In this document: one piece after another, positions 1-42,077 of the stretch
Position numbering within the stretch: position 1 is the first letter of the stretch
Layout: each line of letters starts with the position of its first letter
Source of the DNA: Acidimicrobiaceae bacterium
GTDB taxonomy: Bacteria; Actinomycetota; Acidimicrobiia; Acidimicrobiales; Bog-793
Assembly: GCA_027306925.1 (NCBI GenBank)
Contig: DAHUXW010000054.1
Span: 1 to 42,077, forward strand
Direction of reading: 5' to 3'
Length of the DNA stretch: 42,077 bases
Notes under the pieces: model-generated
The model's database searches: none
What the model was told of the DNA's origin: nothing
What the model saw: the letters and a program-made list of their open reading frames with translations, nothing else
Position numbers and translations under genes: made by a program

Positions 1-548
1 TCGTAGTTGCCGACCTTGCCCGTGCTCGAGGTCTTGTCCCACGCGTGCTGCGGGATCGGCGTGATCTGGGTGAGCTCGTTGCCGAGGAGCCAGTACGAGC
101 TGTACCGCTTGTCGAACGTGATCGTGAACTTCGCCGGCGACCGGTACTTGATCGAGCTCACGATCTGCGGGAAGCCCCCGGGAACGTAGGGCGCGAAGTT
201 CGCCTTTTTGGCCTCGAGCAGGTTCGTCCAGAGCTCGACGTCACGCGTCGTCACCGGCTTGCCGTCCGACCAGTGGCGCGACTCGAGCGTGATCGAGACG
301 ACCGTGCGGCCGGCGGCGTTCGTCGAGAACACCGGTGCGTCGGCGAGACTGTTCGTCGGGTTGAACGCGGGCTTGCCGTTGTTGCCCCACGGGTAGAGCG
401 GCGGCCACATGAGATAGGAGGCCCACGGGACGTAGCCGGTGTCCCAGCAGAAGCTCACGGAGCGCGCGCGGATCGGCGCCAAGGTCGGAAAGCGCCACGA
501 CGCGGCCGCGACCCCGCTCGAACGGACGATCCGCTCGGGCGTGCTCAC
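1..548 (-). pseudogene. 5'-truncated peptide ABC transporter substrate-binding protein (SBP_bac_5 type), runs off the left edge
   Basis: Read on the minus strand, the stretch from about 470 down to 1 encodes an SBP_bac_5-like N-terminal lobe: SYLMWPPLYPWGNNGKPAFN, then a STNAAGRTVVSITL-like strand, SRHWSDGKPVTTRDVELW, and YWLLGNELTQITPIPQHAWD near the window edge. Proteins of this family bind oligopeptides outside the cell for ABC import. The only start after an upstream in-frame stop is a GTG at 548, and it gives no signal peptide, which an exported binding protein needs. The homology fades near 470, where transposase-like coding begins on the other strand. I infer that an IS-associated event removed the 5' end. 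The 3' end lies outside the window. Confidence is good for the family and moderate for the truncation. Confidence 0.7.
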
Positions 549-759
549 CGCCGGCCGCCGAGCCGCCCTCGTCCGTCAGCGCAACCGGCTCCACCCTGGC
601 GAGCTCCAGCGCGAGATCACTCGGCTCTGCACGGAGCTCCAGCGCCTCGCATCGACGAAGCAGCCGATGCCGATCCGTCGCGTCAATCGGGCCGTCAACG
701 CCTCGTCTCATCCGGAGCTCTTCCGTGAGGAAACGACTCACCGCTCCCGGAGATCTTGA
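439..759 (+). mobile_element. C-terminal fragment of a DDE integrase-core transposase (IS481/IS3-like)
   Basis: The frame reads KLTERARIGAKVGKRHDA, then TPLERTIRSGVLTAGRRAAL and LHPGELQREITRLCTELQRL. This pattern (GAKVxKRxD, ATPxxR, Lx(P)xELxREI) is typical of the segment after the DDE core of many actinobacterial integrase-type transposases. The catalytic core is absent, so this is a non-functional remnant of roughly the last 100 residues. It meets the truncated peptide-binding-protein gene on the opposite strand between about 445 and 480. The assignment rests on remembered family patterns; the exact IS family is uncertain. No inverted-repeat pair or target duplication could be defined. Confidence 0.6.
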
Positions 760-853
760 CATGAGGCAACCGGGACCGCAGGAACGCCCCGCGGGGCGCC
801 CGGGCCCCGAAGTACCGTGATCGGGTGACGGGCGCCCGGGGAGGCCGGCAGCG

Positions 854-2077
854 GTGACACGGCCGCGCATCTCGCTGAGCTGCCTCACCGCCGGCCCGCT
901 CCACCGCGTCGCCGCGATCCTCGAGCTCTACCGGCCCGTCGTCGACGAGATCGTGGTCGCGGTGAACGGGCGGTTCCGAGTGCCCGAGCTCGCGCCGCTC
1001 GACGGCGTCGCGGACCGGGTGATCCCGTGCGAGATGGGCGCGGACTTCCTCCAGGAGCGCTACCGAGCGTGGCTCTACGCGCAGTGCCGGGGCGAGTTCG
1101 TCTGCACGGTCGACTCCGACGAGGTCCCGAGCGCAGGCCTGATCTCGGCGCTCCCCGCGCTCGCCGCGGCGCGCGACGTCGTGACCTACCTCACCACGTG
1201 CAGGTGGTGCTACCCGGACGTCGCGCACTACCTCGACGAGTACCCCTGGGAGCCGTCGTGGAAGATGGTGCTCGTCCGCAACGACCCCGCGACGCTCCAC
1301 ATCCGGGGCGGGGTCCACGAGGGCGTCATGGCCGCGCCGCCCTTCCGCTACCTCGAGCTCCCCGTCTACCACCTGAGCGACGCGACGACGCCGACCGCGG
1401 CACGCGCGGCGAAGGTCGCCTTCTACGACGGGCTCGACGGCCGCCAGCTCCTCGAGGACGGGCGGCCGGTGAGCGAGGTCTTCTACCTCCCCGAGCGCCA
1501 CTCGCTCCACCCCCCGGCGCCGATCCCCACCGAGGACGTCGCACTCGTCGAGAAGGTGCTCGCCGCGGACGTCTCGGCCGACCGGGTGCTCGAGCGCGAG
1601 TCGGTGACCGGCGAGGCCGAGCCGCTTCTCCCCGGCACCGTCGCGTACGACGAGATCCTCGGCCACTGGCCCGAGCGGCCGCTGCCCGCGGGCGCGTACC
1701 GCGCGCGCCTCGAGTGGCGGCGCGGGCGCAGCCCGGCGCGCGACCTCACGGCGCTTCGCCCGGACGAGCGGCGCCAGGCGATGGTCCTCGTCGAGAACCT
1801 CGGCGACGCGACCTGGCTGCGCGACGGGCGCAACCGCGTCCACCTGTCCTCCCGGTTCTTCTCCGCGGGGCCCGGCGGGTCGCGCGGCGAGCTCGCGCTC
1901 GAGTGCGGCCGCTTCGCGTTCCCCGCGGACGTCCATCCCGGCGAGGCGACGCTCATGCCGTTCGAGGTCATGGCGCCCGGGGTCCCCGGCCGTTACGTCC
2001 TCGCGGTCGACCTCGTCGAGGAGCAGGTCCGGTGGTTCGAGTGCGGCCTCGAGGTCGCGGTCGAGGTGCGCGGGTGA
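854..2077 (+). CDS. GT2-like glycosyltransferase with C-terminal Ig-like domain
   Basis: Predicted 407-residue cytoplasmic glycosyltransferase-like protein. Residues 1-200 resemble a family-2 (GT-A) fold: an initial beta strand PRISLSCLTAG, IVVAVNG, and the metal/nucleotide-sugar DxD-type motif in CTVDSDEVPS near residue 90. Residues about 285-405 form a predicted beta sandwich (VLVENLGDATW, ...GRYVLAVDLVEEQVRWF) of the kind appended to several actinobacterial surface-polysaccharide enzymes. The start is GTG with GGGGAGG about nine bases upstream. It heads a run of three same-strand genes, 28 bases before the next, so a role in building a surface glycan is likely. Acceptor and donor cannot be read from the sequence. 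Confidence 0.75.
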   Translation: MTRPRISLSCLTAGPLHRVAAILELYRPVVDEIVVAVNGRFRVPELAPLDGVADRVIPCEMGADFLQERYRAWLYAQCRGEFVCTVDSDEVPSAGLISALPALAAARDVVTYLTTCRWCYPDVAHYLDEYPWEPSWKMVLVRNDPATLHIRGGVHEGVMAAPPFRYLELPVYHLSDATTPTAARAAKVAFYDGLDGRQLLEDGRPVSEVFYLPERHSLHPPAPIPTEDVALVEKVLAADVSADRVLERESVTGEAEPLLPGTVAYDEILGHWPERPLPAGAYRARLEWRRGRSPARDLTALRPDERRQAMVLVENLGDATWLRDGRNRVHLSSRFFSAGPGGSRGELALECGRFAFPADVHPGEATLMPFEVMAPGVPGRYVLAVDLVEEQVRWFECGLEVAVEVRG

Positions 2078-2105
2078 GCTCGCCATTCGCGCCCGGCCGG
2101 GCCGC

Positions 2106-4239
2106 GTGGCGGGCCGGCGCGTGAGCGCGGGCGACGCGCGCCTCGAGGCATTCGCGGCGTACCTGCGCCACCGCCTCGCGGACGCGCAGATGGCCCCGCT
2201 CGCCATCGTCCCGGGCGCGCCAGCGGGGGCGGACCAAGCGGGCGGCGAGGTCCCGCCGGGAGCCGACGTCGTGCTCGTCGCGGGCGCGCCCGGTCCCGGG
2301 CGCGTCGAGAGCCTCGCCCGGGCGACGGGGCTCTCCTGCCGGCTGGCGGGGCCCGACTTCGCGCTCCTCGACCGCTTCGACCCCGCGGCGGTCGGGCCGG
2401 TGCCCGCCGGCTTCGACGTGCTCGCGATCGTGACGACCTTCAACGAGTCCGACATCGTCGCCGGCCTCGTCGAGCGGCTCGTCGCCGACGCGATCCGCGT
2501 GCACGTCGTCGACAACTGGTCGAGCGACGGGACCGGGGCGATCCTCGCGGGCCTCGTCGCCTCGGGCGCGTGCACGAGCGAGCGCTTCCCCGCGGCGGGT
2601 CCTTCCCCGCACTTCGAGCTCGAGGCGCTCCTCCGGCGCGTCGAGGAGATCGCGGCCGCGTCCGGCGCGCACTGGGTCGTCCACCACGACGCGGACGAGA
2701 TCCGCGAGCCGCCGTGGCCCGGCACGTCGCTTCGCTGCGGGCTGTTCGCGGTCGACTCCTTCGGGTTCAACTGCGTCGACCACACGGTCGCGAACTTCGT
2801 GCCGGTCGACGACGGCTTCGTCGCCGGCGCGGACCTCGAGTCGCACTTCGAGTGGTTCTCGTTCGGCGAGTCGCCGGGGCACTTCCTCCAGCAAAAGGCG
2901 TGGAAGCCCCAAGAGGGCCCGGTCGAGATGGCCTCGTCGGGGGGGCACGAGGTGCGCTTCGCCGGGCGGCGGGTCTTCCCGTACAAGTTCCTGCTGCGCC
3001 ACTACCCGATCCGCTCCCAGTCCCACGGCGAGCAGAAGATCTTCCGCGAGCGGCGCGGCCGGTTCAGCCCGGCGGAGCGGGCGCGGGGCTGGCACGTCCA
3101 CTACGACGCGATCGAGCGCGGGAGCTCGTTCCTCGGCGACCCCGCCACGCTCGCGAGCGCCCGTGACCTCGACGGCGCGCTCCTGCTCGAGCGGCTATCG
3201 GGCGCGGGGCTGCCCGGGAACCCGTTCCCGGACGAGGGATCCGCGAGCGCCGCGCCGGCAGGGGATCCGGGAAGGGCGCCGGGCCCCGCCGCGGACGTCC
3301 CGGCTGCCGACCGCCCCGCCGCGGACGTCCCGGCCGCCGACCGCCACGTGCTCCGGATCCAGAGCGTGCTCCACTGCCCGCCGCAGGGCGCGCTCGATCG
3401 GTGGGCGCGCGCCGTCGGCCAGGCGGTGCGCGCGCTCCTCGAGGCGCGCCCCGGCGACGCGGTCGAGGTCGCGATCGCCGACAACTCCCCGTCCCCCACC
3501 CTCGACCCGGACGCGCTCGAGCGGCTCCGCTGGAGCTTCACCGGCACGGGGCTGCGCGCGCTCTACTACGACCACTTCGCCGACAACCCGGGCCACGGGG
3601 GCGCGCACAACCGGCTGCTCGCGGGCGACGTCGCCGGCGCGGACCTCGTCCTTTTCCTCAACCCCGACACGTGCGCCTCCCCGCGGCTGCTCCTCGAGCT
3701 GCTCGCCCCGCTCGAGGGAGCAGTCGGGGTAGTCGAGGCGCGCCAGCTCCCGCTCGAGCACCAGAAGGCCTACGACCACGCGACCGGCGACACCTCGTGG
3801 GCGTCGGGCGCGTGCTCGCTCCACCGGCGCGAGGTGCTCGACGCGACCGGCGGCTTCGACGACCGCTCGTTCTTCCTCTACTGCGACGACGTCGACCTGT
3901 CGTGGCGCGCCCGCCTCGCCGGCTACCGGGTCGTCTACGCGCCCGCAGCGGTCTGCTTTCACGACAAGCGGCTCTCCGCGGACGGCGCGGAGCAGCCGAG
4001 CCGGTCCGAGGTCTACCACTCGGGCCTCGCCCGCCTCCTCCTCATGACGAAGTACTCCCGCACCGAGCTCGTGGGGCCCCAGCTGGAGGCGCACCGCGAC
4101 CTGCCCGACGCGGTCCACCAGGAGATCGCGGCCGAGTACGTCCGGCGGCGCGACGCGGGGCTGCTGCCGGTACCGGTCGACCCCGACCACGCGGTCGGCG
4201 ACTTCTCCACCTACTCGTACGCGCCGCTGCGCTTCGACT

Positions 4240-4250
<11 letters not shown>
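2106..4250 (+). CDS. Double-domain GT2 glycosyltransferase
   Basis: About 710 residues with two glycosyltransferase-like halves. The first (about 100-360) has VLAIVTTFNESDIVAGL, VVDNWSSDGT and the DxD-like HHDADEIREP. The second (about 415-640) is a rhamnosyltransferase-like GT2: IADNSPSPTL, HGGAHNRLL, the donor-site VLFLNPDTCASP, and FFLYCDDVDLSWRARLAGY near the acceptor site. Between them lies a low-complexity linker with a duplicated 10-residue unit (PAADVPAADR). A second GTG at 2121 is an equally good start; neither has a strong ribosome site. The stop overlaps the next gene by 11 bases, so translation is probably coupled. Likely acts on a lipid-linked or cell-wall glycan; specificity unknown. 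Confidence 0.8.
3284..3343 (+). repeat. Two tandem 30-bp units in the interdomain linker
   Basis: Two adjacent 30-base copies with a single mismatch encode PAADVPAADR twice in the Ala/Pro/Asp linker between the two glycosyltransferase domains. The length is a multiple of three, so the reading frame is kept. Confidence 0.85.
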
Positions 4251-6228
<1,978 letters not shown>

Positions 6229-6463
6229 GACCCGTGGCCGGGAGGCGACGGGCGGCGGGCGGGGCGCTGCCGACGGGACATCTCGAGCCCGGACCTCGCC
6301 ACCTCGGTCCGGCCGGCGCAGCGGAGCTGGAGGACGTCGACGTCGTCGAACCGGCACCCGCGTCGCCCGGCGAGGGCGTCGCCCTCGCCCTCCTCGACCG
6401 GGGCGGCCGTTGCCCGGCGCTTCCCGGACGCGGCTGACCGGCGCGAGATCTCCTGCGATGGGC

Positions 6464-7117
6464 TCAGCGCCGCTTGCGCGGCCGGCTCGCTGACGGCTTC
6501 TTCGGACGGGGCGGGGTCCCCGGGGGCGTGGCCCTGCCCGACGGCGTGCGCCGCGACACCCCCGACGGCGCGCGCTCGACTACGGCCTCGCGCTCGGGGA
6601 GCGACCTCGCATTGAAGCTCGCGATCAACGCCTGCACCGCCGCCTCGTCGTCGAGGCGGACACCTTCGGCGAGAGCGGAGGTCCACAGCCTCTTGCCCGC
6701 GCTGTAGCGAGCGGTATCCGCCATGTTGGCGTAGAAGGTCGGCTCGATGCGGTCCAGGTGGTCGAGCAGGACGTCACGATCGTCGCTAGCCGGGTCAAGC
6801 CATTCGACTTCGTCGAGGAAGGCGACGAAGGCCCTTGCCTCGTCGAGCACCGAGGCGAGCTCCTCCTTCTCGACGATCACCTTCGCCTGGTGCAGCTCGA
6901 GGTAGACGCGGTCGAGATCGACACAGCGCCAGCGCGTGAGATGCCCGTCGAGATGGGCCCACTTGTAGTGGATCGGGGCCTCGCCGGCATCGGTCTCGGG
7001 CTCCTTTGCGTTGGCGACACCCCAGGCTGCGAAGCGCTCCTTCAGCAACGACCGGGCGCGCTCGTAGCTCTCCTCGGTCTCGGGCGTCGGGTCGAACGGG
7101 AGAGCACCTCGTCGCAC
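6464..7117 (-). CDS. Conserved protein of unknown function with basic C-terminal tail
   Basis: A 217-residue soluble protein. The core includes HYKWAHLDGHLTRWRCVDLD, then VYLELHQAKVIVEKEELASV, FVAFLDEVEWLDP and FYANMADTARYSAGKRLW. This arrangement (KWxxLDGxLxRWxxxDL ... MADxxRxxxxK) recalls an unnamed family of actinobacterial hypothetical proteins; no catalytic motif is visible. The last 35 residues are Pro, Arg and Lys rich and may bind nucleic acid or be disordered. The start is GTG at 7117, the first start after an in-frame stop, with GAGGA eight bases upstream. It is convergent with the glycosyltransferase run across a 235-base gap in which I recognise nothing. Confidence 0.65.
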   Translation of the reverse strand: MRRGALPFDPTPETEESYERARSLLKERFAAWGVANAKEPETDAGEAPIHYKWAHLDGHLTRWRCVDLDRVYLELHQAKVIVEKEELASVLDEARAFVAFLDEVEWLDPASDDRDVLLDHLDRIEPTFYANMADTARYSAGKRLWTSALAEGVRLDDEAAVQALIASFNARSLPEREAVVERAPSGVSRRTPSGRATPPGTPPRPKKPSASRPRKRR

Positions 7118-7241
7118 CGGGACATCCTCGCCCGACCGACAGCGAGCGGCGCGCTACGGACGACCGCACGGGTGTTCGATGTCATGACCGACGGAAGAGT
7201 CAGGAGAGCGGTGCTTCGGGCCGAGACGCGGGCGCCGCGCC

Positions 7242-7495
7242 GATTCACACGCGTCACTGCTGCTCGATGCCGACCGTCGCGACACGTCAAGGGCTGCGGT
7301 GATCGTCGCTGACCTCGACCCGGTCGCGGACAGCGTCGTCGAGCACGCCGACCGCCTCGCCGAAGTCGGAGTGGCTGCCCAACTCGTTCGCTCCGACGGA
7401 ATTATGCACGTGTCCGTGACCATGGGCGCGGTCTCCAACAGGGCGTGCGACGCCATTGACGTGTACGTCGAGGAGCTCGGCGACACCTCCGACGC
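7242..7495 (+). pseudogene. 3' relic of an alpha/beta-hydrolase-fold-3 esterase
   Basis: The plus-strand frame reads DSHASLLLDADRRD, AAVIVADLDPVADSVVEHAD, LAEVGVAAQLVRSDGIMHVS and ends near IDVYVEEL. It follows the C-terminal third of family-3 esterases: the DPRxSPLLAxD segment, the DPLxDEG loop carrying the catalytic Asp, and the DGMxHGF loop carrying the catalytic His, still H here. The nucleophile-bearing N-terminal part is absent, no start site is credible and the frame has no stop at the expected end, so this is a relic. It sits in an otherwise gene-free gap between two minus-strand genes. Confidence 0.6.
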
Positions 7496-7544
7496 CGGTC
7501 GCCGCGCCGGGGAGATCTCGCGCGTCGCCGTCTTGCCGCGACGC

Positions 7545-8231
7545 CTACCCTGCCCCGAGGCGGTCGACCACGGCCTCCAGCTCGACGTCGCCGAGCGAGC
7601 CGAGCACGAAATCCGCGCCGCCGAAGTCACAGCCCGTCGTCACCGGGCTCGGCACCACGACGCAGCGGAGGCCAGCCGCCCGCGTAGCGGCGAGGCCGTT
7701 CACGGAGTCCTCGACGGCGAGCGCGCGTCGTGGCGCGACGCCGAGCACCCGGCACGCGTCGAGATAGACATCAGGAGCCGGCTTCGCCGCGAGTCGCTCG
7801 CTTCGACAGGACATCCACGAGAACTCCTCGCTCAGCCCGACGCGGGCGAGGAGTGCCCCGATCCACTCCACCGGGGAGCTCGAGGCGATCGCGACGGTGA
7901 GACCGAGCCGGCGGGCGGCCTCCAGCCACGCATGGATGCCCCGCATCGGCTCGAGGCGGCCGAGCCGGGGCATCAGCTCCTCCTCGACACGCCGCCTGAC
8001 CTGGGGTTCCGGCGGGAGCTTGGCCCGGGCGCGCTCGCGAAGCGAGCCGTAGGGCTCGAACCCGCCGTGCGTCCCGACCGTGGTCAGCCACTCCTCGCGA
8101 CTGAATGAGGCGCCGAAGTCCTCGTAGATGTCGCGCCACGTGTCGTGTATCGCACTCTCGGTGTCGAGGATGACGCCGTCGAAGTCGAAGACGATCGCGT
8201 CGATCGCTCGGTGTCCGTAGCGGCGCTCCAC
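7545..8231 (-). CDS. HAD-superfamily hydrolase, beta-phosphoglucomutase/phosphatase-like
   Basis: A 228-residue HAD subfamily-I protein. Motif I is VFDFDGVILDTES with the nucleophile Asp, motif II IASSSPVEW, motif III Lys in AAKPAPDVYLDACRVLGV, and motif IV AVEDSVNG. Between motifs I and II lies a helical cap of beta-phosphoglucomutase type. It likely dephosphorylates or isomerises a small sugar phosphate; the substrate is not evident. The frame is open upstream, but the sensible start is GTG at 8231, with GAAGG nine bases before it, because the preceding residues are Arg-rich translation of intergenic DNA. It is divergent from the esterase gene across 241 bases. Confidence 0.8.
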   Translation of the reverse strand: MERRYGHRAIDAIVFDFDGVILDTESAIHDTWRDIYEDFGASFSREEWLTTVGTHGGFEPYGSLRERARAKLPPEPQVRRRVEEELMPRLGRLEPMRGIHAWLEAARRLGLTVAIASSSPVEWIGALLARVGLSEEFSWMSCRSERLAAKPAPDVYLDACRVLGVAPRRALAVEDSVNGLAATRAAGLRCVVVPSPVTTGCDFGGADFVLGSLGDVELEAVVDRLGAG

Positions 8232-8472
8232 GCGGCAACCTTCGCAAGAGCGCGCCCGCGCGCGCAAATTCCTTGACTCGCGGCCGCGCGCCGTACCCGA
8301 TCCCCCAGTTGCGCGCGACGGCGCCCCGGCTCGACCGCCACACGCGCCCGCAGGCCGCCGATCCGCTTCGGTAGTCTCGGGGAGTCGTCGGCGCGCCATC
8401 GTCGAAGGCATCCGGGGTGTCCAACTGTCACCACCGGCTTGTGTCACGCGGCGGAAAGGACACTCGCTCGCG

Positions 8473-9633
8473 TTGGCTGACCAGCTCGGGAGCTATGAAG
8501 ACTGGCCGGCCTTCGCGCTCGGACGCGGCCGCCCCGGGACTCCGGAGCGGGGCGCGGCACCGCCTCGGCCGCTTCGCGACCTCGTGCGCATGGCGCCCGG
8601 GCGGCCTCCGCTCGACGTGCGAATCGAGCGGACGTGGGATCGCGACGGCGTCGCGGGGGAGGAGGTCTCCTGGTCGGTCGGGTTCGGTCCCCGGACCCGC
8701 GCGTGGCTGCTCCGCCCGGCCGGCGCGACCGGGCCCCTCCCCGCCGTGCTCGCGCTTCACGGGCACGACGACTACAAGCTCCTCGGGAAGGAGAAGATCG
8801 CGGACGGGCCGGACGGCACCGCACCGGGCTTGCGGGCGGTCCGCGCCGACTACGGCGACCGGGCGTTCGCGAACGCGCTTGCCGCCGAAGGCTTCGCTGT
8901 GCTCGTCCCCGACGTCTTTCTGTGGGGTAGCCGCCGATTCGACCGAGCAGCCATCGACGAGGCGCTCGCCTCAGCCTCCCACCTCTCGTGGGTCCGCCCG
9001 TGCGTGGAGCCGACGACCTCCCCGCAGGGCACGGACCCTTTCGCCGAGGCGACCTCCTACAACCGCGTCGCCGCGCTCCACGAGGACGTCGTGGAGCGCT
9101 GGTGCAGGGTCCTCGGGACGAGCCTCGCGGGCGTGGTCGCCTACGAAGACGGGGTTGCCCTCGACTACCTCCGGTCCCGGTCGGACCGGTGCCGAGGTCC
9201 GGTCGTCGCGATCGGCTGCTCGGGGGGGGGCGCCCGCGCTGCGCTCGTCGGGGCGACCTCCCCGGGCGTCGACGTCGTCGCGATCGTCGGCATGATGTCC
9301 ACCTACCGACCGATGGTCGACCGGCACGTGGCGACCCACACCTGGCTGTTGTTCCCGCCGAACCTCGCCCCGGAGCTCGACTGGCCCGACCTCGTCGCGT
9401 CGCGGGCGCCCGCCCCGCTGCTCGTGCAGTACGCGCTCGACGACGCGCTGTTCCCGAGAGAGGGGATGCTGGCCGCCCACGAGATACTGGCCGACCGCTA
9501 TCGGGCAACGGGGCGACCCGACTCCTACGTCGGCCAGTTCTACGCCGGCGGGCACCGCTTCGACCGGGCGATGCAGGACGCTGCGTTCGAGCAGATCCGA
9601 CGCTTCCTCCGAACGACGGGAGGCGCCTCATGA
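8473..9633 (+). CDS. Alpha/beta-hydrolase of dienelactone-hydrolase/acetyl-xylan-esterase type
   Basis: A 386-residue alpha/beta hydrolase. The oxyanion region is PAVLALHGHDDYK, the nucleophile elbow is AIGCSGGGAR (GxSxG), the acid is probably in YALDDALFP, and the His is in YAGGHRFD. An N-terminal segment with a beta-rich WSVGFGPRTRAWLLRPAG precedes the fold, as in carbohydrate-esterase relatives. No signal peptide is seen, so it is cytoplasmic. The start is TTG with an AAAGGA site about 13 bases upstream; I chose it because no ATG or GTG fits. It opens the catabolic island and converges on the PLP-enzyme gene with a 13-base gap. Removal of an acyl group from an imported sugar is plausible. 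Confidence 0.75.
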   Translation: MADQLGSYEDWPAFALGRGRPGTPERGAAPPRPLRDLVRMAPGRPPLDVRIERTWDRDGVAGEEVSWSVGFGPRTRAWLLRPAGATGPLPAVLALHGHDDYKLLGKEKIADGPDGTAPGLRAVRADYGDRAFANALAAEGFAVLVPDVFLWGSRRFDRAAIDEALASASHLSWVRPCVEPTTSPQGTDPFAEATSYNRVAALHEDVVERWCRVLGTSLAGVVAYEDGVALDYLRSRSDRCRGPVVAIGCSGGGARAALVGATSPGVDVVAIVGMMSTYRPMVDRHVATHTWLLFPPNLAPELDWPDLVASRAPAPLLVQYALDDALFPREGMLAAHEILADRYRATGRPDSYVGQFYAGGHRFDRAMQDAAFEQIRRFLRTTGGAS

Positions 9634-9646
9634 CTGGCTCCCGCGA

Positions 9647-10849
9647 TCAGTGGAACGCGGTCTCGATCTCCCCGGTCACGACTCCTGCGTCGTCGACGAG
9701 GAGCACCGTCCGCCACTTGTCGAGCACCGTGCACGGGTGCGAGAGACCGAAGCTCATCCGGTCCCCGACGGCGAGGGGGTGGTCCGGGTCGAAGCGGAGG
9801 TAGCAGTGCTGGTCGTCGAGCCCGGTCACCTCTGCGGCGATCGGCGCCGAAGTGCCCGAGGCCCGTGCGACCCACCGCAACGGGACGGGCAGGTCGATGT
9901 CGTAGGAGCTGTCGCGCTTTCCGAACCCGACGATCGCGAGCCCCGGTTCCGGGACCGACAGCACGACCGCCCAGAGTTCGAGCGCAGCTCTAAGGTGCCG
10001 GCCGTCGGGCGGCCCGGAGAGCGGTGAGACAGCCTCGTAGAACCCGTGGTCGTGGGTGACGTAGCTGCCCGGGCGCAAGACGAGGATCGCCTCGGCGCCG
10101 ATCCTGGCGACGGCCGGGCCGAGGACCTCGACGGCGCGGTCGAAGTACTTCCCGCCGCCGGCGGACACGAGGGCTCGATCGGGGCGGACCAGCTCCTCGC
10201 GAATGACGACCTCGGCGAGCCGTCCGAGGTCGGCGAGGTACGCATCGACCGCGGCGAGCGCGTCGGGCGTGCGCTCAGAGGAGATGACCCCCTCGTATCC
10301 CTCGACTCCAGCGAGCCGGAGGCCGCGCACCGGCGCGGCCGCACGCGCGACCTCGACGCCGGTCGCGACGTCGCGTGCCCCGCTCCGGGCGGCGGGAACG
10401 CCGAGCTCCACCAGGACTCCGATCTCCGCGTCACCCCCGATCGCGTCGAGCGCTTCCTCGAGGAGCTCGACGCCTGCCACGGAGTCCACGAGGACGTAGA
10501 GCTCGCGCCCCTCGACCTCGAGGAGACGGATCGCCTCGCGGATCTCGAGCGCGGTCGCGACCTCGTTCGCGACGAGCACCCGCCGGGCGCCGGCCCCGAA
10601 CGCCACCGCCGCCTGGGTGACGCTCGCCGTCGTGATCCCCCAGGCCCCGTGCGCGAGCTGGCGACGGAGCACCTCCGGTGCGAGGGTCGTCTTCGCGTGC
10701 GGTGCGAGCGCGACCCCGTGTGCGCGCGCGTAGGCGGCCATCACGGTCATGTTGTTCTCGAGCGCCCGCTCGTAGAGAACGAGGACGGGAAGCGCGACGT
10801 CGCCTCCCGGGACCGATCGAGCGGCGGCGCGGTGGCTCCCGCCCGTCAT
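9647..10849 (-). CDS. PLP-dependent D-threonine aldolase / D-serine dehydratase-like enzyme
   Basis: A 400-residue fold-type III PLP enzyme. The alanine-racemase-like barrel carries the Schiff-base Lys in LAPHAKTTLAP (near residue 52), followed by GAWGITTASVTQAAV. The C-terminal D-serine-dehydratase-like domain has the metal-binding His-x-Cys in LSHPCTVLDKWR near the end. Relatives cleave or dehydrate D-beta-hydroxy-amino acids. It is the last gene of a minus-strand run (binding protein, NagB-like, aldo/keto reductase, RidA, SDR), so an amino-sugar-derived hydroxy-amino acid is an attractive substrate, but that is inference. The ATG at 10849 lies 55 bases after the SDR stop, with a weak AGGG site. 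Confidence 0.8.
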   Translation of the reverse strand: MTGGSHRAAARSVPGGDVALPVLVLYERALENNMTVMAAYARAHGVALAPHAKTTLAPEVLRRQLAHGAWGITTASVTQAAVAFGAGARRVLVANEVATALEIREAIRLLEVEGRELYVLVDSVAGVELLEEALDAIGGDAEIGVLVELGVPAARSGARDVATGVEVARAAAPVRGLRLAGVEGYEGVISSERTPDALAAVDAYLADLGRLAEVVIREELVRPDRALVSAGGGKYFDRAVEVLGPAVARIGAEAILVLRPGSYVTHDHGFYEAVSPLSGPPDGRHLRAALELWAVVLSVPEPGLAIVGFGKRDSSYDIDLPVPLRWVARASGTSAPIAAEVTGLDDQHCYLRFDPDHPLAVGDRMSFGLSHPCTVLDKWRTVLLVDDAGVVTGEIETAFH

Positions 10850-10904
10850 CGGGCCGTCGCCCTACGATGCGACGGGTGCCGGCACCCGTGAGGTCGCGTC
10901 GGGA

Positions 10905-11723
10905 TCATGCGTTGTAAGGCAACGCCGGCCCCGACGGGAGCACGGACATGAGACCGCCGTCGACCGAGAGCGTGGAGCCGGTGACGAACGAGGCGAGCGA
11001 CGACGCGAGGAACGCCACCGCATGCGCCACCTCCTCGGGCTGTCCCATCCGTCCGAGCGGGTGGCACGCGGCCATGCGCTCCAGCTGCTGAGCGGGCGAG
11101 CGCGCGACCTGCACCTCGCGCCGGACCATCGGGGTGTCGATGGTCCCCGGCATCACGGCGTTCGCGCGCACCCCGTAGGGCGCACCCTCGAGCGCGAGGG
11201 CGCGCATCAAGCCGAGGTCGCCCGCCTTCGAGGCAGAGTACGCGCAGGCGTCGGGGACCGTCGCGAGCGCATGGGGGGAGGACATCACCACCATCGAGCC
11301 TCGCCGCTGCTCGCACATGACCGCGAGCGCGGCTCGTCCGAGGAGGAAGATCCCGGTGAGGTTCACCGCGAGCACGCGCTCCCACTCCGCGAGCGAGGTG
11401 CTTCTCAAGTCCTTCATCCACTCGACCGCCGCGTTCAGGTGCACGACGTCGAGCCGGCCGTGCCGGCTCACGAGCGCGTCGACCATCGCGACGACGTCCG
11501 ATTCGACGGCGACGTCGCACTCCACGTGCTCCGCGCTCGCGCCCTCGTCGCGCAGCGCCGACGCGAGGGCCGCGGCGGAAGCTGCGTCGACGTCCGCGAT
11601 CACCACGGTCGCGCCCGCGCCGGCGAACAGTCGGCTCACCGCACCGCCGATTCCGGCCGCGCCGCCGCTCACGCACACGACCTGACCCTCGAACAGGGGC
11701 CGCCAGAAACCGTCCGGTGCCAT
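10905..11723 (-). CDS. Short-chain dehydrogenase/reductase (SDR)
   Basis: A 272-residue classical SDR. The nucleotide-binding motif is VSGGAAGIGGAVSRLF, the adenine-site acid is in IADVD, the NAA segment is LNAAVEW, the catalytic Ser is in VMSSPHA, Tyr-Lys is YSASKAGD, and SVDGGLMS closes the fold. It should oxidise or reduce a hydroxyl group with NAD(P). The start is ATG at 11723 with GGAGGGA about ten bases upstream; residues upstream in the same frame are Arg-rich noise. It lies 61 bases after the RidA stop and before the PLP enzyme, suggesting a shared pathway. Confidence 0.85.
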   Translation of the reverse strand: MAPDGFWRPLFEGQVVCVSGGAAGIGGAVSRLFAGAGATVVIADVDAASAAALASALRDEGASAEHVECDVAVESDVVAMVDALVSRHGRLDVVHLNAAVEWMKDLRSTSLAEWERVLAVNLTGIFLLGRAALAVMCEQRRGSMVVMSSPHALATVPDACAYSASKAGDLGLMRALALEGAPYGVRANAVMPGTIDTPMVRREVQVARSPAQQLERMAACHPLGRMGQPEEVAHAVAFLASSLASFVTGSTLSVDGGLMSVLPSGPALPYNA

Positions 11724-11784
11724 CACGCTCTCGTCCCTCCAGGGGGTCGCCGACCGCTCGTCCACGGCCCTTTCCGAACGGTCG

Positions 11785-12171
11785 TCAGCTCGCGTCGCAC
11801 ACGGCGAGGACCGTGACCTCGACCTTCGCTCCGGCACCGAGCGCCACGCCGACTGTCGTCCGCGTGGGGTACGGAAGCGCGAAAATCTCGGCGTAGCGCG
11901 CGTTCATCGCCGCGAAGTCCGCGAGGTCGGCGAGATAGACCTCGACTCGGACGACGTCGTCGAGCGTCGCACGCGACGCCGCGAGCGCGGCATCGACGTT
12001 CCGGAACGCCTGCACGAGCTGCTCGCCAACGTCGTCGGAGACGAGGCGACCGGTCTCGGGCACGGTGCCGATCTGCCCCGCCACCGACACGACCGATCCG
12101 ATCCGCACCGACTGCGAGTACGTCGCCGCGGGCGGCGGCGCGCCCGTCGTGCGTCCCTCGATCCTCGTCAT
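11785..12171 (-). CDS. ridA: RidA/YjgF-family enamine/imine deaminase
   Basis: A 128-residue RidA-family protein: TYSQSVRIGSVVSVAGQIG, LVQAFRNVDAALAASRATLDDVVRVEVYL and PYPTRTTVGVALGAGAKVEV follow the family order. The conserved Arg of the deaminase site may be the R in PTRTT, where the family usually has an Arg. RidA hydrolyses reactive 2-aminoacrylate-type enamines released by PLP dehydratases, which fits the PLP enzyme two genes downstream. The start is ATG at 12171 with a perfect AAGGAGG seven bases upstream. Confidence 0.85.
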   Translation of the reverse strand: MTRIEGRTTGAPPPAATYSQSVRIGSVVSVAGQIGTVPETGRLVSDDVGEQLVQAFRNVDAALAASRATLDDVVRVEVYLADLADFAAMNARYAEIFALPYPTRTTVGVALGAGAKVEVTVLAVCDAS

Positions 12172-12265
12172 GACGACCTCCTTCGTCTTCGACGCGCGCA
12201 CGCGCTCGACCCGCCTCCGACAAGTGCGCCGAGCGCGGTGCCGGCCCGACGCGTCCGGCGCCCCG

Positions 12266-12289
12266 GCGCATTGGCGCATTGGCGCATTG
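12266..12289. repeat. Three tandem copies of an 8-bp unit (GCGCATTG)
   Basis: Three exact GCGCATTG units sit directly after the aldo/keto reductase stop and before the RidA gene. Probably a slippage tract; no function is apparent. Confidence 0.85.
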
Positions 12290-12290
12290 G

Positions 12291-13346
12291 CTAGCGGTAG
12301 TTGCCGATCAGGCTCAGGTCGCCGGGACTGAGCCGGTCCGCGGCGCTGTCCGCCTGGTGCCAGTAGGGGTAGAGGAGCCGGGGCCTGCTCAGCTCGTCAA
12401 GGCGCGCACGCTCCTCGGCGGTGAGCTCCCACTCCGCAGCGCCGACATTGTCGGCGAGCTGGTCCTCAGTGCGAGCGCCGAAGATGACCGAGGTCACCGC
12501 TGGCTTGCCGAGGAGGTAGACGAGCGCGGCCTGGGCCGGCGAGCGACCGTGCGCCGTCGCCACCTCGACGAGCGCCTCGACGATGTCGTACATGCGCTCC
12601 TCGTCGTGGATCGGTGGCTCGCGCCACTCGTCGTAGCGCGTCTGGCGCGCCCCTTCCGGCGGGGTCGCGTTCCGACGGAACTTGCCCGAGAGCAGGCCGC
12701 CCGCGAGCGGGCTCCACACGAGGATGCCGAGCCCCTCGTCGATCGAAAGAGGGACGAGCTCGTACTCCACGTCCCGGTCGAGCAGCGAGTAGTACACCTG
12801 CTGGCTGACGTAGCGGACGAAGCCCCGGCGCTCGGAGACGCCGAGCGCCTTCATCACGTGCCAGGCGGAGTGGTTCGAGCAGCCGATGTAGCGGACCTTG
12901 CCCTGGTGGACGAGCGTGTCGAGCGTGTCGAGCGTCTCCTCCAACGGCGTGAGGCCGTCGCGCTGGTGCACCTGGTAGAGGTCGATGTACTCGGTGCCGA
13001 GGCGGCGCAGGCTCGCCTCGCACGCCTGGATCAGGTAGCGCCGCGAGAGCCCGGCATCGTTCGGCCCGTCGCCCATGGCGAAACGGGCCTTCGTCGCGAG
13101 GACGACGCGGTCCCGCCGGCCCCGGAGCACCTCGCCGACCATCTCCTCCGAGCGTCCGCCCGAGTAGATGTCCGCGGTGTCGATCAAGTTCACCCCGGCG
13201 TCGAGGGCCCGGTCGACGATGCGACGGGCCTCGGCGACATCGGTGTTGCCGACGACGGCGAAGTCGCCGCTCCCGCCGAAGGTCATGGTTCCGAGCGCGA
13301 GCGCCGAAACGCGAAGCCCGCTATCTCCCAGCTGACGGTATTCCAC
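12291..13346 (-). CDS. Aldo/keto reductase
   Basis: A 351-residue NAD(P)H-dependent TIM-barrel oxidoreductase. It has YRQLGDSGLRVSALALGTMTFG, the catalytic Asp/Tyr in LIDTADIYSGGRSEE, the Lys in VLATKARF, the His in YQVHQRDG, and YIGCSNHSAWH. It reduces aldehyde or keto groups, probably on a sugar. The frame allows ATG at 13361, but GTG at 13346 is preceded at eight bases by GGAGG and gives the usual family N-terminus, so I chose it. It follows the NagB-like gene by 176 bases in the same run. Confidence 0.85.
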   Translation of the reverse strand: MEYRQLGDSGLRVSALALGTMTFGGSGDFAVVGNTDVAEARRIVDRALDAGVNLIDTADIYSGGRSEEMVGEVLRGRRDRVVLATKARFAMGDGPNDAGLSRRYLIQACEASLRRLGTEYIDLYQVHQRDGLTPLEETLDTLDTLVHQGKVRYIGCSNHSAWHVMKALGVSERRGFVRYVSQQVYYSLLDRDVEYELVPLSIDEGLGILVWSPLAGGLLSGKFRRNATPPEGARQTRYDEWREPPIHDEERMYDIVEALVEVATAHGRSPAQAALVYLLGKPAVTSVIFGARTEDQLADNVGAAEWELTAEERARLDELSRPRLLYPYWHQADSAADRLSPGDLSLIGNYR

Positions 13347-13522
13347 CGATCTCTCCTCCATCGTTGCTCAACGCTTCGAACCTCCGGGCTCCCTGCGAAC
13401 CTCGGGGCGATCCGGGCGGCTTTCCAACCCTCGGCCGAAACCGGTCTCGACCCGGCCTACGACTGTGCACCTGCGACCTCGGCACACCGACAGCTCGACG
13501 GCTCCGTGTGGGCGGCCGTCGC

Positions 13523-14314
13523 TCACACCGCCACCTCCGTCCGACCCTCGTAGGCCGCTTCATCCACGTACAGCGTGCAGTCGGGATGAGTGCGCAGCGC
13601 CGAGGCCGGACACGCCTCGTCGATCGACCCTTCCAGCGCCCGACCAAGCGCCTCGTGCCGCAGCGCGCCGGGGACCACCCCGACGAGCTTCTGCGCGGAC
13701 AGTAGCGCCGGGACGGTCATGGTGTAGGCCGTGCTCGGCACGGACTCGAGCGATGGGAAGTGACCGTCGTTCACGGCCTGGCGTCGTGACCGCTCGCCGA
13801 TCGTCACGAGACGGACGAAGCGACGGTCGGCGAACCGGGCCCTCGGGGGGTCGTTGTACGCGAGGTGCCCGCTCTCGCCGATCCCGAGGCACACGAGGTC
13901 GAGCGGCTCAGCTCTGAGCAGCTCCTCGTAGCGGTCGCACTCGACGCTCGGGTCGTCGCCGGTGCGGATCCGGTTCACCGCTCCCGGACGGACCGCCTCG
14001 AACAGCGCGCGATCGAGGAACTCGGCGAGGCTCGCCACGCCCGGAGGCACCGCTGTGTACTCGTCCATCTGGAACGTGGTCACCCGACCCCACTCGAGGT
14101 CGGTCGCCGCGCGAAGCGCCGCCAGCATCTCCCGCTGGGACTGCGCGGCGGCGAAGACTACCCGAGCGCTCCCCTTGGCGCGCACGGCGGCACGAATGGT
14201 GTCGGCGATGTCGGCTCCGGCGGCCGAACCGGCGGCGCCACGCGACCGGTAGATCCGGACGCGGAGCGGACCGACCATCCGCTCGCGAGCCACGTCATCC
14301 AGTCCATCGCCCAC
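13523..14314 (-). CDS. NagB/glucosamine-6-phosphate-isomerase-like protein, copy 1
   Basis: A 263-residue member of the glucosamine-6-phosphate deaminase/6-phosphogluconolactonase superfamily. The substrate loop is VVFAAAQSQREML (usually LxxGxTP). TTFQMDEYTAVPPG keeps the proton-transfer Asp of the DEY motif. The second motif reads CLGIGESGHLAYNDPP, where E. coli NagB has GxGNDGHxAFNEP: the position of Asp141 is Ser, His143 is kept and Glu148 is Asp. It may therefore isomerise or deaminate a sugar other than GlcN6P, or have lost activity. The start is GTG at 14314 with AAAGGAG six bases upstream. It follows the sugar-binding-protein gene in one transcription direction. Confidence 0.8.
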   Translation of the reverse strand: MGDGLDDVARERMVGPLRVRIYRSRGAAGSAAGADIADTIRAAVRAKGSARVVFAAAQSQREMLAALRAATDLEWGRVTTFQMDEYTAVPPGVASLAEFLDRALFEAVRPGAVNRIRTGDDPSVECDRYEELLRAEPLDLVCLGIGESGHLAYNDPPRARFADRRFVRLVTIGERSRRQAVNDGHFPSLESVPSTAYTMTVPALLSAQKLVGVVPGALRHEALGRALEGSIDEACPASALRTHPDCTLYVDEAAYEGRTEVAV

Positions 14315-14467
14315 CGGTACTCCTTTCCGTCCGACCACGCGAGCGGCTTCGCCCGGCGGGAGCACGCCCGCCGCCGACGAGCGCGGCGCCCCGGCGGCGG
14401 CGAGGATCACTGTCCTTCGCCGAAGGACGGCGGCCCGGGCCGTCCGACGGCCTCGGCGGGCGAGGAG

Positions 14468-14506
14468 CTCCGCCCGGCTGCCCCGACCACGGACAGCCGG
14501 GCGGAG
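14468..14506 (-). terminator. Intercistronic 13-bp hairpin after the sugar-binding-protein gene
   Basis: CTCCGCCCGGCTG and its exact reverse complement enclose a 13-base loop. The hairpin lies about 30 bases past the binding-protein stop and before the first NagB-like gene. No U tract follows. It may protect the upstream message or partly terminate, a usual way to make more binding protein than enzyme. Confidence 0.6.
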
Positions 14507-14532
14507 GCTCCACCCTCACCGACTCCTGAGGC

Positions 14533-15942
14533 TCACTTCTTCTTGTAGTGAGTGGCCGCCCAGCTCGAGTACTGGCTTTGTAGCGAGCTGATGAACGCCG
14601 AAGGCGAGGTCTGCCCAGCCAGGAGCTCGCCCACGCCCGCGGCGATCGAGTTGAGAAGGGGCGGCGCCGCCCAGTCCATGAAGGGGACGAGCTGGTGGCT
14701 CGAGACGTCCTGCTTCCAGCCGACCGTCGCGGAGCGCGCCATGGCCGGGACCGAGGCGAGTGCCTTTGCAGACACGGCCGTCACGGGGATGTTCCCGGCC
14801 TTCAGCTGCATCGCCTGGACCTGCGGGCTCACGACCCAGTCGATCCACGCGGCCGCTGCGGCAGGGCTGTTCGAGTGCGCCGGGATCGACCAGCCTTCAC
14901 CCGTCCCACCGGTCGCGGTCGGTGGGACCCAGAAGCCCGCCTTGTCGCCGAGCGCGCTCTGGACCGCGCCGATGTGCCAGTTCCCTTCGATGAAGAATGC
15001 CGCCTTGCCGCTGTCGAACAGGTTGAGCGCCTGCGTCACGCCCGTTCCCTGGTATCCGGCGGAGAGGTAGCCGTCCTTCGCCCAGCTCACATACGTCTGC
15101 GCGGCCTGGACGGCCGGCTTCGTATTGATCGTCGGGTTCGCGCCCTTGTGGAAGATCCAGTTGTTGAGCGAGCTGGCCGACACGTAGTGGTCGAGAAGGA
15201 ACTGGAGATCGTGCTCCGGCTGGTACTCGGTCGGCTGGCCTCCCGCGAAGGACATCACCGTCTTCCCGGCCTTGTGGACGAGCGCCAGGTCGTTCACGAA
15301 GCTCGCCCACGAGGTCGGGGGCTTCGCACCTGCGGCGGCGAGGATCGCCTTGTTGTAGAAGACGCCGACGACGGCCCCGGACCACGGGACCCCGTACACG
15401 TTGCCCTGCCCGAAGTTCACACCGTCAGAGGTGAACGAGTTGATCTGGAGCGGAAGGCTCCCGACGCGCTGGGCCCAGTGGTAGTAGTTGCTGTAGGCGT
15501 TGAGCGACATCAGCTCCTTGTCGGTGACCAGACGACCCATCGAGCCGAAGCCCTCGTTGGTCTGGCTCACCGTAGGGGCGCTCGACGCCGTCGCGAAGGC
15601 GAGCGGGAGCTTGTCGGTCTGCTCACCGAGGCTCATCGAGGTGTTCGCGACCTTGATGTGCGGGTACTTCTTCTCGAATCCCTTGATCACCGCGGGAAGG
15701 ATTGCCGCCGAATCCGGACTGTCCGCGGCCGTGTCCCAGTTCCACTCGGTCATGGTCATCGAGGTGTTCGCGTTGATGATTGGAACCGGTGGCGTCTTCG
15801 ACGCGGTCACGACCTTCGCGGTTGGCGACGCGGCCGCAGGGACGACCACCGCGAGCGCGAGCGCCGCGCTCGCCACCACCCCGACGGACATCCCGGTCCG
15901 TGACGACCGGCGACCGTGGCTCCCCGATCTCTCTTGAGTCAT
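14533..15942 (-). CDS. Sugar ABC transporter substrate-binding protein (CUT1 type)
   Basis: A 469-residue exported binding protein. An N-terminal basic stretch (GSHGRRSSRTG) precedes a hydrophobic segment and an Ala-rich cleavage region. There is no lipobox Cys. The mature part shows the family-1 pattern: VIKGFEKKYPHIKVANTSM, YGVPWSGAVVGVFYNKAIL, FDSGKAAFFIEGNW, and WIDWVVSPQVQAMQLKAGNIPV. The ATG at 15942 has GGAGGGG just upstream; an earlier ATG four codons before lacks this spacing. It should deliver an oligo- or amino sugar to the two permeases at 19.2-21.1 kb. No ABC ATPase lies in the window, so a shared MsiK-like subunit elsewhere is likely. Confidence 0.85.
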   Translation of the reverse strand: MTQERSGSHGRRSSRTGMSVGVVASAALALAVVVPAAASPTAKVVTASKTPPVPIINANTSMTMTEWNWDTAADSPDSAAILPAVIKGFEKKYPHIKVANTSMSLGEQTDKLPLAFATASSAPTVSQTNEGFGSMGRLVTDKELMSLNAYSNYYHWAQRVGSLPLQINSFTSDGVNFGQGNVYGVPWSGAVVGVFYNKAILAAAGAKPPTSWASFVNDLALVHKAGKTVMSFAGGQPTEYQPEHDLQFLLDHYVSASSLNNWIFHKGANPTINTKPAVQAAQTYVSWAKDGYLSAGYQGTGVTQALNLFDSGKAAFFIEGNWHIGAVQSALGDKAGFWVPPTATGGTGEGWSIPAHSNSPAAAAAWIDWVVSPQVQAMQLKAGNIPVTAVSAKALASVPAMARSATVGWKQDVSSHQLVPFMDWAAPPLLNSIAAGVGELLAGQTSPSAFISSLQSQYSSWAATHYKKK

Positions 15943-16099
15943 GCTCCCCTCCATTCGCTCGACGAGGCACGGTCGCCGCCCTCTCTTGGCGGTCGTGGCC
16001 TCTTGCTGTCCAAAACGCTGCTGGCGGCCCGCGCCGGCTCCCAGGGCCCCCGTCACGAACGCCGTTCGCGGTACCTGGCCCCCGTCTCCCCTCGTCCGG

Positions 16100-16948
16100 T
16101 CAGGACGCCGCGAGCGGCGGCTGGGCGGACTCGGCGTCCACCACGACCTCGACGTCGGGGTGGTCCCGGACGAGTGTCACCGGGTAGTCCACCGTCGGCT
16201 CGCTGAAGACCAGCTCGCGAAGGATCGTCTGCTTCCAGGCGCCGCCTTCCAGATAGAGGCGGATCCGTTTCGCCGCAAGCAGCTGGCGCATGCCAAGCGT
16301 CACCGCCATCGGGGGCACAGAGAAGACGTCCCCGCCGAAGCCGCGATGTGCCGTCGAGATGATCGTCCCGGGCGCGAGCGACAGGATCCGCGTGTCGCTC
16401 TCCCGGAACTGCTGGAGGCTGACCCGGGTGAGGCGCGAGTTCGGCGGGTCGTTGAAGGCGATGTGCCCTTCGAAACCGATCCCGCCGTAGGTGGTCGCCA
16501 CGCCACCGCGGCGCGCGATCTCCCGCGCGGGCCGCCCGAGGTCGTCGGGTGACGGGAAGACGACGTTCGAGGCGTCGGGTCGGAGCTCCGCGTCGACGAG
16601 GTCGAGGAAGATGCGGTGGAACATGCCTTCGAGGTTCGACGCGCTCTCCATCGGAAGCAGCCGCCCCTGCCAGTCGAGCCAGTTGTCCATCCCGAAGAAC
16701 GTCACGTGGCGCAGCGAGAGCCGCTCGCTGTTGATGCGCTCCGCGAGGCGAGGGAAGTGGTTGCGCGGTCCCAGCGGCACGATGACCGCGAGGTCCCGCC
16801 CTTCGTCGCCCGCCGACGCGATCTCGTCGTGCATCGCGCCTGCGAAGTCGTCGTAGAGCGCGTCGGCCGACGGCACGATCCGCAGTGTGAACGGAGCATG
16901 CTTCGCGAGGTCTTCAGCGGGGACACGAAGCCACTCCGGACGCTCCAC
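16100..16948 (-). CDS. NagB/glucosamine-6-phosphate-isomerase-like protein, copy 2
   Basis: A 282-residue superfamily member that differs most from NagB. VIVPLGPRNHFPRLAERI replaces the phosphate loop, the DEY motif is FFGMDNWLDW (Asp kept, EY replaced by NW), and the second motif is YGGIGFEGHIAFNDPP, giving Glu at the Asp141 position, His kept, and Asp for Glu148. The C-terminal LGMRQLLAAKRIRLYLEGGAWKQ is as in the family. The GTG at 16948 has AGGAGG seven bases upstream. It is divergent from the ROK regulator with only 45 bases between, so that regulator probably controls it. Likely an isomerase or deaminase of a sugar phosphate; substrate open. Confidence 0.8.
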   Translation of the reverse strand: MERPEWLRVPAEDLAKHAPFTLRIVPSADALYDDFAGAMHDEIASAGDEGRDLAVIVPLGPRNHFPRLAERINSERLSLRHVTFFGMDNWLDWQGRLLPMESASNLEGMFHRIFLDLVDAELRPDASNVVFPSPDDLGRPAREIARRGGVATTYGGIGFEGHIAFNDPPNSRLTRVSLQQFRESDTRILSLAPGTIISTAHRGFGGDVFSVPPMAVTLGMRQLLAAKRIRLYLEGGAWKQTILRELVFSEPTVDYPVTLVRDHPDVEVVVDAESAQPPLAAS

Positions 16949-16980
16949 CGATTTCCTCCTACGACTGTTGGATGATGTGT

Positions 16981-16993
16981 TACCGTAGCCCAC
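16981..16993 (+). promoter_or_regulatory. Leaderless-type -10 element for the ROK gene in a 45-bp divergent spacer
   Basis: TACCGT (TANNNT type) ends seven bases before the GTG start, the spacing expected if transcription begins at the start codon. No ribosome site precedes this GTG. No convincing -35 box or operator symmetry is seen, although the spacer must also serve the NagB-like gene on the other strand. Confidence 0.5.
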
Positions 16994-18163
16994 GTGCCCG
17001 AGGCGGTCAACTCCCGCGAGCTGGCCACGGCGGCGCGGTCGGCCCCCGGCCGGGTCTTCGAGGCACTGTGCGAGAGCGGGCCGGTGCCACGTTCGCAGCT
17101 CCGCCGCTCGCTCCGCACGAGCTTGACCACCGTCAGCGACGCGATCTCGCTCCTCGTCGAGTACGGCCTCGTGACCGAGACGGGCTCCGTCGAGGCGACC
17201 GGCGGCCGCCCGGCCACCGTGTTGGACATCGCTGGCGGGGTCGGCGGCGTGCTCGCCGCGGACGTCGGTGGATCGTTGCTCCGGGTCTGCGCCGCGGACC
17301 TCCGCGGCAACCTGATCGGGCCCGTCGAGGCGCCGACGCCCCGCAACTCGTCGGAGCTGCGAGAGACGATGGCGTCCGCGCTCGCGAACATGCGGGAGCG
17401 CCTCGCCGGCGACGTCCTCGCCGCCTGCGTCGCCGTCGCGGGCATCGTCCACCCGACGACCCAGAAGATCTCGATGACCTCGAACGTCCCCGGCTGGACC
17501 GCGAGCTCGATCCCCGACTGGCTGGAACAGCTCGATGGCCCGCTCATCATCGAGAACGAGGCGAACGCCGGGGTGTTCGGCGAGGCGCGGTTCGGAGCAG
17601 CAGTCGGCGTCCGCGACGTGCTGTTCGTCTCGCTCGGCGCCGGTATCGGCTCCGCGCTGTTGCACAAAGGCCAGCTCGTGCGCGGCGTGACCGGAGCGGC
17701 GGGCGAGATGGGCCTGATGGTCGGTTGCTGGTCGGACCCGCCCGTCCCCCTCGAGCAGGTCGCGAGTGGCACCGCTCTGCTCGGGCGCTACAGGGAGATG
17801 GGCGGGACAGCGGCGTCGAAGCCCGCGGACCTCTTCGAGCTCGCGGAACACGGAGACCCGGCGGCACGGTCCGCCCTCGACATCGGCCTCGGTGCCCTCG
17901 CGGTCGCCCTTACGAACGCCATCCTCATGACGGACCCGGCGCTGGTCGTCCTCGGTGGCGGTCTGGCGAACGCAGGCAACCTTCTCCCGCAATCGCTCCA
18001 CGCACGGCTTCGGGCGCTCTTGTCGACCGAGCCGCCTCCCATCGTCGTCGGCTCCCACGGCGTGCAAGCAGCACTCCGGGGAGCCGCGAGCCTCGCCGCA
18101 CGAGCGGCAGTCGACCGAGTCGTCGCGCGGATCGACGCGAAGGTCTTCTACGGTCATGCCTAG
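16994..18163 (+). CDS. ROK-family transcriptional regulator
   Basis: A 389-residue ROK protein. An N-terminal winged helix (PVPRSQLRRSLRTSLTTVSD, LVEYGLVTETG) is followed by GGRPATVL and the ASKHA-type sugar fold (AADVGGSLLRVC, IIENEANAGVFGEARFGAA, VSLGAGIGSALL). The usual zinc motif with CxCGxxGC after GEMG is missing (GEMGLMVGCWSDPP), so ligand binding may differ from NagC-like proteins. No clear kinase activity is implied. It probably senses the sugar or sugar phosphate and represses the adjacent NagB-like gene, the kinase and the permeases. Its stop overlaps the kinase start by eight bases. Confidence 0.85.
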   Translation: MPEAVNSRELATAARSAPGRVFEALCESGPVPRSQLRRSLRTSLTTVSDAISLLVEYGLVTETGSVEATGGRPATVLDIAGGVGGVLAADVGGSLLRVCAADLRGNLIGPVEAPTPRNSSELRETMASALANMRERLAGDVLAACVAVAGIVHPTTQKISMTSNVPGWTASSIPDWLEQLDGPLIIENEANAGVFGEARFGAAVGVRDVLFVSLGAGIGSALLHKGQLVRGVTGAAGEMGLMVGCWSDPPVPLEQVASGTALLGRYREMGGTAASKPADLFELAEHGDPAARSALDIGLGALAVALTNAILMTDPALVVLGGGLANAGNLLPQSLHARLRALLSTEPPPIVVGSHGVQAALRGAASLAARAAVDRVVARIDAKVFYGHA

Positions 18164-19097
18164 CCGACTGCCGCGCCGGCGGATCGTCGTCGTCGGCGCC
18201 CACTCCCAGAGCTTGCTCCTTCGCGTCGAACGCGTCCCCCTGGAGGGAGAGACGGTCCTCGGGTGGGAGTACGAGGAGCCGCTCGACGGCGGCAAGGCGA
18301 CGAACCAGGCAGTCGCGGCCGCGCGCCTCGGCGCGCCGGTCACGTTCGTGACCGTGTTCGGGAACGACGGCCGCGGCGACCGCATCCGGCAGTATCTCGA
18401 GAGCGAGCACGTGGACCTCGCACACGCGGCGGTGACGGACGGACCGACCGACGTGGGCTTCGTCCTTCTTCCTCGAAGCGGGGTGCCCGCGATCGTAACG
18501 GCCGCCGACAGGAACTTGCAGGTCGACAAGGCGCTCGTCGAACGTTCCTCTCCGGCGTTCGAGGACGCGTCGTGTGTCATCGCCCAGCTCGAAGCCCCCC
18601 AAGAGGCGGCGATCGCGGCGTTCGAGCTCGCCCGCGCCCACGGAGCGACGACGATCCTCAATCCCGCGCCGGCAGCACGACTCGACGCGCGCCTCGTCGC
18701 GCTCACGGACATCCTCGTGCCGAACGAGCACGAAGCCGCGTTTCTCGCCGGGCGACAAGCGCCCGTCGCGGAGCTCGTCGGGCTCGTGCGCCGAGAGCTC
18801 GCGGTGCCCGCGGTCGTCGTGACCGCTGGACCGATCGGCGCGTTCGTCGCCGCCGCCGGGGTGCAGGCGGTGCACGTCCCGGCACCCCGGGTGGACGCGA
18901 TCGACACGACGGGCGCCGGCGACGCCTTCATCGGCGCGTTGTCGAGCCGTCTGCTCCTCGGTCATCGTCTGGTCGACGCCGTGCACTTCGCGGTCGACTA
19001 TGCGGCTCGGTCCGTGACCCGGCTGGGGACGATGCCCGCCTACCCGACCACCGAGGAGATGACGGATCACGTGCCCATGACGGGAGGAACCGGCTAG
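18156..19097 (+). CDS. PfkB-family sugar kinase (ribokinase-like)
   Basis: A 313-residue ribokinase-fold kinase. The substrate loop is LDGGKATNQAVAAARLGAPV, the ATP-side segment is ILNPAPAARLD...ILVPNEHEAAFLAG, and the signature with the catalytic Asp is AIDTTGAGDAFIGAL. GGKxxNQAVAAARLG is typical of ribokinases. ATG at 18156 overlaps the ROK stop, so the two are co-translated. The downstream permeases suggest it phosphorylates the imported sugar; whether that is a pentose or a hexose derivative is not evident. Confidence 0.85.
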   Translation: MPSRLPRRRIVVVGAHSQSLLLRVERVPLEGETVLGWEYEEPLDGGKATNQAVAAARLGAPVTFVTVFGNDGRGDRIRQYLESEHVDLAHAAVTDGPTDVGFVLLPRSGVPAIVTAADRNLQVDKALVERSSPAFEDASCVIAQLEAPQEAAIAAFELARAHGATTILNPAPAARLDARLVALTDILVPNEHEAAFLAGRQAPVAELVGLVRRELAVPAVVVTAGPIGAFVAAAGVQAVHVPAPRVDAIDTTGAGDAFIGALSSRLLLGHRLVDAVHFAVDYAARSVTRLGTMPAYPTTEEMTDHVPMTGGTG

Positions 19098-19220
19098 GAA
19101 GGCCTCGGCGAGAACGGCGCGAGCATTTCGTGGCCGCCGAGAGCGACGAGTACATCGACTACACGATTGTCCTCCAAGCAGGGCGACCGCAGTTGCACTA
19201 CGAGGAGCGAGGAGGAACCC

Positions 19221-20207
19221 ATGTCATTCGCGGAAGGAGCGGTCCCGAGCGACAACGTGGGCGCCGTCACGAGCGGGCGCGACCTGGGCCGCAGGAAAGG
19301 CCGCGCGGGTCGCCGGCGGAGCGTCGCGTGGCAGCGGCGCGACCGCGCGGCGGGTTACCTGTACATCCTTCCCGCCGTGGTCTTCCTCGCCATGTTCATC
19401 GTGTACCCGCTCGTGAAGGACATCCAATACTCGTTCGAGAATTGGGACGGAGTCGGCCCGGCGACGTACGCGGGATTCAGCAACTACGCCCAGCTGTGGC
19501 GGGACCCCGTCGAGAGCAGCTCCCTCGCCCATATCGGTGAGCTGTTCATCTTCTTCGCGCTGATCCCCGTGGCAGTCGGGCTGCTCGTCGCGAGCCTGAT
19601 CGGCCGCGTCCAGCCGCGGGGTTCCGTCATCTTTCGCGCCATCTTCTTCCTGCCCCAGGTGATCGTGACCGTCGTGATCGCCATCGTGTGGACCTGGCTG
19701 CTCGCCCCGTCCGGGGCCGGATCCTTCAACGGGCTGCTGCACGCGGTCGGGCTCGGGCCCGCCGTCGGACCGTCGTGGCTCGGCGACTTCAACTCGTCGC
19801 TCATCGCGCTCGGCCTGATCGCCGTCTGGATCGACTTCGGCCTGTGCTTCCTGCTCTTCCTCTCCGGGGTGCAGAAGATCTCCCCCGAGCTGTACAACTC
19901 GGCGCGCCTCGACGGAGCGGGCCTGATACGCGAGTTCTTCCACATCACCGTCCCCCTACTGCGGCGAGAGATCGCGGCCGCGATCGTCATCACGACCGTC
20001 ATGGCGCTCCAGGGTTTCACGCTCGTCTACACGGCAACGGGCGGCGGACCGGGAACGTCGACGACCATCCCGGGGATCCTCATCCTGAGGGACGCCTTCG
20101 ACCTCGGCCAGGTCGGCACCGCGGCGGCCCTCGCGATCACGCTGGCCGTGCTCGTCTTCGCGGTGACATTCGGAATCCGGGCTCTTCTCGAGCGGAAGGC
20201 GGAGTGA
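19221..20207 (+). CDS. Sugar ABC transporter permease (MalF-like)
   Basis: A 328-residue permease with a basic cytoplasmic N-terminus and about six membrane segments, beginning YLYILPAVVFLAMFIVYPLV. The coupling (EAA) loop reads YNSARLDGAGLIREFFHITVPLL. The ATG at 19221 has GAGGAGG six bases upstream. The 123-base gap from the kinase holds nothing I recognise. Forms the channel with the next gene; the binding protein is encoded 3.3 kb away on the other strand. Confidence 0.9.
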   Translation: MSFAEGAVPSDNVGAVTSGRDLGRRKGRAGRRRSVAWQRRDRAAGYLYILPAVVFLAMFIVYPLVKDIQYSFENWDGVGPATYAGFSNYAQLWRDPVESSSLAHIGELFIFFALIPVAVGLLVASLIGRVQPRGSVIFRAIFFLPQVIVTVVIAIVWTWLLAPSGAGSFNGLLHAVGLGPAVGPSWLGDFNSSLIALGLIAVWIDFGLCFLLFLSGVQKISPELYNSARLDGAGLIREFFHITVPLLRREIAAAIVITTVMALQGFTLVYTATGGGPGTSTTIPGILILRDAFDLGQVGTAAALAITLAVLVFAVTFGIRALLERKAE

Positions 20208-20289
20208 CGGTGGCGACGGACCGACCAGCTCGAACCGACGATGACGGCTGCGAGGCCGTCAGGATCGCGGATAGTGGAGGCTGCCGATA

Positions 20290-21114
20290 GTGCTCTCTCG
20301 TCAGGAACGCTTCCTCACCTTCGCGATCTTCGTCCTCATCGCGATCATCACCTTGTACCCGCTCGCCGTGCTCGTGAGCACGTCCCTCGAGCCGGTCAAC
20401 TCGACGAGCACCTCGTCGATCAGCTTCTCGCACCCGCTCTCGGTGGCGGCGTACGGCTACGCCTGGCACACGGGGAACTTCTCCACCTACATGATCAACA
20501 CGGCGATCGTCACGGTCTCGGTGATGGTGATCTCGGCCGTGGTCGCCGTCCTCGCCGCCTACGGGATCGAGCGTCTCCGCCCGCCCGGCGGCCGGATCGT
20601 GCTCTACGTCTCCGCGCTCGGCTTCATGCTCCCGGTCGAGACGCTCGTCATCGCCTGGTACTACCAGTTCGAGAGCCTCGGGTGGCTGAACTCCTACTGG
20701 GCGATGATCCTTCCCCAGGTCGCCCAGTCCGTCGCGTTCGGCACGTTCTGGTTGGCCACCGCCTTTCGGGGGCTACCGCGCTCGCTGACCGAGGCCGCGA
20801 TCCTCGACGGCACCTCGCGATGGGCTCTGCTGTGGAGGGTCCTCGTTCCAAGCGTCGCTCCTGCCATCCGCACGATGATGGCGCTCGTGTTCCTTTGGAC
20901 GTGGAACTCTTTCCTTCTTCCCCTCGTCGTGGAGGCCAACTCGTCCCGGTACACCGTGACGGTCGGGCTCTCCACCTTCCAGGGCGCGCACGGCAACAGC
21001 TACAGCGCGCTGGCCGCCGGAAGCGTGCTCGCCGCGCTTCCGGTCGTGCTCGTCTTCCTCTACTCGCAGCGGAGCTTCATCGCGGGCATGTTCGCAGGCG
21101 CGAGCGTGGAGTAG
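20290..21114 (+). CDS. Sugar ABC transporter permease (MalG-like)
   Basis: A 274-residue permease. The family-typical start is IAIITLYPLAVLVSTSLEP, the coupling loop is LTEAAILDGTSRWALLWRVLVPSVAPAI, and WNSFLLPLVV lies toward the C-terminus. GTG at 20290 is preceded by GGAGG about nine bases upstream. It pairs with the MalF-like permease 82 bases upstream and ends 22 bases from the convergent EamA gene. Confidence 0.9.
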   Translation: MLSRQERFLTFAIFVLIAIITLYPLAVLVSTSLEPVNSTSTSSISFSHPLSVAAYGYAWHTGNFSTYMINTAIVTVSVMVISAVVAVLAAYGIERLRPPGGRIVLYVSALGFMLPVETLVIAWYYQFESLGWLNSYWAMILPQVAQSVAFGTFWLATAFRGLPRSLTEAAILDGTSRWALLWRVLVPSVAPAIRTMMALVFLWTWNSFLLPLVVEANSSRYTVTVGLSTFQGAHGNSYSALAAGSVLAALPVVLVFLYSQRSFIAGMFAGASVE

Positions 21115-21136
21115 CGGCCGAGCACGGTCGGTCCCC

Positions 21137-22114
21137 TCACGCGGCCCCATCCGATCTCGCCCGGACTTCCCCGCCGATCGGCTCCTGCTCGCGGCGGCGA
21201 GCCGCGAGCAGCCCGACGCCACCGACGGCGGTAGCCACGCCGACAAGCTGCACCGGCGACAACGGCTGGCCGAGAACGGGAACGGCCGCGACCGCCGCCA
21301 CGAGGGCGCTGAGGTTGCCGACGAGCGCGGAAAGGGAGGCCGCCACGTAACGGTGCGCCCAGTTCATCACGAGGTGGCCGCCACCGGGTACGAATGCGAT
21401 CAGCACGATCGGCAGCCAGTCCCCGGCCGTGAGATGCCCCACCCCCCGGTCCGCGAACAGCGTCACGGGCGCGACCGCGACGAGCGCCACGAGTGTGACC
21501 CCGGCCGTGTACTCGAGCGAGCCGTGCGAGTCGCGGGCCCGCTTGGAGACGATCCAGTAGGCGGACCAGCACAGCATCGACGCCGCGGCGAACAGATCAC
21601 CCGTGAGGCTGTCCGGGCTCCTCCCCTCGGTCCCGACCACTACGAGCACCACCCCGCCGAGCGCGGCGCCCATGAGGACGAGCTCCCGGCCGCTCCATCG
21701 CTCGCCGAACAGGCGACATGCCGCGAGCGCGACGACGACCGGCTGCAGCGCGCCGATCACGCTCACGACGGCGATGCTCGTGAGCTTGATCGCGCTGAAG
21801 AACAGGACGATGTCCCCGGCGAACAGGACCCCTCCCGGGAGGCACGCACGCAGAAGTGCGATGCTGGGACCGCGCCGAGTGACCGCGAAGGCGACGCCGT
21901 AGACGAGCGCTCCGATGAGGAGGCGCCAGAATGCCACCGTGACGCCCGAGCAGGTGGTCAACGCGGCGAGCACTCCTGCGAAGCCCCACATCGACGCGGC
22001 GAGCAGCGCACCTGTCAGGCCGGCAGTTCGAAAGGAGCGCGAACCGGCTGCCGCGGCTCGTCCGCCATCCTCACGGCGCACGACGGGGCCCGTCGTGGCC
22101 GATTCGCTCCTCAC
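21137..22114 (-). CDS. EamA/DMT-family transporter
   Basis: About 325 residues with ten predicted membrane segments in two EamA repeats: GALLAASMWGFAGVLAALTT ... ALVYGVAFAVT, and SLTGDLFAAASMLCWSAYWIVSKR ... ALVAAVAAVPVLGQPLSPVQLVG. DMT proteins export or exchange metabolites such as sugars or amino acids. The start is uncertain: GTG at 22114 and GTG at 22081 both fit and neither has a clear ribosome site. It lies 65-98 bases after the SIS gene on the same strand, so the two may be co-transcribed. Confidence 0.8.
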   Translation of the reverse strand: MRSESATTGPVVRREDGGRAAAAGSRSFRTAGLTGALLAASMWGFAGVLAALTTCSGVTVAFWRLLIGALVYGVAFAVTRRGPSIALLRACLPGGVLFAGDIVLFFSAIKLTSIAVVSVIGALQPVVVALAACRLFGERWSGRELVLMGAALGGVVLVVVGTEGRSPDSLTGDLFAAASMLCWSAYWIVSKRARDSHGSLEYTAGVTLVALVAVAPVTLFADRGVGHLTAGDWLPIVLIAFVPGGGHLVMNWAHRYVAASLSALVGNLSALVAAVAAVPVLGQPLSPVQLVGVATAVGGVGLLAARRREQEPIGGEVRARSDGAA

Positions 22115-22179
22115 GCACGATGCGGGCACCGCGGTGCAGAGCCGCAGCGGGTCGCACGGTCGATCGCGCCGATCGCCGA

Positions 22180-23178
22180 CTACTCGGGGAGCTTCGTGTC
22201 GTCCTGGTGGTAGACGAAGCCGTCGATGGCGAGCCCCCGGATGCGAGCGATGCTTCCGACGAGCAGCTGGACCGGCGCGATCTCGAGCACCGCACGGGTG
22301 ACCGGCCCGGCGGGCGGAACACGGACGACCGAGAGTCCTCGCGACTGCTGCACCTCCACGGAGGTGAGGAGCACGACTGGGATTCCCTGTCCCGCCATGT
22401 AGCGGGCGAGCTCGACCTCGCGACGGTCGCCGAACACGACGCAGCCGCGATCGGGCCCGAGCGACTCCATCGGCCCGTGCAGGTACTGGCGCGTCTCGAA
22501 GGCAGCAGTCGGCATCCGGGTCGCCTCGCGGAACAGGAGCGCCGACTCCGACGCGCTCGCGAACGAGGCGCCGTGCCCCACGAAGTCGAACGCGGCGAGC
22601 CCGGAGGTAAGGCCGGCGATCTCCTCCATCTGGTCCGCCTGCTCCGACAGGACGCGACCGAGCTCCTCGGGGAGCTCGCCGTACTGCTCGCCCGGCGTCG
22701 CCGCGCCGAGCGCGTCGGCAAGCAGCCCAAGGGCCTGCAGCGTCGCCGTGTACCCCACCGTGTACACGGGGCTGTCCTCCCCGTGTCCGATCGTCACGGT
22801 GAGGTCGACCGCGAGCGCGAGCGGGCTGTCGCCGACGTTCGTCATCCCGAGGCGCCCGCCGGCGTCCAGGCGGTTCGCGGCCCCGACCGTCTCCGTGCTG
22901 CGTCCGCCCTCGGAAACGAGCACGAAGCTGTCGGCGAAGGCCGAAGGCTGCACGTCCTCGAGGAGGGCCGATGCCTCGAGATTCGTCGCACGACGCCCCG
23001 CTCGACGGAGGCGCTCGACGAGCGCCCAACCGGCGTGCGACCCCGCTCCCATCGCGACCACGCCGAGGGTTCCGGTCCCCCACGGCGACAGGTCGCTCGC
23101 CGCGAGCGTCTCCACGACCCGGGCCCGCGTCAACTCGAGGTTCTCGGGCTGCGACGCGACGGCATCTTCGTACTTCAT
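22180..23178 (-). CDS. Double-SIS-domain sugar isomerase/deglycase (GlmS/AgaS/FrlB-like)
   Basis: A 332-residue protein with two SIS sugar-isomerase domains: VVAMGAGSHAGWALVERL and LVSEGGRSTETVGAANRLD in the first, FVGHGASFASASESALLFRE in the second. The GlmS-like catalytic loop is ETRQYLHGPMESLGPD, and the C-terminus is VYHQDDTKLPE. The SIS consensus SxSGxSxET is SEGGRSTET here, one substitution. Such proteins isomerise or deaminate amino-sugar phosphates or cleave fructosamine-type adducts. The ATG at 23178 has GGAGG eight bases upstream. It is divergent from the BadF-type kinase, which could supply its phosphorylated substrate. Confidence 0.8.
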   Translation of the reverse strand: MKYEDAVASQPENLELTRARVVETLAASDLSPWGTGTLGVVAMGAGSHAGWALVERLRRAGRRATNLEASALLEDVQPSAFADSFVLVSEGGRSTETVGAANRLDAGGRLGMTNVGDSPLALAVDLTVTIGHGEDSPVYTVGYTATLQALGLLADALGAATPGEQYGELPEELGRVLSEQADQMEEIAGLTSGLAAFDFVGHGASFASASESALLFREATRMPTAAFETRQYLHGPMESLGPDRGCVVFGDRREVELARYMAGQGIPVVLLTSVEVQQSRGLSVVRVPPAGPVTRAVLEIAPVQLLVGSIARIRGLAIDGFVYHQDDTKLPE

Positions 23179-23392
23179 GAGCGAGCCTCCACACCCTTCT
23201 CGTAGACGGCACCCGACGTCCTACCGACGTCGTCCGGCGACTCGACCCGAGACTAGCGGCGCGGGCGCCACCGCTCCGTCGCGGCGGGCGACGGCCCGGC
23301 TTCTCCTCCGATCCGCGAGGCGATCTCGCACGGCGCCGCGATCGCTCGACGGTAGAGTCGACCCGCCGAGGTGAGCCGGACAAGGGGGCGCG

Positions 23393-24340
23393 GTGCCGAG
23401 TCTGTTTGCGGGTGCCGACGTCGGCGGCACGAAGGCGCACGTCGTCGTCGCAGGGCATGGCAAGGAGCCGGTCGAGCGGACTGTGCCGACGTCCGCCTGG
23501 TACGCGAGAGCGATCCCCGGGGTCGGAGCCGGTCTCGCCGCGACGGTCGCCGACCTCGCGCCAGGCACGCTCGACGCTCTCGTCGTCGGTGCGCACGGCT
23601 GCGACACTCGCGACCAGGGTGCACGGCTCGCCCGCGACCTCGGCGAGCGCCTCGGCACCACGGTCTACGTGTTCAACGACGCGGAGCTCGTGCTCCCGGC
23701 TGCTGGCGTCCCGACAGGTATCGGGCTCATCATCGGCACCGGGTCGATCGCCATCGGCTACGACCGCGACGGAACCATGATCACGGTCGGCGGCTGGGGC
23801 GGATACCTCGGCGACGAAGGAAGTGGAACCGGATTGTTCCGCGACGCAGCGCGGGCGGTGACGCGAGCCGTCGATCGCGGACGGTGCGACGACCCGCTGA
23901 AGGATGCCCTCGTCGAGCTCCTCGCGCTTCGAGACCTTCGAGACCTGCCCGCACGTCTCTCCACGGAGCTCAGTCCGACCGCCTGGTCCGCGCTCACGCC
24001 GCCGCTGTTCGAACGGGCGCTCGCCGCGGGGTCGCCGCTCGCGAACGGCGTCGTCGAGAGCTCCGCGGAGGCGCTCGCCGAGCTCGTGGCCGTCGCGCGC
24101 GGGCGCGGCGCGAACACCCGGGTCGTCGTGCCAACAGGGGGAGTCGTGAACAACGCCCCGTGGCTGCGGACGGCGCTCGAGCGAGCACTTGCGCGCACCT
24201 GCCCGGACAGTCGCGTCCAGTACCTATCGGTGCCCCCCGTGCACGGCGCGCTCAGGCTGGCCGAGCAGGCCGCGGCGAGGGTCCGCGGCGAGCCGGTCCA
24301 AGGGCGGCTGCACCCGCTGCTCGGGGGCACGGCCGAGTAG
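23393..24340 (+). CDS. BadF/BadG/BcrA/BcrD-type kinase, probable N-acetylglucosamine kinase-like
   Basis: A 315-residue ASKHA-fold ATPase/kinase. It has FAGADVGGTKAHVVVAG (phosphate 1), VYVFNDAELVL, the adenosine-side LIIGTGSIAIGYDRDG, and the NAGK-like GGWGGYLGDEGSGTGLFRDA. The C-terminus is VPTGGVVNNAPWLR. It probably phosphorylates an amino sugar taken up by the ABC system. The GTG at 23393 has AAGGGGG about five bases upstream. It is divergent from the SIS protein and convergent with the third NagB-like gene (50-base gap). Confidence 0.8.
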   Translation: MPSLFAGADVGGTKAHVVVAGHGKEPVERTVPTSAWYARAIPGVGAGLAATVADLAPGTLDALVVGAHGCDTRDQGARLARDLGERLGTTVYVFNDAELVLPAAGVPTGIGLIIGTGSIAIGYDRDGTMITVGGWGGYLGDEGSGTGLFRDAARAVTRAVDRGRCDDPLKDALVELLALRDLRDLPARLSTELSPTAWSALTPPLFERALAAGSPLANGVVESSAEALAELVAVARGRGANTRVVVPTGGVVNNAPWLRTALERALARTCPDSRVQYLSVPPVHGALRLAEQAAARVRGEPVQGRLHPLLGGTAE

Positions 24341-24390
24341 CTAGTGACCCGGGGCGCCGACGCGCGACGCGCGGCCTGCGCTTCGCCCGC

Positions 24391-25173
24391 TCAGCGGACC
24401 GGCCGGAACGCCGCTTCGTCGGCGAACAGCGCTGCCGACGCGTGCCGCCGCAGGATCGTCGCGGGACATCCTTCGTCGACCGGGCCGCTCATCACCCGCG
24501 ACAACGCAGCCGCCTTTCGCGACCCAGGCACCACCGCGACGATGTGGCGCGCCGAGAACAGCGCCGGGATCGTGACCGTGACCGCCTCGCTCGGCACCTC
24601 GGAAAGCGACGCGAAGCAACCGTCGTTCAACTGCTGCTGGCGCGACTCCTGCGTCAAGGGCACGACGCGGACCCACCGGTCGTCAACGAAGCTGCTCGCT
24701 CCTGGCTCGTTGAAGGCAAGGTGCCCGTTCTCCCCGACCCCGCAGCAAACGAGGTCGATCGGTGCCTCGCGGAGCTTCGACTCGTAGCGGAGGCACTCGC
24801 CGAGCGGGTCGGAGGGATCGATGAGGTTCACCGCTCCCGGTCCCGCGGCCTCGAACAGCTCGCGCCGCAGGAACGAGGAGAACCGTTGCGGCGCGTCCGG
24901 CGACAGTCCGACGTACTCGTCCATGTGGAAGGCAACGACTCTCGCCCATGCGATCCGCGTGCTCGCGCGAAGCGCCGCGAGCAGCTCGAGCTGGGAGGGT
25001 GCGGACGCGAAGACGATCCGCACGACGTCTCTGGATGCGAGCTGGTCGACGATCAGGTCCTCGACGACACTCGCCGCGGCTTCGCCCGCCTCGGCTCGCG
25101 AGGCGTAGACGTTGATGTCGAGCAGCTCGACCCGACGGTGATCGATGCGTCGGACGTCGGCCGGGGTTGCCAC
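24391..25173 (-). CDS. NagB/glucosamine-6-phosphate-isomerase-like protein, copy 3
   Basis: A 260-residue superfamily member and the closest of the three to NagB. IVFASAPSQLELLAAL stands for the phosphate loop, AFHMDEYVGLSPDAPQRFSS keeps the DEY Asp, and CCGVGENGHLAFNEPG keeps His143 and Glu148 but has Asn for Asp141. NDGCFASLSEVPSEAVTVTI and the C-terminal SGPVDEGCPATILRRH are typical of deaminase homologues. GTG at 25173 has AAGGAGGTGGA upstream. It ends the minus-strand run of epimerase, gluconokinase-LarA fusion and dehydrogenase, 144 bases after the dehydrogenase stop. Confidence 0.8.
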   Translation of the reverse strand: MATPADVRRIDHRRVELLDINVYASRAEAGEAAASVVEDLIVDQLASRDVVRIVFASAPSQLELLAALRASTRIAWARVVAFHMDEYVGLSPDAPQRFSSFLRRELFEAAGPGAVNLIDPSDPLGECLRYESKLREAPIDLVCCGVGENGHLAFNEPGASSFVDDRWVRVVPLTQESRQQQLNDGCFASLSEVPSEAVTVTIPALFSARHIVAVVPGSRKAAALSRVMSGPVDEGCPATILRRHASAALFADEAAFRPVR

Positions 25174-25317
25174 CTCTCCACCTCCTTCGAAGGCGCGCTC
25201 GCGTCGGACAACGTCGAAGCCGCGCGCGCGACGTGGACCGAGCGCCCACCGTCCGACGGTACACCCGACGCGACGAGCCATTCGGCCGCGCGCCCCGACT
25301 ACCGAAGCCAGTCGCGC

Positions 25318-26715
25318 TCACGCGTTCGCGCGACGTCGGGCGGACGCCTCCAGCTCGCGACACTGCTCGGCCACGGCCGTCGTGACGTCGTCGTCGGCGC
25401 CGACCGCCGGATCGAGCGCCGTGCACACGCGGCGCGCCGCTTCGACGACTGGCCCCGCTGCGAGCGGCACGAGCACGTCCGCGCGCACGTCACGGACGGG
25501 GGTGCCCGACCCTCTCAGGTGGCAGAGCCAGGCGGCGAGCACCTGCGTCGCCGCGCGGGGCACTCGCCCCTCGGCGCGCTCGGCGCGCAGCACGGGAAGG
25601 ACGCGGACCGGGAGCTTCTGCGACCCGTCCTCGGCGATGCGAGCAAGCCGGTCGCGCATCCTCGGGTTCGCGAAGCGCCCGGCGAGCGCGTCGCGATATG
25701 CGCCGAGCTCGTCCGCGCCCTGGGCGAGATGACCGGAGGCGGTCGCCCACCAGCTGTCGACCCACCCCCGGCACTCGTCGTCACGCACGGCTTCGGCGAC
25801 CGTGTGCCAGCCGAGGATCGAGCCACCGTAGGCGAGGAGCGAGTGGGCGCCGTTCACGAGCCAGAGCTTGCGCTGCTCGTAGACGGTCGCGTCGCCGGCG
25901 AAGACCGCTCCGCCGTCTTCCCAGCGCGGCCGGCCCGAGGGGAACTCGCCGGAGAGCACCCATTCGCTGAACGGCTCGGTGACCACGGGCGCGTCGTCGC
26001 GCCATCCGCGAGCGTCCGTCCACGCGCCGGCCCCGCTCTCAGGCCGCGGGGTGATCCGGTCAACGACAGTCGTGACGAACCCGACCGACCCGTCGATCCA
26101 GTCGGCCAAGGCGCCGTCGAGACGTTCCGCGAGGTCGGTCACGACCTGCCGGACGAGCTCGCCGTTTTCCGCCACGTTGTCGCAGGGCACAACCGCCACC
26201 GGGCCGGCGTCCGACCGACGGCGGGCAGCGAGCCCGGCGACGAGGCGCGCGGGCGCGGTCGCGACCGCGGCCGTCGCGTCTTCCCGGAGACGGGCCACGT
26301 CGGCGAGGACGTCCGGGCGCGACCCGTCGAGACCCCCGCCTCGTGCCGAGCAGTACCCCGCCTCGGTCACGGTCACGGTGACGACCGCGACGGCCGGCGA
26401 GGCGAGATGCCCGAGCCACCCGACATGGTCCGCCCCCGCACGCGCCTCGGAGAGGCTCCCGACGATCTCCGTGGTGTCGTGCTCCGGACCCCGCGCCACG
26501 AGCGCGTAGAGGCCCTCTTGGGCCTGCAGCACCCGTGCGACGTCCTCTCGATGCCCCGAGTACGCCGCGTAGCCCCAGCGCTCGGCGTCCGAGGCGTGCT
26601 CGGTGTACCACGCCTGGTGGGCACGGAAGAAGTTGCCGAGCCCGAGGTGGACGAGGTTCACCGGGGCCTTCGCCCTCACGCCGCATCGCGCTCGAGACAG
26701 GAGGTGCGCGTTCAC
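25318..26715 (-). CDS. Mannitol/fructuronate-type polyol dehydrogenase (UxuB/MtlD family)
   Basis: About 465 residues of the long-chain polyol dehydrogenase family. The NAD site is NLVHLGLGNFFRAHQAWYTE, then VVPCDNVAENG, GFVTTVVDRITP and VTEPFSEWVLSGEFP. The catalytic signature K-x4-N-x2-H is KLWLVNGAHSLLAYGG. Family members interconvert D-mannonate and D-fructuronate, tagaturonate and altronate, or mannitol and fructose with NAD(H). Next to a gluconokinase-LarA fusion, the fructuronate/mannonate reaction is the most economical guess. The GTG at 26715 gives the usual N-terminus but has only a weak ribosome site. It lies 70 bases after the fusion gene. Confidence 0.8.
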   Translation of the reverse strand: MNAHLLSRARCGVRAKAPVNLVHLGLGNFFRAHQAWYTEHASDAERWGYAAYSGHREDVARVLQAQEGLYALVARGPEHDTTEIVGSLSEARAGADHVGWLGHLASPAVAVVTVTVTEAGYCSARGGGLDGSRPDVLADVARLREDATAAVATAPARLVAGLAARRRSDAGPVAVVPCDNVAENGELVRQVVTDLAERLDGALADWIDGSVGFVTTVVDRITPRPESGAGAWTDARGWRDDAPVVTEPFSEWVLSGEFPSGRPRWEDGGAVFAGDATVYEQRKLWLVNGAHSLLAYGGSILGWHTVAEAVRDDECRGWVDSWWATASGHLAQGADELGAYRDALAGRFANPRMRDRLARIAEDGSQKLPVRVLPVLRAERAEGRVPRAATQVLAAWLCHLRGSGTPVRDVRADVLVPLAAGPVVEAARRVCTALDPAVGADDDVTTAVAEQCRELEASARRRANA

Positions 26716-26785
26716 CGACCGAGCACCCCGCACGGCGCGCCTGCGCCAGGCGCCGAGCTCGCGAGCGCGGCTGCGCGGGCCACCC

Positions 26786-28621
26786 TCACGCGCCGACGAC
26801 GCGTCCTTCGGCGCTCCAGAGCCCGAGCGCCGGGTTCGCGATGTGATACCAGGTGGCACCGTCGCGAGCGACGCGCTCGCCGCTCGGCGAGCGCTCGTCG
26901 ACGCCGAGCTCCTCGAGCACCTCCGGGAGCAGGCGCCAGCCGTACCCGACCGACTCGACCTCGTCGCGGCGGAGGCCACCGCGGTCCGGATCCGTGCAGT
27001 AGGTGATCGAGAACCGCCCTTCGCTGCTCCCGTGGACGAGATGCGCCGCGGCGCTCGCGTTCGCGGCCAGCTCCGGATCACGGGCGAGCGCCTCGACGAC
27101 CGCCGGCGTGCCCCGGTAGCCGTGACGGCGGATGAGCGAGTCGATGCGGGAGTCCTCCCCGAAACTCGACACCCCGGGCGCGAGCACCAGCAGCTGCGCT
27201 CCGTCCGCGAGGGCCATGCGCGTGCGGTAGATCGCCTTGTTCCCGAGCCAGGTCGAGTGGAACTCGGCGGCGTCGAGATAGCACGACACCCGCGTCAGCG
27301 AAGTCGGGACGACCTCCACGTTGCACTCCGCGGCGAGCCGCGCCGCCACCCGGTACGCCGCGCCCCCGGTCTCGCCGCTCCCACCCCGTCCCGTGAACGC
27401 GCCGCGGAGAACCGTTCCCTCACCGTCGTGCTCGACGACGGTGAGGATCCAGAGCACGCGGACGGCGGGGGCGAGGAACCGGTCGAAGGCGGCGTCGACG
27501 ACGTCACGAACCGGTGTCGACGAGCGGCCCATGAGCGTCTCCATGTCGCAGAGCGCTCCGAGGAGGTGGGTCTGGTCGATCGTCCCAGCGCCGCCGAGCC
27601 CGATCACCAGGTTCTTCGTGAAGTTCGCCATTCCGACGACCTCGTGAGGAAGCACCTGGCCGACGGAGATCACGAGATCCCAGCCGTCGAGGAGCTGGGC
27701 ATCGACCGCCACCGGGATCGGCGCGCGGAGCCGACCGCCGGAGAGCTCCCGGACCTCGTCCCCTCCGATCTCCCCGATCTTCACCACGCCGTCTCGCCAG
27801 TCGTGGCGAAGGACGCGGCCCGCAGGCACCCGACCGTCGAAGAGCAGGTCGACCTCGCCAGAGGTCATCGCCCGGTGGGTCCCGGTCGCCGGCAGGACCG
27901 CCACCTCCACGCCATCGCGCGCGAGCACCTCGAACAGGCGGCCCGTGAGCTCGCCCGCTCGCGAGTTGCGCCGCGTGTGGTCGGGCGGGACGAGAAGGAC
28001 GCGGCGCGCCCGTGCGATACCGACCTCCTCCGCAGCCGCGGCGACCATCTCCTCGAGGTCGTCGCGCCCGAGCACCGACGAGGCGCCTCCCCAGCTCCCG
28101 AGCGGCGCGACCGCCGTTCCCGCAGCGAGCTTCCCGACGGCGAGGATCGCCTCGTCGGCGACGGCTCCGGGCTCGCGCGACGCGTCGAGGGTCGCGACGT
28201 CGGTCTCGTCGCGCCCCGGGATCTCGAGCGCGGAGAACTGGCCGTCAACCATCGTGGGGGCCATGAAGTGGCCCGTCCGGAGCCGCGTGCGGCGCTCCGC
28301 GTCCCGCCGGGCGACGGACAGGTGGACGAAGCAGACGTCTCCCGCCGCCCGGAGCGCGTCGCGATAGGCGCGACGAAGGGCCGAGCAGGACACCACGGCG
28401 GACTCCCGGTCACGCAGCTCCCGCCGGACTGCCGCGAGCCACGGCCATCGCTCCGCGTCGGTGAGCGGGACGCCGGAGCGCATCTTCTCGACGTTCTCCG
28501 CCGGGTGGAGGTCGTCTCCTTCGACGAACGGCACGCCGAGCCGCGCCGCGATCTCGGAGCCGATCAGCGACTTCCCCGACCCGGCGACCCCCATCACCAC
28601 GATGCGTCTCGGTGAGCTCAT
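26786..28621 (-). CDS. Gluconokinase fused to a LarA-type nickel-pincer racemase/epimerase
   Basis: A 611-residue two-enzyme fusion. Residues 1-165 are a full-length GntK gluconokinase: P-loop MGVAGSGKS (10-18), FVEGDDLHPAENVEKMRSG, and HFMAPTMVDGQFSALE. Residues about 180-611 are LarA (DUF2088): LLVPPDHTRRNS (DHTR at 214-217), TGTHRAMT (His249), VLPHEVVGMANFTKNLV (His326, Lys336) and GTIDQTHLL (His352). These match the two catalytic His, the cofactor Lys and the nickel His of lactate racemase as I recall them. LarA relatives include D-gluconate 2-epimerase. The fusion would thus make D-gluconate from D-mannonate and phosphorylate it to 6-phosphogluconate. The ATG at 28621 fits GntK; an ATG seven codons upstream is possible. 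No larB/C/E genes are in the window. Confidence 0.85.
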   Translation of the reverse strand: MSSPRRIVVMGVAGSGKSLIGSEIAARLGVPFVEGDDLHPAENVEKMRSGVPLTDAERWPWLAAVRRELRDRESAVVSCSALRRAYRDALRAAGDVCFVHLSVARRDAERRTRLRTGHFMAPTMVDGQFSALEIPGRDETDVATLDASREPGAVADEAILAVGKLAAGTAVAPLGSWGGASSVLGRDDLEEMVAAAAEEVGIARARRVLLVPPDHTRRNSRAGELTGRLFEVLARDGVEVAVLPATGTHRAMTSGEVDLLFDGRVPAGRVLRHDWRDGVVKIGEIGGDEVRELSGGRLRAPIPVAVDAQLLDGWDLVISVGQVLPHEVVGMANFTKNLVIGLGGAGTIDQTHLLGALCDMETLMGRSSTPVRDVVDAAFDRFLAPAVRVLWILTVVEHDGEGTVLRGAFTGRGGSGETGGAAYRVAARLAAECNVEVVPTSLTRVSCYLDAAEFHSTWLGNKAIYRTRMALADGAQLLVLAPGVSSFGEDSRIDSLIRRHGYRGTPAVVEALARDPELAANASAAAHLVHGSSEGRFSITYCTDPDRGGLRRDEVESVGYGWRLLPEVLEELGVDERSPSGERVARDGATWYHIANPALGLWSAEGRVVGA

Positions 28622-28679
28622 CGCCGGACGCGAGACGAGCATCCCGAGGGCCGGGGTGCAACGATCACCCGGCGGATCG

Positions 28680-29600
28680 TCACGGCACGCCTCCGAGCTC
28701 GAGCTCCATCCACCACCGCACAACCTCGCCCGGCTGGAGATACCGCGCGCGCCCGAGGTGGACGGCGCGGTCGAGCGCGTCGTAGTAGCTCGTGGTCGGC
28801 TCGATCGCGACGACCTGGCCCGTGGTGCGAAGGCCGTGGTCGAGCCAGATCCCGAGATACCGGCACGTCGTCGTATCCGCCGTGCAGCTCAGCCGCTGGC
28901 CGTCGTCGACCTCGAGCACCGCTCGCTCGAACGTCTCGTCGGGCGGGAGGTAGCACATCCGGTCGCCACCGGGCTCGACGTCACGGGCGACCTCGAGCCC
29001 GTCCTCGTATGGGATCTCGAAGGGCTGGTCGCCAGCCGTCACGTCGACGAGCGCGCTCGGCTCGGGCTCGATTCGCAACCGCGCCCCGGTGGCGACGAGC
29101 TGCGGGTGGGCCGCCCACAGCGTCGGCATCGGCTCGTCGGCCCTCGAGACGAGCTCGTACTCGGCGCGCACGCTCGAGTCCCGCAGCGAGAGGCGTCGGG
29201 TCAGGGAGAAGTCGGGTCGTCGAGTCTCGACGCGCAGCGTGCAGTGCGCCGAGGACTCGTCGACGAGACTCCACGGGACGGACCAGACCGCGCCGTGGTC
29301 GTGCAGTTCGACCCCCGGGAGCGCCTCGCCGGGGAAGGGGCAGGGGTCTACCGTCGGGAGCATCTCGTCCCAACCGAAGTGGTCGGTGTCGACGTAGCGC
29401 GTGCCGGCGGGCGCCGCTGGCTCGAGCACCTCGGAGCGCGGCTGCTGCAGCCACTCTCGCGCCGTTCGGCGGTCGACGAGGCTCGCGACCCGCGCGCCGA
29501 GCCCGGGAAGGACCACGACCCGAAGCGAAGCGTTCTCGAGGACAATTGCCTGCACGCCGTGCCAGGCGACCCGCGGTGCTCCGTTCGGCGCGTCGGTCAC
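28680..29600 (-). CDS. Aldose 1-epimerase-like protein
   Basis: A 306-residue beta-sandwich galactose-mutarotase-type protein: [53 protein letters not shown] (a candidate catalytic His), [12 protein letters not shown] (second His) and [15 protein letters not shown] (candidate catalytic Glu). Such proteins speed anomer exchange of free or phosphorylated aldoses. The GTG at 29600 has no clear ribosome site. It is the first gene of the run leading into the gluconokinase-LarA fusion, 58 bases away, and may prepare the sugar entering that route. Confidence 0.75.
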
Positions 29601-29910
29601 CGAAGGACCCGATCGACGGCACGGTCGTGGTGGGCCGCAGGCGTCCGGAGGGAGCGCCGCGCCGCGTCCGGCTCACGTCGATCCGCGGGCGACCTCCCGG
29701 TGCCGACCGCGCCACGAGCGCCCATCCGACGTCCTCCCTGTCGCGACCGTCCCAGCTCCGCGTGGATCCTGCCGCCTCCGAGGCGCGAGCCAAGGTCCGA
29801 CGACGCCGACGCGCTCGAACCCGCGGCGCCCCGTCCGCGTCCAGCCGGTCGGAGCTCGCGCGCCTGCGGAGAGAGAATACCGTCGCCGAGCGACGTGAAC
29901 GGCGGCAGCC
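29601..29910. other. Gene-free stretch upstream of the epimerase gene
   Basis: No frame here gives a recognisable protein on either strand. It should contain the promoter of the minus-strand run starting at 29600, but I see no clear -10/-35 pair or operator. Confidence 0.5.
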
Positions 29911-29982
29911 CGGAGCACCCGGAGCACCCGAAGCACCCGGAGCACTCGGAGCACTCGGAGCACTCGGAGCACTCGGAGCACT
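29911..29982. repeat. 9-bp minisatellite, eight tandem units
   Basis: Eight contiguous nonamers, CGGAGCACC or CGGAGCACT with one CGAAGCACC. On the minus strand the helicase-relic frame reads through them as repeated Cys-Ser-Glu. The array starts exactly where the helicase homology stops (after TPADYAQ). Confidence 0.95.
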
Positions 29983-30960
29983 GGGCGTAGTCGGCCGGCG
30001 TGCGCGGAACGTCGCGCATGCCGACGACGGCCAGGCTCGCGATGCCGATGCCGAGCTCCGTCGTCGGCGACCGAGACGGCACCGAGAGCTCACCGCTGCG
30101 GAAGCGGTCCTCGCGCTTCTTGCGCTCGTCCACGGTGACCTGGGCGGTGTGCTCCGGACGTCGAGGTCGGCGAGGGTGCTGGTGGCCGCGGTGAGGAAGT
30201 CGAGGACGACGGCGTCGGACACCCGCCCGGCCGCTGCCGCCCGGGGGACGCGACCGAGGCCCGGGTGGTCGCCTCGCCGCGGTCGCGCCCCTTCCGGCGC
30301 AGCGCCGAGGCGGGGATCTGGTGCCCGACGTCGGGACCGAGGTCGGTGCCACACTCCATGACGGCCCCGTTGAACCCGCCGATCTGGAACACCTCGAGCA
30401 GGTCGATGGGCGCCGCGTGCACGTCGGCAGTCTCGGGCGTCGTGGCGAACGCCCGGCGTCGCAGGTTCTGGGCGCCGCCACACGCTCGGGGGCGCACGAG
30501 CGACCCGGGCGACCTCGCAGCGCGCAGCGGGCTTCGCTGTGGCGAGGACCTCGTTGGCGCCCGGCCCACTCGACTTCGTCGGCGTGCAGCGCGTCGGCGT
30601 GGGCGTGCTCGACCTGCACGAGTCCGGCCGGCTCCAGATCGGGGCGGTGATCCGCCACTCTGCCCGCAGGTCTGCGTAGGGGCGAAGCGCGAGCACCTCA
30701 CGAACGGCCCGGTCGCTCTCCTCCTCGTTGCCGTCACGGGCCTCGATATCCTCGCGCGCACTCGCGCGCACTCGAGCGCCCTCGCGCAGCGAAAGCCTCG
30801 GCGCCCTCTGCACGGCCGGCGCGAGCTCGGTGCGGACAAGCCCGGCGTCCCCGGCACCGGCGATCGTCCGGCAGAGCGCGGCGCGAAGCAGGCTGACCTG
30901 GATGGGATCATCGAAGTGCCCTGCCTGCATGGCGGTGTCCCGGCGGTCATCGGTGGACAT
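29983..30960 (-). pseudogene. Frameshifted relic of a large SF2 DEAD/DEAH-box helicase
   Basis: Minus-strand homology is spread over several frames: [21 protein letters not shown], then in another frame [21 protein letters not shown], later [18 protein letters not shown], and finally [20 protein letters not shown] followed by [22 protein letters not shown] and TPADYAQ. The last part matches helicase motif V (SPTMELGVDIASL) and the residues before motif VI (YAQRSGRAGR) of a family of very large actinobacterial helicases. Motif VI itself is lost and replaced by the 9-bp repeat array. At least four frame changes and missing ends mark a decayed gene. The original function, possibly DNA repair or defence, cannot be told. 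Confidence 0.7.
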
Positions 30961-31401
30961 GGCCGATCCTTCCCCGCGACCTGTCCATCGAGAAATCGGA
31001 TCGGGTGGCGGACGGTCTCCTCGTTGATGCGGTTGCCACGATGCATGCGCACCACGGCGGTTTCGTCTCAGTGCCCGTCCGATCAGGCCCCGCTCCGCCG
31101 AGGCCCCGGCCGAAGACGCTCGCGGCCACCCGCGCGTGCCGCGCCTCGCTGCTGGGCGCGACCGGTCTCGGACGCAGCGACAGCGAGCTCGCCGTCGCTG
31201 CGCGCGGCGGAGCCGCCGGTGCGCATCGGGGCCGGCTCGGACCCGTGATGTTGCTGCCCACGGCGGCCGGCGACTTGTGGTCCGCCGCTCACATCACGCT
31301 GCGGGAAGGACGAGGTGCCAAGGAAACGCCGAGTCGCAGCCGCCAGCGCCCTGGCCGCATCGCGCCAAGATCGACGGTCTCCGCGAGGCGCGTCCGGGCG
31401 C
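30961..31401. other. Stretch without recognisable genes
   Basis: Open frames here are compositionally typical antisense noise. The interval joins two relics and may itself be decayed coding DNA, but no family can be named. Confidence 0.45.
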
Positions 31402-31767
31402 TCAGGAGTCTGCGTCCCATACGTGTGCAGGAAAGTACCGCTCCACGAGGACGAGGGCGAGGGCGACGCGACCGGCGGGGCGGCGCTCGCAGGTGTCGTC
31501 CTCCGCCGCGCTCGCACACACGCCGGGCTGAACCGTCGGGGCCCTCGGGGCGCGCGAGACGTCGCCGGGGCACGACGGGCCGGCGTCCTCGATCGCCTCG
31601 AGGCACCCGATCGCGACCAGGTCGTTCCCCACGACGATCGCCGTCGGCCGGGGGCTCGCCGCGAGGTGCTCGCGCGCGACCGGCGCCGCGGCCCCGGAGG
31701 TGCAGGCCGCGCACGAGACCACGGTCACGATGGCCGCCGATGGTGCGGCCACCCCGATCTGCCGGCC
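31402..31767 (-). pseudogene. Relic of a LacI-type transcriptional regulator (ligand-binding domain)
   Basis: The minus frame contains REHLAASPRPTAIVVGNDLV followed by AIGCLEAIEDAGPSCPGDVS. This is the LacI/PBP1 segment normally reading RPTAIxxxND..AxGxLxAxxxxGlxvPxDvSvvGfDd. After GDVS the expected GFDD strand is missing. No helix-turn-helix precedes it. The flanks are poor matches, so only about 70 residues are secure. It could be the former regulator of the nearby sugar genes. Confidence 0.55.
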
Positions 31768-31914
31768 CGTCGAGCGGCCGGCGCCGGCCTTGCGCCGATC
31801 GTCCGAACGGTCCTCACTCGGCGACCCACCCTGGTGAAGAGGTCGAACAGGCGACGCGCCAGTCACACCTGGCCGAGCCGGGGGGACAGCTCGAGGTGTC
31901 GACGGCAGTGTCGT

Positions 31915-31930
31915 GTAGCAGAAATGCTAC
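31915..31930. promoter_or_regulatory. Perfect palindrome at the start of the toxin-antitoxin operon
   Basis: GTAGCA-GAAA-TGCTAC is a perfect 6+6 inverted repeat ending two bases before the antitoxin ATG. Such repeats are the usual binding sites by which Phd-type antitoxins, alone or with toxin, repress their own operon. There is no room for a ribosome site, so the message is probably leaderless or has a very short leader. Confidence 0.7.
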
Positions 31931-31931
31931 G

Positions 31932-32195
31932 ATGGCGCGGGTGACGGACATCCCTGCACGCGAGCTTCGAAACGACGTCAGCGCCGTGCTCCGTCGGGTC
32001 GAGCACGGCGAGCGTCTCAGGGTGACGGTGAGCGGCCGGGCTGTGGCCCAGCTGCTGCCACTGCCCGCGCGTCCGAGATCGATGGCCTGGGACGCCCTCT
32101 TCCACGACAGCGAGCGCTGGCGTGCCGATCCCGGGCTCGCGGACGAGCTGTCGGACCTCCTGCCAGGTACGACCGACGACCTTCCGATCACATGA
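31932..32195 (+). CDS. Phd/YefM-family antitoxin
   Basis: An 87-residue antitoxin. The N-terminal DNA-binding part VTDIPARELRNDVSAVLRRV, GERLRVTVSGRAVAQLLPL is typical of Phd/YefM, and the C-terminal acidic tail (ADELSDLLPG) should wrap the toxin. The frame is open far upstream, but ATG at 31932 gives the family N-terminus and lies next to a palindrome. Its stop overlaps the toxin ATG as ATGA. Confidence 0.85.
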   Translation: MARVTDIPARELRNDVSAVLRRVEHGERLRVTVSGRAVAQLLPLPARPRSMAWDALFHDSERWRADPGLADELSDLLPGTTDDLPIT

Positions 32196-32602
32196 CCTCG
32201 TCCGGCGGGGACGTCGACGGCGAGCTCGCGCTCGCCGACACGTCGCTCTTCATCGCTGTCGAGCAGGACCGACCGCTCGCGTCCCACCCGCCCGATCGCG
32301 TCGCCGTGTCCGTCGTCACCGTCGGCGAGCTGCGGCTCGGCGTCCTCGCGGCGCAGGACGGGCCGACCCGAGCCCGACGGCTGCAGACCCTGTCGGCGGC
32401 GGCGGCACTCGACCCCCTGCCGATCGACGAGGGGGTCGCCCACGCCTGGGCGGCGCTTCGGCTCGCGCTTCGGGACGCGGGCAAGCGAATGCCGATCAAC
32501 GACTCGTGGATCGCTGCGACCGCCATCGCCAACGACCTGCCGGTCGCCTCTCGAGACGGCGACTACGACGGCACTCCGGGGCTCCGGGTCATACGGGTCT
32601 GA
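32192..32602 (+). CDS. PIN-domain toxin (VapC-like ribonuclease)
   Basis: A 136-residue PIN nuclease. The acidic metal site is visible as Asp16 (ALADTSLF), Glu46 (TVGELRLG), Asp104 (INDSWIAA) and Asp122/124 (SRDGDYDG). VapC toxins cut tRNA or rRNA when the antitoxin is degraded. All key acids are present, so it is probably active. It overlaps the antitoxin gene by four bases. The pair is flanked by relics and may have arrived by transfer. Confidence 0.9.
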   Translation: MTSSGGDVDGELALADTSLFIAVEQDRPLASHPPDRVAVSVVTVGELRLGVLAAQDGPTRARRLQTLSAAAALDPLPIDEGVAHAWAALRLALRDAGKRMPINDSWIAATAIANDLPVASRDGDYDGTPGLRVIRV

Positions 32603-32951
32603 CCTGAGCGCTCGAGCAAGCCGGTTCCCGCGTCTCCCAGGTCGCCGAGACGACCCGAAGCTGGAGTCGGCAGCGCGTCGGGTCCGCCGTGCGACGGTCC
32701 CCGCTCGTAGCCAGACGAGCTCCCACCGGTGGCCAGACGAGCTCCTCGCTCGTTGCCCGATGAGGTCTCCCTCGCCGAGCCCGTCGCCGAACCCGCGCGA
32801 CGACCGGCGTGCACGTCGGTGCTCAACTCCGCGCGATTCGTGTCGTTAGCAGCGGGCGGTCGATAGAAGTATTTGCGCTGTGTGCCGCACGCAGCGCCAT
32901 GTTGCGCCGAGCGCCAGATCACGACGCCCGCGCCACTAACAGGAGGTCGCG
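32603..32951. other. Intergenic region with direct repeats before the sortase-substrate gene
   Basis: No gene is recognised. Two exact 14-base copies of GCCAGACGAGCTCC lie at 32710-32723 and 32732-32745 (period 22). The 3' half has locally AT-rich DNA around 32840-32880 and probably holds the promoter of the gene at 32952. Confidence 0.6.
32863..32878 (+). promoter_or_regulatory. AT-rich 16-nt motif, copy 1 (upstream of the sortase-substrate gene)
   Basis: ATAGAAGTATTTGCGC lies 73 bases before the ATG at 32952. A copy with two differences (ATAGAGGTATTTGCAC) occurs at 39698-39713, upstream of the sipW-like gene. Both stand out as AT-rich in very GC-rich DNA. A shared regulator site or promoter element is inferred. 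Confidence 0.45.
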
Positions 32952-33701
32952 ATGCACGCAACCACGAAGACCAGCGCATCCACAGCCGCGCGGCTCGGAG
33001 CCCGAGCGCTCGCCGCGGGAGCGCTCGTGGCCGGGACCGTCGCGCTTGGCGCGGGTGCCGCCGCAGCCGCGGGCTCCGGCTACGGACCGCCCGAGACCGG
33101 TCCGTCGAACGTGCCCGGCGGGTTCTCCAACGTCGTGACCGCGCGTACGGTCACGAGCACGGGAGGGTCGGTGTCCGCGCCGGTCCCGGGCGGAACGCTC
33201 GAGGTGTCGGTGCCTCCCGGCGACTTCACGACTCCAGTCGAAGTCGAGATCACCGCGCCCGACCTCGCGTCGATCGACCACTCGCTGCTCTCGCTCGGCC
33301 TCTCCGGGTACACGGCCATCGGCAGCACGGGCATCTCGCTGCTCACACCTGCGGGACACAAGCTCACCGGGCACTTCGCCCATCCGATCTCGGTGACCTT
33401 GACGGGGTCGGGACTCGGCCTTCGAGGCGAGCGGGTCGTCGAGCTGACGGGCCCGTCGAGCTTCGTGCCGCTCCCGAGCACGCTCGGCCACGGCACCATC
33501 ACGTTCTCGATCCTCTCCGACCCCGACGTCGTCGTACTGAGCTCGCTCACCGCGGGCGCCGTGTCGTCGGGCGCGACCGCGGTCCACACGGGCGAGCCGC
33601 TGCTCGGCGAGGGGGTCGTCGCGGGCGGGCTCGCCGTCGCGGGAGTCGCGCTCCTCGCCGTGGGGCTCCGCCGGCGCCGGCCGGCGAGACGGGTCGCCTG
33701 A
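32952..33701 (+). CDS. Secreted surface protein with non-canonical sortase-type C-terminal signal
   Basis: A 249-residue exported protein. The signal peptide (residues about 1-40: AARLGARALAAGALVAGTVA, cut near AAAAAG) leads to a beta-rich region: GGTLEVSVPPGDFTTPVEVE, then LTGHFAHPISVTLTGSGLG. The C-terminus has AVHTG at 210-214, then EPLLGEG, a hydrophobic helix (VVAGGLAVAGVALLAVGL) and RRRRPARR. This is the tripartite layout of sortase substrates with AVHTG in place of LPxTG. A sortase gene lies two genes downstream. The ATG has AGGAGG five bases upstream. It probably becomes linked to the cell wall or another protein; its own role is unknown. Confidence 0.75.
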   Translation: MHATTKTSASTAARLGARALAAGALVAGTVALGAGAAAAAGSGYGPPETGPSNVPGGFSNVVTARTVTSTGGSVSAPVPGGTLEVSVPPGDFTTPVEVEITAPDLASIDHSLLSLGLSGYTAIGSTGISLLTPAGHKLTGHFAHPISVTLTGSGLGLRGERVVELTGPSSFVPLPSTLGHGTITFSILSDPDVVVLSSLTAGAVSSGATAVHTGEPLLGEGVVAGGLAVAGVALLAVGLRRRRPARRVA

Positions 33702-33836
33702 TCAGGGCAAGCGGCGCGCGGGACGCTCCCGCGGCCAACCTTGCCACCCGGATCGACGCGCCGATCGTGCCGGCTGCGCCGAGAGCGGTCGTCGCCGCGG
33801 CGAGCCGGTCCACCGCCGCGAGGAGGCCCTGCACTG

Positions 33837-35954
33837 ATGGCACTCGATCTCGAGCCCCGACCCGCGACCGCGGACCCTGGCGCGGCCGAGGCGCCACGCG
33901 GCCCGTCGGCCGCTGCCTGGCCACTCGCGACGGGAGAGCAGGCGCACCGGGCCGTGGCGCTGCTCGCGTCGCTCGGCCTGTTCGGCGTCGCGTTCGCGAC
34001 GTGGTCGACCATCATCTCCGTCCCGGCGACGGGGATCGCGTCGCTGCTCGGGTTCGCGGGCGCGCTCGCGCTCGTCGTCGCGTCGCTGACCGTGCGACCG
34101 GAGCGGCTCGTATGGGTCGATCGTGCGCTGCTCGTGCTCGCGCTCGTGCTCCTCGCGGCCTGGGCGGCCTCGAACCTCTACTCGCAGCCGGGCTACGGAA
34201 CGGACGAGGCCGCGTTCGAGCAGTACGCCGCCCAACTCCTCCTGCACGGCCACGACCCCTACGGCGCGAACCTCGCCCCCGCTCTCTCGCTGTACCGGGT
34301 GCCGATCCAGTACGCGACGTACCTGCTCGACGGGGGCGCCGTGCACACGCTCGGCTACCCGGCGCTGCCCGTGCTTCTCGTCGCCGCGTTCATCCCGCTG
34401 ACCCACGGCGTGCAGTCCGTGATCGCGGCCGACGTCGTCGCGCTCGCGGCGACGGTCGTCGCGATGTACGCGCTCCTGCCGCGACCGTGGCGCTCGCTCG
34501 CCGTGCTCGTTCCGATCGGTCTCCCGATCCTGTTCGGCTACGCGGTCGCGGGTGTGAACACGATCGTCGTCGGCGCGCTGCTCGTCGTCGTCGCGCACCG
34601 CTGGTCGGGCGTCGGCGCGGGTGGACGGCTGTCACGAGGAGACGTCGCGCGAAGCGTCTTCCTCGGGCTCGCGATCTCGACCCAGCAGCTCGCCTGGCTC
34701 GTCGCGCCGTTCGTCGTCATCGGCATCTACCTGGTCCGCCGCACAGAGCTCGGGCCGAGGGGAGCCGCACGCGTCTGCGTGCGGTACGCGGGCGGTGCGC
34801 TCGCGACCTTCGCCGTGGTGAACGCGCCGTTCGCCGTGCTCGGGCCCCGCGCCTGGCTCTCCGGGGTGCTCGGGCCGATCACCCAACACGCGATCCCCTA
34901 CGGGCAGGGCCTCGTCGACCTGAGCCTCTTCTTCCATATAGGCGGCGGCGACCTCGCCGCCTACAGCGCGGCCGGGCTGCTCGCGTACCTCGGAGCGCTC
35001 GTCCTGTTCGCCATGTGCTTCTCCCGGCTCGGGCGAGGGGCGTTCGTCATCCCGACGATCGCGCTCTTCTTCACGACGCGCTCGCTGGCCGAGTACTTCA
35101 TGACCCTCGTCGCGGCCGTCACGGTGAGCCTCGTCACGACCGATCGCGACGACTTCACCGCCGCGTCGCGACCAGATACGTCCCGTCGACTGCGGGCGGG
35201 CGGGCGCAAGCTCGTCGGCGCGCTCGCGATCGCGCCGTCGCTCGGGGCGCTCGGCATCGCCCTCGCGACGCGCGCGCCGCTCGCGATAACGATCGTCGGC
35301 GTGCAGACGAACGGCCAGCTCCAGTCGGTCTGGCAAGTCGTCGCACGCGTGACCAACCACAGCACCCGCGAGCTCGCACCCGAGTTCGCGACGGACTTCA
35401 CGGGCCAGGCGACGACCTTCTACCACCGGCTGTCGGGCCCGCGGCTCCTCGGACCCGGGAGATCTGCCCGCTACGTCCTCGACGCCATCAACCACGGGTC
35501 GATGCCCGGCGTCACCACACCCTTCCTCCTGCAGGCCGTGACCGCGACGCCCGCGACGATCTCGTCGAGCTCGCTCTTCGTCCCCCAGCCCTACACGGCC
35601 GAGATGCAGCCGGGCTACGTCGACGGCGTGCGCCCCTCCGGCACCGCCGTGACCTTTCGCGTGCAGCTCCGCTCGACCTACGGCGGCCTCGTCCACGAGC
35701 GCGGCGTGAAGATCGCCCTCGGCCAGGTCATCTACGGCCAGAGCGCGCTCATCCCCGCGGAGGCGAGCGTGAACGGAGCCGCGCAGGGCGAGACCCCCGT
35801 GTACGGCTCGACGAACGGCGCGGGCGTCGCGACCTTCCACGTGCGCGACTCCTCACCCCAGGGCCAGCCGATCTACTTCCAGTCCTGGATCGACGCCGCT
35901 TCGGGGTACCCGTTCGGCTACTCCTCGATCGTCTCGGTGCTCTGGCAGCGATGA
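33837..35954 (+). CDS. Polytopic membrane protein, GT-C (DUF2029-like) glycosyltransferase, with extracytoplasmic tail
   Basis: About 705 residues. The first 500 hold around ten membrane segments. The first outer loop has YGTDEAAFEQYAAQLLLHGHDPYG, the acidic-plus-GHDPY layout of polyprenol-phosphate-sugar-dependent GT-C enzymes of DUF2029/GT87 type. After the last segment a roughly 200-residue beta-rich tail follows (LQSVWQVVARVTNHSTREL, VTFRVQLRSTYGGLVHERG), probably outside the cell. The ATG at 33837 has GAGGAGG about eleven bases upstream. It is followed with a four-base overlap by the sortase gene, so it may glycosylate the sortase substrate or a wall polymer; this is inference. Confidence 0.75.
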   Translation: MALDLEPRPATADPGAAEAPRGPSAAAWPLATGEQAHRAVALLASLGLFGVAFATWSTIISVPATGIASLLGFAGALALVVASLTVRPERLVWVDRALLVLALVLLAAWAASNLYSQPGYGTDEAAFEQYAAQLLLHGHDPYGANLAPALSLYRVPIQYATYLLDGGAVHTLGYPALPVLLVAAFIPLTHGVQSVIAADVVALAATVVAMYALLPRPWRSLAVLVPIGLPILFGYAVAGVNTIVVGALLVVVAHRWSGVGAGGRLSRGDVARSVFLGLAISTQQLAWLVAPFVVIGIYLVRRTELGPRGAARVCVRYAGGALATFAVVNAPFAVLGPRAWLSGVLGPITQHAIPYGQGLVDLSLFFHIGGGDLAAYSAAGLLAYLGALVLFAMCFSRLGRGAFVIPTIALFFTTRSLAEYFMTLVAAVTVSLVTTDRDDFTAASRPDTSRRLRAGGRKLVGALAIAPSLGALGIALATRAPLAITIVGVQTNGQLQSVWQVVARVTNHSTRELAPEFATDFTGQATTFYHRLSGPRLLGPGRSARYVLDAINHGSMPGVTTPFLLQAVTATPATISSSSLFVPQPYTAEMQPGYVDGVRPSGTAVTFRVQLRSTYGGLVHERGVKIALGQVIYGQSALIPAEASVNGAAQGETPVYGSTNGAGVATFHVRDSSPQGQPIYFQSWIDAASGYPFGYSSIVSVLWQR

Positions 35955-37051
35955 TGGGCGGTCGCCACAGCGCTCCCGCGCGCCGCTGGTGGGTCGCCGG
36001 CCTCGGCGCCGCGCTCGTCGTCGCCGGTGGTGCGCTCGCGTACCGGGTCGAGGAGTTCCTGCACCACTCGAGCTCGTCCGCACGTGCGCTCGTGCGCGAC
36101 TTCGAGGCGAGCCAGCCCACGACGCTAGCTGCAGGCACCGGCACGGGGGGCGTGTCGCCCGCGGCGGCGTCGTGCACGAGCACCGCTCCGGGCGGTGCGC
36201 GAATGCTCCTCGAGATCCCGGCGCTGCACGAGATCGCTCCCGTGCTCGAGGGGACGTCCGATGCCACGCTCGGCGTGGGCGTCGGCCACCTCGCCAGCTC
36301 GCCCTGGCCTGCTGCGGGCGGCAACACGGTGCTGGACGCCCACGACGTGACGTTCTTCCGCTCGATCGACGCGCTCCGCCGGGGAGACCAAGTCCTGCTC
36401 GTCGGGACGTGCACCACCTGGCGCTACGAGGTCTCGGGCTCCACGGTGCTCGAGCAGGGCCGGCCGGTGGCGGCCGCCACCGGCCCGCACCTGGTCCTCG
36501 TGACGTGCTGGCCGACCGACGCCCTCTTCTACACGACGAAGCGGTTCGTCGTGGTCGCGCGCCTCGCGACCGTCGCGCCGACGCGCGCGGTGCTCCCGGC
36601 GGCGCGACGCCTTCCGGACGTCACCGCAGCGCTCGCACCCGCGCTCGCCGCGCTCCACCTCGACGCGAGCACCGCGGGAGTCCCGCTCGGCACGCTCTCG
36701 CTCGACGGCCGCTTCGATGCGTCGTGGCTCACGTCCTCGCGCCCCCTCCAAGCGTCCGACGCGGCGACGCGCCTGCTCGAGGCCGCGGTCGTCGCGGCGC
36801 GTGGCCGCGAGCCCGGTCCTTGGCGCGTCATGGCGCCCGGCGTGCCGTTCTCCGCCGTCGAGCCGCTCGCAGGGCCGCTCATCTGGCTCGCTCCCGTGCA
36901 CGTGGCGATCTTCGGGCGCGGGGTGCAGGTAACCCGTGCGTCGCTCGGCGCGACCGTCGAGATCCGGGGATCCCCACGCGACCTCGCCGTCACTACCGCA
37001 GTCCGGCGAGGAGTGATGGTCATCACGAGGTTCGAGCTCCTGGCGCCGTGA
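35951..37051 (+). CDS. Sortase-family transpeptidase with long C-terminal extension
   Basis: A 366-residue protein anchored by one N-terminal helix (VAGLGAALVVAGGALAY). The sortase core has all catalytic residues: His131 in VLDAHDVTFFRSI, Cys186 in LVLVTCWPTDALF, and Arg198 in TTKRFVVVA. GDQVLLVGTCTTWRYEVSGS matches the strand before the catalytic Cys. About 160 residues follow the core (ending VMVITRFELLAP), longer than in typical sortases. They have no recognised fold. The ATGATG start overlaps the GT-C stop. It probably joins the AVHTG-bearing protein at 32952 to a wall or glycan acceptor. Confidence 0.8.
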   Translation: MMGGRHSAPARRWWVAGLGAALVVAGGALAYRVEEFLHHSSSSARALVRDFEASQPTTLAAGTGTGGVSPAAASCTSTAPGGARMLLEIPALHEIAPVLEGTSDATLGVGVGHLASSPWPAAGGNTVLDAHDVTFFRSIDALRRGDQVLLVGTCTTWRYEVSGSTVLEQGRPVAAATGPHLVLVTCWPTDALFYTTKRFVVVARLATVAPTRAVLPAARRLPDVTAALAPALAALHLDASTAGVPLGTLSLDGRFDASWLTSSRPLQASDAATRLLEAAVVAARGREPGPWRVMAPGVPFSAVEPLAGPLIWLAPVHVAIFGRGVQVTRASLGATVEIRGSPRDLAVTTAVRRGVMVITRFELLAP

Positions 37052-37802
37052 CCGGGGCTCGCTCGCGCAGCCAGCTGCGGAGGCGCGACGGGCGACCCGA
37101 CGGGACGGTCTCCGCGGCCCGCAGTGGCTCGGCGCCCGTGAGACGCGACGCGAAGGCTCGCGGGCGACCGGTCGAGGCTCTCGTCGATCGGGCGCGGGAG
37201 CTGTCACCGGTCGACCGGCGCGGCCACGGCATCGGCATCGAACGGGTGGGCAACGGGAAGCCCTGGCCGTCGTCGCACGCGAGCGGAGCGAGCTCGGCGT
37301 GCGGGTGGTGCGTCGCTACTCCCTCGCCCACGACCGACAAGCCGAGGGCGTGTGACATGGCCGTCGCTGCGGCGACGACCTCCCGGTCACGCGCGCTGCG
37401 CCCGATGTGCTCGACGAAGCTCCGGCCGATCTTGCGCACGTCCACACGGAGATGTCGGAGGTGGACCAGCGTCGAGCACCCGGTCCCGAGGTCGTCGAGC
37501 GCGAGGCGCACGCCGAGCGTCGACAAGCGCGAGAGAACCTCCTCGACCTCACCGACCTCACCGACCTCGCCGATGAGCGCCGTCTCGGTCATCTCGAGGC
37601 AGAGCCGCTCGGGGGGGATCCCGTGGCGCGACACGGCCGCCGCGACCCGGTCGACGAGCCCGGGGTCGACGAGCCCGGGGTCGACGAGCCCGCGCCCGGA
37701 GACGTCGACGGACACCGTGACGTCACCGGGCCGGTGACCCCGCGATCGCCAGTCCGCGAGCTGGCGACACGCCTCGTCGAGCGTGAACAGCGGCTGGTGC
37801 AC
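37023..37802 (-). pseudogene. Degenerate EAL-domain (cyclic-di-GMP phosphodiesterase) relic
   Basis: The minus frame shows the C-terminal half of an EAL domain: LDEACRQLADWR, RLCLEMTETALIGEV, LALDDLGTGCSTLVHLRHL, VDVRKIGRSFVEHI. The N-terminal strand ALFLVHQPLFT is fused directly to LDEACRQ, so about 60 residues including the EAL motif itself are deleted. KIDxSFV reads KIGRSFV and the late ExVE motif reads GEGVAT. Near 37240 the frame slips: the proper ending PFDADAVAAPVDR with a stop at 37204 is in another frame. There is no start with a ribosome site. Short in-frame expansions (GLVDP and GEV repeats) add to the picture. It is not an active phosphodiesterase. Confidence 0.75.
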
Positions 37803-37857
37803 GAGAAAGAGCGCCCCACGCGCGGTCGCGGGTCGAGTGCGGGCCCCGGAGCCGGAG

Positions 37858-37889
37858 GTGCCGGGGAGGGCGGGTGCCGGGGAGGGCGG
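37858..37889. repeat. Two tandem 16-bp GC-rich units
   Basis: Two adjacent copies of GTGCCGGGGAGGGCGG lie upstream of the EAL relic, followed by a short TCGCGG/TGTCGCGG slippage tract. No function is seen. Confidence 0.75.
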
Positions 37890-37984
37890 GTCTCGCGGTG
37901 TCGCGGCGTCGCGGTGTCGACAACGTCGGGGGCCACTGGCCCGCGCGACGGTTCAGGGGCGGCGGCCGATCGCCGGCCGGCCGG

Positions 37985-39325
37985 TCACCACTGCGGCCAC
38001 GACGCGGGCATCGTGCCGGCCGTGCCGCCCTGCACGATGCCGCCCGGCGCTCCGAGCGAGGTGAGCATCTGGGAGTAGTTGATGCCGAACGCGGTCGTGT
38101 TCCACCCCGCGAACTGCCCGTACGCTGCGGCCATGGTCTCGCCGTCGCCGGCGGCCGCCCACCCGGTCTCGATCCCGTCCGGGCCCGCGTAGAGCTGGCC
38201 GATGACCGTCGAGGCCGAGACGGACTGGCCGACCTGCACGGTCGGCGTGATGTCCTCCGCCGCGTACATGACGAGTCCCGCCGCGGGGCCGTCGGTGAGC
38301 CGGTAGGCGATGAACGTCCCGCCCGGCCACCCGCCGTTGTAGGTGCTGAGCACGACCCCGTCGCCGACCGCGTAGATCGGGCCGACGCCCGAGTAGTCGA
38401 CGCCCATGTCGATCCGCTCCGCGGACAGGCCCGAGATCGCCCGGAGCGGGTCCGCGTACGACCCGGGCGTCGCGGCGCTCGGCACGGGCGCGACCGGGGG
38501 CGTCACGGCCGCGTGCTGGGTCGCCTGCTGCGCGGCACGTGCGAGCGCGGCCTCCGCGGCCGCCTCGTTTGCCCGGGCGCGCTTCGCGTTCGCCGAGGCG
38601 ACGAGCGCGAGCAGGCTCTTGTTCGCGTGGCGCAGCAGCGCCTGGTCCGTCGCGGTCGCCGACTCGGCCGCCGCGCGGGCTGAGCTCAGCGTGCGCAGCG
38701 TCGCCGCCGTCCGGGAGCGCAGCGAGGCGAGCGTCGCCTCGGCGACGGTCGTGCGGTGCTGGGCGTCCTTCAGACCCGTCGCGGCGCTCGTGAGGCTCCC
38801 GCTGACGATCCCGAGGTAGACCTCGCGCGACGGAAGGGTCGTCGCGTTCGCGCCGCTCGTGAACGACGCCGTGTCCGCGGACGCGGCGCTCACGTACGCG
38901 TCGACCGCGAGGGAGCGCATGCGGACGCGGGCCCGGGACTGGGCGCGCACGTCGGACGCGAGCTGCGTGCGACCGGCACGGAGCTGGGAGTCGATCTGCG
39001 CCATGAGCGCGGCGGCCTGGTCGTATCGGACGACGAGGGACTGCGTGCGCAGGCCTTCCGCGACGATCTGCTGGGCGAGGCGGTGGGTCGCGGCCCGCGC
39101 CGAGCCGATCGTCGGGCCGTGGGTCGTCGCAGCGGCCGTGCTCAGCGGGACGGCCGCGGCGGCCCCGGCGCCTGCGACGAGCAGCGCGAGGATCCGGGTG
39201 ACACGGCGCGGCGCGAGCGGCCGGTCCCCGCGACGTCCGAGGCCCCCTGCGCAGGAGAAGCGCGCGCCCGATCGGCCGGGCCGGCGACGCCCGGACACGC
39301 CGGGACCCGCGGTCGCACGTCGCAC
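37985..39325 (-). CDS. Secreted coiled-coil protein with zinc-less LytM/M23-like domain
   Basis: About 446 residues. A signal peptide (RILALLVAGAGAAAAVPL) is followed by a long Ala-rich helical region (residues about 70-290: VVRYDQAAALMAQIDSQLR, ARAAAESATATDQALLRHAN) and a C-terminal M23-like beta domain: ERIDMGVDYSGVGPIYAVGD, GGWPGGTFIAYRL, VQVGQSVSASTVIGQLY, IETGWAA. The first zinc His is replaced (IDMGVD) and the HxH motif is absent, so it cannot be a normal zinc peptidase. Non-catalytic LytM proteins elsewhere activate amidases. GTG at 39325 was chosen because a good leaderless promoter ends there. It is convergent with nothing essential and lies beside the SipW module. Confidence 0.75.
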   Translation of the reverse strand: MRRATAGPGVSGRRRPGRSGARFSCAGGLGRRGDRPLAPRRVTRILALLVAGAGAAAAVPLSTAAATTHGPTIGSARAATHRLAQQIVAEGLRTQSLVVRYDQAAALMAQIDSQLRAGRTQLASDVRAQSRARVRMRSLAVDAYVSAASADTASFTSGANATTLPSREVYLGIVSGSLTSAATGLKDAQHRTTVAEATLASLRSRTAATLRTLSSARAAAESATATDQALLRHANKSLLALVASANAKRARANEAAAEAALARAAQQATQHAAVTPPVAPVPSAATPGSYADPLRAISGLSAERIDMGVDYSGVGPIYAVGDGVVLSTYNGGWPGGTFIAYRLTDGPAAGLVMYAAEDITPTVQVGQSVSASTVIGQLYAGPDGIETGWAAAGDGETMAAAYGQFAGWNTTAFGINYSQMLTSLGAPGGIVQGGTAGTMPASWPQW

Positions 39326-39333
39326 GGGTCGAC

Positions 39334-39361
39334 AGGCTAGCAAGCGCGGTCGGCGCGACAA
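39334..39361 (-). promoter_or_regulatory. Leaderless promoter of the LytM-like gene
   Basis: On the minus strand TTGTCG (39361-39356) and TAGCCT (39339-39334) are separated by 16 bases. The -10 box ends eight bases before the GTG at 39325. This spacing places transcription start at the start codon. No ribosome site is present. Confidence 0.6.
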
Positions 39362-39697
39362 GGCCTTCGCGCGACGGGGCCTTCGGCCGGTGCGGCGCGG
39401 CGCGGTGCGGTGCGGTGCGCCGGCATCGACCCGACAGCGACGCGAGGTGGGTGGGCGACTCGACCCGCGCAGGTCACCCGAGCCCGTGTGCCAAGCGGTC
39501 GGCGCGCCGTGCACGTCGCCGTCAGCGGACCAAAAGCCGCGCGGCGAAATCTCGCACGGCGCTGTCTCGGCGCCGTCAATGGCTCCCGCCTCTCGCGCAT
39601 CGAGCGGCGAGATGCCCACGCTCGAAGGCTCGCACGCACAATTCCGATCCTGAGCACGCAGGTTTTCCAACCACTCTGCGCTGTCGCATGAGCACCA

Positions 39698-39713
39698 ATA
39701 GAGGTATTTGCAC
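39698..39713 (+). promoter_or_regulatory. AT-rich 16-nt motif, copy 2 (upstream of the sipW-like gene)
   Basis: ATAGAGGTATTTGCAC differs at two positions from the copy at 32863-32878. It opens a 200-base AT-rich stretch that leads to the signal peptidase gene. Confidence 0.45.
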
Positions 39714-39904
39714 ATTATTCAACAATCTCTGGAATCTTGCTTTACGTGCCTATATCCTGCTTGAGGCGTCCTTGTTCTGGCCACAGAGCGTGACTCGGCG
39801 CACGTCGAGCGTCACAATTTGTGTCAGATCGGGTCTATATGACAGCACGTCAATCTACGGTCATATCGCCGCGCCCGTCGAGCAATTATGGAGGGAGACA
39901 CGTC
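39714..39904 (+). promoter_or_regulatory. AT-rich regulatory region with two inverted repeats before the signal peptidase gene
   Basis: No gene is seen. CACAATTTGTG at 39813-39823 is an exact 11-bp palindrome. ATATGAC at 39837 and GTCATAT at 39860 are exact inverted arms whose centres are about two helical turns apart. Both lie 40-90 bases before the GTG at 39905 and could bind a regulator or mark the promoter. The AT content contrasts sharply with the genes around it. Confidence 0.5.
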
Positions 39905-40600
39905 GTGGCCATTTCGGTTCAGGGTGCGCCCGGCGACACCCGATCGCTGAGACTCCATTCGCCGCATCGAAGGCGGCCGACGCGCCGGGTCCTCGGAGCG
40001 GTCACAACCGTCCTTGCCGGGCTCGTCGCGCTCCTTCTCGTCGCGTCCGTCGCGCTCGCGGTCCTCGTGCGACACGGCCCGAGCGGCGATCTCGTCGCGT
40101 TCGGGCATCCGGTCTTCTCCGTGGCGAGCGGGTCGATGACCCCGACGTTCGACACGGGCGACCTGATCGTCGACCGTGCGCTGACGACCAGCGAGGCGGC
40201 GTCGTTGCACGTGGGCGAGATCATCACGTTCCGCGCCGTTTCCCCGGCGACCGGCAACATCCCGCTCACGGTCACGCACCGCATCTACGCGGTCCGGCGG
40301 GCGCTATCGCCGCTCGGCGTCCCGGTCGTCTCGTACACGACGAAGGGCGACGCCAACAACGCGCCGGACCAGTGGACGATCCACCCGAACGACGTTCTCG
40401 GCCAGTACGAGTCCCGCATCTCCGCCGGCGGCTACGTCATGGCGGCGCTTCACCGCCCGCTCACGTTCGTCCTCCTCATCATGGCCCCGGTCGTCTACCT
40501 CGCCTTCTCCTGGACGCGCCGTCGGTGGATCGCGATCGGAGCCGCGGAGGCGGACGCAGGTTCGCCCCGTGAGCTCGAGCAGCCCGCCGACGACGAGTAG
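39905..40600 (+). CDS. SipW-type signal peptidase I (ER-type Ser/His)
   Basis: A 231-residue membrane peptidase. One N-terminal membrane segment (VLAGLVALLLVASVALAVLV) precedes the catalytic Ser77 in SVASGSMTPTF. The second catalytic residue is His125 in LTVTHRIYAV, as in archaeal/ER and SipW-type peptidases, not the Lys of LepB. SYTTKGDANNAPDQW is the box-E-like GDxN segment. A second membrane helix lies near the C-terminus (FVLLIMAPVVYLAF). The frame is open 28 codons upstream, but GTG at 39905 has GGAGGG nine bases before it. It should cut the signal peptide of the TasA-like protein encoded 151 bases downstream. Confidence 0.85.
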   Translation: MAISVQGAPGDTRSLRLHSPHRRRPTRRVLGAVTTVLAGLVALLLVASVALAVLVRHGPSGDLVAFGHPVFSVASGSMTPTFDTGDLIVDRALTTSEAASLHVGEIITFRAVSPATGNIPLTVTHRIYAVRRALSPLGVPVVSYTTKGDANNAPDQWTIHPNDVLGQYESRISAGGYVMAALHRPLTFVLLIMAPVVYLAFSWTRRRWIAIGAAEADAGSPRELEQPADDE

Positions 40601-40711
40601 CGCCGGCGCGCCGCACGCACGCACGGGTTGACCGGCACGACTGCGCAGTCAGGGAGCGACGAGCCCCCAGGGAGGTACGCCATCGAACGAGCGACGCCAT
40701 CCACGCAGAAG

Positions 40712-40730
40712 CGACCGGCTACGCCGGTCG
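40712..40730 (+). promoter_or_regulatory. 8-bp hairpin in the leader of the TasA-like gene
   Basis: CGACCGGC and GCCGGTCG flank a three-base loop 20 bases before the ATG at 40752 and just ahead of the AAAGG ribosome site. It could influence translation or message stability; it is too weak to call a terminator. Confidence 0.45.
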
Positions 40731-40751
40731 AACACGAACCGAAAGGCTGAC

Positions 40752-41969
40752 ATGTCCACATTGAGACGGAAGCGGTCCGTCCTCGCACTGAGCAGCTTGG
40801 GGACGGTCGCAGCCGTTGCCGCCCTCGTGACCGGTGCGACGACGGCGCTGTTCTCCAGCACGGCGAACTCGTCGGGCTCCACGTTTGCGACGGGAAACGT
40901 CGTGCTCACCGGTGCGAGCACCGACGGCACGAGCTACCCGGCCGGCAGCCAGGGCTCGTCCACATGCTCGTTCACCGCTGAACCCGGCGGCACTCCCGGG
41001 CAGATCACGATCAACGGCGCACCGAGGAACATCGGTGTTCCGTTCGTATGTGACTACAACCTGTCCTACACGGGGAGCATGCAGGCGTTCATCCTCTTGA
41101 ACGTGAGCACGACGTCGACGGCCGGGCCGGCGACGACACCTTCGAGCAGCCAGACGCAGTATGGCGGCGAGGCGCTCATCGACGGCACGTCGAGCGGCCT
41201 GAACGTCGGCGTCTACTACCAGCCCGTCCCGGCGACGACCCCGTCGGACATCCAGACGTTGACGATCGGCAACCTCGACCTCGGGTCGTCGGGCACCACG
41301 CCGGCGGCGTGCACCCCGCAGGACAGCAGTGGCACGGTGACTCCGGCGGGGTTCTGCGCGAGCACCTTCAGCACGGCAGACGGCCAGCTCGTCGCCGCGA
41401 CGGGTCAGGGCGGCCAGGGCGGGAACAAGGTCGGTCCCGGCTGGAAGGGCACGATCCAGGTCGAGGGCTACCTGCCCGCGACCGCCGGCAACGAGTACGA
41501 GGGCGGCACCGCGCAGGTGACTGTGACCGCGTCGGCGATCCAGTCGGACAACAACACCTGGAACGGCGGCTACCCGTGGTCGAGCGCGTTCGGGCCCATC
41601 GCCCAGGGCGTCCACGTGACCTCCGAGCAGACCGGATCCGGGACCGGGACCGCCACGATCACCTACGACGAGCCCGTGTCGTTCACGCCGACCTACGTCA
41701 CGCACCCGGCGCTGAACTTCGGCGTGCAGGACGTCACCCAGGTCGACTCCGCCCACAACCGTCCGGACACCTGTACCGTCCCGGACAACAGCGTGAGCGT
41801 GAACGGCGACCAGCTGACGTTCAGCTTCACGTGCTCGACACCGTCGAGGAGCGGCGACTTGTTCGACGTCTTCTACACCCAGAACGGCGGCGACTACGTG
41901 ATGTCGACGGGCACCCCGTCGCAGTACGCGCAGTACCCGCAGGCCTTCTGGAACCAGTCGGCCTCGTAG
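40752..41969 (+). CDS. TasA/CalY-like secreted protein with SipW-type signal
   Basis: A 405-residue exported protein. The N-terminus RRKRSVLALSSLGTVAAVAA, LVTGATTALFSSTANSSGST, FATGNVVL matches the SipW-dependent signature (signal, then A.FS...N.F.TG). The mature part is Thr/Ser/Gly rich and beta-type, with several Cys (TCSFTAEP, FVCDYNL, AACTPQDS, FTCSTPS) that may pair as disulfides. In Bacillus such proteins form biofilm matrix fibres. It is much longer than TasA, with an extra C-terminal part of about 150 residues (VTSEQTGSGTGTATITYDEP). The ATG has AAAGG six bases upstream. The adjacent SipW-like peptidase is its probable processing enzyme. Confidence 0.8.
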   Translation: MSTLRRKRSVLALSSLGTVAAVAALVTGATTALFSSTANSSGSTFATGNVVLTGASTDGTSYPAGSQGSSTCSFTAEPGGTPGQITINGAPRNIGVPFVCDYNLSYTGSMQAFILLNVSTTSTAGPATTPSSSQTQYGGEALIDGTSSGLNVGVYYQPVPATTPSDIQTLTIGNLDLGSSGTTPAACTPQDSSGTVTPAGFCASTFSTADGQLVAATGQGGQGGNKVGPGWKGTIQVEGYLPATAGNEYEGGTAQVTVTASAIQSDNNTWNGGYPWSSAFGPIAQGVHVTSEQTGSGTGTATITYDEPVSFTPTYVTHPALNFGVQDVTQVDSAHNRPDTCTVPDNSVSVNGDQLTFSFTCSTPSRSGDLFDVFYTQNGGDYVMSTGTPSQYAQYPQAFWNQSAS

Positions 41970-42018
41970 CGCCCGAGCCCGACGGAGCCGTTGCCGGCGC
42001 GCAACGGTTGGCCGGGTG

Positions 42019-42060
42019 GGCGCCGGAGCCGGTGGGCACTTGCCCACCGGCTCCGGCGCC
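42019..42060 (+). terminator. Perfect 19-bp hairpin after the TasA-like gene
   Basis: A 19-base stem (42019-42037 with 42042-42060) encloses the four-base loop ACTT, about 50 bases after the stop. It is extremely GC rich and has no U tract within the window, in line with actinobacterial terminators. The window ends 17 bases later. Confidence 0.8.
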
Positions 42061-42077
42061 GAGCGCTCGGACCGGAC

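Follow-up and report, generated by a model that had tools for sequence, protein, structure and literature searches.

Which reaction is carried out by a protein that joins a gluconokinase to a relative of LarA, and which pathway does it serve? The question is raised by a minus-strand run of four genes, separated by about 58, 70 and 36 bases, in an Acidimicrobiaceae bacterium (GCA_027306925.1, DAHUXW010000054.1:1-42077); the whole stretch of 42,077 nucleotides was analysed and is called the window here. An earlier note had read the run as a route from fructuronate through mannonate and gluconate to 6-phosphogluconate. The run and its neighbours comprise the following features.

28680..29600, minus strand: aldose-1-epimerase (mutarotase)-family protein, first of the run (PF01263, 33.6 bits, cut-off 27).
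26786..28621, minus strand: GntK-LarA fusion protein, 611 aa; start likely the ATG at 28621 (mechanical ORF to 28723).
28124..28621, minus strand: GntK/IdnK-type gluconokinase half of the fusion, residues about 1-166; Walker A GVAGSGKS at 11-18.
26786..28096, minus strand: putative LarA/GntE-like NPN-dependent hexonate 2-epimerase half of the fusion, residues about 176-611.
25318..26715, minus strand: mannitol-dehydrogenase-family polyol dehydrogenase of UxuB/YdfI type, probable fructuronate reductase/D-mannonate oxidoreductase (PF01232 and PF08125; GTG start).
24391..25281, minus strand: NagB/6-phosphogluconolactonase-family (glucosamine-6-phosphate deaminase-like) protein, last of the run (PF01182).
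23393..24340, plus strand: BadF/BadG-type (GlcNAc-kinase-like) protein, divergent neighbour (PF01869; NF046058 45.7 bits, far below cut-off).
22180..23178, minus strand: SIS-domain sugar isomerase-like protein (PF01380; GlmS-like matches).

A scan for promoters and terminators gave nothing exceeding chance. About 310 bases upstream of the run, at 29911-29982, lies a 9-bp tandem repeat (CGGAGCACT x 8, 95% matches). Elsewhere in the window, a second minus-strand run (9647-16056) encodes an ABC sugar-binding protein, an aldo-keto reductase, an SDR, a D-serine-dehydratase-domain/3-hydroxyaspartate-aldolase-like protein and a second NagB-like protein that is 49% identical to that of the four-gene run. 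A PIN-domain gene and the overlapping frame before it, which has a weak match to Phd/YefM antitoxins, below cut-off, form a probable toxin-antitoxin pair at about 31950-32602.

At the sequence level, both halves of the fusion look complete. In the NCBIfam profile search, the gluconokinase model TIGR01313 (cut-off 113.75) matches with 170 bits. The top model across the entire LarA half is NF052594, 'nickel-dependent putative hexonate epimerase', with 467-469 bits, just below its cut-off of 500. The related fusions of an Ilumatobacter MAG and of a genome of the same family (G420) score 489 and 465 bits, respectively, against the latter model. The Lar_N domain is recognised by Pfam (PF09861, 47.5 bits, cut-off 23.3), and the kinase half carries, besides Walker A, conserved blocks common to the other fusions. 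Alignment to the Thermotoga maritima GntE2 structure (4nar) places D214, R217, H249, H326, K336, H352 and K462 as equivalents of LarA D72, R75, H108, H174, K184, H200 and K298, the catalytic and cofactor residues of LarA and GntE2 having been taken from published lists. In the substrate loop, E327-V328 follow directly after the second catalytic histidine, H326; an E-V pair at this place is a published trait of gluconate epimerases (GntEs). The match of A526-H527 to LarA W358/T359 is read from the pattern, and GntE2 N348 of the 2020 paper aligns elsewhere. The descriptive claims of the earlier note are borne out: a full GntK is joined in frame to LarA, with the TIGR01313 and NF052594 matches sharing one 611-aa frame; the DHTR motif, catalytic histidines, cofactor lysine and nickel histidine are kept, all seven residues being present; a mutarotase-like gene precedes the fusion; and a polyol dehydrogenase with K-x4-N-x2-H, here KLWLVNGAH, comes next.

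An AlphaFold2 model of the fusion was built with 39 sequences (mean pLDDT 92.4, pTM 0.78). In this model the closest solved fold to the LarA half is GntE2 (4nar; Z 46.1, rmsd 2.0 over 399 residues, for residues 176-605), and the lactate/malate racemase structures LarA and Mar2 lie well under it (Z 27-34). Modelled residues 1-166 match the gluconate/sugar kinases 4eun, 3t61, 1ko1 and 1knq (Z 20-24).

The fusion is thus probably a two-domain sugar-acid enzyme that interconverts D-mannonate and D-gluconate and phosphorylates the latter to 6-phosphogluconate. This is the best reading because of the fold, the neighbourhoods of related genes at 57 of 83 loci, and the cofactor genes larB, larC and larE, to which the earlier note had pointed and which are all found above cut-off in the source genome (235, 398 and 277 bits; genome 97.6% complete, 170 contigs). 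LarB, LarC and LarE would make the nickel-pincer nucleotide that charges the C-terminal half. This half would invert C2 of a hexonate, most likely between D-mannonate and D-gluconate, by proton-coupled hydride transfer, and the N-terminal half would convert gluconate and ATP to 6-phosphogluconate, so that phosphorylation would pull the reversible epimerisation forward. D-mannonate would probably arise from D-fructuronate via the UxuB/YdfI-type reductase of the next gene. We infer which hexonate is used, which way the reaction runs and which of the two steps comes first; the role that the earlier note gave the fusion, from mannonate through gluconate to 6-phosphogluconate, is supported by sequence, fold and neighbours. 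Against it stand the missing UxaC and UxaE, the weak and short 6-phosphogluconate dehydrogenase (6PGD) match, the NF052594 score under cut-off, the amino-sugar genes both in this operon and in that of G420, and a reductase that matches a D-arabinitol dehydrogenase model about equally.

Both the route and its chemistry are known already. Conversion of D-mannonate to D-gluconate has been shown for LarAH groups 19 and 20, and a hexonate has been hypothesised as the substrate of group 18 (Desguin 2020, PMC7583248). The fusion has the E-V loop in common with group 18 (NF052594) and differs from it by the kinase half and by a score of 467 vs 500 bits; the literature search gave no group 18 member whose activity had been measured. 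In T. maritima, gntE belongs to one regulon with gntK, gnd and uxaE (PMC3750489); it adjoins gntK and gnd, and interconversion of D-mannonate and D-gluconate has been measured (PMC7583248). GntE has the LarA fold and the catalytic residues of the fusion (Z 46.1), but in T. maritima the proteins are separate polypeptides, with about 23% identity to the fusion's, and uxaE and uxaC are present, neither of which was found in the source genome. The hexuronate route of the earlier note is therefore not new, having been proposed for T. maritima already, with GntE activity measured.

Neighbours were counted within 5 kb at 83 fetched loci that carry the fusion's LarA type (group 18). The gene gnd was found at 49 of the 83, uxaC at 16, gntK at 12 and uxaE at 11, and at least one of gnd, uxaC and uxaE at the 57 loci mentioned above. 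Widening the distance to 8 kb (85 loci) gave no further gnd. The Ilumatobacter fusion lies directly after gnd, with uxaC 3.8 kb upstream, and that of Saccharobesus litoralis is on a plasmid, beside larB, UxaE (tagaturonate epimerase), gnd and uxaC.

The dehydrogenase of the run is 36% identical to UxuB, 35% to YdfI, 26% to UxaB and 56% to a homologue in Embleya, and its best solved relative is YdfI (4im7). It scores 214 bits against PRK15037 (fructuronate reductase UxuB; cut-off 603) and 225 bits against the D-arabinitol 4-dehydrogenase model, likewise below cut-off. Downstream of the Embleya homologue come larE, larB and uxaC, and a larA diverges from it; at a further locus (L119) larA, a YdfI-type MDH and uxaC are close together. 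The gene at 25318-26715 probably encodes a fructuronate reductase/D-mannonate oxidoreductase of UxuB/YdfI type. The wider hexuronate route of the earlier note stands in part: the UxuB/YdfI-type reductase and the Embleya larE-larB-uxaC run speak for it, whereas no candidate for UxaC (PF02614) or UxaE (PF16257) was found in the source genome at 97.6% completeness, so the supply of fructuronate there is unexplained. The bypass of mannonate dehydratase (uxuA) that the note also envisaged is unsupported, because a UxuA-family protein (PF03786), 27% identical to E. coli UxuA, is encoded on contig C35. The sole match to 6PGD is a weak, short-form one on contig C55 (32% over 313 residues of S. litoralis Gnd).

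Two candidate frames in the genome were rejected as being in the wrong frame: L010:7355-8617 for UxaE and L136:7974-8994 for a UxuA-like gene. On contig C35, a LacI regulator, a DeoC/LacD-type aldolase, an SDR, the UxuA-family protein and an AGE-like frame lie together (L136 2858-13287), a set reminiscent of sulfoquinovose or uronate catabolism. Contig C25 carries a second, group-19-like larA (L130 8420-9735), whose identity to larA of Embleya is 58%. Its reading frame is shifted at 8815-8866, in a perfect repeat of 8 bp (CCCGGCGG x 6.5). The gene may have decayed, the assembly may be wrong at this point, or the repeat may serve as a phase-variable switch by strand slippage.

An alternative, unlikely but to be taken seriously, is that the fusion acts on another hexonate, with the operon serving a mixed uronate/amino-sugar glycan or other sugar acid and the assignment of the fructuronate reductase being wrong or incidental. 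It draws on the NagB-family gene in the operon and on the BadF-type kinase and SIS protein nearby. The scheme of the earlier note, which is supported for both fusion halves, ignores this gene (24391-25281), which lies inside the stretch that the note described, and the AGE-NagB-NagA operon of G420. The NagB-family protein scores 123 bits against TIGR00502, below the cut-off of 236.9, and GlcN6P deaminases are its best solved relatives. Alignment of subfamily members gives ASAPS in the phosphate-loop region, where TGGT/TGST is typical of NagB. In G420, the fusion is preceded by a NanR-like (GntR) regulator and a family-5 binding-protein transporter and followed by an AGE-family epimerase, a NagB homologue (66% to the run's) and NagA; this locus lacks the window's dehydrogenase, and no uronate gene of the search panel was found in the 20-kb stretch round the fusion. 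On plasmids, relatives of the run's NagB belong to operons for amino sugars, together with SIS, amidohydrolase and ABC transporter genes, and a Spirosoma plasmid relative occurs with a beta-N-acetylhexosaminidase. These settings speak for an ordinary amino-sugar function of the subfamily and against a general link to uronates, which had been considered. At a locus in a genome of the same class (L118 in G355, 219-4899), a group-18 larA directly adjoins a NagB-like gene, and a sulfatase (SGSH_C) and a sulfatase-maturing enzyme (FGE) are divergent from the pair; the substrate there may be a sulfated glycan with an amino sugar. Another hexonate would also fit the very high KM of GntE1 for mannonate (PMC7583248). 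However, most relatives adjoin gnd, uxaC or uxaE, and the GntK signature is kept in the kinase half. 

For the operon as a whole, the simplest reading of these neighbourhoods is that its substrate is a glycan with both uronate and amino sugar.

A speculative extension, to which we give a slight chance, is that the operon degrades 2-amino-2-deoxy-hexuronates, for example GlcNAcA or ManNAcA of bacterial glycans. The NagB-like enzyme, with its changed phosphate loop, would take the place of the missing uronate isomerase by isomerising and deaminating glucosaminuronate directly to D-fructuronate, from which the reductase and fusion would lead on to 6-phosphogluconate. In G420, AGE would epimerise and NagA deacetylate.

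The order of steps might also be reversed, the kinase half phosphorylating D-mannonate and the LarA half epimerising 6-phosphomannonate to 6-phosphogluconate, although this is distinctly improbable. Such an order is seen in cell extracts of Lactobacillus suebicus (PMC6978723), the enzymes and genes not being identified there: in its hybrid isomerase-phosphoketolase route mannonate ends as 6-phosphogluconate, as proposed here, but is phosphorylated before it is epimerised, unlike in the order proposed here. That gnd adjoins most group-18 larA genes also speaks for this order. However, the LarA relatives GntE1 and GntE2 use unphosphorylated D-mannonate (PMC7583248), and E. coli GntK is reported, as cited in PMC6978723, not to accept mannonate.

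A sequencing or assembly error that merged two genes is practically ruled out as the source of the fusion, because, even though the source genome is a 170-contig draft and neighbouring unfused gntK|larA pairs exist, the same fusion is found at full length in the same-family genome G420 (69% identity) and in the Ilumatobacter MAG (57%), and GC3 is unbroken across it. The 32-codon junction linker aligns to the G420 homologue without gaps or stops, and GC3 is 0.88-0.95 in all full 40-codon blocks, junction included; the frameshift or sequencing error that the earlier note had allowed for thus finds no support.

The database comparison that the note had suggested yielded further fusions not only in G420 and Ilumatobacter but also in Saccharobesus litoralis and Catenovulum maritimum, where gntK-larA is read through. 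In Alteromonadaceae the two genes are mostly separate but abutting, with TAATG overlaps, and in Catenovulum agarivorans one in-frame TAA stands between them. The S. litoralis CCB-QB4 protein (WP_159084288) and the Catenovulum gntK|larA pairs share both domains and their order with the window fusion, and both loci lie beside larB and uxaC (with UxaE and gnd in S. litoralis), but the fusion there is independent and lacks the 30-residue linker. In the LarA tree, the window and Ilumatobacter proteins form one group (99), apart from the gammaproteobacterial set (100). As judged from sequences, the GntK-LarA fusion has arisen at least twice independently, in Alteromonadaceae separately and from adjacent gntK|larA pairs.

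The GntK-LarA fusion appears to be undescribed. No description was found in the open-licence literature; WP_159084288 is annotated just as gluconokinase, and the Saccharobesus fusion is missing from the pectin-utilisation table of the genome paper. The source genome yielded no UxaC or UxaE but has a NagB-family gene in the run, which points to a so far unexplained route to ketohexuronate or mannonate. The fusion puts two neighbouring steps of a known, little-studied sugar-acid pathway on one chain, and thereby offers one protein for deciding the order of epimerisation and phosphorylation between the Thermotoga and L. suebicus schemes. That it occurs in at least two lineages argues strongly, on comparative grounds, that the group-18 LarA proteins, so far known just as 'putative hexonate epimerases', act on gluconate.

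Follow-up and report, generated by a model that had tools for sequence, protein, structure and literature searches.

A three-gene locus resembling SipW-TasA secretion and fibre cassettes in an Acidimicrobiales draft genome

Introduction

TasA-type fibres have so far been worked out in Bacillus, and related filaments are known from archaea. TasA fibres assemble as each subunit's N-terminal strand fills out the sandwich of the following one (PMC9674648), and TapA presents its N-terminus to start TasA polymerisation (PMC10151520). Bacillus cereus, with sipW-tasA, capP and calY, uses CapP as a chaperone-like partner; CapP is reported to be absent from B. subtilis and its gene to be transcribed independently (PMC13082335). 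Aromatic residues at P2′ are reported to hinder LepB, and TasA, which carries Phe there, to be cut by SipW (PMC10269814). Archaeal bundling pili (AbpX) are also described as a TasA-like system (PMC9674648). TasA homologues beyond Bacillus are already known, and the SipW-type signal is already covered by NCBIfam TIGR04088; the locus described here varies a known theme. Among the matches listed for SipW and TasA in the literature, titles and the openings of abstracts hold no description of such a cassette in actinobacteria.

The locus lies at the end of a 42,077-nt stretch of DNA (the window). The draft genome, from an uncultured actinobacterium, comprises 2.87 Mb in 170 contigs, of which the window is contig C8. 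The last plus-strand genes of the window are sipW (39905-40600) and a tasA-like gene (40752-41969), with a gap of 151 nt between them. A hairpin follows, and then a third gene encoding a secreted FN3-like protein; all three genes are co-directional. The reading that we favour, with reasonable though limited confidence, is that they make up a cassette of the SipW-TasA type for secretion and fibre formation. What the sequences show of it is the gene order, the processing signal and the kinship. The initial annotation of this DNA had placed a Ser/His signal peptidase gene before a protein with a SipW-type signature, and this arrangement is borne out, both genes scoring above the cut-offs of the respective profiles, TIGR02228 and TIGR04088.

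Like tapA-sipW-tasA of B. subtilis, the locus pairs a dedicated signal peptidase of the ER type with a secreted protein that depends on SipW and adds one accessory secreted protein; its order, however, is sipW, tasA-like, FN3-like. On B. subtilis TasA, the family profile aligns with the last strand and with the region of the N-terminal strand, whereas the window protein itself has about 373 mature residues against 234 in TasA chain 8aur, six Cys and a C-terminal extension, and its direct similarity to TasA is undetectable. B. cereus also combines SipW, a TasA homologue and an accessory protein, but its capP forms an independent transcript (PMC13082335), while the third gene of the present locus is FN3-like and follows co-directionally after the hairpin. 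AbpX differs in being archaeal, and the matches of an order-wide TasA-like profile (A2, below) to it, at E 0.034 and 0.06, are not significant. Actinobacterial loci L111-L123, several of them titled Acidimicrobiales or its families and L123 titled Streptosporangiaceae, share with the window the SipW gene directly upstream, Cys72 and Cys100, the Phe position at P2′, the last strand motif and a downstream third gene. Their TasA-like proteins are 221-235 residues long (L115 being partial), in contrast to 405 in the window, and end in a short tail with two Cys and no extension.

The signal peptidase and its predicted substrate

The peptidase gene (39905-40600, plus strand) has a GTG start with GGAGG upstream and encodes a 231-residue SipW-type (ER-type, Ser/His) signal peptidase I. 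It scores 76.6 bits against TIGR02228 (cut-off 51.85) and 70.6 bits against the Bacillus SipW equivalog NF046067, below the cut-off of 190. Read by eye, the His of an xHR motif is present in all 31 SipW-type domains aligned, the window peptidase included, and the Ser of an SM motif in all, again with the window's, but L079, which ends before that site. The source genome encodes two SipW-type and two LepB-type signal peptidases.

The downstream gene (40752-41969, plus strand), identified as an ORF, by TIGR04088 and by a profile of 12 relatives, encodes a secreted TasA-like protein of 405 residues and six Cys, in agreement with the roughly 405 residues and several Cys originally reported. A predicted SipW-type signal peptide (residues 1-32, 40752-40847), delimited by conservation and by where the family profile aligns at the start of 8aur, is followed by a putative donor-strand segment (residues 33-52, 40848-40907), whose position comes from the same profile alignment, starting at residue 1 of 8aur, and whose role is assigned by analogy with TasA fibres (PMC9674648). 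The TasA/camelysin-like core (residues 53-268, 40908-41555) was delimited from alignments A1, A2 and A4 and has insertions that hold Cys187 and Cys202.

The TIGR04088 match covers residues 17-50 at 20.5 bits, 1.5 bits over the cut-off of 19. The alignment of the A2 profile begins at residue 1 of 8aur and pairs the invariant Phe of the family with the second residue of that chain, also Phe; on this basis cleavage is predicted after Ala32 (P1), with Phe34 at P2′. Both residues are kept in 31 of 31 A2 rows, a count that is biased because most of these rows were gathered by the SipW-type signal itself. The 14 rows of A4 were gathered by motifs in other parts of the protein; 11 of them keep Ala32 and 13 keep Phe34. 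A search for SipW-TasA pairs in related genomes, the check proposed with the initial annotation, showed the TasA-like gene to be immediately preceded by SipW in 13 of 14 related loci from named genomes; the 14th, L124, retains only a 129-residue frame, and the search gave no SipW there. Together with the A4 counts, this pairing upholds the SipW-type processing put forward in the initial annotation, which we regard as well supported by sequence comparison. An ordinary secreted protein processed by LepB, with a signal peptidase adjacent by chance, would suit a genome that holds two LepB-type enzymes and a signal that is a short motif barely above its cut-off. This explanation is nevertheless extremely improbable, given the retention of SipW in the related loci, the Phe34 of A4 and the aversion of LepB to an aromatic P2′ (PMC10269814).

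The hairpin and the third gene

Between the tasA-like gene and the third gene lies a perfect 20-bp hairpin (42019-42060, arms 42019-42038 and 42041-42060). Folding of positions 41970-42077 gives a z of -6.7, and none of 200 shuffles was as stable. A canonical intrinsic terminator was considered and rejected, there being no T-run after the hairpin. A dispersed repeat was likewise rejected: apart from the overlapping end of contig C3, the genome has no second full copy, and one further site has two mismatches to one arm. Rfam gave no matches in the window.

The window ends in an exact overlap of 141 nt (41937-42077) with C3:21067-21207 (minus strand). The full 141-nt stretch occurs only in C8 and C3, and the rest of the genome matches nothing beyond the hairpin arms. 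Some assemblers work with k = 141, a setting that would account for an overlap of this size. The end of C8 overlaps C3, where a third co-directional gene follows, so the cluster runs on past the hairpin. The hairpin of the initial annotation thus stands, with 20 rather than 19 bp, and its closing role does not; the third gene was out of view there, since the window stops at the contig end.

The third gene (C3:19902-21029, minus strand; 42115-43242 if the numbering of the window is continued) is placed by the C8-C3 overlap and begins 145 nt past the tasA-like stop; the gene after it is convergent. Its product, P0002, is a secreted, FN3-like, Pro-rich protein of 375 residues, with an FN3-like stretch that scores 16.2 bits against Pfam fn3, below the cut-off of 25, and a proline-rich tail. 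A profile built from the third proteins of 10 relatives places an FN3-like secreted protein in 12 of 14 loci and finds two loci outside its building set, L113 (1.5e-26) and L124 (1.9e-45). L114 ends 20 nt past the TasA-like frame, and in L123 a second TasA-like gene comes first and then an FN3 protein (28.8 bits). P0002 itself matches the profile weakly, at E 0.0027 and in its FN3-like part, and a TasA-like ORF of L100 outscores it (1.5e-6, at the N-terminus); its kinship to the third proteins of the relatives therefore rests equally on position and on sequence. As a phmmer query P0002 found none of the relatives' third genes. A short FN3-like protein also follows SipW in the more distant order loci L064, L067, L076, L080, L081, L088 and L094.

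In two alignments read by eye, the likely P2′ position of the relatives' third proteins holds Phe or Trp in 10 of 10 and 6 of 7 sequences; P0002 has Ser, with no aromatic residue, at its likely P2′. When the donor-strand profile of the TasA-like proteins was compared with 23 third proteins, two matched at E < 1 with the signal included and none with the strand alone, so that a TapA-style donor strand in the third protein is an unproven idea.

Kinship of the core with TasA and camelysin

Comparison through its relatives identifies the window protein as a divergent member of the TasA/camelysin family. The mature core matches the profile of 12 relatives at E 6.4e-9 (32.5 bits); this profile was built from mature parts only, leaving out the window protein and L115, whose frame is broken. 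The best of 1000 shuffles (996 scored) reached 7.1 bits on it and the best of 766 background ORFs 4.4 bits. Most of the score comes from 36 residues, 234-269, which hold the last strand (domain E 9.7e-6), and residues 64-178 contribute little (domain E 0.2). In the broad sense of the camelysin/TasA superfamily, that is, homology of the mature domain to camelysin-like proteins, the window protein is a member. It counts as a divergent one because, set against this match, a profile of 28 more distant TasA-like proteins did not pick it out (E 1.9, rank 4 of 770) and, in a PDB search with the A4 profile, TasA ranks below antibody chains, at E 0.45-0.49.

A2 comprises 31 TasA-like proteins from across the order, two of them encoded by the source genome, namely the window protein and a second one. 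Of the 12 PDB sequences listed for its profile, the two highest-ranking are B. subtilis TasA (E 2.5e-13 and 2e-12), with both the region of the N-terminal strand and the last strand matched. PF12389 (camelysin/TasA) is matched at E ≤ 0.1 by 29 of 31 A2 members (best 5.3e-17) and by 12 of 14 A4 members (best 3.6e-8), the window protein being among neither set; 11 of the A4 members match TIGR04088, and four match the TasA equivalog NF046066 (best E 0.0014).

Queried alone, the window protein matched no Pfam family, PF12389 included, gave no match to NF046066 at E ≤ 0.1, and found no solved TasA structure with phmmer. As sole query it also found no relative among genome contigs, viral contigs or plasmids, and alignment A1 found none among viral contigs. 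Against 98 genomes of relatives it had one match besides itself (G041, E 5.6e-4, 39% over residues 5-85), rejected as a 587-residue ORF that does not read as TasA-like. The full-length AlphaFold model is weak (mean pLDDT 51, pTM 0.45). With this model, Foldseek places the TasA fibre 8aur at rank 7 (E 6.6e-3, TMt 0.31), and VIA on residues 42-268 returns generic beta-sandwiches (Z ≤ 8.3), viral capsids included, with TasA absent from the 50 rows listed; these VIA rows were given no weight. A single-sequence fold was discarded at pLDDT 32. Of the SipW-TasA-like pair first proposed, then, the processing holds well and the TasA kinship holds through relatives, not directly.

The C-terminal extension

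Beyond the core lies an extension of about 137 residues (269-405, 41556-41966), predicted to be beta-rich, with Cys341 and Cys361 and no clear homologue. It corresponds to the extra C-terminal region already pointed out for this protein and is absent from all 12 A4 relatives whose frame can be followed to its end. In the 13th, L115, the TasA-like frame (L115:5992-6648) is interrupted at about 6453 with the match continuing to 6648, as in a pseudogene or after a sequencing error. The extension gave no Pfam match over the cut-off. Alone against 397 genomes it retrieved, besides itself, six weak matches (E 0.001-0.009), among which that of L105 was dismissed, since it reads by eye like a flagellar rod protein. 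VIA with the weak model, residues 287-387, has 6c29 as its best row (Z 7.2). Oversize alone is not unique to the window protein, as G313 carries a TasA-like ORF of 360 residues.

These features bear on the principal alternative, in which the protein is a secreted surface member of the camelysin superfamily, processed by SipW, that stays monomeric and serves as an adhesin or binding protein whose active part is the C-terminal domain. The oversized extension, absent from relatives, the core insertions and the undetectable direct similarity to TasA would all suit such a protein. We judge it unlikely, if worth keeping in mind, because the family profile matches the N-terminal segment as well as the last strand of TasA, that segment joins subunits in TasA fibres (PMC9674648), and both the SipW pairing and the third gene are retained.

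Distribution among related genomes

Matches to TIGR04088 occur in 36 of 397 sampled genomes of the order, the window's included; the kinship of sampled genomes follows GTDB. Forty regions of the order were compared, 39 of which cover all 40 non-self TIGR04088 matches, plus one more; L099 was kept among them though it is probably a false match, with the motif in a transporter-like ORF. The SipW profile found SipW in 29 of the 40, on the same strand in all 29, at a distance from the motif of less than 1 kb in 20 regions and of 1.2-3.2 kb in nine. Several of the 11 regions without SipW are short contigs. Across the phylum, 19 of 396 genomes, again counting the window's, have a match to the A4 profile at E ≤ 1e-5, and many of these matches are partial.

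In a tree of 41 SipW domains, from which L079 (truncated) and L111 and L114 (duplicates of L072 and L065) were left out, the window SipW is sister to that of L123 (support 100/97) and falls, with moderate support (80/82), in one group with the 13 SipWs that accompany the same TasA-like subfamily. SipW and the TasA-like gene thus appear to have moved as a pair. In L123, a MAG titled Streptosporangiaceae, two tandem TasA-like genes (L123:5905-7316) lie between SipW and the FN3 protein.

A whole-genome search with A2 found only two TasA-like genes in the source genome, both contained in that alignment. The second belongs to another pair, on G000:C148, where a SipW-type peptidase (L059:10950-11471, minus strand; TIGR02228 72.4 bits) lies beside a 254-residue TasA-like protein (11551-12315, minus strand).

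A proposed route to a surface fibre

In the fibre cassette that we favour, Sec would export the TasA-like precursor, and SipW rather than LepB would cleave it after Ala32, as sequence conservation and gene pairing suggest. By analogy with TasA, the freed N-terminal strand would fill out the beta-sandwich of the subunit that follows, and a donor-strand fibre would grow on the cell surface or close to it. The role in an envelope fibre or matrix envisaged in the initial annotation is thus plausible on the Bacillus model, and fibre formation by this cassette is what we infer from that model. The C-terminal extension would probably hang off the core of the fibre and serve to decorate it or as a binding module. 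For the third protein, a part as accessory, initiator or anchor comparable to that of TapA or CapP in Bacillus is probable, and this is the weakest step of the proposal. The intergenic hairpin may lower expression of the third gene or separate it from that of the major subunit.

A wider proposal would see here a recurrent actinobacterial three-gene fibre system of SipW, TasA-like subunit and FN3 accessory, found in Acidimicrobiales and beyond, in which the FN3 protein replaces TapA or CapP as initiator or anchor and the window subunit carries a new C-terminal display domain. We put this forward tentatively, as a possibility that falls short of an even chance. A compact unit resembling the biofilm-fibre genes of Bacillus points to a little-studied surface-fibre route in such actinobacteria. 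If conserved, the sipW/tasA-like/FN3 unit in Acidimicrobiales would carry donor-strand assembly to an actinobacterial order known here mostly from draft genomes, and the FN3 protein would be a third kind of accessory besides TapA and CapP. The gene set is short and testable, and it offers a natural setting in which to ask if fibre subunits tolerate a large C-terminal domain.

Neighbouring genes

Upstream of the cassette, three plus-strand genes in a row (32952-37051) encode a secreted 249-residue protein with a C-terminal TG/hydrophobic/Arg tail, a 705-residue membrane-like protein and a sortase (PF04203, 70.3 bits), and possibly form a sortase module. Membership of the TasA-like protein in a sortase-based surface module with these genes was weighed as a further alternative. 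The sortase-domain gene (35951-37051) and that of the secreted protein (32952-33701), whose hydrophobic-plus-Arg tail would fit a sortase substrate, lie about 3-7 kb upstream; two minus-strand genes stand in between, however, and both the TasA-like protein and P0002 end, by eye, without a sorting signal, which makes this alternative improbable. Of the two intervening genes, one encodes an EAL-domain protein (37023-37802, minus strand; PF00563, 119.7 bits), and its 3′ end overlaps the 3′ end of the sortase gene by 29 nt. The other (37985-39298, minus strand) is divergent from sipW and has a weak M23 peptidase match of 18.2 bits, below the cut-off of 28.7. Further surface proteins are encoded on C3 (L058:33-4048), one of 697 residues with matches to the cell-wall-binding CWB2 family (62.9 bits) and one of 576 residues with five He_PIG Ig matches.
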